Source of the DNA: Nitrospira sp.
GTDB lineage: Bacteria; Nitrospirota; Nitrospiria; Nitrospirales; Nitrospiraceae
Assembly: GCA_016873515.1 (NCBI GenBank)
Contig: VGXB01000007.1
Span: forward strand, 25,001-64,814
DNA length: 39,814 nucleotides
Reading direction: 5' to 3'
The notes under the pieces are model-generated. The model worked only from the letters and a program-made list of their open reading frames with translations, did no database searches and was not told the DNA's origin. Each line of letters opens with the position of its first letter. Position 1 is the stretch's first letter. The position numbers were made by a program, and so were the translations under genes. Positions 1 through 39,814 of the stretch are shown piece after piece.

Positions 1-878
1 TCTTGTTCCGTCAACCGTTTCTGCATCGCTTTCAGTTGTTCTCTGAACGCTTGCATTTCCGCATCATACACGGCGGTGGGCGCCGCTGGGATCGGCATCG
101 GTTGAACCAGTTGAGTGCCTGGGATGCTGGCAGTTGGGGCTACAGAACTGGGTCGTGGCGGTGCCGCCAACAGCTTGGCAAGCAGATGATAATCGACGAC
201 GAACGTTTGATCGTTCGATCCGAAAAGCCAGCTCGCGTTGCTGTCGGATTCGGGCCGCAGCGCGGTTTTCGGGACGAATATGACGTCGCGATCGCGCAAC
301 CCATCGGTGTCCGGCAGCATGCGCGGCTCTTTCATTGCTGCATTGACTCGGCGGGGTTTGTAGCGATACTGCGTCAGGGTAACACGGAGTGACAGGCTGT
401 CGGCCGAGAGATACCCTGAGGTCGCTTCCCGTTTGCCAGCTTCGGTACCAGCTGGGGCTGAGAAATTGGTGGAGTACAATCGGAACCCAACGCGCTGGTT
501 ATGCGCGGCCTGCGCGAGTGCAGCGGTGATCGGCGGCGCCAACAAGGCGATGTCGTCGTCATAAAACGTACGAATTTCACTCAGATTGGCTGACCGCAAG
601 GCCTTCCCAATCAATAGCGTCATGCTGATCTTTTCTTGGGTATGCACACCTCGCAGGACATTGGCCACCGCCACTTCATCCAGCGTGATGGGATGGGCGG
701 CCTGAAATGACGAGTCCGACACAGTTTCAAGAAACACCTCAATCCGGCCATCCTGATGAATCGTCGTGATCGGGGTTTGTTTCCACGAGCATGAGGAGAG
801 GAAGAGGATCGCACAGCTGATCAGTATGAAGTGGAGGATATTCATGCGACTTAAGATCGGCTGATCGGCTGATTTCAT
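1..878 (-). CDS. Putative outer-membrane/periplasmic lipoprotein, 3' end cut by window edge
   Basis: An open frame runs on the minus strand from 878 to the window edge without a stop; the C-terminus is missing. The protein begins with a hydrophobic signal peptide ending in a lipobox (Leu-Ser-Ser-Cys), so it should be lipid-anchored. The remainder is mixed alpha/beta with a Pro/Ala-rich stretch near residue 260 and a charged, probably coiled-coil segment at the cut end (EMQAFREQLKAMQKRL). I do not recognise a family. Two in-frame ATGs are possible: 878 has a weak purine-rich site (AGAAAGAGA) upstream, while 845 (11 codons later) has none, so 878 is preferred although 845 gives a more usual signal peptide. 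A G9 run sits just upstream. Function unknown. Confidence 0.7.
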   Translation of the reverse strand, partial: MKSADQPILSRMNILHFILISCAILFLSSCSWKQTPITTIHQDGRIEVFLETVSDSSFQAAHPITLDEVAVANVLRGVHTQEKISMTLLIGKALRSANLSEIRTFYDDDIALLAPPITAALAQAAHNQRVGFRLYSTNFSAPAGTEAGKREATSGYLSADSLSLRVTLTQYRYKPRRVNAAMKEPRMLPDTDGLRDRDVIFVPKTALRPESDSNASWLFGSNDQTFVVDYHLLAKLLAAPPRPSSVAPTASIPGTQLVQPMPIPAAPTAVYDAEMQAFREQLKAMQKRLTEQ

Positions 879-900
879 GGTGGCGATTCTCTTTCTCGAA

Positions 901-909
901 GGGGGGGGG
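901..909. repeat. G9 homopolymer tract upstream of the lipoprotein gene
   Basis: Nine consecutive G residues on the plus strand (C9 in the sense of the minus-strand lipoprotein gene) lie about 22 bases upstream of its start at 878. Such tracts are prone to slippage and can vary promoter or leader spacing. No other run of this length was noticed in the gaps of this window. Whether it varies is unknown. Confidence 0.6.
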
Positions 910-1066
910 TAAACAACATTCCGAGCGATGGCCATGGTGGGATATTAGATTTACCGATAGCTACAATTTGCTTTATCGATTTTCAGGAATAAAGGCGGAA
1001 TTGCTACCCTACGTACCCTCTACTGTAACAAGATTGGGTGAGAAAAACAAACGGTGCAAGGCCATC

Positions 1067-1096
1067 TTGACACATTCCTGTCAGTTCGGCTATATA
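1067..1096 (+). promoter_or_regulatory. Sigma-70-type promoter for the urt-ure cluster
   Basis: A perfect -35 hexamer TTGACA (1067-1072) is followed after 18 bases by TATATA (1091-1096). Transcription would start near 1103, giving urtA a leader of about 350 nucleotides. It is the best promoter-like match I found upstream of urtA. It is read from sequence only. Confidence 0.55.
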
Positions 1097-1108
1097 GGCG
1101 CCGCCTAT
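1094..1108. promoter_or_regulatory. Perfect palindrome overlapping the -10/start region (possible operator)
   Basis: ATAGGC and GCCTAT flank a 3-base centre (GCC). The element begins inside the -10 hexamer and covers the expected transcription start, where a bound repressor would block initiation. The regulator is unknown; the site resembles no operator I can name. Confidence 0.4.
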
Positions 1109-1333
1109 GCTGTCAAAGTGTATAAAAGGATTGGCAGCCAAGGCTCTACGATAGGTGTGACGAAGACGAATGTTGTGATGATGAATGTACGGAGAGTGAT
1201 AGCGAAATTAGTTGTTTCTGTGTTGGAGTGAATAGCGAGTGCATGGTTGTTATGTGCATCCGGCTGGCGTTGTAAGGTGTCGAGATTTAGCTCGCAAATC
1301 TGGTGGCCTTATAGAGAAAGGAGGATCAGAGAG

Positions 1334-1405
1334 GTGAGTCAGGCCGGGTCTTCAGTAGTGGCAGGTTCCGGAGCTGGTAACGGTTTGGGCAAGTTTCATA
1401 ATTAG
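1334..1405 (+). CDS. Possible 23-residue leader peptide upstream of urtA
   Basis: A GTG codon at 1334 lies nine bases after a GGAGG core (AAAGGAGG in full), the strongest ribosome-binding site in the leader, and opens 23 codons ending in TAG at 1403-1405. The peptide is Gly/Ser/Ala-rich (starts MSQAGSSVVAGSGAG) with no membrane segment. It ends 49 bases before the urtA start. It could be a translated leader that tunes urtA expression, a remnant of a gene start, or chance. Only the strong ribosome-binding site and its place in the leader support it. Confidence 0.3.
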   Translation: MSQAGSSVVAGSGAGNGLGKFHN

Positions 1406-1454
1406 CATCAAGTTCTGCGGTAGCAACTCACAGCAACTGAAAGGAATGATGCAA

Positions 1455-2828
1455 ATGGAAACAAATAAGTCACAAGAGATCGAAAACGTCAATCTCACTG
1501 AAGCTCCTTCCGAAGAGCACGGATCCTCTAGGCGAGAGTTTCTTGGTCAAACCGGACGAGTTGCCGCAGGCGTAGGCGTTGCCGCGTTACTGGGCAACCT
1601 CGGGAACTACGCCCTCTCCTATGCAGCAGGTGGACCGCCAATTAAGATCGGCATACTGCACTCACTGAGCGGCACCATGGCCATCAGCGAAGTATCATTA
1701 CGCGACGTCGTCTTGATGGCGGTCGAAGAAATTAATAAGGCTGGCGGTGTTATGGGCCGCCAAGTTGAATCGGTAGTCGTCGATCCAGCGTCAAACTGGG
1801 ACCTCTTTGCCGAGAAAGCCAAGCAGCTGCTCTTGCAAGACAAGGTTTCCGTGGTGTTCGGTTGCTGGACATCGGTCAGCCGGAAATCCGTGCTGCCCGT
1901 GTTCGAAAAGAACAACGGCATGTTGTTCTATCCGGTGCAATATGAGGGGGAGGAGTGCTCGAAGAACGTGTTCTACACCGGCGCAGCCGTCAATCAGCAG
2001 GCGCAGCCGGCCGTGGAATACTTGATGAGCCCGGAGGGCGGCAGCTATAAGAAATTCTACCTGCTGGGCACCGACTACGTCTATCCACGCACGACGAACA
2101 AGATTCTGCGCGCCATGCTCTTGGCCAAGGGGGTTCCGGCCGGGAACATCGCGGAAGAATATACCCCATTCCACCATCAGGACTATCAAACCATCTGCGG
2201 CAAGATCAAGAAATTCGCCGCAGGCGGCGGTGCTGCCGTCATCAGTACCATCAATGGTGACAGCAACGTGCCCTTCTACAAAGAGTTCGGCAACCAGGGG
2301 CTCCGTGCCGAAGATGCGCCGATCATGGCTTTCAGTGTGGCCGAAGACGAGCTGCGCGGCATGGACACAACCGCGCTGGTCGGGCACCTGGCCGCATGGA
2401 ACTATTATCAAAGTGTCGATACGCCCCAGAACAAGACGTTCGTGGCGAATTTCAAGGCCTACTGCAAGAGGAACAACTTGCCGGATGGCGAAAGCCGGGT
2501 CACGGACGATCCGATCGAGGCGGCGTATTTCGGCGTCTATGTCTGGAAGCAGGCGGTGGAAAAGGCCGGCACCGTCGATTCGGTGGACAAGGTGCGGATG
2601 GCCGTCTACAACCAGAAGTTCCTGGCGCCAGGCGGGACCATCATGATGGATTGCTGTAATCAGCATACGCACAAGCCGGTGATCATCGGCGAAATCCTCA
2701 AGGACGGCCAATTCAAATCCGTTTGGCGGTCCAAGGGATTAGTCAAGCCGGAGCCCTGGAGCGAGTTCACCAACCCGGAGAAGGGTTGTGACTGGATTAC
2801 GCACCAAGGTACGTATCAAAAGAAGTAA
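1455..2828 (+). CDS. urtA: Urea ABC transporter, substrate-binding protein UrtA
   Basis: Periplasmic binding protein that captures urea and delivers it to UrtBC. The N-terminus has about 24 polar residues and then a twin-arginine signal (SRREFLG) with a short hydrophobic stretch, so export is probably by Tat. The mature part starts near PPIKIGILHSLSGTMAISE, the entry motif of the type I periplasmic binding fold of the amide/urea group. The full length of about 457 residues is usual for the family. ATG codons occur at 1446, 1449 and 1455; the AAGGA at 1441-1445 is properly spaced (9 bases) only for 1455, which I choose. The family assignment is strongly supported by the urtBCDE genes that follow in order. 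A hairpin after the stop may keep urtA mRNA more abundant than the permease genes. Confidence 0.95.
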   Translation: METNKSQEIENVNLTEAPSEEHGSSRREFLGQTGRVAAGVGVAALLGNLGNYALSYAAGGPPIKIGILHSLSGTMAISEVSLRDVVLMAVEEINKAGGVMGRQVESVVVDPASNWDLFAEKAKQLLLQDKVSVVFGCWTSVSRKSVLPVFEKNNGMLFYPVQYEGEECSKNVFYTGAAVNQQAQPAVEYLMSPEGGSYKKFYLLGTDYVYPRTTNKILRAMLLAKGVPAGNIAEEYTPFHHQDYQTICGKIKKFAAGGGAAVISTINGDSNVPFYKEFGNQGLRAEDAPIMAFSVAEDELRGMDTTALVGHLAAWNYYQSVDTPQNKTFVANFKAYCKRNNLPDGESRVTDDPIEAAYFGVYVWKQAVEKAGTVDSVDKVRMAVYNQKFLAPGGTIMMDCCNQHTHKPVIIGEILKDGQFKSVWRSKGLVKPEPWSEFTNPEKGCDWITHQGTYQKK

Positions 2829-2904
2829 GGCATCCAGGACGTGAAGTCGCCAGACTGTTCTTACGTGGAACACTCCTGACGACGGAAACCCTCGGTGTGA
2901 TAGG

Positions 2905-2940
2905 CTGGGAGTTCATTCGGCTAGACCGATGGACTCCCAG
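2905..2940 (+). terminator. Stem-loop between urtA and urtB (partial terminator or mRNA-stabilising hairpin)
   Basis: CTGGGAGT (2905-2912) pairs perfectly with ACTCCCAG (2933-2940); an inner TCGG/CCGA pair extends the stem around a small CTAGA loop. Only a weak T run (TCTTT) follows, so read-through is expected. A hairpin after the binding-protein gene is a common arrangement in ABC transporter operons that raises binding protein over permease. Confidence 0.6.
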
Positions 2941-3027
2941 TCTTTACGCTGGGGGTATTTCAGCAGGATGGGCATACGTAGACTGTACGGGCAGTGCAAA
3001 GGTGGTGACAGCGTCACGAAAGGATTC

Positions 3028-4605
3028 ATGAAAAGAGGACCATGTGCGCTTGCGATAGCTTTGTTGATTCCCTTGTTCTTTGTTCTGAATGTTGCTCCCA
3101 AGCCAGTGAACGCAGAAGGCGAGGCGTCCAACCTTGCCGCAGTTTCTTCTGCTCCTGCCCTCTCCCCCATCGAGCAGGCGCTCGCCGATCTCAGCAGTGA
3201 GAATGCGGAGACTCGGAGTGCCGCGGTCGCGCTCCTGATCGAAAAGGGCGATGCGAGTTTGATCCCGAAACTGGACGAGATCCGTGCTACGGCAGACCGG
3301 CTGGTCCGGCAAGCTATCAAGCCGGTCGTCGATCTGTTAAAAAACCGTGCGAACTTGACGAGTGAGCTTCCTGATTACCGGCGGTCGGCTGCGTCCGATC
3401 TGGCCTCAACGGGACGCCGGGAGGCCATTGTCTGGTTGCAAGCGGCAGCGGCCAAGGAAGAAGTTTGGTGGGTTCGTTATACGATGGAGGAATCCGCTAA
3501 CCTGCTGGAAATTCGATCCGGTGATTTCGCGGCTCAGCAGATCGCGATCAAGAAGTTGGGTGAGCTGCGCAGCCAGAATAGTGTTAGCATACTGAAAGAA
3601 TTGATTGAGGCGGGCAAGGCAGCTGAAGCGACGGAGGAGCAAAAGACTCTAATGTCGGCGGCCAGTGGAGCGATTTTGGAGATTGACGCCTGGTCCACGA
3701 AAGCGACGATCATTGAGACGATTTTCCGAGGCATCAGTCTGAGCTCGATTCTCTTAATTATGTCGCTCGGATTGGCGGTTGTGTTCGGGTTGATGGGGGT
3801 CATCAACATGGCTCATGGCGAATTAATGATGATCGGCGCCTATGCCACCTTCATCACGCAACAAGCGTTCATTGCCTTGCTTCCACCGGAACACTTTGAT
3901 TGGTATTTTCCGGTCTCGCTGCCGCTGGCTTTTTTAGCCTCTTTTGGAGTCGGCTGGGTGCTCGAGGCCACCATCATCCGTTTTCTCTATGGGCGATTGC
4001 TTGAAACGTTGCTGGCCACCTGGGGGGTCAGCTTGATCCTCATGCAAGCCGCGCGTGTGTACTTCGGTGACCTGACGGCTGTGATTGCACCACAGGCCTT
4101 GCGGGGCGGGGCCCAAGTGATGGTCGGCGTCTACCTGCCGTACAACCGGATTTTCATCATCCTCCTCTCCATCGTCTGCGTCGTCGGGATCTATTATCTG
4201 TTATTCAACTCGAATCTGGGGTTGCGTGTGCGTGCGGTGACGCAGAACCGCAACATGAGTGCCTGTCTCGGTATCCCAACGAGAAAGGTCGATTCCTATA
4301 CCTTCGCCTTTGCATCGGGGCTGGCCGGGATCGCGGGATGGGCGCTCACCATGGTCGGGAATGTCGATCCGGGTCTTGGCCAAAATTACATCGTGGATTC
4401 GTTCATGGTGGTGGTGACCGGAGGAGTCGGAAAGCTGGCCGGCACGATCTGGGCATCGCTGGGCATCGGTGGATTGAATAAGGTGATCGAGCCGTTCAGC
4501 GGAGCGGTCTATGGGAAGGTGTTCATCTTGATCGGCGTGATACTTTTCTTACAATGGCGGCCATCCGGGCTCTTTGCCGCGAAAGGACGGAGCGCCGATG
4601 CCTGA
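3028..4605 (+). CDS. urtB: Urea ABC transporter, permease UrtB
   Basis: One of two membrane subunits forming the urea channel in the inner membrane. The start at 3028 is chosen because it follows AAAGGA and opens directly into a signal peptide (MKRGPCALAIALLIPLFF) cleaved near VNAEG; the longer frame from 2929 has no such features. Residues about 45-225 form a soluble helical region with HEAT-like repeats, a known N-terminal extension of UrtB proteins. From about residue 235 there are multiple membrane spans with the branched-chain amino acid permease signature (GLMGVINMAHGELMMIGAY). The length of 525 residues fits extended UrtB. The last codons overlap the urtC start. Confidence 0.95.
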   Translation: MKRGPCALAIALLIPLFFVLNVAPKPVNAEGEASNLAAVSSAPALSPIEQALADLSSENAETRSAAVALLIEKGDASLIPKLDEIRATADRLVRQAIKPVVDLLKNRANLTSELPDYRRSAASDLASTGRREAIVWLQAAAAKEEVWWVRYTMEESANLLEIRSGDFAAQQIAIKKLGELRSQNSVSILKELIEAGKAAEATEEQKTLMSAASGAILEIDAWSTKATIIETIFRGISLSSILLIMSLGLAVVFGLMGVINMAHGELMMIGAYATFITQQAFIALLPPEHFDWYFPVSLPLAFLASFGVGWVLEATIIRFLYGRLLETLLATWGVSLILMQAARVYFGDLTAVIAPQALRGGAQVMVGVYLPYNRIFIILLSIVCVVGIYYLLFNSNLGLRVRAVTQNRNMSACLGIPTRKVDSYTFAFASGLAGIAGWALTMVGNVDPGLGQNYIVDSFMVVVTGGVGKLAGTIWASLGIGGLNKVIEPFSGAVYGKVFILIGVILFLQWRPSGLFAAKGRSADA

Positions 4606-5737
4606 ACAGATGCAGCCGCAACAAAACAGCCGCGAAACCCTTTCATTCTATCTGGTTGGGGCAATCCTCCTCATCGTCTTGCCCCTGCTCAACGTGCTGC
4701 CAGCGGAAGAGTCATGGCTACGCGTGTCCGATTTTCGATTGAATCAATTCGGGAAATTCCTGTGCTTTGCCATTTTGGCGCTTGGCCTCGATCTCACGTG
4801 GGGCTATTGCGGGGTGTTGAGCATGGGGCAAGGGGTCTTTTTTGGATTTGGCGCCTATTGCATGGGCATGTCTTTGGCGTTGGGGATCGGGAAGGAAAGC
4901 GTCTACGGCAGCGACCTGCCTGATTTTATGGTCTGGACGCAGGTGAAGGAGCTGCCACTCTTTTGGTATCCGTTCAAGAGTTTTGCAGCTGGAATTCTGG
5001 GCGCGATTCTTGTTCCCATGATCTTTGCGGCGATCTTTGGATTTTTGGCCTTCCGCAGCCGAATCAAAGGCGTGTATTTCGCCATCATCACGCAGGCACT
5101 GGCGTTTGCCGCCTGGCTGGTCTTCAATCGAAATGAGACGAGGCTGGGAGGCACCAACGGGCTGACCGATTTTAAACAACTTCTAGGTTATCGGTTATCG
5201 GAACCTTCGACGCAACTTGGGCTGTATATGCTGACCGTGGTGGCGCTCGGCGCGGGCTATCTGCTTTGCCGCTGGATCGTCGCATCGCGGGCCGGCAAGG
5301 TGCTGGTCGCGATTCGCGACAGCGAATCGCGGGTCACGTTTACCGGCTATACCCCGTGGATCTATAAACTGTTCGTATTCGTGGTGGCGGCTGGGTTGGC
5401 GGGATTGTCCGGCATGCTGTACGCGCCGCAGGTTGGGATCATCACGCCGGCGCAGATCGGGGTATTGCCGTCCTTGGAGGTCGTAATCTGGGTCGCTGTC
5501 GGTGGGCGTGGGACATTGATCGGTGCCATATTGGGCGCGGTGGTTGTGAACTTTGCCCGTAGCGTGCTGACCAATTATTTCCCAGAAGCGTGGCCGTTCA
5601 TTCTTGGCGGACTCTTTGTCGTGGTTGTGACTATGTTCCCGGACGGGTTGATTGGGATTATTCGGAAACTCTTCTCTGGCGGTCCTCCCGTGGCCAGTGC
5701 GGCCATGCCGAAACCTCAAACGCAGGGAGGACGGTAA
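4598..5737 (+). CDS. urtC: Urea ABC transporter, permease UrtC
   Basis: Second membrane subunit of the urea importer, LivM type, 379 residues with about ten hydrophobic segments. The motif LDLTWGYCGVLSMGQGVFFG near residue 65 and the GGRGTLIGAILGA segment near the C-terminus are typical. The ATG at 4598 overlaps the last codons of urtB and has AAAGGA about ten bases upstream; the earlier TTG frame at 4574 lies inside urtB and is not needed. It ends one base before urtD, consistent with translational coupling in one mRNA. Confidence 0.95.
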   Translation: MPEQMQPQQNSRETLSFYLVGAILLIVLPLLNVLPAEESWLRVSDFRLNQFGKFLCFAILALGLDLTWGYCGVLSMGQGVFFGFGAYCMGMSLALGIGKESVYGSDLPDFMVWTQVKELPLFWYPFKSFAAGILGAILVPMIFAAIFGFLAFRSRIKGVYFAIITQALAFAAWLVFNRNETRLGGTNGLTDFKQLLGYRLSEPSTQLGLYMLTVVALGAGYLLCRWIVASRAGKVLVAIRDSESRVTFTGYTPWIYKLFVFVVAAGLAGLSGMLYAPQVGIITPAQIGVLPSLEVVIWVAVGGRGTLIGAILGAVVVNFARSVLTNYFPEAWPFILGGLFVVVVTMFPDGLIGIIRKLFSGGPPVASAAMPKPQTQGGR

Positions 5738-5738
5738 C

Positions 5739-6503
5739 ATGGATACTGAGGGATTGATTCTGAACTGCGAAAATGTGGTCGTTGACTATGATGGATTTAA
5801 GGCACTCAATAATTGCAGTTTCAGCGTTAACTATAACGAACTACGGGTGGTGATTGGTCCGAATGGTGCTGGAAAGACGACCTTGCTGGATTGCATTTGC
5901 GGAAAGACCCTGCCATCTTCGGGAAAAATCACCTTCGGCAACAATATCGAACTGATCGGAAAGAACGCGGAACATATTGCCAAGCTTGGCGTTGGCCGTA
6001 AGTTCCAAGCCCCCTCGGTCTACGGCAATCTCACAGTCTGGCAGAATCTGGACCTCTCGCTGAAACGAATGAGCAAAGGCGTGTTCCCGACTTTGCTGGG
6101 AAAGTCGACGCCGGAGGAACGGGAGCGGATCAATGAGACAATGGACACGATCGGGTTGACGCCGGACGCGCATTCGAGAGCCGGGTCCCTGTCGCACGGA
6201 CAGAAACAATGGTTGGAGATCGGTATGGTGATCCTGCAGGACCCGGCGCTGCTCTTGGTCGATGAGCCGGTCGCGGGCATGAGCGACAAGGAGACGGAGC
6301 AGACTGGCCGGCTCTTGAGCTCCTTGGCGGAGAAACACGCGATCGTCGTGATTGAGCACGATATGGAGTTCGTCCGTCAAATCGCACGCATTGTGACGGT
6401 GCTGGCCGAAGGCACGGTCATTTGTGAGGGCACGGTTGAACACGTGCAAGCGGATGAGCACGTCAGGGAGATTTATCTTGGGCGGGCAAAAGTTGCGCAT
6501 TAA
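5739..6503 (+). CDS. urtD: Urea ABC transporter, ATP-binding protein UrtD
   Basis: Cytoplasmic ATPase of the urea importer, 254 residues, LivG type. Walker A is GPNGAGKTT, the ABC signature region is LSHGQKQWLEIGM, Walker B is LLLVDEP, and the switch His lies in VVIEHDMEF. The start at 5739 follows GGGAGG at good spacing; the frame opens further upstream inside urtC but without a matching site. It probably forms a heterodimer with UrtE. Confidence 0.95.
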   Translation: MDTEGLILNCENVVVDYDGFKALNNCSFSVNYNELRVVIGPNGAGKTTLLDCICGKTLPSSGKITFGNNIELIGKNAEHIAKLGVGRKFQAPSVYGNLTVWQNLDLSLKRMSKGVFPTLLGKSTPEERERINETMDTIGLTPDAHSRAGSLSHGQKQWLEIGMVILQDPALLLVDEPVAGMSDKETEQTGRLLSSLAEKHAIVVIEHDMEFVRQIARIVTVLAEGTVICEGTVEHVQADEHVREIYLGRAKVAH

Positions 6504-6547
6504 CAAGATGGTGGAAAAGTTCTCATCGAGGAATGGAGCTACACGCT

Positions 6548-7261
6548 ATGGTGCTGAAGCTGGAAAACGTCAATGCCTACTATGGAGAGAGTCACATTCT
6601 GCGGGATGTGTCCTTCACGATCAATTCAGGTGAAGTGGTCTGCTTGATGGGGCGGAACGGGGTCGGCAAGACCACCACGCTCAAGACCTTGACCGGGTTG
6701 CTGCCGGTTAAGGGTGGGAAGATCTCGTTTGACGGCACCGATATTACGCACTTGAAGACCGATTTGCGAGCCAAGCGTGGACTGGCCTATGTCCCGCAAG
6801 GACGTGAGATTATTCCACACTTGACCGTGAAGCAGAATCTGCTCCTCGGGTATTGGAATCGTCAAACAATCAATGGCGATGTGTCAGAGCAAGCGGCCTT
6901 CGATGAGGTCTACCAGCTCTTTCCCAAACTCACGCAGATTCTCCACAGGCCCGGCGGCGTCTTGAGCGGAGGAGAGCAGCAGCAATTGGCGATCGGCCGC
7001 GCAATTCTGTCGAACCCCAAACTGCTCTTGCTGGATGAACCGACGGAAGGGATTCAGCCGTCGATCGTGGACCACATCGAAGACGTCATCCTGGGATTCA
7101 AGAATTCGCGCCGATTCGCGATTCTCCTGGTCGAGCAAGGGCTTCATTTTGCCGCTCGGCTGGCGGAGCAATACATTGTGATGGCGAAGGGAGCGGTGAT
7201 GGCCCAGGGGAAAAGCACGGACTTGAATGCCGACATGGTGCGGCAATATCTGACGGTGTGA
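6548..7261 (+). CDS. urtE: Urea ABC transporter, ATP-binding protein UrtE
   Basis: Second ATPase of the importer, 237 residues, LivF type. Walker A GRNGVGKTT, signature LSGGEQQQLAIGR and Walker B LLLLDEP are intact, with the switch His replaced by VEQ (LLVEQGLHFA), as usual in LivF proteins. Two starts are possible: 6533 and 6548. The latter is preceded by GGAG at nine bases and gives the usual UrtE opening MVLKLENVNAYYG, so it is preferred. The gene is separated from ureA by 68 bases, suggesting that transport and urease genes are co-transcribed. Confidence 0.95.
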   Translation: MVLKLENVNAYYGESHILRDVSFTINSGEVVCLMGRNGVGKTTTLKTLTGLLPVKGGKISFDGTDITHLKTDLRAKRGLAYVPQGREIIPHLTVKQNLLLGYWNRQTINGDVSEQAAFDEVYQLFPKLTQILHRPGGVLSGGEQQQLAIGRAILSNPKLLLLDEPTEGIQPSIVDHIEDVILGFKNSRRFAILLVEQGLHFAARLAEQYIVMAKGAVMAQGKSTDLNADMVRQYLTV

Positions 7262-7329
7262 GGATTCGATGATGGAGCGGGAAGGAAGACCCCTCACACA
7301 GCGAGATCGGTGAGGACAGAGGAGGAGCC

Positions 7330-7632
7330 ATGCATCTCACGCCGAGGGAACAAGAAAAACTGTTGATCTACACGGCTGGACAATTGGCCGCCGACAGAAA
7401 GAAACGCGGGCTTAAGCTTAATCATCCTGAGGCGATCGCCTACCTGACCGCTGCTATTCTGGAAGGGATTCGTGACGGCCGTTCCGTGGCCGATCTCATG
7501 TCCTATGGCACGACGCTGCTGTTGCGCAAGGACGTGATGCCGGGTGTGCCGGAAATGATTCATGAGTTCCAGGTCGAAGGGACTTTCCCGGACGGGACTA
7601 AATTGGTGACGGTACACGATCCGATCCGATAA
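7330..7632 (+). CDS. ureA: Urease subunit gamma
   Basis: Small structural subunit of the nickel urease, exactly the usual 100 residues. The opening [17 protein letters not shown] and the [20 protein letters not shown] segment near the C-terminus are hallmark UreA sequences. GGAGGA precedes the ATG at good distance. It assembles with UreB and UreC into the cytoplasmic enzyme that hydrolyses urea to ammonia and carbamate. Here alpha, beta and gamma are separate genes, unlike the fused forms of Helicobacter or plants. Confidence 0.97.
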
Positions 7633-7682
7633 GCGGGCGCCGACATGAGGCATTTATTTTCAATCCGCCGAGGAGGATACCG

Positions 7683-8165
7683 ATGCCGAAGAAAAAGACA
7701 CGTGTGGCGGTAAAGACCGGCCGTGCTCCTCAGAAGGCAAGCACTTCTCTGGCCGCTGCCATCAGAGCCGAGTTGTCCAAGCCGGTCGTGCCCGGCCAGA
7801 TTCAATTCGCAGCCGGCGACATTAAGCTCAATGCAGGCCGCCAGACGAAAGAACTGGTTGTGGTAAATACGGGCGACCGACCGATTCAAGTCGGTTCGCA
7901 TTGTCATTTTTTTGAATCCAACCGCGCGCTGAAGTTCGATCGGGAACGGGCGTTTGGTTTTCGACTCTCCATTCCAGCGGGGACGGCGGTGCGGTTCGAA
8001 CCGGGGGAAGAGAAGCGGGTGACGGTCGTCGCCTTGGCGGGAAAGCGGGTCGCCTATGGCATCAATGGGTTGACGAGTGGCTCGTTGGATGATGCAGCGG
8101 TCAAGGCGCACGCACTGGCGCGGGCGGCTGAACAGGGATTTTCCGGGAAAGGAGAGAAGAGGTGA
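7683..8165 (+). CDS. ureB: Urease subunit beta with extended N-terminus
   Basis: Structural beta subunit of urease. The core starts near residue 37 ([19 protein letters not shown], matching the usual PGEI opening) and includes the conserved [11 protein letters not shown] segment and [10 protein letters not shown]. At 160 residues it is much longer than stand-alone beta subunits of about 100-110: the first 36 residues are a Lys/Arg/Ala-rich extension, and a short tail follows the core. The ATG at 7683 has a strong GAGGAGG site, so the extension is real rather than a start error. The TGA overlaps the GTG of ureC. Confidence 0.95.
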
Positions 8166-9886
8166 AGATTCCACGGAAACAATATGCGGACCTGTTCGGT
8201 CCCACAGTCGGCGATCGCATCCGGCTGGCCGATACCGAGCTGCTGATCGAAATTGAAAAAGACTTTACGTCATATGGGGATGAGGCGGTGTTTGGCGGTG
8301 GTAAGGTGATTCGGGACGGGATGGGCCAGTCGCCAGGCGCCACGAACGCGAGCGGGGCGCTCGACACCGTGATTACCAATGCCGTGATTCTCGATCATTG
8401 GGGTATCGTGAAAGCGGATATCGGGATCAAGGACGGGCGCATCGTCGGCATTGGAAAGGCCGGTAATTCCGATCTCATGCCGAACGTGACGCCGGGCATG
8501 GAAATAGGGGCAGGCACCGAGGCCATTTCAGCGGAGGGCTGCATTGTCACAGCTGGTGGGGTGGAAACGCATATCCACTATATATGCCCTCAACAGTACT
8601 GGGAGGCCCTATCTGCGGGCATCACGACGATGATCGGTGGGGGAACTGGTCCGGCCACCGGCACCAACGCCACGACTTGCACGCCGGGCCCGTGGAATAT
8701 CCATCGGATGCTGGAAGCCTCGGATGGGATTCCCATGAATCTGGGTTTTCTCGGCAAGGGGAACGCGTCGCAGACTGCAGGATTGGATGAACAGATCGAG
8801 GCCGGAGCGATTGGGATGAAACTCCACGAAGACTGGGGGACGACACCGGCCGCAATTGATACCTGTCTGAGCGTTGCCGAACGGTACGATGTCCAAGTGG
8901 CCATCCATACGGATACGCTGAACGAGGCTGGATTTGTCGAGGATACGGTCAAAGCGTTCAAGGGGCGAACCATTCACTCGTTCCATACGGAAGGGGCCGG
9001 AGGCGGCCATGCCCCCGACATCATCAAGGTCTGTGGCGAAGCAAACGTGTTGCCGTCCTCTACTAATCCGACGATGCCGTTCACCGTCAATACCATGGAC
9101 GAACACCTCGATATGCTTATTGTGTGTCACCACTTAAACAAACGGGTGCCGGAGGATGTGGCATTTGCCGAATCTCGCATCCGACGGGAGACCATTGCGG
9201 CGGAAGATGTCTTACACGACTTGGGCGCGATTAGCATGATGTCCTCCGATTCACAGGCAATGGGACGGTTGGGAGAAGTGATCATCCGAACCTGGCAGGC
9301 GGCGCACAAGATGAAGGTGCAGCGCGGGCATCTTGCGCCCAAGAGTGGGAAAGATTCAGCACAAGCCGACAACTTCCGCGCGAAGCGGTATGTGGCCAAG
9401 TATACGATCAATCCTGCCGTCGCGCACGGGATTGCGCATGAAGTGGGGTCGGTGGAAGCCGGCAAGATTGCCGATTTGGTGATCTGGAAGCCGGCCTTCT
9501 TCGGAGTGAAACCGGAAATGGTGTTGAAAAGCGGGTTCATTGCCCAGGCGCAGATGGGTGATCCCAATGCCTCGATTCCGACCCCGGAGCCGATCATCAG
9601 CCGGCCCATGTTCGGGTCGTTCGGACGGGCGCTCTATAGCACCAGCCTGACCTTTCTCTCGCAGGCGGCCCTGGAGAAAGGGATTCCGAAGCAGCTCGGC
9701 TTGCAGAAACGTGTCGCAGCCGTAAAGAATTGCCGGACCATTAAGAAACACGATATGAAGTTGAATGATTATCTGCCCAATATCGAAGTCGATCCAGAGA
9801 CCTATGTCGTCATGGCGGACGGAGTGCGACTCACGTGCGAGCCCGCGATCGTGTTGCCCATGGCACAGAGGTATTTTCTGTTTTGA
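8162..9886 (+). CDS. ureC: Urease subunit alpha (catalytic)
   Basis: Catalytic subunit of urease, 574 residues, starting with GTG that overlaps the ureB stop by four bases. All active-site residues are visible: the two nickel-binding His of HIH (137 and 139), the Lys to be carbamylated in GMKLHEDW (220) with His 222, His 249 (VAIHTDT), His 275 ([11 protein letters not shown]), the mobile-flap Cys-His (VCHH, 322-324) and the nickel ligand Asp 363 (SSDSQAMGR). It should be fully functional once nickel is inserted by UreD, UreF and UreG encoded downstream. Confidence 0.98.
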
Positions 9887-9897
9887 GGAAAGGGAGT

Positions 9898-9972
9898 GCT
9901 GACAAGTTGCAGGCTGACAAGCGCAGTCGGGGCTGTCGTTCCATCCTGTCAGTTTACCGGCCCGTCAGCCCG
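9898..9972. repeat. Degenerate word-like repeat between ureC and ureF
   Basis: The 91-base gap contains CTGACAAG twice (9899-9906 and 9914-9921), then CTGTC, CTGTCAG (9946-9952) and CGTCAG, i.e. variants of one 6-8-base word in both orientations. The same word type (TGACAAG/CTTGTCA) recurs between secD and secF. Confidence 0.45.
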
Positions 9973-9977
9973 GATTC

Positions 9978-10664
9978 ATGAATACGCGGGCGTTGCTCGA
10001 AGGGCTTCGGTTCGTTGATAGTTTTTTCCCCTCCGGCGGTTATGCCTTTTCATCCGGCATCGAAGCGGCCATGCAAAGTAGCGCCGTCAAAAACTCCGAC
10101 CAACTAGGCCGGTATGTGGAAGACCTGCTCCGCGGAGGGATGAGCCGGCGGGAAGTGTTGGCCGTGAAGGTGGCGAACCGAGCCGGCACGACTGGTGTGG
10201 TCGTGAAGGCGATCGAGGCGGACCGCGACCTCGAGGCCACAAAAATTGCTCGCGAGTCGCGTATCGCCAGTCGCCAGATGGGGCGGCAAGTTCTCAAGGT
10301 CGCCGCGGATCAACTCCGAGACAGGCCGGCCGTCGAAGCCTATCGCAATGCTGTGGAGGCCGATCGGACTCCCGGTCACTTGGCCGTGAGCTTCGGCCTT
10401 ACGTTAGGGGCCTGTGGATGGAATGCGCAAGAGACCGCCGCGGCTTTTCTGTATCAAGCCGCTGCGGGATTTGTGTCCGCCGCGATGCGGTTGAGCCCGA
10501 TCGGTCAGTTTGAAGGGCAGCGAGTGTTGGGTGAGTGGCTTCCGGTGATCGACCAGATCAGTCGTGAGGTGGATGAGACCATGCCGATGAGCTCTTGGTC
10601 GCCAATCCAAGATATCTATGCCATGCGCCATGGCCGGCTGGAGTGGCGGCTCTTTAGAAGCTAA
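9978..10664 (+). CDS. ureF: Urease accessory protein UreF
   Basis: Cytoplasmic helical chaperone that joins UreD on apo-urease and controls the GTPase UreG during nickel insertion. The opening motif DSFFPSGGYAFSSGIEAAM is the UreF signature, and the 228-residue length is usual. No clear Shine-Dalgarno precedes the ATG at 9978, and the gap from ureC carries word-like repeats, so its translation may be weaker than that of the structural subunits. Gene order ureC-ureF-ureG-ureD is compatible with one operon. Confidence 0.93.
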   Translation: MNTRALLEGLRFVDSFFPSGGYAFSSGIEAAMQSSAVKNSDQLGRYVEDLLRGGMSRREVLAVKVANRAGTTGVVVKAIEADRDLEATKIARESRIASRQMGRQVLKVAADQLRDRPAVEAYRNAVEADRTPGHLAVSFGLTLGACGWNAQETAAAFLYQAAAGFVSAAMRLSPIGQFEGQRVLGEWLPVIDQISREVDETMPMSSWSPIQDIYAMRHGRLEWRLFRS

Positions 10665-10669
10665 AGCAG

Positions 10670-10705
10670 GTCTTAGCTATCGACTGTCAGCTAACAGCTT
10701 ATGAG
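10670..10705. repeat. Word-like imperfect palindrome between ureF and ureG
   Basis: The gap reads as repeats of AGCTA, ACTGTCAGCTA and ACAGCT and is an imperfect inverted repeat (AGCTA...CAGCT). It is of the same general type as the other intergenic word repeats of this window but with a different word. Confidence 0.4.
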
Positions 10706-10712
10706 GGGTTCC

Positions 10713-11387
10713 ATGCACGACATCAAGCGTCAGCACAATCATGGCGAGGCGCATCCGACTCAAGCGAGGAAGCAAGGCATCCCGGTGATCGGCGTTGGAG
10801 GGCCGGTTGGATCCGGCAAGACCGCACTTGTCGAAGCGCTCTGCCGGAAGTTGCGCGATCGGTACAGTTTGGCGGCGGTCACGAACGATATTTTCACAAA
10901 GATCGACGCGGAGATTCTCACAAAACGGGCTGCTCTCCCTGTTGATCGGATTCTCGGAGTGGAAACTGGCGGATGTCCCCACACGGCCATTCGGGAAGAT
11001 GCTTCGCATAATCAAGAGGCCATCAATGACTTGCTCCGGCGCCATCCGGACATCGAACTGATCTTCTTGGAAAGCGGCGGGGACAATTTGGCGGCGACCT
11101 TCAGTCCCGAATTGGTGGATGCCGTGATCTATGTGATCGATGTGGCTGGCGGCGACAAGATCCCGCGCAAAGGCGGACCTGGGATCACCCGCTCTGATTT
11201 GCTGGTGATCAACAAGATGGATCTCGCTCCCTATGTGCGATCAGATCTGGGTGTCATGGATCGGGATAGTCGGCGGATGCGGGGTGATCTCCCCTTCGTC
11301 TTCACGAACCTCTTGAGCGAGGAAGGCCTCGATCAGGTGATGGCCTGGGTTGAACAGCGCATCCCGCAACGAGTCAGGCGGGCGTGA
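10713..11387 (+). CDS. ureG: Urease accessory GTPase UreG with His-rich N-terminus
   Basis: SIMIBI-class GTPase that couples GTP hydrolysis to nickel delivery into urease. P-loop GPVGSGKT, metal-binding Cys-Pro-His in [28 protein letters not shown] and the base-specificity motif NKMDL are intact. The N-terminus from Met at 10713 holds four His within the first fourteen residues ([14 protein letters not shown]), a feature seen in UreG proteins that may store nickel. The GAGGGG at 10701-10706 suits ATG 10713 better than ATG 10701, which has no site. No ureE is present nearby, so the His cluster may partly replace it. The stop overlaps the ureD start. Confidence 0.95.
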
Positions 11388-12280
11388 TTGCCAGATCAGT
11401 CTCCGTGCCGAGGAAAAGAAAAAACGTTCCAACGGTTCTGACCGAGCCGGTCGGCCGTGTTGGTCGGCTGCAACTTGAGTACGCGAAGCGCGACGGCCGG
11501 ACCATCATCTCGCGTTCCCACTGCACCACGCCCTGGCATTTGCTGCCGCCGATCTATCTCGACGACACGGGGGCAGCCTATACTCTGCTCGTCAATCCAT
11601 CTGGTGGTCTCGTCGGCGGCGATCGTCTCTCCATCGACATGAAAGTGGATGAGCACGCACATGTTCTCATCTCCGCGCCGTCGGCAAATCGCGTCTACCG
11701 ATCAGAGGGTGAAGTCTCGGTGCAGGACATCACGCTGACGGTCGGTCCCGGCGCTGTCTTGGAGTGGTTGCCTGAACAGACCATTCCGTTCGCCGGTTCA
11801 CGATTCAAGCAAACGATTCATGCCACACTCGCGCCCGGTGCGACGATTCTGCTTTGGGATGCCATCGCATCGGGCCGCATGGCGCGCGGGGAACGCTGGG
11901 CATTTGCGACACTTGAGAACGAAATCCGGATCACGACGGCGTCGGGCGCCTCGCCCCTGGAACGATATGCACTCGATCCAGCGACGAATCTGGGAGCGGT
12001 TGGACTGGCAGCGGACTGGGACTATGTGGCGTCGCTGTATGTGGTAAATGATGCGGTCCCACCGGAGGTGTGGAGCCGATTGGAAACAAGGATCGGACTC
12101 GCACTCGACGAATATGCGGAGCACATTCTCGGGGGCGTGTCTCAACCAGCGGTGCCAGGAATTGCAGTCAAATTGCTCGCCAAATCGGCACCGGATCTGA
12201 TGAGGATGCTGGACGTCTTGTGGGCAGCGGTTCGTGCCGAACTCTGGGGTTTGCCACCGGTGGCGTGGAGAAAGTACTAA
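11384..12280 (+). CDS. ureD: Urease accessory protein UreD
   Basis: Urease chaperone (called UreH in some species) that binds apo-urease and recruits UreF and UreG. The 298-residue protein carries the family segments [19 protein letters not shown] and ANRVYRSEG, and ends in the usual Trp-Arg pattern (VAWRKY), so the C-terminus is complete even though a transposase remnant begins immediately after the stop. It starts with GTG overlapping the ureG TGA, indicating translational coupling. It is the last gene of the urea cluster. Confidence 0.93.
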
Positions 12281-12284
12281 GGGC

Positions 12285-12884
12285 GTCGGTCCATTTGGCG
12301 AACAAGCGATAGTCGTTGTAGCCCCGATCATCCACCACGATTGTGCCAGAGGCGAAGTTCATCTGGTGGGCAGCTCTGACATCATGCACCTTCCCATTGG
12401 GGATGAGGCCGAAACAGGGTAGATAGCCATCGTGGTCGCGCACCAACTGGAGCTTGACCACGCCCTTGGTGCGGCGAAACTTCGCCCAGCCGCACATCGA
12501 CAGGCACAGATCAATCGTGGTCGAATCGAGACTGGCCAGTTTGTTCTTGAAATGGAACTTGCCTTTGCCCTGCGCCTTGGCGGCGACCGTCTCGAACAGA
12601 CCGTAGGAGACCTGTTCGAACAAATCCTATGGACGGTGGCCGTTCGCGTACGACAGCGAGGAGCGGACTGGGGCGGTGATCCCCAAGTGGATCAGCTTGC
12701 CTTCGCAGCTCTTCAGCTCGCCCGTAATCTCCTTCAGCGAATGCACTCGACCGAGCTAACAGAACCGCATCCCCACAAACTGACTCCAGCTCGACAACCC
12801 CGTGCTGCGATATTCGGCCCTTGTACCCTTGACGATGCGCTCGAAGTCGGTGCGCGAGATGAGCTTGGGTATCTGACTAGACAT
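12285..12884 (-). pseudogene. Decayed IS4-type transposase fragment
   Basis: Read on the minus strand from ATG 12884, the frame matches the start and first DDE region of an IS4-type transposase: LISRTDFERIVKG, SSWSQFVGM, then SLDSTTIDLCLS with the first catalytic Asp, the WAKFRRTKGVVKL segment, and IVVDDRGYNDYRLFAKW with the second Asp. The frame is broken by two in-frame amber codons: 12756-12758, where Gln is expected from the family pattern (FCQLGR), and 12627-12629, where Trp is expected (HRPW). The 3' part is lost: similarity stops within a few bases of the ureD stop. No terminal inverted repeats or target duplication could be recognised. It is a fixed remnant, not a mobile element. Confidence 0.85.
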
Positions 12885-13082
12885 GCTGCATGATGCGTTC
12901 ACGTTAGGTCTCTTTCGGTTGAATGCAGGTGGATTTGGCGATTCACCAATACCCTACACCTTTGGATGACCCAACGTCGTACGCTGTTTTGGACAAGAGT
13001 GGGTTTGAGTATCGGGTTATTGGTTCCAGAAACCAGAAACACGCAACTCGAAACTCTTGATCGATATGACAGACGAGCGATG
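12885..13082. repeat. Gap with word-like inverted repeat between IS remnant and desaturase
   Basis: No gene is seen. GAGTATCGGGTT (13007-13018) and AACTCGAAACTC (13045-13056) form an imperfect inverted repeat (10 of 12 positions) around a core of CCAGAAACCAGAAAC. Lying downstream of the minus-strand desaturase, it could fold in that mRNA's 3' end, but there is no T run. Confidence 0.45.
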
Positions 13083-14003
13083 CTACCGCGTTTCTAATTC
13101 GGCGGCGCTGGCGGTGCGGAGTGAGGAGGCCAGACCAATAACCGATAGGGTGTAGATCAGCCATTTCGATGGATCGAAGTTATACCAGCGGGGGCCGTTG
13201 CGGTAGTCGGTTGGGTAGGTATGGTGGTAATTGTGGTAGCCCTCACCGAACGTCAGTAAGGACACTACCCAGCTGTCCCGGCTGGAATCTTTTTGGCTGT
13301 GCGGCTGCTTTCCCCAGATGTGACAGACTGAGTTGATACAAAAGGTCGAATTGAGCACGGCAAAGGTTCTGCCAATTCCCGCCAACATGAAACAGCCCAG
13401 CCCGCTCATCCAGCCTCCGTACACAAATCCCACGATGAACGGCAGGGCCAGCCCTGCGAGGACGATTAGGACATAATATCGGTGTTGCCACATGATGAGC
13501 GGATCTTGCCGAAGCTTGGTGGCATATTTCTCATCAGCGTAGCGTTGGCTCGCGAAGAGCCAGCCGCAGTGACTGTGCCAAAATCCCAACTTGGCATTAT
13601 AAGGGTCGGCGTCCTGGTCACAGGCCGCATGGTGCCGAATGTGGTCCGCTCCCCACTTCAATGCAGAGTTCTGCAGCGCCCATCCGCCCGCGACCAGAAA
13701 TCCCACTTTGATCCAATCTGGGCAGGTAAAGCTTCGATGCGAAATGAGGCGGTGATAGCCGACAGTAATGCCCATGCCGGTTACGACATATAGGAGGCCA
13801 AACAAGGTCCAGTCCAGCCAGGTATATCCGTATAACCATCCAAACAACGGGACTCCGATCACCGCGCTGGCGACGATCGCGCTGAAGAGGAGGATGGTGA
13901 TAGAGAGAGGGAATGTTCGTCGGAGCCCTGGCCCTGCCAAAGGAGCTTCGATTTGAGCAGGTTGTAAGTTCGAGACCGTGGACGCGTCGGCTGGTTGAAG
14001 CAT
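13083..14003 (-). CDS. Membrane acyl-CoA/acyl-lipid delta-9-type fatty acid desaturase
   Basis: Di-iron membrane enzyme that introduces a cis double bond into a saturated fatty acyl chain, probably to adjust membrane fluidity. Three His boxes are intact: HRLISHR (from residue 84), HIRHH (121-125) and HNYHH near residue 257 inside EGYHNYHHTYPTDYRNG. Four hydrophobic segments flank them. The 306-residue length and box spacing match the stearoyl-CoA desaturase class rather than omega-3/6 enzymes. The gene is alone on the minus strand. The electron donor is not encoded nearby. The start at 14003 is the first Met and lacks a strong ribosome-binding site. Confidence 0.88.
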   Translation of the reverse strand: MLQPADASTVSNLQPAQIEAPLAGPGLRRTFPLSITILLFSAIVASAVIGVPLFGWLYGYTWLDWTLFGLLYVVTGMGITVGYHRLISHRSFTCPDWIKVGFLVAGGWALQNSALKWGADHIRHHAACDQDADPYNAKLGFWHSHCGWLFASQRYADEKYATKLRQDPLIMWQHRYYVLIVLAGLALPFIVGFVYGGWMSGLGCFMLAGIGRTFAVLNSTFCINSVCHIWGKQPHSQKDSSRDSWVVSLLTFGEGYHNYHHTYPTDYRNGPRWYNFDPSKWLIYTLSVIGLASSLRTASAAELETR

Positions 14004-14393
14004 ACTGACGACAAGACCTCGGGATTTTCGAGAACAGGACGCCGAACGGGCTCACTCTAGCAGGTTGATGGGCGATTAGCTATTTCTTTTGTGTCCAGCT
14101 GCGTCCTTCATGGGATTTGCCCCTGCAAGATTTAGAGAGCTGTTCTCGGCCTGGCCTGTCCGGATTCGATGAACGGCGTACGCGATTTTGGGTCTTGTGC
14201 GGGCTGTTTTGGTGCGGTATGATCCTCGGTAGATACTCGGTCCGAAACTAGTCTCGCCGGCAACGTACCGATGGTACCGATCGTGTATCTGCTGTCCACA
14301 TGGTCCCGTTCCGTGGTCCGGTCGGCGATAAATGAGAACGGAACTCGCAAGACAGGAACCAGGGCGATTAGTCAATCACAAGGAGGCAGTTAT
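14004..14393. other. Divergent intergenic region, desaturase/cupredoxin
   Basis: This 390-base gap separates two divergent genes. A plus-strand promoter is visible (14195-14223). Frames within it (99 codons minus, and the 5' extension of the cupredoxin frame) lack ribosome-binding sites and protein-like composition, so they are not called. Confidence 0.55.
14195..14223 (+). promoter_or_regulatory. Sigma-70-type promoter for the cupredoxin-like gene
   Basis: TTGTGC (14195-14200), a 17-base spacer and TATGAT (14218-14223) make a good sigma-70 match. The start would be near 14230, giving a leader of about 165 nucleotides before the ATG at 14394. Confidence 0.5.
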
Positions 14394-15188
14394 ATGAAGC
14401 GTGCGTTATCAGTCATATTGGGTGTGGCAGCCGTCGCGGTCGTTGCGGCGCCTCTCACGTCGTTCGCGGGTGGAGCAATTTCTGGCAAGGTGACCTATGC
14501 CGGAAAAGCAGAACAGAAGGAATTTTTGTTCTCGAAGTTTCCGAACCCGAAGTTTTGTCCCCAGATCCCTAACAAGGCCGTGGTCGATGGCGACAAGCGG
14601 CTCTTGAAGCAGATCGAAGTAGGTAAGGATGGTGGGTTGAAGGGCGCAGTCGTGGCCGTCGTGGACATCGAAGATAAGGCGTTCATGGATGGCTATACCG
14701 GTACCGAAGTTGTGGCGGCATTTTGCGATTTTCAGCCCTTCACTGGTATCGTCGTGAATACGCGGCCCTTCAAGGTTGAAAATACCGATGCCGATGCGGA
14801 CGATCCCAAGTCGGTCGCGGGGGTGCTCCACAATCCGCACAGCTTTACGGTCAAGGGAACCACTTCGGCGACTGGTTTCAACATCGGTCTCGCGAAGAAA
14901 GGCGATAAGCTCGACAAGCCGGTGACCTTCCGCGGTGGTGCGGAAAAGGAAGGGTACTATCGGTTGCAGTGCGACCAGCATGAATTTATGCAGGGGTTCT
15001 TCTTTCCGGTGACCAATGCGCATTACGCGGTAGCGAAGGAAGACGGTTCCTTCGAAATCAAGGATGTGCCTGCCGGCAAGCACAAGGTTGTTGCATGGCA
15101 TCCGTTCGCCGGCAAGGGAAAGAGGACGGAGTTTGAGATCGATGTGACCGACGGTGGAACGGCTACCCTCAAGGCTGAAGTCAAGTAA
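14394..15188 (+). CDS. Periplasmic cupredoxin-like protein with C-terminal carboxypeptidase-regulatory-like domain
   Basis: Exported 264-residue protein: a Sec signal peptide (MKRALSVILG...) cleaved after SFA near residue 26, a beta-rich domain to about residue 205, and a short Ig-like domain (DGSFEIKDVPAGKHKVVAWHP) to the end. HNPHSF (His 146/149) and CDQHEFM (Cys 193, His 196, Met 199) give a plausible type 1 copper site, though the Cys-x2-His-x2-Met spacing is tight. Extra Cys at 55 and 111 may form a disulfide. It could carry electrons between periplasmic cytochromes or serve in copper handling. The start follows AAGGAGG; a longer frame from 14271 is not supported. A terminator follows. 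Confidence 0.75.
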   Translation: MKRALSVILGVAAVAVVAAPLTSFAGGAISGKVTYAGKAEQKEFLFSKFPNPKFCPQIPNKAVVDGDKRLLKQIEVGKDGGLKGAVVAVVDIEDKAFMDGYTGTEVVAAFCDFQPFTGIVVNTRPFKVENTDADADDPKSVAGVLHNPHSFTVKGTTSATGFNIGLAKKGDKLDKPVTFRGGAEKEGYYRLQCDQHEFMQGFFFPVTNAHYAVAKEDGSFEIKDVPAGKHKVVAWHPFAGKGKRTEFEIDVTDGGTATLKAEVK

Positions 15189-15212
15189 GCCTGAGTCCAG
15201 ATCGATGTAGTC

Positions 15213-15249
15213 GAACGGCAGCGGAGGAATTCGCTGCCGTTCTTATTTT
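15213..15249 (+). terminator. Rho-independent terminator after the cupredoxin-like gene
   Basis: GAACGGCAGCG (15213-15223) pairs perfectly with CGCTGCCGTTC (15232-15242) over an 8-base loop and is followed by TTATTTT. The cupredoxin-like gene is therefore a single-gene transcript. Confidence 0.9.
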
Positions 15250-15342
15250 CAGTGGGTTGTGTACCACGGGGTCGCCTTGCCTTTCGCTTTCCCCTCTAGG
15301 TAATATGCCAAATTCCCAGGCCTGTTGCTTGAGGGGATGGGT

Positions 15343-16323
15343 GTGTCACGAGAACTCTCGCTCGCAGAAATCTTCCAGCTGGGCTACTACTGGGAAACCA
15401 AGATCCTCTTGACCGGAGTCAAGCTGGACGTCTTTACCGCGCTGGATGGCAGGCTGAAAACGGCCGGTGAGATCGCTGGACGGATCGGCGCCCACGAACC
15501 GACACTCAGCCTCTTACTCAACGCGCTTGTGGCTATGAAACTTCTGACTCACGAAGGGGATCGGTACGGAAATTCTTCCATTGCGGAGAAACATCTGGTT
15601 CGGAACTCGCCTCACTATATTGGACACTTACTCTTGTTGCACGATGCTGAATGGAACAACTGGGGCCGGTTGGAAGAAACTATTCGCACAGGGGCACGAT
15701 CGGTCGATCGCCATGTTTTCGAGACTGATCCTGAATTAGGCGGCAATGTGTTGGCGGTGTTGGATCGAATCGGCAAGCAGAGTGGCCCCGAATTCGCGAA
15801 ACGGCTTCAATTGAATGGGCAAGTTCGGCTGCTGGATTTGGGTGGAGGGGCCGGCACGAATGCGATTGCGTTTTGCCACATCTATCCTGAGTTGACCGCA
15901 ACGGTATTTGATCTTTCGGCGACGCTGAGACTGACAGAAAAGACCGTCAAAGAGGCGGGCTTGGAGTCAAGAATCGCGCTGCGGGCGGGCAACTTCAACA
16001 AGGACGGACTCGGCGGGCCGTACGATGTCGCGCTCATGTCCGATATCTTGCACTACCAGACCTTCGAGTCGAATGAGGCTTTGGTCGGCAAGGTGTTCGC
16101 GCACCTGGCTTCGGGGGGGCGGCTCATCATCAAGGATCGGTTCCTGGATGAAGCTGGGACGGGACCGGCTTGGACGACTGCCTTCGCTGTGCACATCCTG
16201 GTCAATACTCAGCAAGGGGGCTGTTACAAAACAGCTGAGGCGATGCAGTGGATGTCTAAGGCCGGGTTTACGGCGGTGACGGAATTGGAGAAGACGGCGG
16301 TGGTGCAAGGGGTGAAGCTGTAA
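15343..16323 (+). CDS. SAM-dependent O-methyltransferase, acetylserotonin/hydroxyneurosporene type
   Basis: Class I methyltransferase of about 326 residues. The N-terminal third is a winged-helix dimerisation domain (TKILLTGVKLDVFTAL, then LSLLLNALVAMKLLTHEGDRY); the SAM-binding motif is LLDLGGGAGTNAIAF, with the acidic ribose-binding residue in VFDLS and a later ALMSDILHYQ segment. The substrate is unknown; homologues act on phenols, carotenoid or tetrapyrrole precursors and quinones. The GTG at 15343 is chosen because GAGGGG lies six bases upstream; TTG 15325 and ATG 15337 are in frame but badly spaced. A large hairpin follows the stop. Confidence 0.85.
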   Translation: MSRELSLAEIFQLGYYWETKILLTGVKLDVFTALDGRLKTAGEIAGRIGAHEPTLSLLLNALVAMKLLTHEGDRYGNSSIAEKHLVRNSPHYIGHLLLLHDAEWNNWGRLEETIRTGARSVDRHVFETDPELGGNVLAVLDRIGKQSGPEFAKRLQLNGQVRLLDLGGGAGTNAIAFCHIYPELTATVFDLSATLRLTEKTVKEAGLESRIALRAGNFNKDGLGGPYDVALMSDILHYQTFESNEALVGKVFAHLASGGRLIIKDRFLDEAGTGPAWTTAFAVHILVNTQQGGCYKTAEAMQWMSKAGFTAVTELEKTAVVQGVKL

Positions 16324-16326
16324 AGG

Positions 16327-16399
16327 CAATGTTGAATGGCGAAGGTTGAATTTTGAATTGGCCGAAAACTCAAAATTCAACCTTCGCCATTCAGCATTG
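16327..16399. repeat. Near-perfect 29-bp inverted repeat (large intergenic hairpin)
   Basis: The left arm 16327-16355 and right arm 16371-16399 are complementary at 28 of 29 positions; the exception is a G-U wobble in RNA. A further A-T pair closes a 13-base loop. The left arm contains the word TTGAA three times. No T run follows on either strand, so it is not a classic terminator. It may be an RNA processing or stability element or a short non-autonomous repeat. Confidence 0.9.
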
Positions 16400-16437
16400 T
16401 TCTGAGGCGTGAAATCGCAGCGACGAAAGATAGAGCG

Positions 16438-17151
16438 ATGGACTGGTTACGGCAACCAGGATTTTTCGGAACGTATGCGACGGTAGGGGCGGACTTGAGC
16501 CAATTTATGGCGGCCCTGTTTACCGCCCTGTTCGTCATCGGCTGGCTTCAGGCTCGCAAGCGGAAAGCCGACGCCCACCATTGGCTGATGCTGGGTGGAA
16601 TGATCTCCATGCTGAGTTTCTTTATCGCCTATTACTTGTTCCGGCAACTCGGTGTCCTGGCGTTCGAAGGCAAGGAAGGATTTGGTGGTTCACAAGATCT
16701 GTACGATTACGTGTTCATCCCCGTGCTGACGCTTCACATCATCCTGGTCATCATCGGACTGATCATGGCGGTGTATATGATGGTACTGGGATTCCGTTCC
16801 CAGCAGTTTGTGGACGGCATTCGGTCACTCAGAGAGTCCCTGCTCCAAACCACCTGGAAGAAGGTGGGGCTGATTTTCGGCGGGATCTCGGTGGTGGTGC
16901 TCGGCCTCTTCTATTCGCGCGTCGCGGCCGCCGGATTTTCCATGCGGAAACTGGAAGTGTATCTGGCGTTCTTGATTCTGGTGGCCATTGTCTTCGCCGT
17001 CGAAATGGCGATCCAACGGATCTGGCCGAACGGCGGGCAACGCCATCGCGCACTCGGCCGATTTACGATGATGATCTATTGCGTGCTGTTCGTTACGGGG
17101 AGCTTCACCTATACGATGTTGTACATCCTGTATCCAGGGAAAATTGGATGA
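16438..17151 (+). CDS. DUF420-family integral membrane protein
   Basis: A 237-residue inner-membrane protein with about six hydrophobic segments. The helix with VLTLHIILVIIGLIMAVYM resembles the His-containing helix of DUF420 proteins, which occur next to cytochrome oxidase and cytochrome assembly genes. The role is not established; association with heme or oxidase maturation is inferred from family context and from the respiratory genes downstream. The start at 16438 has no clear Shine-Dalgarno. The gene sits between a large hairpin and a word-repeat gap, so it may be transcribed separately. Confidence 0.65.
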   Translation: MDWLRQPGFFGTYATVGADLSQFMAALFTALFVIGWLQARKRKADAHHWLMLGGMISMLSFFIAYYLFRQLGVLAFEGKEGFGGSQDLYDYVFIPVLTLHIILVIIGLIMAVYMMVLGFRSQQFVDGIRSLRESLLQTTWKKVGLIFGGISVVVLGLFYSRVAAAGFSMRKLEVYLAFLILVAIVFAVEMAIQRIWPNGGQRHRALGRFTMMIYCVLFVTGSFTYTMLYILYPGKIG

Positions 17152-17164
17152 CATGATCACAGTC

Positions 17165-17206
17165 GGTTCCGAAACGCTTCACGCTTCCCGTTTCACGCCT
17201 CACGGT
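17165..17206. repeat. Word-like repeat of (C)TTCACGC type
   Basis: The 63-base gap contains ACGCTTCACGCTTCCCGTTTCACGCCTCACG: four degenerate copies of one 7-9-base word. It belongs to the same class of intergenic word repeats as the other gaps, with its own word. Confidence 0.45.
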
Positions 17207-17214
17207 GTCTTTTT

Positions 17215-17715
17215 ATGTTGATCTGCAGCTGTGGGCACTGGATGCATACGGAGGGGATCGAAGAGCGGGCTTATGAGAATGGGACCGCGCAATGGTTCAT
17301 TCGGTCGGAATGCCGGAGCTGCGGGCTGAAAGTCGGTGCCGATCTTCCGGCGGGACAGACAAGCGGATTGGTCGATCGGCTGATATGGACCGACGATGCG
17401 TTGCATCGGTTGGAACGGATGCCGCCGTATGTGGCCCCGTTCTATCGGGATGAAGTGGAGGGGCAGGCGAGGACACTTGGCGAACGGGTGATCACGTACG
17501 AGACGCTCTTTCGCTCGTGCACCGGAGAGCGGATCGAGTGGGAGCCCGAAGCGGAACAGCGGTTAGATCGGGTGCCGGCCTCGGTGCGTGCCATGGCTCG
17601 GATTGAACTCGAGCGGACAGCGGCTGATCGCGGCACTGCTCGCGTCACGGTGGCGCTGATGGAAGAGATCAAAACCAAATACTTTGGCATGAGCAACGTG
17701 AAGCGTCCAAAATGA
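17215..17715 (+). CDS. Zinc-ribbon protein with tandem PCP_red-like domains
   Basis: A 166-residue soluble protein. The N-terminus carries two Cys pairs (Cys 4/6 and Cys 33/36), likely a zinc ribbon. Residues about 57-100 and 109-160 are two copies of a helical domain that opens with Trp, an acidic stretch, Ala and then RL-x-R-[MV]-P. The second copy (RLDRVPASVRAMARIELERTA) matches the PCP_red domain found at the C-terminus of dark-operative protochlorophyllide reductase subunit B; the first is diverged. The organism shows no sign of photosynthesis, so a role in chlorophyll synthesis is unlikely; the domain also occurs in non-phototrophs with unknown function. The ATG at 17215 lacks a good ribosome-binding site. 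Confidence 0.7.
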   Translation: MLICSCGHWMHTEGIEERAYENGTAQWFIRSECRSCGLKVGADLPAGQTSGLVDRLIWTDDALHRLERMPPYVAPFYRDEVEGQARTLGERVITYETLFRSCTGERIEWEPEAEQRLDRVPASVRAMARIELERTAADRGTARVTVALMEEIKTKYFGMSNVKRPK

Positions 17716-17725
17716 TGCGAATTGA

Positions 17726-18847
17726 TTGCAAGAAGTGGAGCTGTTCCATGATTCGCTTCACGAACGGCGCTTCACGAGCGACGAGTTACTAATGTTGCAT
17801 CGGATGGCACTGAGAGTGCTCCCCAGCTTGAGTCTCGCGGTCACGGAGGATATGGTCCGCAAGCGGAAGCGGATTGTCATGTTCGTGCCCGGGCTGGTGG
17901 CGTTCGGTATCTATCGATTGGTCAAGCAGGTGATGCCGCTGGCCGATCCATTAGTGTTGCTCTCGGTGAGCAGTCTGATGGCGGTGGTCACGGCTTTGTT
18001 GGCATATCGTGTCGGACGATCCGCTTCATGGGCGACGATCGTGCGTGAAGACGGAACCTGGTTGCTTAGCTGGCTGGCCGGCTGGATTGGAGCGGTCTAC
18101 GGTCTGCAACTCTCGCTGCTAGTCTTGGCCCTGTTGTGGCTGGTGGGCTACGATTATCTCCAGCATCCCGACGGCCCGGCCATGATGGCGATCATCATTT
18201 CTTGTACGTCGGTCGCGCGCGATGCTTTTGAGATCGGTCATGTGCGGAATGTGGCGTTGATAGGCCGGCCGATTCCGACATTTCCCAATGGGGTGCCCCT
18301 CTGGACCATGCTGCGAGAGCATATGGCCCAAGCCGGTTCATGGATCACTGCGGGGTTGGTGGTGGGTGGTGTGGCGGCCTCACTAGGATTAACTGCAGGA
18401 AATCAGCAGATCGAGGCGCTGATTCAAGTGGCTGCGGTTACCCTATTGGGTGGAGGAATTGCCCTCTGTGCCTATTTGAGTGGGTCGCACCCGTCCACTC
18501 CGTGGGTTGATACGCTCCGGCGAACCGCGCCGGGAGAGCTGTTGAAATATTGGTGGTGGCCGGGGATGGCGTTTGCCTCGACCTACTATCTCGTGGCCCT
18601 GGGTGGGCTCTTGTTCATGCTAAGACAGCCGGGCATTTCATCAGGCGGGGCAGTGGTGGGAGGCGCGGTCGTGACAGCCATGATGGGGCTCTACGGCTAT
18701 TACTTGGGCCATCGCCGTCAGGTTGAGAATGCGCAAGCTCCACAGTTGACGGAAGGGATGCTGCGGTGCCCATTTGTGATGGGTATTCTTGGTAAATCTT
18801 CCAGTATGGGAGCGGCCATTGCGGCTGCGCGTGGATCAAAGGTTTAG
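17726..18847 (+). CDS. Unknown polytopic membrane protein
   Basis: A protein of up to 373 residues with a soluble N-terminal part of about 45 residues and roughly seven to eight hydrophobic segments. I recognise no family or catalytic motif. The start is uncertain: the frame can only open at TTG 17726, because a TGA precedes it directly, or later at GTG 17735 or ATG 17792; none has a good ribosome-binding site. The N-terminal residues before Met 17792 (TSDELLMLHRMALRVLP) still look protein-like. It ends four bases before the oxidase-like gene, so the two are probably translated together and may form a complex. Confidence 0.6.
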   Translation: MQEVELFHDSLHERRFTSDELLMLHRMALRVLPSLSLAVTEDMVRKRKRIVMFVPGLVAFGIYRLVKQVMPLADPLVLLSVSSLMAVVTALLAYRVGRSASWATIVREDGTWLLSWLAGWIGAVYGLQLSLLVLALLWLVGYDYLQHPDGPAMMAIIISCTSVARDAFEIGHVRNVALIGRPIPTFPNGVPLWTMLREHMAQAGSWITAGLVVGGVAASLGLTAGNQQIEALIQVAAVTLLGGGIALCAYLSGSHPSTPWVDTLRRTAPGELLKYWWWPGMAFASTYYLVALGGLLFMLRQPGISSGGAVVGGAVVTAMMGLYGYYLGHRRQVENAQAPQLTEGMLRCPFVMGILGKSSSMGAAIAAARGSKV

Positions 18848-18851
18848 CGGG

Positions 18852-20729
18852 ATGATCAAGCTTCGTTCGAATCAGCCGCGGTTCTGCCTTGTACTGGTCG
18901 CCCTGCTCACGGCGTTGATCGGCCTGCTGAGTCCGACCTTAAACGTTCCCTCGTTTGCCGAGGAGACAGAAGATTTCTATTTCAAGACACCCGGCACCCC
19001 GCAAGGGCCGTCGGCCCCAGCGCCGAGTGAAATGGTTTATCCGCGAATCGGCTCGTTCGACAGCCGGATGCTGGTGTGGTTTGTGACACAGCAACATACG
19101 TACTTCGGTGGGTTTGTGCTCGCGCTGCCGCTCTTCTGCGCCTTGCTGGAGTTCCTCGGGCTCATGACCAAGAAACCGGCCCTGGCGCTTCGCTATGATG
19201 GACTGGCCAGGGATCTCGCGAAGGTCGCGCTGCTGGCGTTATCAGTCACGGCACTCATCGGCAGCGCGATGCTGGCCATGTTCATCATGCTCTACCCCAG
19301 TTTCATGAACTATATGGGGGGCACGTTCAAATCATTCATGCCGGCCTATGCCGCCGTATTCGTCGGAGAGTCACTCTTATTGCTTATCTATTACTACAGC
19401 TGGAACCGGATGGCCGAACAGGGACGGAAGTGGGTCCACGCGTCGATCGGCATTATGACGAATATCGTGGGGACCGCGCTGTTGTTGCTGGTGAATGCCT
19501 GGTCCGCGTTTATGATGGCGCCGGCCGGCGTGGATGCGCAGGGACGGTATTTGGGCAATGCCTGGCATCTCCTGCATTCCGTGCTCTGGAATCCACTCAA
19601 TGTCCATCGGTTTTTGGCGGATATCATGTCGGGTGGTGCGGTGGTGCTGGCCTATGCCTGTTATCGGTTTTTCATTGCCAAGACCGGCGAGGAGCGGGCC
19701 TATTTCGATTGGGTGGGCAATGTCTTCCTTTTTGTGATGGTGTGCGCGCTCCTTCCCATGCCGATCGCCGGCTATTGGCTGATGCGGTCGGTCTTCGTCT
19801 TTCGCCAAAGCATGGGCGTGACGATGATGGGTGGGTTGTTAACCTGGCTGTTCGTCGTTCAGGCAATGCTGATCGGTGTGCTGTTCCTTGGGATCAATTA
19901 CTATCTCTGGCAAAGCATGGCACGGCTGAAGGGCGCGGAACGGTATCAGCCCTACTATCAATTCGTGCTCGGCGGAATGATGCTGGCCCTGTTTATTTGG
20001 CTGACACCCCATACGTTGCTGGTGTCCGGGGGAGAGTCAAAGGCCATGGGCGGCGCGCAGCATCCAGTCGTCGGAAACTACGGGGTCATGTCGTCCAAGA
20101 ATGGGGCGATCAACGTCATCCTGCTCTTGACCGCGCTCAGTTACCTGTACTATCGGCGAGCCAATCGGACGATGACCGTCTCATGGGCGAAGGCGGGCAA
20201 TATCATGATCGCCGTGCTCTTTGCCGTCGGCATGATCAATGTGATTGGATTATCGGTGTATGGATTCTACCTGCCGGCGAAGATTCGCGTGGGGCTGTCT
20301 ACTCCGCAGGCATTCACGACCTTGACAGTGATCGTGGGCAGCTTGCTGGTCAATCACTTCATGCTGAAGGGCGCGATTGTCCATGGAGGAATCCATTGGG
20401 GCAAGATTCCCTTTCGCGGCATGGTGGCCTTGTTCGGTATGGCGGCGGCGTTCAGTTGGGTGATGGGATTGATGGGGTTTATCCGGTCATCCGGGCGGTT
20501 GTCGTGGCATGTGAGCGAACTGATGGCCGATGTGTCGCCCTGGGCTTTTACGCCGGACCTGGCGGTTGCCGCGAAAATCGTGACACTCAATATGGTGGTG
20601 TTTTGGGGGGCGGTTTTGGTCTTGTTCTGGATGTGCCAGCGTGGACAGCAGCCTGTATCGGTGATGGGCGAGGAGTTCGGTGAGAAAGGGGCGCCATTGT
20701 TTGCGCCGGTTCCTTCGCAAGAAACCTAG
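18852..20729 (+). CDS. Cytochrome bd-like oxidase subunit I, paralogue 1
   Basis: A 625-residue membrane protein, distantly related to CydA. After a signal peptide or anchor and about 45 extracytoplasmic residues come some 14 membrane spans. QQHTYFG (His 82) takes the place of the N-terminal heme ligand of CydA; GESLLLLIYYYSW matches the CydA Glu-Ser helix; VNAWSAFMMAPAG matches its ANGWMQNPVG; conserved His occur in WHLLH, NVHRF, TPHT and QHPV. The CydA GRQPW motif is absent. Oxidases of this type are known from Nitrospira as candidate terminal oxidases, and no classical cytochrome oxidase is present here. Compared with paralogue 2 it lacks one His (MPAY for MHIY) and has extra His in NHFMLKGAIVHGGIHWGK. 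Start 18852 opens the signal peptide. Confidence 0.8.
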   Translation: MIKLRSNQPRFCLVLVALLTALIGLLSPTLNVPSFAEETEDFYFKTPGTPQGPSAPAPSEMVYPRIGSFDSRMLVWFVTQQHTYFGGFVLALPLFCALLEFLGLMTKKPALALRYDGLARDLAKVALLALSVTALIGSAMLAMFIMLYPSFMNYMGGTFKSFMPAYAAVFVGESLLLLIYYYSWNRMAEQGRKWVHASIGIMTNIVGTALLLLVNAWSAFMMAPAGVDAQGRYLGNAWHLLHSVLWNPLNVHRFLADIMSGGAVVLAYACYRFFIAKTGEERAYFDWVGNVFLFVMVCALLPMPIAGYWLMRSVFVFRQSMGVTMMGGLLTWLFVVQAMLIGVLFLGINYYLWQSMARLKGAERYQPYYQFVLGGMMLALFIWLTPHTLLVSGGESKAMGGAQHPVVGNYGVMSSKNGAINVILLLTALSYLYYRRANRTMTVSWAKAGNIMIAVLFAVGMINVIGLSVYGFYLPAKIRVGLSTPQAFTTLTVIVGSLLVNHFMLKGAIVHGGIHWGKIPFRGMVALFGMAAAFSWVMGLMGFIRSSGRLSWHVSELMADVSPWAFTPDLAVAAKIVTLNMVVFWGAVLVLFWMCQRGQQPVSVMGEEFGEKGAPLFAPVPSQET

Positions 20730-20749
20730 GAAGAATGTTGGAGATAGCT

Positions 20750-21403
20750 ATGAGATTGAGTGTGCTGATTCGTGCTCTGATGGTTGTCGGTGGCCTGTCG
20801 TACTTCGGCACGTGGTCTGATCTTGGATCGGCGCTGGGGCAGACGCTTGTCTTGGAAGATTTTAAGGCGAAGGAGGCTGATGGGTTTCCGTCGGCGTGGG
20901 GCCATGAAAATCAACGGAGCCAGTCGAAAGGCCGCGAGGCGTACAAGGTACAGTCGGAAAACGGGGTGAATTTCTTGTCGGCCAAGGATGCAGGACAGCG
21001 GATCAAGAAGACAAAAATCGACTGGGATCCCAAAGCCTATCCCGTGCTGACGTGGCGCTGGCGCTTGGTGAAGGCGCCGACGGGCACCGAACCGCTGGCG
21101 GCGATTTATGCGTCGCTCGACACTGATCTCCTCTTCATTCCCGTTTTTACGAAATATGTCTGGAGCGCGACGAAGCCGGAGGGCACGCTGACCGAAGGGG
21201 GTATGTTTAGTGGGACTGAGCTCGTCGTTCAAAGCGGGACCACCGCGCTGGGCCAATGGTTTGAAGAGCGGGTGAACGTGTACGAGGATTTCAAGAAGAT
21301 CCATCGTCACGAGCCTGCCCCCAAAGCCTGGGGGATCTCCATTGCGGCGAGCTCCGGAGTCGAGATTGATTTGGGCCCCATGATCGCGTTGCCGGCGAAG
21401 TAG
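20750..21403 (+). CDS. DUF3047-family exported protein
   Basis: A 217-residue protein with an N-terminal signal sequence (MRLSVLIRALMVVGGLSYFG). The pattern LEDFKAKEADGFPSAWG, a lysine-rich strand, YPVLTWRWRLVKAP and KYVWSATKPEG is typical of DUF3047, a beta-sandwich family of unknown function found in periplasmic proteins. The start at 20750 has GGAG at six bases; a TTG at 20735 is in frame but lacks a site. It lies 20 bases after oxidase paralogue 1, so it is probably in its operon and may act in the periplasm with it. Confidence 0.75.
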   Translation: MRLSVLIRALMVVGGLSYFGTWSDLGSALGQTLVLEDFKAKEADGFPSAWGHENQRSQSKGREAYKVQSENGVNFLSAKDAGQRIKKTKIDWDPKAYPVLTWRWRLVKAPTGTEPLAAIYASLDTDLLFIPVFTKYVWSATKPEGTLTEGGMFSGTELVVQSGTTALGQWFEERVNVYEDFKKIHRHEPAPKAWGISIAASSGVEIDLGPMIALPAK

Positions 21404-21418
21404 AAGCGAGGTAGGTCC

Positions 21419-21805
21419 ATGGCAGTTGAACAAGTCCAATCGACGTCCCTGTGGAAAGGGTTGGATATTGTCCTGGGGATGGCGGTCATGGGCACGGTGG
21501 GAACGCTGATTGGGATCGTCATGGACAATGGGCTGTTGCCCGTGACGGTCGGTGTGGGATTGGTACTTGGTGGGGGTATCGGGTTTTTAGGCGGACGCCG
21601 ATTTCTCATCAGCATCATGATCGGCACAGTGTTGGGCGGTGCCTTGGCGTGGCTGTTGGCGGGCCTCGATCGTATATGGGTCGGGGCCGGGGCTGGAGCC
21701 GCCATGGGTGGATTCCTCGGCGTGCACATTTCAATGTTATTGGATGCCCGCGCCGCCCGGAAGGCCGAGAACGAGCCAGTCGCCCCCGTAGCGCCTCAAC
21801 CATAA
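21419..21805 (+). CDS. Small glycine-rich membrane protein
   Basis: A 128-residue protein with three or four hydrophobic, glycine-rich segments ([64 protein letters not shown]) and a soluble, Pro/Ala-rich tail. The glycine patterns resemble glycine-zipper proteins. No family is recognised. GAGGTAGG precedes the ATG. It is 15 bases downstream of the DUF3047 gene and 18 bases upstream of the first FGE-like gene, so all are likely one transcript. Confidence 0.65.
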
Positions 21806-21823
21806 GTAGGAGAAGGATACAGC

Positions 21824-22741
21824 GTGGAAAACAAGGGCATACTGTACGGGTCGATCGCGTTTGTGTTTGGGTCATTCTTGCTGATGGTCGGATTGCTGGT
21901 CTATGAATCGTACAAGGCCAATCAAATGAAGCAATTGGCCATGTCCATCAAGTCCGAAGCCAAGGAGGTGGTCAGCACCGTGGCGGGTGAAGACTACTCG
22001 ATGTACAAGACGAGGATGGGTGATGAAGGCCGTGAAATGGTCCAGATCCCCGAAGGGCCGTTCACTATGGGCAGCAATGACGGCGACCCGGACGAAGCGC
22101 CTGAGCATCAAGTGTTCTTGAAGGGATTTTTCCTGGACCGAAAAGAAGTCACGCAGGCAGAATACATGCGGTTTGCCAAGATGACGAAGCGTGCCATGCC
22201 GAGGATCGAGGTCTTCGAGGACGACCAGTCGAAGCTACTTCAGCCAGACTTCGCAGCGATGAGCGTCTCGTGGGACGATGCGATGGCCTATTGTAAATGG
22301 GCCGGCAAACGTCTGCCGGCTGAAGCGGAATGGGAAAAGGCTGGACGGGGCGAGGGAAAGAGACGGTATCCGTGGGGAGATAAATTTGCCGTCAATGTCG
22401 CCAATGTGGCCGGCAGCGAAGACGGATACAAGTATCTCGCGCCTTCCGGTTTGTTTGAGGCAGGACGGAGTCCATACGGGCTTTACGACATGACCGGCAA
22501 TGTGGCCGAGTGGGTGGCTGACTCATACGACGAGGGGTACTATAAGAAATCACCGTATCGAGATCCCAAGGGGCCTGAGAATGCCGATCTGAAGGTCGTG
22601 CGCGGCGGGTCGTGGCGGGAAACGGAACATAACGCCAGGATTTCCAAACGATTTGCCGCGAAGCACTGGCGAACGGATATCACCATCGGGATTCGCTGTG
22701 CGGCGGATGTGGAGCAGGAAGGCCAGCCCGCTGCTCCCTAA
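21824..22741 (+). CDS. Membrane-anchored FGE/SUMF1-fold protein 1
   Basis: A 305-residue protein with one N-terminal membrane span (residues about 8-28) and a periplasmic formylglycine-generating-enzyme fold: EMVQIPEGPFTMGSNDGDPDEAP, FFLDRKEVTQAEYMRFA, VSWDDAMAYCKWAGKRLPAEAEWE, GLYDMTGNVAEWVAD and VVRGGSW. The paired copper-binding Cys of true FGE (Cys-x4-Cys before GFRCA) are missing; only the final Cys in IGIRCAAD remains. It is therefore unlikely to make formylglycine and is closer to NirV-like proteins found beside denitrification and respiratory genes. It starts at GTG 21824 after GGAGAAGG. A likely role is maturation or scaffolding of the neighbouring oxidase. Confidence 0.8.
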   Translation: MENKGILYGSIAFVFGSFLLMVGLLVYESYKANQMKQLAMSIKSEAKEVVSTVAGEDYSMYKTRMGDEGREMVQIPEGPFTMGSNDGDPDEAPEHQVFLKGFFLDRKEVTQAEYMRFAKMTKRAMPRIEVFEDDQSKLLQPDFAAMSVSWDDAMAYCKWAGKRLPAEAEWEKAGRGEGKRRYPWGDKFAVNVANVAGSEDGYKYLAPSGLFEAGRSPYGLYDMTGNVAEWVADSYDEGYYKKSPYRDPKGPENADLKVVRGGSWRETEHNARISKRFAAKHWRTDITIGIRCAADVEQEGQPAAP

Positions 22742-22747
22742 GGCGGT

Positions 22748-23644
22748 ATGCTCGAATCCAAATTCAAATTAGTCTTCCTGTTTGTGGTGCTGGCGTGCGC
22801 GGCCATGCCGATCATTGCTATTTTGCGCGGGACGACGGTGACCCCGTATGAAAAGCCGGTGTCCGGATCGACCACCGAAGTTGAGTTGGGAGAAGAGAGT
22901 GTCTCTGGCGAGGAACCTCTTCTGAGTGAGATGGTGACGATTGCCGCAGGGCCGTTTGTTCGTGGCACCGAAAATGGAGGTTTCGATGAACGACCAACAC
23001 GGACGATTCACTTGGATGAGTTTTTGATCGATCGCTTCGAAGTGACCAATCATCAGTACCAACAATTTGTCGCAGCCACAGGCCATCGAAAACCCGGACT
23101 CCCATCCCGCTATGCGAAGAGCGGGGCCAAAGTGCGTGGCGTGAACCAACCGATTGTCTATGTATCCTGGAATGATGCCGAGGAGTATTGCCGATGGAGA
23201 GGCAAGCGGCTTCCTGCCGAAGCGGAATGGGAAAAAGCCATGCGTGGTACAGATGGAAGGCTGTGGCCATGGGGAAACACAGAGCAGCCCGATGGGGCGA
23301 ATTGGGCTCGCGTGAAGGACGGATATGAGGTTTCGGCGCGTGTTGGAACCTTTCAGGTCGATAAGAGTCCGTATGGAGTGATGGATGGGGCGGGCAATGT
23401 CATGGAGTGGGTTGCGGATTGGTACGACGAAACGTATTATAAGAGCTCGCCGAATCAGAATCCGCTGAGTCCAGAGTATGGGACCTATCGGGTGCTCCGC
23501 GGAGGGAGCTATACGACGACTGGCGCGGACGTTCGAATTACGAGTCGAAGCAAGATGATGCCGGATTTTCGAGATGAAACGATCGGGTTTCGCTGCGCGA
23601 GTTCGACAAAATCAAGCGAGGAGAAGTGGGATAAGAATCTGTGA
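22748..23644 (+). CDS. Membrane-anchored FGE/SUMF1-fold protein 2
   Basis: A tandem relative of the preceding gene: 298 residues, N-terminal span (residues about 5-23), then EMVTIAAGPFVRGTENGG, FLIDRFEVTNHQYQQFVA, VSWNDAEEYCRWRGKRLPAEAEWE, GVMDGAGNVMEWVADW and VLRGGSYTT. It also lacks the FGE Cys pair (TSRSKMMPDF at that position), keeping only the Cys of GFRCASS. The two proteins probably arose by duplication and could form a heterodimer in the periplasm. It begins six bases after the previous stop. No terminator was seen after it. Confidence 0.8.
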   Translation: MLESKFKLVFLFVVLACAAMPIIAILRGTTVTPYEKPVSGSTTEVELGEESVSGEEPLLSEMVTIAAGPFVRGTENGGFDERPTRTIHLDEFLIDRFEVTNHQYQQFVAATGHRKPGLPSRYAKSGAKVRGVNQPIVYVSWNDAEEYCRWRGKRLPAEAEWEKAMRGTDGRLWPWGNTEQPDGANWARVKDGYEVSARVGTFQVDKSPYGVMDGAGNVMEWVADWYDETYYKSSPNQNPLSPEYGTYRVLRGGSYTTTGADVRITSRSKMMPDFRDETIGFRCASSTKSSEEKWDKNL

Positions 23645-23647
23645 GGA

Positions 23648-23752
23648 TTAGAGAAAGTCGAAATAGTAGAGGATTAAAAACACGGCCAAAATCAGATTGA
23701 CAACCATACCAGCCAAAACTATAATGTCAAATACTTTTGATTTTTGCGACAT
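23648..23752 (-). CDS. 34-residue single-span microprotein (minus strand)
   Basis: A 34-codon frame on the minus strand encodes MSQKSKVFDIIVLAGMV, then a hydrophobic run, ending LYYFDFL: four polar residues, one strong membrane helix and an aromatic tail, i.e. a typical small membrane subunit. A purine-rich stretch (AGAAGAAAAAA) precedes the ATG at 23752. It is too short for normal gene calling. It is divergent from the two microproteins and oxidase on the plus strand. I do not recognise a family. It could be an oxidase-associated peptide like CydX or CcoQ, or a chance frame, but the composition argues for a real peptide. Confidence 0.5.
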   Translation of the reverse strand: MSQKSKVFDIIVLAGMVVNLILAVFLILYYFDFL

Positions 23753-23798
23753 GATTTTTTCTTCTAATTAAGATAAAATAAATGGCTCACTGCTGCGC

Positions 23799-23808
23799 CT
23801 TGCGCAAG
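23799..23808. promoter_or_regulatory. 10-bp perfect palindrome in divergent intergenic region
   Basis: CTTGCGCAAG is a perfect palindrome midway between the minus-strand microprotein gene (start 23752) and the plus-strand microprotein/oxidase genes (start 23894), a reasonable place for a shared operator. No promoter on the plus strand could be called with confidence. Confidence 0.3.
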
Positions 23809-23893
23809 AGTGAATAACATTCAGGCCTCCTGGATGTCAAGAAACACAAGGCGTAAACACCCTTTCATCTCGAATTGAAATAAGGAGTTACAG

Positions 23894-24019
23894 ATGGCGT
23901 CGGCGTCACCTCCAGATAGTGAGATCAAGGTTAAAATCGGCAAGATGATTTTCTACATTACCTGTGCAGCAGGCTTGTGGTTTTTCTATTGGTTTGCCGG
24001 CATACAGTGTCCCTGCTGA
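23894..24019 (+). CDS. 41-residue single-span microprotein with C-terminal Cys-Pro-Cys
   Basis: The frame starts at ATG 23894, nine bases after AAGGAG, and encodes a 41-residue protein: about 18 polar residues (MASASPPDSEIKVKIGK), one membrane helix rich in aromatic residues (FYITCAAGLWFFYWFAG) and the tail IQCPC. The strong ribosome-binding site and position ahead of the oxidase gene support a real small subunit. The terminal Cys-Pro-Cys would face the periplasm if the N-terminus is cytoplasmic and could bind copper or form a disulfide; this is inference. No family recognised. Confidence 0.65.
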   Translation: MASASPPDSEIKVKIGKMIFYITCAAGLWFFYWFAGIQCPC

Positions 24020-24026
24020 TGGATGG

Positions 24027-24060
24027 CCTATCGTGTGCTCAGCCTTTGAGTCACGATAGG
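24027..24060 (+). terminator. Perfect 9-bp stem-loop between the two microprotein genes
   Basis: CCTATCGTG (24027-24035) pairs exactly with CACGATAGG (24052-24060) over a 16-base loop. There is no T run, so it is more likely an mRNA processing or stability hairpin than a full terminator. It would separate the first microprotein from the second one and the oxidase gene. Confidence 0.5.
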
Positions 24061-24083
24061 GAACAACTGAGGAGAAGAGAACA

Positions 24084-24215
24084 ATGGCTGTTCTGAATAA
24101 TCCGATCGTCGCCGTCATCGTGTCACTCATTATTTCGGTGGGATATTTTTTGGCGGTCGATCATTTCATGATGGATATGCAGGGCCTGGACTTCTGGTAT
24201 CTGTTTCGCCAATAA
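24084..24215 (+). CDS. 43-residue single-span microprotein with Met/His-rich segment
   Basis: ATG 24084 follows GAGGAGAAGAGAACA and opens 43 codons: MAVLNNPIVAVIV and a membrane helix to about residue 24, then DHFMMDMQGLDFWYLFRQ. The His and three Met just after the helix (HFMMDM) are arranged like simple copper-binding motifs, though Met is also common in membrane proteins. It lies 78 bases before the oxidase paralogue 2 start and is probably its small subunit. No family recognised. Confidence 0.65.
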   Translation: MAVLNNPIVAVIVSLIISVGYFLAVDHFMMDMQGLDFWYLFRQ

Positions 24216-24293
24216 ACCAGGGCGGATCGGGGTGCTGAGCGGCAGGCTGCGAGAATTTTTAGAACGACAGTGAATGAATCAAGGAGGTATCTC

Positions 24294-26207
24294 ATGGGCC
24301 GCGTAATCGGTAAGCGCCTGTTCTCAATCATGGCGCTGTGCGCGATGGTTGGCCTCCTTCTGCTTCCGATCGTTGTGGCGTTGCCGTCGCTGGCTCTTGG
24401 CGAAGAAGCAACAGCCGGCGGTGCAAAGAAAGAAGGGGCTACGGTTGAGAAGGGGCGCGACGTCTACTACAAGACGGAAGGTGTTGTGGTGGGTGCTCCT
24501 GCTCCGAAGACGACGGATGGTCCCAAGGATTATCCGCGGTATAACTTTGAAAGCCGTGTCTTGCTCTGGTTTGCCAACCAGCAGCATCTTTATTACGGCA
24601 GCTTCGTGTTGGCCGTGCCGATCTTCTGCATGATCATTGAGTTCATGGGGGTCGTGACTAAAGACAAGGCTCTTGCAAAGCGGTATGATCAGCTGGCGTA
24701 CGATTTTATCAAGATCAGTTTGACAGCCTACTCCCTGACGGCCGTGTTGGGCGGCATTTTGATCTTCACATTCCTGACGCTGTACCCAGCATTCTTTTCC
24801 TACCTGTCCAGCGTCTTCCGTCCGGTCATGCACATCTATGCGTTGATGTTCGTTGCGGAAAGCGGAACCCTCTACATTTACTATTATGGTTGGGACAAGA
24901 TGAAGGAAGGGTTCTTGAAGTGGATTCACTTGAGCATGTCCGTCGTTTTGAACATCATCGGTACGTTGCTCATGTTCCTGGCCAATTCCTGGATTGGTTT
25001 CATGATGTCGCCGGCCGGGGTCGATGAGCAGGGGCGGTATCTCGGCAACATCTGGCACGTGATTCATACCGCATTGTGGAATCCGCTGAACCTCCATCGG
25101 ATTTTAGGCAACATGGCCTTCGGTGGCGGTGTCGTGGCGGCCTATGCCGCGTACAAATTCCTGGCGGCGAAGACGGACGAGGATCGTGCGCACTATGACT
25201 GGATGGGCTATATCGCCATGGCGCTTGGTGTAGCATTCCTGATCCCACTGCCGTTTGCCGGGTATTGGCTGATGCGCGAGGTCTATGCCTATCGCCAGCA
25301 AATGGGCATCACGCTCATGGGAGGGTTGCTTGCCTGGTTGTTTATCATTCAGGCGACCATGATCGGTATCCTGTTCTTGAGTACCAACTATTATCTCTGG
25401 CAGGCAATGGGCCGGATGCGAGGCGCTGAGAAATACCAGCGATACATCAAATATTTGGTCTTCTTGCTTGCGTGCGGGTACATGGTCTTCATTACGCCCC
25501 ACACAATGGTCATGACACCGGCAGAATTGAAGGCGATGGGAGGACAGCAACATCCCGTGCTTGGAAATTATGGAGTTATGTCTGCCAAAAATGGAGGCAT
25601 CAACGTCATTATTACCACCACGGTGCTGAGCTTCGTCTGGTACATGCGAGGCAATAAGGTTTCAACTGTGTCATGGGCAAAGTTCGGCAATATCTTTATG
25701 GGTGTATTCTTCACGTGCGCGTATTTCAATATCATCGGGCTCGCCGTCTATGGCTATTATATTCCGGCGAACGTGCGCGTCGGGTTGTCCGTTCCACAGG
25801 TGACGACCACGCTCTCTTGTCTCTTCTTTATGTTTGCGTTGAACAGCATGATGATGAAGGGGGCGAAGCAGATGGGGCCGATCGAGTGGGGCAAGATATC
25901 GGCTCGTTCGCAATATGCGCTGATCATGCTCGCAACAGCGTTTACCTGGATGATGGGATTGATGGGCTACATTCGCTCGTCAGTCCGTCTGTTCTGGCAT
26001 GTCAATGAAATCATGCGCGATAATTCGCCATGGGCTTATACGCATACCGTGGGATTCGCGGCCAATATGATATCGGCCAACGTCCTGTTTTTCTGGATCA
26101 GTATTTTATTTGTCTTCTGGCTCGGCAGTTTGACGGCCAAGAAGGCACCCGCTGAGGTAAAGGTGGCCGTGCCGGGGAGTGTCCCGCAACCCGTCGGAAG
26201 CCATTAA
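24294..26207 (+). CDS. Cytochrome bd-like oxidase subunit I, paralogue 2
   Basis: A 637-residue membrane protein, homologous over its whole length to paralogue 1 (18852-20729). A signal peptide or anchor, a Gly/Lys-rich extracytoplasmic segment of about 55 residues and some 14 spans are visible. Key residues: QQHLYYG (His 98), VMHIYALMFVAES (His 180, Glu 189), KWIHLS (His 212), ANSWIGFMMSPAG, WHVIH (His 255, 258), NLHR (His 268), ITPHT and GGQQHPVLGNYGVMS. His 180 is Pro in paralogue 1. The order Glu-Ser helix, ANSW motif and following His fits the CydA fold. It is expected to reduce oxygen, or another acceptor, using electrons from the cytochromes c encoded downstream. Start 24294 has a perfect AAGGAGG; the earlier frame from 24270 does not. 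Confidence 0.82.
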   Translation: MGRVIGKRLFSIMALCAMVGLLLLPIVVALPSLALGEEATAGGAKKEGATVEKGRDVYYKTEGVVVGAPAPKTTDGPKDYPRYNFESRVLLWFANQQHLYYGSFVLAVPIFCMIIEFMGVVTKDKALAKRYDQLAYDFIKISLTAYSLTAVLGGILIFTFLTLYPAFFSYLSSVFRPVMHIYALMFVAESGTLYIYYYGWDKMKEGFLKWIHLSMSVVLNIIGTLLMFLANSWIGFMMSPAGVDEQGRYLGNIWHVIHTALWNPLNLHRILGNMAFGGGVVAAYAAYKFLAAKTDEDRAHYDWMGYIAMALGVAFLIPLPFAGYWLMREVYAYRQQMGITLMGGLLAWLFIIQATMIGILFLSTNYYLWQAMGRMRGAEKYQRYIKYLVFLLACGYMVFITPHTMVMTPAELKAMGGQQHPVLGNYGVMSAKNGGINVIITTTVLSFVWYMRGNKVSTVSWAKFGNIFMGVFFTCAYFNIIGLAVYGYYIPANVRVGLSVPQVTTTLSCLFFMFALNSMMMKGAKQMGPIEWGKISARSQYALIMLATAFTWMMGLMGYIRSSVRLFWHVNEIMRDNSPWAYTHTVGFAANMISANVLFFWISILFVFWLGSLTAKKAPAEVKVAVPGSVPQPVGSH

Positions 26208-26291
26208 TCGACATTACGCGTTGAGCGATTGCATAGGGTGGGACAAGGGCATGGCCCGGTCCTCTCACCCCGTAGCTCAGGAGGTTGCACC

Positions 26292-27596
26292 TTGGGTAAT
26301 CTGATTTCTGAAGCCCTCTCGATGGCATGGATGGCGATAGTCATCCTGGTTGGCCTGCTCGTGTATTTCCAGATGTCGATTCACGATCCTGTGGCAAAAA
26401 AGCGAGCGGTGTTTAAGACGTTCATTGGAATCGTCGCAACGTTCCTCTTGTTCGTCGCAATCGCTAACTATAAGACGAATTTCTATGGGGAAAGTCGGCT
26501 GTTGCCGGTTTCTCTCGTCATGATCACGGCCACCACCTTTATCATGGCGCTCTATTTCACCAATCTGAGCGCCTTATTGAGGATCGGCGGCATGATGTTT
26601 TTCATTGCCGCGTTTCTCTCCGGATACGGCAACTGGCTGCCGCAGGTCGAAGGCGGATTTCCACCGGTCGAAGAGAAGAAGACCTGGGATTCCATGACGT
26701 CGCAACAGCTGGCTGACGAGGGCGAGAAGATCATTTTCGGAGGGGTTGGAAAAAATCAAGAGCAAGGAGCGATTGGCAAAGGCCAATGTCCGCTTTGCCA
26801 TGCATTCCATGCCGGTATGCTCGGTGAACGTGCCCCAAACTTGTTGGGTCTCCCGAACCGCAAGGAACGGCTAGAGGATCCCAAGTATTCCAAGGGTAAC
26901 CCTGCAAAACGTGACTACTCCGTCAAGGAAGCCTTTCCTGGTTCCGGCACTGCAGAGAACATTCAAGAATACATTGCAGAGTCACATTCCTGCCCGAGTT
27001 GCTATGTGGTGAGTGGATATGGTGTCAAGGGCACCAATGACAAGGAAAGTCCAATGCCGGCCATCCATAAACCACCGATCTCTTTGAGTCTGCCGGAGCT
27101 TGCAGCTGTCGATACATGGATATATCTCCGTGAAGGTGTTGAACCGCCGTCATTTGAAGAGATCGTTAAATCATATGAGAAGTTCATTCCGGAAGCCGAT
27201 CGTCCCAAGCAGCAAGAGGAAAAGGCTGGGCCACCCAGTGCATTGATGGCCGACGGTACGGAGCCGGTCGATCAGATTTTTGCCAAGGCGCAATGTGTAT
27301 CCTGTCATACGATCCCGGGTATCCCAGGAGCGATGGGTACGATCGGCCCGAAGCTTGAAGAGGGAACGACTGCCGCTCTGCGCATTAAGGACCCAACCTA
27401 CAAAGGTACGGCAAAATCGCCGGCAGAGTACATTATGGAGTCGATCGTTGAGCCGAGCGCCTATGTGGTGAAGCCGTTTCCGGATAACACCATGCCGAAG
27501 GTGTTCGGTCAGAAACTCAGCGCCGGGGCGCTGAAGAAGATCGTCGATTATCTCTCACAGGTGAAGGCTGGCGCGCCGCCACCAAAAATATCTTAA
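26292..27596 (+). CDS. Membrane-anchored diheme cytochrome c
   Basis: A 434-residue protein with three N-terminal spans (residues about 10-115) and two periplasmic cytochrome c domains with heme sites CPLCH (166-170) and CVSCH (335-339). Met residues in MPAIHK and TMPKVF are likely sixth ligands. In the first domain a CPSCY (234-238) replaces the usual NPSAY-type segment; the second domain has EPSAYVV there. The extra Cys pair is not a heme site, since it lacks His. The start is TTG 26292, chosen because AGGAGG lies seven bases upstream; the frame extending to 26229 has no site. It probably feeds electrons to the adjacent oxidase. Confidence 0.85.
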   Translation: MGNLISEALSMAWMAIVILVGLLVYFQMSIHDPVAKKRAVFKTFIGIVATFLLFVAIANYKTNFYGESRLLPVSLVMITATTFIMALYFTNLSALLRIGGMMFFIAAFLSGYGNWLPQVEGGFPPVEEKKTWDSMTSQQLADEGEKIIFGGVGKNQEQGAIGKGQCPLCHAFHAGMLGERAPNLLGLPNRKERLEDPKYSKGNPAKRDYSVKEAFPGSGTAENIQEYIAESHSCPSCYVVSGYGVKGTNDKESPMPAIHKPPISLSLPELAAVDTWIYLREGVEPPSFEEIVKSYEKFIPEADRPKQQEEKAGPPSALMADGTEPVDQIFAKAQCVSCHTIPGIPGAMGTIGPKLEEGTTAALRIKDPTYKGTAKSPAEYIMESIVEPSAYVVKPFPDNTMPKVFGQKLSAGALKKIVDYLSQVKAGAPPPKIS

Positions 27597-27647
27597 ATAG
27601 CCATTCTTTATGGCTGTCGAATTTTTGTGGAGAGTAAGGAGTTTGCG

Positions 27648-28685
27648 ATGAAAATATTAATGTCACTTGGGGCTCTCGTTGGAGCACTGGGGCTCCTCCT
27701 GCTGGGAGGAATGATCTTTGACGTCGTTCCTTCAAACACGGTGCGGTTAATTGAAGGCTATATGCCGATGCAAATGCTCTTCGAGGTGGGGTGTTATGTC
27801 CTCGGCTTCACAGGATTGAGTTATATGCTCAATGCTATGGGGCTGGGCATTCCGCGGTTTTGGCAAGGAATCGGTTTCTGGATCTTCTTGATGATGTATC
27901 TGAAGTACCGCGTGTATCCGCCGATCCCTTTCAGTGTACGTGCGATGTACGGGACAGTTGCATTGGTGACGGTCTTCATGTGGGTGTCGGCTAACGAAGA
28001 GGACTGGAAAAAGTTCAAGCAGCCTATTATGAATGTCCTTGACGCACAAACCGGGATGAACCGATTGTTGCGGTACATGTATCTGGTGCTCCTCCCCATC
28101 CTGATCGGGGGGTTCTCCTTCAATGCAATGATGCCCAAATCAGAAGAGCCGATCGAGCTTCGGACCGTTCATCCTGCCCCTCCGGCCAGTACAAAGGTTC
28201 ATGGCAAAACGTATGTATTGCAAACATCGCAAAGTCCCTATCGTGTCAACCCAGAAGGGAAGTACGATCAGGAGTATAGCAACGCCAATATCGTGGAGCA
28301 GGGCATGGGCCGGTTGATGAAACCCAACGCTAATCCTTGGGACGAGAAAAACCAAGGCTATTTGAAGTACGTAAGAGAGGGCGGAGAGATTTTCTTCCAG
28401 AATTGCCACTTCTGCCATGGGGACAATCTCAATGGACGGGGGTTGCATGCTTTCGCATTCAATCCGATTCCTGCGAACTTCACCGACCCAGGCACGATTG
28501 CGCAGCTCCAGGAAACGTTCATCTTCTGGCGCGTTGCGAAAGGTGGTATCGGATTGCCGAACGAAGGGTTCCCCTGGGCGTCTGTGATGCCGCCGTGGGA
28601 GCAGCATTTGACAGTCGATGAAATCTGGAAAGTGATTTTGTTTGAGTATTGGCACACGGGCTACTATCCCCGTACGTGGGACTAA
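27648..28685 (+). CDS. Membrane-anchored monoheme cytochrome c
   Basis: A 345-residue protein with about five N-terminal hydrophobic segments (to residue ~160) and a periplasmic cytochrome c domain with a CHFCH site (Cys 253, Cys 256, His 257) and a probable Met ligand in SVMPPWEQH. The domain is of the class I type found in NxrC-like and related cytochromes (GEIFFQNCHFCHGDNLNGRG). ATG 27648 is chosen: AAGGAG lies six bases upstream, and MKILMSLGAL starts the first span. It lies 51 bases after the diheme cytochrome gene. A role as a membrane relay or quinone-linked subunit is possible; no heme b ligand pair could be assigned. Confidence 0.82.
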   Translation: MKILMSLGALVGALGLLLLGGMIFDVVPSNTVRLIEGYMPMQMLFEVGCYVLGFTGLSYMLNAMGLGIPRFWQGIGFWIFLMMYLKYRVYPPIPFSVRAMYGTVALVTVFMWVSANEEDWKKFKQPIMNVLDAQTGMNRLLRYMYLVLLPILIGGFSFNAMMPKSEEPIELRTVHPAPPASTKVHGKTYVLQTSQSPYRVNPEGKYDQEYSNANIVEQGMGRLMKPNANPWDEKNQGYLKYVREGGEIFFQNCHFCHGDNLNGRGLHAFAFNPIPANFTDPGTIAQLQETFIFWRVAKGGIGLPNEGFPWASVMPPWEQHLTVDEIWKVILFEYWHTGYYPRTWD

Positions 28686-28734
28686 GCCGTACAAGGAATT
28701 TTCGCACACTTTGATGGATGAGATGAGGGTGAAT

Positions 28735-30510
28735 ATGATGAACAGCATATCTCCGAAGGCCGGTGTGGTTGTTGCCACTGCCTTCGCAGTCCTTCTCACG
28801 ACCAGCGGTTTTGCCTCCGTGGTATTTGCGCAAGGTGGTCTTCCCGAAGGTTTCAAAAAGGGAGATCTGGCACCAGAACCTTCCGCGGAAATGATCGAAG
28901 CCGGGAAGCGCGTCTACTTTACCAAGTGCGTTTGGTGCCACGGCGTCGATGGGGCAGGAGATGGACCGGGTGCCGATCGATTGTGGCCACGGCCTCGGAA
29001 CTTCAACCAAGGTACCTTCAAGATCCGGCACACAGCCAGCGGAGAGCTTCCTCTCTTCGACGCAAAGAAGCCTGTAGCCGGACAAAATGATCTTTTTGAG
29101 ACTGTCACGCATGGGTTGCCTGGATCGGCCATGCCGCCATGGGAAGGTATTCTATCAGAAGAGCAACGGCTCCAAGTCCTGTCCTTCGTGACGACCCAAC
29201 TCGTGAAGGACCGCAAATTCACCGACAAACAATCAGAAACTCAGACTATCTTAAACTTGGCGGAGTTGAAGCCGAAGCCGGCAACCGAAGAAAGCAGGAA
29301 GCGGGGCTCCGAGTTGATCGTTGAAAAGAAATGCGTGGAATGCCATGGCATGGAAGGCCGGGGCGATGGGAACGCCTTTAATCTGAAGGATGACTGGGGG
29401 TTTTCGATTCAGCCGGCCAACTGGCATAAGTGTTGGAATTTTAGAGGAAGCAGGCAGGATCCCTACAACGTCAGCAACATTTTCCGGACCTTCTCCACCG
29501 GCGTCAATGGCACACCGATGCCGTCGTTTGCGGACAATACGTCTGTGGACGAACGATGGGACATTGCGAATTTCGTGAACTCCCTGTGCGAACGAAATGC
29601 TCTGGGACAGCCGCTCCCAATCGATCCACTGACAGACAAGCCGAAAATCAACTTCGTGATTCCATCCGATATGGTCGAGGGTGAAATTCCGTCTGATATA
29701 GATGCCGAGGTCTGGCAGAAGGCGCCACGTCGTTACGTGGCCATGGGTGGACAAATTACGCATAAGCCGAGAAATTTCGTCAATCGCATCGATGATATTT
29801 GGGTCCGATCCCTCTACAACGACAAGTCCATTGTCTATTTGTTGGAGTGGGATGACCGGACGAAGAGTGTTGCTGAAGGGAAGCTTCCTTGGGGGCCGAC
29901 TCAAGTCAACATTGATATCAAGGAACAAGAACCGAAAACCGGGGAAGAAGGATCGATTGCGGCGAGCCAGAACAATTACGCTGTGTATAACGACGCAATT
30001 GCGATTGAAACACCAGTAAAGTGGAAAGAGCTGCCTGCCCCGATCAAACCGCGGTACTTGTTCGGCACTAATGAGCAGTTCCCGGTCGATATTGTGAAAT
30101 GGGAAGCTGATGGCTCCCTCCGCGCCTTTAAAGGCACCGGTTGGGACAAGGACTTTGAGCAGCGAGACAACTACGAAGAGACGCTCAAAGTTCTGAAGGG
30201 CGAGTGGAAGAACGGCCGGTGGTACGTCATGATCGAGCGTCCGCTGGGGAACAAGAAGGATCAGGACTACGATGAAGATACCTTCTTTGAGGTCGGCCAA
30301 TATATCCCAACCGTCTTTTTTGCGTGGGATGGACACAACGGGGATGCAGGTCGCAAGATGGCCGTATCCGCGTTCTATTACACGTTCATGAATCCCCCGG
30401 TTCCACAAGAAACGTACATCTATCCAGTAGTTATCGCCTTTGGTGTGGTCCTGTTGGAAGGATGGGTCCTCACACGCCGCGCGAACAGGAAGAAGGGCAA
30501 GACCCTCTAG
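28735..30510 (+). CDS. NxrC-like periplasmic cytochrome: two heme c domains fused to an ethylbenzene-dehydrogenase-type heme b domain
   Basis: A protein of about 591 residues with a signal peptide (residues ~10-32), heme c sites CVWCH (65-69) and CVECH (200-204), then a region from ~320 to ~570 resembling the heme b-binding gamma subunit of DMSO-reductase-family enzymes (ethylbenzene dehydrogenase, NxrC): SDIDAEVWQKAPRRYVAMGG, WVRSLYNDKSIVYLLEWDD, KNGRWYVMIERPL and FFAWDGHNGDAG. A C-terminal span (YPVVIAFGVVLLEGWVL) with a basic tail anchors it. NxrC normally passes electrons from nitrite oxidation to the respiratory chain. No nxrA/nxrB is in this window, so this may be an orphan subunit shared with NXR encoded elsewhere. 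GAGGG precedes ATG 28735 and 28738; either can be the start. Confidence 0.82.
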   Translation: MMNSISPKAGVVVATAFAVLLTTSGFASVVFAQGGLPEGFKKGDLAPEPSAEMIEAGKRVYFTKCVWCHGVDGAGDGPGADRLWPRPRNFNQGTFKIRHTASGELPLFDAKKPVAGQNDLFETVTHGLPGSAMPPWEGILSEEQRLQVLSFVTTQLVKDRKFTDKQSETQTILNLAELKPKPATEESRKRGSELIVEKKCVECHGMEGRGDGNAFNLKDDWGFSIQPANWHKCWNFRGSRQDPYNVSNIFRTFSTGVNGTPMPSFADNTSVDERWDIANFVNSLCERNALGQPLPIDPLTDKPKINFVIPSDMVEGEIPSDIDAEVWQKAPRRYVAMGGQITHKPRNFVNRIDDIWVRSLYNDKSIVYLLEWDDRTKSVAEGKLPWGPTQVNIDIKEQEPKTGEEGSIAASQNNYAVYNDAIAIETPVKWKELPAPIKPRYLFGTNEQFPVDIVKWEADGSLRAFKGTGWDKDFEQRDNYEETLKVLKGEWKNGRWYVMIERPLGNKKDQDYDEDTFFEVGQYIPTVFFAWDGHNGDAGRKMAVSAFYYTFMNPPVPQETYIYPVVIAFGVVLLEGWVLTRRANRKKGKTL

Positions 30511-30544
30511 CGTTCGTCAGGCCTGCTGATGGAAAGAATCGAGT

Positions 30545-30578
30545 GAGGGGGTGGGGATGACCCACCCCCTCTTTTTTT
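30545..30578 (+). terminator. Strong rho-independent terminator closing the respiratory island
   Basis: GAGGGGGTGGG (30545-30555) pairs perfectly with CCCACCCCCTC (30561-30571) over a 5-base loop and is followed by seven T. It ends the oxidase/cytochrome transcript. Confidence 0.95.
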
Positions 30579-30603
30579 GGTCAGCCTAACCCATGATGAA
30601 GCC

Positions 30604-31227
30604 ATGATCAGCGATGTGACAGGAATTTTACTCGCCGGTGGTAAGAGTCGCAGAATGGGAGAGGACAAACGGTTCCTGCTGGTAGGAGGACAACCACTCT
30701 ATGCGCGAAGCCTGGCCATACTTCGGTCGATATTTCAGGAGGTACGCATCGTCATCGCGCAGGACAGCCCGGCACTGTCGGCAGATGTTCCGGTGTCGCG
30801 CGATCATGTCCCCAATTGTGGAACATTGGGAGGAATTTACACTGCCCTCAAAGAATCGGAGACTGCGCATATCTTTGTGGTTGCCTGTGATATGCCGTAT
30901 CTGAATTCCGATGTGATTTGTTATCTAGTTTCTCTGAAAAACCAAGCCGATGCGGTCATTGTCCGTCTCAGTCAGGGTGTGCAGCCGACTCATGCGGTAT
31001 ATAGCCGGCAATACTTGCCGGTTTTTGAGGAGATGATCCAATCTGGCAGATTAAAGGTTCAGGATTGTCTCAGCCACTCTTCGATCAAGGTGAGATTGGT
31101 TGAGTTTGAGGAACTGCGCGAGATCGATCCGAATGGGCATTCGTTTCTCAATGTGAATACACCCGCTGATCTGGAAATCGTCCGGTCGTTGCACGACCAG
31201 CTGACGAAGTCTCATCCTTCCGGCTAG
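30604..31227 (+). CDS. mobA: Molybdenum cofactor guanylyltransferase MobA
   Basis: Cytoplasmic enzyme attaching GMP to molybdopterin to make the bis-MGD cofactor of DMSO-reductase-family enzymes such as nitrite oxidoreductase. 207 residues. The nucleotide-binding opening ILLAGGKSRRMGEDKRFL, the CDMPYL motif and QPTHAVYS match MobA/MobA-like nucleotidyltransferases. The start at 30604 is chosen because the frame from 30577 lies in the terminator T run. The Shine-Dalgarno is weak. Its position just after the NxrC-like gene fits a supply of cofactor to NXR. A MocA-like role is less likely. Confidence 0.85.
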   Translation: MISDVTGILLAGGKSRRMGEDKRFLLVGGQPLYARSLAILRSIFQEVRIVIAQDSPALSADVPVSRDHVPNCGTLGGIYTALKESETAHIFVVACDMPYLNSDVICYLVSLKNQADAVIVRLSQGVQPTHAVYSRQYLPVFEEMIQSGRLKVQDCLSHSSIKVRLVEFEELREIDPNGHSFLNVNTPADLEIVRSLHDQLTKSHPSG

Positions 31228-31230
31228 CGT

Positions 31231-32295
31231 ATGGCGCCATCTATTCTTGTCATCCATCCGGGGGCGTTAGGGGACGTCCTCCTCGCAGTTCCAGCTCTTC
31301 GGTGGCTCAAGAAGCAGTTTCCGGATCATCGTCTCCTGCTCATTTCGAATGAGCCGGTGGGGCAACTCTTGCTCGAATGCCGGCTGATACAGGCGTCGGT
31401 ACCTCTGCAAGGAGCCATCTGTGCCAGCTTATGGTCTAGCTCAATCCCTGATTCAGCCGAGCTGAGGGACTGGCTCAAACCGTGCGATCTTGCGGTGGCA
31501 TGGTTGAAGGATGAAGATCGGGGCCTCGCGGCGACCTTGGAACATTTCGGCGTGGGTGAGATTCGGATTCAGTCACCGTTTAGCCCGCAATTGGGATCCC
31601 GGCATCAAAGCGATCGATTTCTGGAATCACTCGGCACTGCAGCGGTTGAACGGTCTGCGGATGAGCCACTTCAACTCTCCACTTCCGTAGTAGCACAAGG
31701 CCGGGCGTGTCTCCTTCACATGGGACTCTCACCTGATCGTCCGTTCGTGATGATCCATCCAGGGAGTGGAAGCCGCCACAAGTGTACACATCCCGAGGTA
31801 CTTGCCAGCGTCATGGTGGCACTCAATCAAGAAGGCCTAGGGGCTCTTGTCCTTGAGGGTCCGGCTGATGAGGCCGTAATGGTACAGTTACGGCAGCGAT
31901 TGCCGATGGCTCCGACCGTCTTGCGAGGGCATGATCTGCCCATCGTTGCTGGTGTCATGGCTCAGGCGCGTGTGTATATCGGCCATGATTCCGGCATGAC
32001 TCACCTGGCGGCGCTCCTGGGTGTGCCGACGCTCGCGCTGTTCGGTCCAACGGATTCGAATCAGTGGGCCCCGCGCGGCGCTCACACAGTAGTCTTACGA
32101 GGAACTCCCTGCGGGTGTCATTCATGGGAAGAGGTCTGCCATTGTGAAAACAAACCCTGCCTTGCCATGTCTGGTGGGGATATTCTCGAAGCGGTCCGGT
32201 CCATCATCGGCAATGGCGTGAAGAGCACAACCCCTCGAAATCACTCAGATTATGCCTTGTTTCAGCAATCCCCGTGTGCTACAGTCACCAGTTAA
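31231..32295 (+). CDS. Glycosyltransferase family 9 (heptosyltransferase-like)
   Basis: A 354-residue GT-B enzyme of the ADP-heptose:LPS heptosyltransferase family, acting in the cytoplasm on lipopolysaccharide core. ILVIHPGALGDVLLAVPALRWLK is the N-terminal signature; IHPGSGSRHKCTHPE, YIGHDSGMTHLAALLG and LFGPTDSNQWAPRG mark the donor-binding half. The exact acceptor cannot be read. A Cys-rich stretch near residue 290-310 (CGCHSWEEVCHCENKPC) is seen in GT9 proteins. It begins three bases after the mobA stop, so the two genes are co-transcribed without obvious functional link. Confidence 0.85.
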   Translation: MAPSILVIHPGALGDVLLAVPALRWLKKQFPDHRLLLISNEPVGQLLLECRLIQASVPLQGAICASLWSSSIPDSAELRDWLKPCDLAVAWLKDEDRGLAATLEHFGVGEIRIQSPFSPQLGSRHQSDRFLESLGTAAVERSADEPLQLSTSVVAQGRACLLHMGLSPDRPFVMIHPGSGSRHKCTHPEVLASVMVALNQEGLGALVLEGPADEAVMVQLRQRLPMAPTVLRGHDLPIVAGVMAQARVYIGHDSGMTHLAALLGVPTLALFGPTDSNQWAPRGAHTVVLRGTPCGCHSWEEVCHCENKPCLAMSGGDILEAVRSIIGNGVKSTTPRNHSDYALFQQSPCATVTS

Positions 32296-32332
32296 ATTTT
32301 TCTTTCAATGCTAAGCACTTAGGAGATCGGTT

Positions 32333-34057
32333 GTGTTTCAGGGTATCGTTCAAGAGATGGTAGCTACGGCTCTGCTTGGAGCGCTCAATGAAGCCAAGCA
32401 GAAGGGGCAACTGAAAACGGAGGCCTGGCCGACACTCACGCTCGATGCGCCCAAGCGTCCTGAATGGGGTGATCTCGCCTCGACGGTAGCCATGTCATTA
32501 GCCTCATCGGAGCAACGACCGCCGTACGACATCGCACAAATCATCGTTGAAAACCTTCCACGGAAAGAACAGCTTTTCGAACGAGTGGAGATCGTGAGAC
32601 CTGGATTTGTCAACCTCACCATCAAGCCGGCTCTGTGGCAAGAGGTTCTGAAAGAAATCGAATCCCAGGCTGCAGCCTATGGCACAGCCGATCTTGGGAA
32701 GGGCCGCCGGGTGCAGGTGGAATATGTCAGTGCCAATCCCACCGGTCCGCTGCACGTCGGGCATGGCCGTGGCGCCGCGGTCGGACAGGCAATCGTGCGC
32801 TTGCTGAGCACGGTAGGCTATGACGTCACCGGCGAATACTACATCAACGATGCGGGACGGCAGATGAAGCTTTTCGGCGCGTCAGTCTATGCGCGCTATC
32901 TGGAGCTGTGTGGGCAGTCTGCCGCTGTTCCTGAAGACGGCTATCATGGCGCCTACATCACCGCGGTAGCTGAACGCATCAAGGGTACGTTGGGAAGTGC
33001 GCCTGGGGGGCAGGCGCCGGTTGATCTCGAGGACCGCTGCCGTACGCTCGCCTATCAGGAAATGCTAGGCCTCATCCGCGAGGATCTCCTGTCCTTTGGG
33101 ATCGAATTTCAATCGTGGTTCAGCGAAGCGGCGCTCCATGAGTCACAGGCCGTCGAACAGGTCCTCGATGAATTAAAATCCCGTGGGCTGCTGCTGGAGC
33201 AGGACGGCGCGCTCTGGTTTCAGTCATCGGTGTTCGGTGATGAAAAAGACCGTGTCGTTAAGAAACAGGACGGCGAATACACGTACCTGGCGGCCGATAT
33301 TGCATACCATCGCGACAAACTCCGGCGCGACTATGATCTGCTGATCGACGTCTGGGGCGCGGACCACCATGGCTATATTCCACGCATGCAGGCCGTTATG
33401 CAGGCCTATGGCCACCCGAAAGAGCGTCTGCATGTGGTGCTGGTTCAACTCGTCAAGCTGCTGCGGGGTGGCGTCGAAGTGAAGATGTCGAAGCGGACCG
33501 GATCGTTCATTACGATGCGGGAAGTCATCGACGAAGTCGGAGCCGATGCCGCGAAGTTCTTTTTTTTGATGCGCGATTCGCAGACTCATCTTGATTTCGA
33601 TTTGGAGTTAGCCACCCAGCGCTCTGCCGACAATCCGGTGTATTATGTGCAGTATGCGCACGCCAGAATATGCAGTCTGTGGCGTGTGGCCGCTGAACGG
33701 GGAATCTCACGCCCCTCGGCAAATGACGCGGACCTTTCGGTCTTGACCGATCCGGACGAACTTGGTTTGATCAGAAAACTCTCGGCATTTCCTGAAGTCC
33801 TTCAGACAAGCGCGGCCACGTTCGAGCCGCACCGGGTGACCTACTATTTGCAACAATTGGCGTCGCTGCTGCATACGTTTTACAACAAACATCGGATTCT
33901 TCCTTCAGTGGACGGCCAGGAGCAGAGTGACGCGGGACCGACTGAAGAATTGACATTGAAGAAGACCGCCGCGCGTCTGGTTTTAATGAGGGGCGTGCAG
34001 CAAGTCATCCATAATGGCTTGGCCGTACTGGGTATCTCGGCACCCGAGCAGATGTAG
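32333..34057 (+). CDS. argS: Arginyl-tRNA synthetase
   Basis: Charges tRNA-Arg with arginine. 574 residues; the class Ia HIGH motif is HVGH in SANPTGPLHVGHGRGAAVG, and the second signature appears as KMSKRTGSF, more conserved than in many ArgS. An N-terminal Arg_tRNA_synt_N domain (residues 1-110) and a C-terminal DALR anticodon-binding domain (from about 450, ending in VLGISAPEQM) are complete. The start is GTG 32333 with AGGAG seven bases upstream. It is followed by tgt after 19 bases. Confidence 0.97.
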   Translation: MFQGIVQEMVATALLGALNEAKQKGQLKTEAWPTLTLDAPKRPEWGDLASTVAMSLASSEQRPPYDIAQIIVENLPRKEQLFERVEIVRPGFVNLTIKPALWQEVLKEIESQAAAYGTADLGKGRRVQVEYVSANPTGPLHVGHGRGAAVGQAIVRLLSTVGYDVTGEYYINDAGRQMKLFGASVYARYLELCGQSAAVPEDGYHGAYITAVAERIKGTLGSAPGGQAPVDLEDRCRTLAYQEMLGLIREDLLSFGIEFQSWFSEAALHESQAVEQVLDELKSRGLLLEQDGALWFQSSVFGDEKDRVVKKQDGEYTYLAADIAYHRDKLRRDYDLLIDVWGADHHGYIPRMQAVMQAYGHPKERLHVVLVQLVKLLRGGVEVKMSKRTGSFITMREVIDEVGADAAKFFFLMRDSQTHLDFDLELATQRSADNPVYYVQYAHARICSLWRVAAERGISRPSANDADLSVLTDPDELGLIRKLSAFPEVLQTSAATFEPHRVTYYLQQLASLLHTFYNKHRILPSVDGQEQSDAGPTEELTLKKTAARLVLMRGVQQVIHNGLAVLGISAPEQM

Positions 34058-34076
34058 CGGTGCAGGCACACGAATT

Positions 34077-35240
34077 ATGATCGAGTACCAGCTTCGTCAG
34101 CGTGATGCCAAGACCCGAGCCCGCCTCGGCCGGCTTTGGACCGCCCGTGCGGTGATCGAGACCCCGGCGTTCATGCCGGTCGGTTCCTTGGGGCCGGTCA
34201 AAGGACTGGAGCCGGATGAGTTATCGAGCCTGGGATTTCGTTTGATGCTGAATAACGCCTACCATTTGTCTCTCCGTCCGGGGCATAAACTTGTGGCCGA
34301 ACTGGGAGGACTCCACAAATTCACGGGCTGGTCCGGGGCCATTCTCACGGACAGCGGCGGCTTTCAAGTGTTCAGCCTGGCCAAACTGCGCACGGTGACG
34401 GATGAAGGGGTGACGTTTCAGTCCCACCTCGACGGCTCGACTCATTTCATTACGCCGGAAACCGCTGTCGAGATTCAGGAAGCATTGGGAGCCGACATCA
34501 TCATGGCATTCGATGAATGTGTCGCACTGCCGGCGAGCCGGAAGGCGGTACAGGACAGTGTGCGGCGCACTACGTTGTGGGCAACACGGTGTCAAGCAAG
34601 CCGACGGAGGACAGACCAGGCGCTGTTCGGCATCGTTCAAGGTGGATTGGATCAGGACTTGCGCGTACAGTCGGCGAGGGAGGTGACGGCGCTGGGGTGT
34701 GATGGCTATGCGATTGGCGGTTTGTCGGTGGGAGAGAGCAAAGCCAACATGCATGCGATGCTTGATGTGACGGTCCCGGAATTGCCGGAGAACCAGCCGC
34801 GCTATCTCATGGGGGTCGGGCATCCGGAGGATCTGGTCGAGGGTGTGGCGCGCGGAATCGATTTGTTCGACTGCGTCGTCCCGTCCCGGCATGGCCGGAC
34901 CGGGTCGTTGTTTACTGCAGCAAGGCGGGTCGTCATCAAACAGGCGCAGTATGCCCATGATGAACGGGCGATCGATCTCGGCTGCGGGTGTCCGGTCTGC
35001 CAGCGGTACTCGCGGGCCTATTTGCATCATCTGTTCATGGTCAAGGACATGCTGGCGTCGCGGCTGAATACGGTGCACAACCTCTGGTATTTTTCGGACC
35101 TCATGCGCCGGATTCGGGCCGCCATCGCGCAGGGCACATTCGAGGAATTTCGAGAGGCGTTTTATCACGCGCGTGCACTGGAATCGTCCAACTCCATGGT
35201 CTCCGCTGAGGACGAAGCTGAGGCGGCGCATGATCTCTAA
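34077..35240 (+). CDS. tgt: tRNA-guanine transglycosylase (queuosine biosynthesis)
   Basis: Replaces guanine-34 of tRNAs with a GUN anticodon by preQ1. 387 residues. The catalytic Asp is in FDCVVPSRHGRTG, the general acid/base Asp in ILTDSGGFQVFSL, and the zinc site in CGCPVC plus the His of NTVHN. The start at 34077 (MIEYQLRQRD) is the usual one; the frame opening at 34014 lies within argS. Tgt next to yajC-secD-secF is a very widespread order. queA, which normally precedes it, is not in the window; argS takes its place. Confidence 0.96.
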   Translation: MIEYQLRQRDAKTRARLGRLWTARAVIETPAFMPVGSLGPVKGLEPDELSSLGFRLMLNNAYHLSLRPGHKLVAELGGLHKFTGWSGAILTDSGGFQVFSLAKLRTVTDEGVTFQSHLDGSTHFITPETAVEIQEALGADIIMAFDECVALPASRKAVQDSVRRTTLWATRCQASRRRTDQALFGIVQGGLDQDLRVQSAREVTALGCDGYAIGGLSVGESKANMHAMLDVTVPELPENQPRYLMGVGHPEDLVEGVARGIDLFDCVVPSRHGRTGSLFTAARRVVIKQAQYAHDERAIDLGCGCPVCQRYSRAYLHHLFMVKDMLASRLNTVHNLWYFSDLMRRIRAAIAQGTFEEFREAFYHARALESSNSMVSAEDEAEAAHDL

Positions 35241-35261
35241 CTCAAGAGGGGGAATTGTTCG

Positions 35262-35618
35262 ATGCTAATGGAATCCATAGCGTGGGCCGAGGGGACGGGT
35301 GGGGGAACGGCAGGATCCGGAGCAGGCGGGTTACTCTCGTTGGTGCCATTTGCCTTGATTTTTATCATTTTTTACTTTCTGGTGATCCGCCCGCAACAAA
35401 AGCGGCAAAAAGATCAAAAGGCGCTGGTGGATGCGGTAAAGAAGGGCGACAAGATTGTGACCACGTCGGGCATTTGGGGAACGGTTACGAATCTCGGAAA
35501 GGACACGGCTACGTTGCAGATCGCCGACAATGTCAAAATCAAAATACAACGGGACAATATCGCTCGGCTCCGCGGAGACGATGAGGATAAGGACAAAGAA
35601 AAGGATAAGGACGCATAG
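35262..35618 (+). CDS. yajC: Preprotein translocase subunit YajC
   Basis: Small membrane protein that joins SecDF and YidC at the Sec translocon. 118 residues with one strong span (LVPFALIFIIFYFLVIRPQQKRQK), the YajC domain GDKIVTTSGIWGTVTNLGKDTATLQI, and a tail of alternating Asp/Lys/Glu (DDEDKDKEKDKDA), longer and more charged than in E. coli. GGGGG lies about nine bases before ATG 35262. It is followed by secD after 30 bases. Confidence 0.95.
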   Translation: MLMESIAWAEGTGGGTAGSGAGGLLSLVPFALIFIIFYFLVIRPQQKRQKDQKALVDAVKKGDKIVTTSGIWGTVTNLGKDTATLQIADNVKIKIQRDNIARLRGDDEDKDKEKDKDA

Positions 35619-35648
35619 GCTGCGTGGAACAGAGGGGTTGAAGACGTT

Positions 35649-37292
35649 ATGAAGAAAGTCCGCGGGCGATTGTGGTTGTTAGTGCTGGTCGTGGTAGCCT
35701 CGATGGTGTGCTTCCTGCCGTCATACCAGCCGGCGTATCAAGCGCTGCCAAGTTGGGCGAAGGCCATGCTTCCCAACAAGGGGATTACGCTAGGATTGGA
35801 TCTCCAGGGCGGCATCCATATGGTCATGGAAGTCGAGGAAGTGCGCGCCGTGGAAATCGCGGTTGAGCGCACCGTCACGGCGCTCCAAGACCAGCTGGTC
35901 GATAAAAAGATTCCGGTTGAATCAGTCAAGCGCACTGGGCCAGAGGTCATTACACTTCAATTTCAGAATGCGGACTTGAAGGCGCAGATTCAGAAGCTGA
36001 TCGACGACTATCCGACGTTCACAGAACGCGAATCGGCGGGATCCACGACATCCCTGGTCTGGGAACTCCGCGACACGGATTCCAAACGCATCAAGGACTC
36101 GGCCATCAACCAAGCCCTGGAGACGATCCGCAACCGCATCGATCAGTTCGGCGTGGCGGAGCCGGTGGTACAGCGGCAAGGATTGAACCAAATCGTGGTG
36201 CAACTGCCAGGGGTCAAGGAGCCGAAGCGCGCGAAAGACCTCATTAAAGAAACGGCACTCCTCGAGTTCAAGATGCTGGACGAAGACAACCAGATGCGGG
36301 TGGATTTGCCGACCCGTATCCCCAAGGACAAGGAGGCCGAAATTCTCCTGCAGTTCGAGAACATGCTGCCAGAAGGCGATCAGATCCTGTTCGAGCGGGC
36401 GATCGACAAAGATACCGGCCGAGAATTCCGCATTCCGTATCTCGTCAAGAAGCGCGTGATGTTGACCGGCGATGTGCTGAGCGACGCCAGGGTCTCGATC
36501 GGCCAATTCAACGATCCATATGTGTCCATTACGTTTGACTCCAGGGGAGGACACGAGTTTGAACGGATCACGGGCGACAACGTCAAGAAACGCATGGCGG
36601 TCGTCCTTGACAACACCATCTACTCGGCCCCGGTGATTCAAGAGCGGATATCGGGAGGCCGCGCGCAGATTACCGGAACCTTTACGACTCAAGAGGCCAA
36701 CGATCTCGCCATCGTGTTGCGGGCCGGCGCGCTGCCGGCGCCACTGAAGATCGTACAGGACCTAACCATCGGCCCGTCGCTTGGGCAAGATTCGATCGAC
36801 AAGGGTGTTCGGGCGACACTCTTTGCGGGCGTGCTGGTCGTGATCTTTATGGTGGCGTATTACCGCCTGTCAGGAGCGATTGCAGATTTTGCGCTGATCC
36901 TGAACTTGCTCTGCCTCATGGGTGCGCTGTCGGCGTTAACCGCAACCTTGACGCTACCAGGTATTGCGGGCATCGTGCTCACCATCGGTATGGGGGTTGA
37001 CTCGAATGTGCTGATCTTCGAGCGCATCCGTGAAGAGCTGCGAAACGGCAAGGCTGTGCGAACGGCGATCGACGCCGGTTATGACAAAGCCCTACTCACC
37101 ATCATCGACTCGCACGTGACGACATTGATTACCGGGGTGGCGCTGTTTCTGTTCGGAACCGGGCCGATCAAGGGGTTTGCCGTGACGCTTTGTTTGGGGA
37201 TCACGATTAATCTCTTCACGGCACTAGTGGGCACAAAAGTGATTTTTGATCTCTCGAATCAACGGCATAAGGTGGAGACGTTGAGTATTTAG
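35649..37292 (+). CDS. secD: Protein translocase subunit SecD
   Basis: RND-family membrane protein that, with SecF, uses the proton motive force to pull proteins through SecYEG. 547 residues: an N-terminal span, KGITLGLDLQGGIHMVMEV, the P1 periplasmic domain up to about residue 350, then five spans with LAGALPAPLK-like motif LRAGALPAPLKI and GMGVDSNVLIFERIREEL carrying the proton-relay Asp. The length is within the bacterial range. Start 35649 follows GAGGGG about ten bases upstream. secD and secF are separate genes here. Confidence 0.96.
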   Translation: MKKVRGRLWLLVLVVVASMVCFLPSYQPAYQALPSWAKAMLPNKGITLGLDLQGGIHMVMEVEEVRAVEIAVERTVTALQDQLVDKKIPVESVKRTGPEVITLQFQNADLKAQIQKLIDDYPTFTERESAGSTTSLVWELRDTDSKRIKDSAINQALETIRNRIDQFGVAEPVVQRQGLNQIVVQLPGVKEPKRAKDLIKETALLEFKMLDEDNQMRVDLPTRIPKDKEAEILLQFENMLPEGDQILFERAIDKDTGREFRIPYLVKKRVMLTGDVLSDARVSIGQFNDPYVSITFDSRGGHEFERITGDNVKKRMAVVLDNTIYSAPVIQERISGGRAQITGTFTTQEANDLAIVLRAGALPAPLKIVQDLTIGPSLGQDSIDKGVRATLFAGVLVVIFMVAYYRLSGAIADFALILNLLCLMGALSALTATLTLPGIAGIVLTIGMGVDSNVLIFERIREELRNGKAVRTAIDAGYDKALLTIIDSHVTTLITGVALFLFGTGPIKGFAVTLCLGITINLFTALVGTKVIFDLSNQRHKVETLSI

Positions 37293-37296
37293 GCGA

Positions 37297-37386
37297 TAGT
37301 GGACAGGAGACAGGATGACAAGCAAGCGAGCTAGATCATGAGACCCGTCAACTTGCCCACTTGTCAGCTGCAAATTGAGGAGTACG
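37297..37386. repeat. Word-like inverted repeat between secD and secF
   Basis: TGACAAG (37316-37322) and CTTGTCA (37360-37366) are inverted copies; GGACAGGAGACAGGATGACAAG and GTCAACTTGCCCACTTGTCAG show the same word degenerately. The word is shared with the ureC-ureF gap. secD-secF gaps are usually tiny, so 95 bases points to an insertion. Confidence 0.5.
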
Positions 37387-37387
37387 C

Positions 37388-38305
37388 ATGTTAGAGATTC
37401 TGGGGAAGACCAACATCGACTTCATGGGCAAGCGTAAGATCGCCTTTGCCTTTTCCGGCGTTATGGTATTGCTTGGGCTGATCGCTCTGGTTCAGATCGC
37501 GCGGGGATCGGCCAATCTCGGCATCGACTTCGCGGGTGGAACAGCAGTGCAATTGAAATTCAATCAGGTAGTTCGCATCGATGAGGCGCGCAAGGCTCTT
37601 GAGTCGAATGGAGTTAGCAACGCTGAACTTCAGGAATTTGGGCAGGACAACAAGCTGCTTATTCGTGTGAAGGCGTCGACGACGATCGAGGAAAAAACAG
37701 CGGATCGAGTTGTGAGCATCTTTGCGAAGGAATTCCCGAATAACAAATTCGTGGTCGATTCCACAGTCGAGATCGGTCCGACGATTGGTAAGAAACTACA
37801 AGAGGACGCGCTGATCGCCATCCTCATCTCGTTTGCCGGTATTATCATGTATATCGCCGCGCGGTTTGAGCTGCGCTTCGGCATCGCGGCGGCCCTGGCA
37901 ACCTTCCACGATGTCCTGGCCGTGGTTGGCGCCTTTTATATTTTGGACAAGGAAATCACGGTTTTGATCGTGACGGCGCTCTTGACGCTGGCGGGGTATT
38001 CCCTGACCGACACCGTCGTGGTATTCGATCGGATCAGGGAAAATCTAAGAGTGCGCCGCCGCGAGACCGAAGAAGAGACGATCAACAACGCGGTCAATCA
38101 AGTGCTGAGCCGCACGATCGTGACAAGTTTGACGGTCGTGCTTGTGTTGATTCCATTGACCCTGGCGGGAGGAGAAGTACTGCACGACTTCTCGCTTGCG
38201 CTGCTGTGGGGCGTCATTTTCGGCACGTATTCGTCCGTGTTCGTCGCCAGCCCGCTGGTGCTGCTCTGGCCTGGAAGCGGGGGCCGGCTCTTGAAGCGCG
38301 GCTGA
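37388..38305 (+). CDS. secF: Protein translocase subunit SecF
   Basis: Partner of SecD, 305 residues with six spans. LGIDFAGGTAVQLKF near residue 45 and SLTDTVVVFDRIRENLR with the conserved Asp in the fourth span region are diagnostic, as is LSRTIVTSLTVVLVLIPLTLAGG. The start at 37388 is preceded by TGAGGAG seven bases upstream. Confidence 0.96.
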   Translation: MLEILGKTNIDFMGKRKIAFAFSGVMVLLGLIALVQIARGSANLGIDFAGGTAVQLKFNQVVRIDEARKALESNGVSNAELQEFGQDNKLLIRVKASTTIEEKTADRVVSIFAKEFPNNKFVVDSTVEIGPTIGKKLQEDALIAILISFAGIIMYIAARFELRFGIAAALATFHDVLAVVGAFYILDKEITVLIVTALLTLAGYSLTDTVVVFDRIRENLRVRRRETEEETINNAVNQVLSRTIVTSLTVVLVLIPLTLAGGEVLHDFSLALLWGVIFGTYSSVFVASPLVLLWPGSGGRLLKRG

Positions 38306-38342
38306 GCCGGGTGGTGGAATAGCAGCTCACCGTGGTGAAATT

Positions 38343-39814
38343 ATGGCACTCTGGAGCCGGTCTCACAGTCTCCAGCGGAAGATCATCGCGGCGATCGTGC
38401 TGGTCGGTCTCCTGCCACTGACTCTCCTCTTGATTCTCATCTACATCGAAGAACGCCGCGCCGTGCGAGAGGCGGCCGGGGCAAACTTCAAGGAAGCCGC
38501 CGTCGAAGCCGCTCGCCGCATTGAGATGCACGTCACCCGCGGCATGAATGAGGCGCAGCAGCTTGCGACTACTCCCTTCCTCCGTACCGCCGTCTCGGAA
38601 GCCAACCGCAGCTACGAGGGCAAAGACGCGAACAGTATTCTGGAGATGATCAGGGATTGGCAGCAGCAGTGGGGACAGCGCGACAAGCGCAGCGAGTTCC
38701 CGCTCTTTGTCAACCGGATCGTCACCAATAGTCTGATTCGATGGCATGAAATTCGAAAATCGGATTACATCGGAATTCTGGTGACGGATGGCGAAGGGGC
38801 GCTGGTAGTCAGTTCCATTCCGCAAGTGGACTATTCGTATGGCAAGACCGCTTGGTGGCAGGCGGTGGTAAAAGGAGGCAGCCGGGAGCCCTATGTCGGT
38901 GAAATTGTCTTTGAGCCGGCTTTTGGAACCCATGTGGTGGTGGTGGCGGCACCGATCATGAATGACCAACAGCAGGAGGTGATCGGAGCCGTCACGATTC
39001 TGTTACGCCGCGACACTCTGTTTCATTCCATCGCCGAAGTGGCGCTCGGCACTACAGGCCATGCGATGTTGTTCAATTCAGACGGGAGCCTGGTGATGTG
39101 TCCGATCTTGGCTCCCGAAGCCCATACGATGACATCAGAACTCAGTAGCTTGTTCGCATCCGTGAAACCAGGATGGGCCGAAGCCGCCGATGACTCACAT
39201 GGAAGCAAAGGGGCCTTGATCGGGTTCGCACCGGTGCGGTTCGCGGACGACCTTGCGCCGGGGAGTGTCGGCGGTAAAACCTGGGTGACGGTGGTGCGCC
39301 AAGATCCCGCGGAAACCTTTGCATCACTTGGTGCGTTGATAGCCAAAGTGATGGTGTTTGGAGGCATCGTGTTTACCGTGCTGTGTGGAACCGGAGTGGC
39401 TGTGGCCAGACGGATCGCCACACCGGTCAGGCTATTGCACGATGGAGTGCAGGAGATCGGGAGTGGCCGTTTAGAACAGCGACTGGAGCTAAAAACCGGG
39501 GATGAAATCGAACGGTTGGCCGAGGCATTCAACCATATGGCCCGTAATCTCCAGCTTTCATTCAGCCAAATTGAGCAACGGATGGAGGAGGTCCGTCGGC
39601 TGGAAGAACAGTACCGTGACCTGATCGAGCATTCACCGGAAATGATCTATCAATTGGACCGCAATGGTCGATTTGTGCATGTCAACAAAACAGGTCTCGA
39701 CAAGCTCGGCCATACGTTCGACGAGATGTTGGCGTTGAAACTCTGGGATCTGGTACCAGGCGGGAACGAAGCGATGGTACTGCAATTTCTTGAGCGATTG
39801 GTTGCGCAAGGGCA
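38343..39814 (+). CDS. Membrane sensor protein: dCache-HAMP-PAS, C-terminus cut by window edge
   Basis: The frame from ATG 38343 stays open for about 490 codons to the window edge. Residues 14-34 form a first span, followed by a periplasmic sensing domain of about 295 residues with dCache features (SDYIGILVTDGEGALVVSS, YGKTAWWQAVVKGG, VVVVAAPI, GTTGHAMLFNSDGSL), a second span (VMVFGGIVFTVLCGTGVAV), a HAMP linker (RIATPVRLLHDGVQEI) and a PAS domain from about residue 420 (YRDLIEHSPEMIYQLDRNGRFVHV). The output domain lies outside the window; a histidine kinase is most likely, a diguanylate cyclase possible. It begins 37 bases after secF; the upstream ribosome-binding site is weak. The ligand is unknown. 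Confidence 0.85.
   Translation, partial: MALWSRSHSLQRKIIAAIVLVGLLPLTLLLILIYIEERRAVREAAGANFKEAAVEAARRIEMHVTRGMNEAQQLATTPFLRTAVSEANRSYEGKDANSILEMIRDWQQQWGQRDKRSEFPLFVNRIVTNSLIRWHEIRKSDYIGILVTDGEGALVVSSIPQVDYSYGKTAWWQAVVKGGSREPYVGEIVFEPAFGTHVVVVAAPIMNDQQQEVIGAVTILLRRDTLFHSIAEVALGTTGHAMLFNSDGSLVMCPILAPEAHTMTSELSSLFASVKPGWAEAADDSHGSKGALIGFAPVRFADDLAPGSVGGKTWVTVVRQDPAETFASLGALIAKVMVFGGIVFTVLCGTGVAVARRIATPVRLLHDGVQEIGSGRLEQRLELKTGDEIERLAEAFNHMARNLQLSFSQIEQRMEEVRRLEEQYRDLIEHSPEMIYQLDRNGRFVHVNKTGLDKLGHTFDEMLALKLWDLVPGGNEAMVLQFLERLVAQG

Follow-up and report, generated by a model that had tools for sequence, protein, structure and literature searches.

Three single-span microproteins of 34, 41 and 43 residues (A34, B41 and C43), encoded beside the cytochrome bd-like gene bd3 of a Nitrospira genome, are probably small subunits of the downstream bd-like (OR-N-type) complex, and a promoter embedded antisense in A34 probably drives the B41-C43-bd3 operon. 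The three peptides would be CydX-like in role, without homology to CydX. Nitrospira-type bacteria are major nitrite oxidisers, and A34, B41 and C43 provide concrete candidate subunits for their bd-like respiratory complexes. The window, that is, the whole stretch of DNA analysed (39,814 nucleotides; contig C7 of this genome, positions 25001-64814), contains the following features around these genes.

18789..20729, + strand: bd4, a CydA-like paralogue of bd3 (52% identical to it by sequence comparison)
21824..22741, + strand: FGE1, membrane-anchored protein of the FGE-sulfatase fold (PF03781)
22748..23644, + strand: FGE2, second membrane-anchored FGE-fold protein, convergent with A34 (PF03781; adjoins B41 or A34 in complete loci)
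23648..23752, − strand: A34, single-span microprotein gene, 34 aa (FDIIVLxGMVVN..LAVFLILYYFDFL)
23697..23725, + strand: perfect sigma70-type promoter sequence TTGACA-N17-TATAAT, inside A34 and antisense to it, pointing at B41-C43-bd3 (12/12 in a consensus scan)
23811..23840, − strand: putative A34 promoter, TTGACA-N17-TATTCA with a TG extension (an alternative count gives 18-nt spacing), recognised from sequence only
23894..24019, + strand: B41, single-span microprotein gene, 41 aa (C-terminal end GIQCPC)
24084..24215, + strand: C43, single-span microprotein gene, 43 aa (VDHxxMDxQGLDxWYLFR)
24270..26207, + strand: bd3, CydA-like subunit of an OR-N-type bd-like oxidase, assigned from sequence (PF01654)
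26229..27596, + strand: membrane-anchored c-type cytochrome (PF13442/PF00034; after bd3 in complete loci)
27627..28685, + strand: membrane-anchored c-type cytochrome (PF13442; synteny)
28642..30510, + strand: alternative NxrC-like protein with two cytochrome c stretches and an EB_dh heme-b domain (PF00034, PF09459; TIGR03477-like)

Conservation and anatomy of the three small genes

All three frames described in the initial annotation (34, 41 and 43 residues) are present on the strands and at the positions it gave, as are the Gln-Cys-Pro-Cys end of the 41-residue product and the HFMMDM past the helix of the 43-residue one. The good ribosome-binding sites reported for the two plus-strand frames correspond to clear Shine-Dalgarno sequences (AAGGAG for B41 and GAGGAGAAG for C43), while that of A34 is weak (AGAAGAA).

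The neighbouring oxidase was used to retrieve 80 Nitrospira loci, of which 74 contain A34, 76 contain B41 and 75 contain C43. Wherever one of them is missing, the contig ends 3 to 524 bases upstream of the oxidase match or, for one C43, there is an N gap; all three genes are present wherever a named Nitrospira locus has enough assembled upstream DNA. The length of A34 is constant (34 aa in 75/75 copies). Neither a lack of conservation in related genomes nor stop codons in orthologues, named in the initial annotation as grounds for giving up the frames, was found: profiles from alignments A1 (A34), A2 (C43) and A3 (B41) matched 158, 143 and 146 of 396 Nitrospirota genomes, respectively. Nearly every genome of the order Nitrospirales carries one A34, one B41 and one C43, all at one place, and the A34 family, with one copy per genome, extends to other classes of the phylum. 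Five genomes of the order (G179, G269, G345, G381 and G385) are without the microproteins and also without a full-length bd3 orthologue (best bd3 E values of 1e-134 to 1e-201 instead of 0), indicating that the microproteins come and go with bd3. The loss in these genomes is probably that of the whole locus, resulting from incomplete assemblies.

The synonymous-site bias that had been suggested as a check is evident in the true frames, for which Nei-Gojobori pN/pS across all unique sequences was 0.119 (A34), 0.090 (B41) and 0.263 (C43). Values in the other same-strand frames were 1.03 to 2.68 and those in reverse-strand frames 0.18 to 7.6, the low reverse-frame values (0.18 to 0.37) arising because that frame shares third codon positions with the gene. 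A34, B41 and C43 are genes under purifying selection.

Each peptide has one hydrophobic helix and a K/R-rich N terminus, with basic residues ahead of the helix in A34 and B41. Based on this charge distribution, the N terminus is probably cytoplasmic and the C terminus periplasmic in all three. The helix of A34 follows the pattern F-D-x-x-V-x-x-G-(M/L)-V-x-N, with Asn19 invariant within Nitrospira. In C43, residues S14, F22, D26, H27, M30, Q33, G34, L35, D36, W38 and Y39 are invariant in alignment A2, and the wider pattern is YF-x3-(D/N)-x3-M-x(1-2)-Q-(G/N)-L; His27, which follows the Asp, is specific to family f1 and is replaced elsewhere by Trp, Tyr or another residue.

B41 follows the pattern (K)xGKxIFYxT...WFFYWF-G, and QCPC is invariant in the 22-sequence alignment A3. 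The Cys-Pro-Cys occurs only in the Nitrospirales families f1 to f3 (as NCPC in one f1 genome and PCPC in one f3 genome). Outside these families, the tails read VVHH in f4, ...YH, YHN or EH in f8, f9 and f13, ...GGH or GAH in f5, mostly ...PxGFxH in f7 and f10, and SHGVxPH-like in f20 and f21. Family f6, with neither Cys-Pro-Cys nor a terminal His, is the sole exception to a C-terminal His outside the Cys-Pro-Cys families. Five genomes also have B41 paralogues at sites not near any bd3 (L128 3957-4148, L129 7677-7922, L130 8141-8338, L131 7957-8256 and L132 6554-6811); their polar N termini are longer, and ...WFFYW(L/F)NGIQCPC is intact.

The suggestion that the peptides are possibly copper-binding was not established, given the variability of the C43 His, the restriction of the B41 Cys-Pro-Cys to three families and the absence of a terminal ligand in f6. 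Likewise, a Cys/His metal site conserved across all members, as expected of a copper-binding assembly protein, was not found, and the peptides matched no copper-chaperone family in Pfam or NCBIfam. More generally, searches of these two databases with the three peptides returned no family (the weak A34 matches are hydrophobic-helix noise), comparison of the B41 and C43 profiles with PDB sequences yielded nothing beyond trivial matches, the Pfam model of CydZ/DUF2474 (PF10617) was not matched at an E value of 1, and an Rfam scan of the region found no match. YxxWxxGx15(E/D), a motif shared by 97% of CydX homologues (PMC4325964), occurs in 0/75 A34, 0/77 B41 and 0/76 C43 sequences (0/228), and identity with CydX was rejected. 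The likeness between LAVDH of C43 and LALEH of Escherichia coli CydX is limited to this one short stretch.

The CydA-like neighbour and its gene cluster

The start of bd3 is likelier to be the downstream ATG near position 24294 than the GTG at 24270. The protein scored 74.6 bits against PF01654 (cutoff, 26.2) and keeps equivalents of the E. coli CydA heme ligands His19 and His186 and of Glu107. In a Foldseek search with its AlphaFold2 model (mean pLDDT, 80; pTM, 0.80), the best PDB matches were cytochrome bd subunit I, with a TM-score to target of 0.52 to 0.62. By its PF01654 match, CydA fold and heme-ligand histidines, bd3 belongs to the cytochrome bd subunit I superfamily, within which its sequence places it as an OR-N-type CydA-like protein. 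The positions of the quinol-loop residues K252 and E257 are occupied by Leu and Leu, so the residues expected of a quinol oxidase are missing; alignment of the C-terminal half to E. coli CydA is not reliable. No CydB gene was seen in the cluster, and the genome encodes four CydA-like proteins.

The gene order around bd3 is that of bd-like_3/alt_NxrC_2 of N. moscoviensis, to which the passages on this cluster assign a candidate role in reverse electron flow, the proposed terminal oxidase there being bd-like_2, near complex III (PMC6606698). The counterpart of bd-like_2 in the present genome lies on contig C41. For the corresponding cluster of Nitrospina and Kuenenia, a role like that of alternative complex III is suggested in the relevant passages (PMC3578206). 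The initial annotation had called the neighbouring enzyme an oxidase. By sequence it is CydA-like and without the quinol-loop residues, and in gene order it corresponds to bd-like_3 and not to the terminal-oxidase candidate.

In complete loci, the order FGE2, B41, C43, bd3, two cytochromes c and alternative NxrC is kept across the class. Within the order Nitrospirales, the oppositely oriented A34 separates FGE2 from B41; in several class-level families it lies between FGE1 and FGE2. Outgroup G007 carries A, B, C and bd3 as a same-strand series in which every gene has a ribosome-binding site (that of A is good), and in outgroup G049, A directly follows the alternative NxrC gene on the same strand. 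These arrangements indicate that A34, despite its antisense orientation in Nitrospira, belongs functionally with the other genes. Several of the outgroup A/B/C assignments had weak HMM scores (E values of 1e-5 to 0.5) and were helped by position.

FGE1 and FGE2 accompany the cluster and are without the Cys pair by which active formylglycine-generating enzymes bind copper. The product of 14271-15188 is cupredoxin-like by eye and has a homologue in the same cluster of class-level genomes (L117, L118, L121 and L123). Further upstream (1446-12280), genes for urease and a urea ABC transporter were recognised by eye from the open reading frame translations.

Second bd3 copies (74 to 78% identical) were observed at L182 6203-8122, with 2421-5975, and at L183 6811-8898, with 2992-6444 and 1048-2391. 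An NxrA-like molybdopterin enzyme is encoded immediately downstream of each, and the L183 copy is also near an NxrB-like Fe-S subunit. No A34, B41 or C43 was found beside second bd3 copies; the short hydrophobic open reading frames next to them (L183 6482-6685, L184 6782-6928 and L187 6192-6380) are unrelated to A, B or C by profile.

Probable subunits or possible assembly factors of the bd-like complex

The initial annotation took the peptides to be small subunits or assembly peptides. Their association with the neighbouring enzyme is supported by strict conservation of gene order, by co-occurrence and by purifying selection, and physical membership of its complex is probable. In the arrangement we favor, the complex would consist of the CydA-like bd3, two membrane cytochromes c and the alternative NxrC, and the three peptides would pack against bd3 and shape its periplasmic face. 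B41 could offer a C-terminal thiol or imidazole at the membrane surface (Cys-Pro-Cys in Nitrospirales, His elsewhere), and C43 could offer its conserved D-x3-M-x2-Q-G-L patch. From the predicted topology, both would face the periplasm, on the side occupied by the cytochromes and the NxrC-like protein. Together, the peptides may add stability to the complex or its cofactor sites, much like CydX in cytochrome bd.

The nearest parallel is with CydX, CydY and CydZ, which are likewise single-span proteins of about 40 aa encoded beside a CydA-type gene; the N terminus of CydX is cytosolic and its C terminus periplasmic (PMC4325964). In contrast to CydX, which is encoded after cydB and has a partner CydA with a long Q-loop, the genes described here are upstream of a partner that has no Q-loop residues, no cydB is present, and three different families occur at once. 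The same gene order of bd-like protein, two cytochromes c and alternative NxrC is described for the bd-like_3/alt_NxrC_2 cluster (PMC6606698) and for its Nitrospina and Kuenenia counterparts (PMC3578206), and the cited passages on these clusters contain no mention of the three small genes or of the embedded promoter. A possible further parallel is the TO_1 bd-like complex of "Candidatus Manganitrophus", in which a periplasmic cytochrome b is described as accompanying a bd-like protein and which is shared with other Nitrospirota; the passages on it likewise contain no mention of small subunits (PMC9040806). Small single-span oxidase subunits are thus already known, and, as far as the cited passages extend, what is new is the occurrence of three such families on a poorly understood complex, with a predicted antisense promoter inside the gene of one.

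The small single-span subunit CcoQ/FixQ of the cbb3 terminal oxidase differs in its partner, which is a heme-copper subunit and not a CydA-like protein, and the peptides gave no family match.

The main alternative, which we regard as rather unlikely, is that the peptides are assembly or maturation factors acting in heme or copper insertion or subunit docking, with the B41 Cys-Pro-Cys or His transferring or holding a metal. Conserved synteny would fit assembly factors as well. In most genomes A34 is transcribed separately from the operon, an unusual arrangement for a subunit made in stoichiometric amounts. Second bd3 copies, including some next to nxrA/nxrB, lack an adjoining A, B or C, and orphan B41 paralogues bearing Cys-Pro-Cys are present away from bd3 in five genomes. 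Furthermore, the terminal soft ligand of B41 stays Cys or His in nearly all lineages despite changing surroundings. However, the structural operon begins with B41 and C43, and conservation runs along the whole helix, as packing predicts. The metal-transfer version also has to contend with the lack of a terminal ligand in f6, the unconserved His of C43 and the missing match to any copper-chaperone family. As subunits, A34, B41 and C43 are targets to look for in complexome and cryo-electron microscopy data, where they would account for unassigned density.

The putative promoter within A34

TTGACA-N17-TATAAT is identical in 72/72 unique A34 alleles, with variation at spacer positions, and lies 114 to 178 nt upstream of B41 in 75/75 loci. 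The pattern was found in 176 of 197 Nitrospirales genomes (144 of the 151 near-complete ones), with 0 control matches, and there are only four perfect sites of N17 spacing in the whole genome. A perfect copy is likewise present in f2 and f3 loci (L125, L126 and L133 to L135) and in the divergent f1 locus L136. The sequence is missing from f4 and from every class-level and outgroup locus examined, where the A34 protein is conserved nonetheless. Its position and conservation suggest that it acts as the promoter of B41-C43-bd3, so that in Nitrospirales families f1 to f3 the operon would be transcribed from within A34. As such, it predicts the transcription start of a very strongly expressed respiratory operon, and what is described for N. 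moscoviensis (PMC6606698) is in keeping with a consensus promoter.

Synonymous variation along A34 mirrors the embedded sequence, with pS values of 0.010 in codons 9 to 12 (−10 box), 0.184 in codons 17 to 19 (−35 box) and 0.526 in codons 20 to 34. In these last codons, outside the promoter, pN/pS is 0.055. The low pS in the boxes and this low pN/pS indicate selection on both layers, for the protein over the whole gene and for the promoter in mid-gene. The DNA of A34 would thus specify a protein on one strand and a promoter on the other, making it a natural case of a coding sequence constrained for both.

The putative promoter of A34 itself faces the operon promoter. The two transcripts would therefore overlap by about 70 nt at their 5′ ends, over the A34 start region, where polymerases may meet head-on and interfere. 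Tentatively, A34 could be a dual-use gene whose sense strand encodes a respiratory-complex subunit and whose antisense strand carries the operon promoter, with colliding transcription coupling the two and B41 adding a metal ligand that changes between Cys-Pro-Cys and His across lineages; we consider this fuller scheme possible but doubtful.

The predicted 5′ overlap and the small, hydrophobic nature of the peptide would also suit a peptide of regulatory or type I toxin-like function, with its mRNA restrained by the oxidase operon's antisense leader. This is very improbable, as A34 is always tied to one respiratory cluster, occurs as one copy per genome and is kept as a protein in class-level genomes and outgroups that have no antisense arrangement. 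Least probable, and largely refuted, is the view that A34 is not a protein and that its frame is a mere by-product of the operon promoter: even synonymous sites are indeed frozen in the codons that overlie the −10 and −35 boxes and the Shine-Dalgarno sequence is weak, but codons 20 to 34 combine free synonymous change (pS of 0.53) with strong protein conservation, f4 and class-level genomes retain the protein without the promoter, and an outgroup has A in a same-strand run with a good ribosome-binding site.

The bases of the putative A34 promoter form, on the + strand, an imperfect dyad (TAACA-N14-TGTCAA) between A34 and B41. Its core motif was present in 66 of 71 loci and spans 25 nt in 61 of these 66. 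An FNR-type site was considered for the dyad and rejected because the spacing does not fit; besides being the putative A34 promoter, the dyad might possibly be an operator or a leader hairpin. In distant lineages, TTGACA/T with TG and TAGAAT-like boxes lies upstream of A34.
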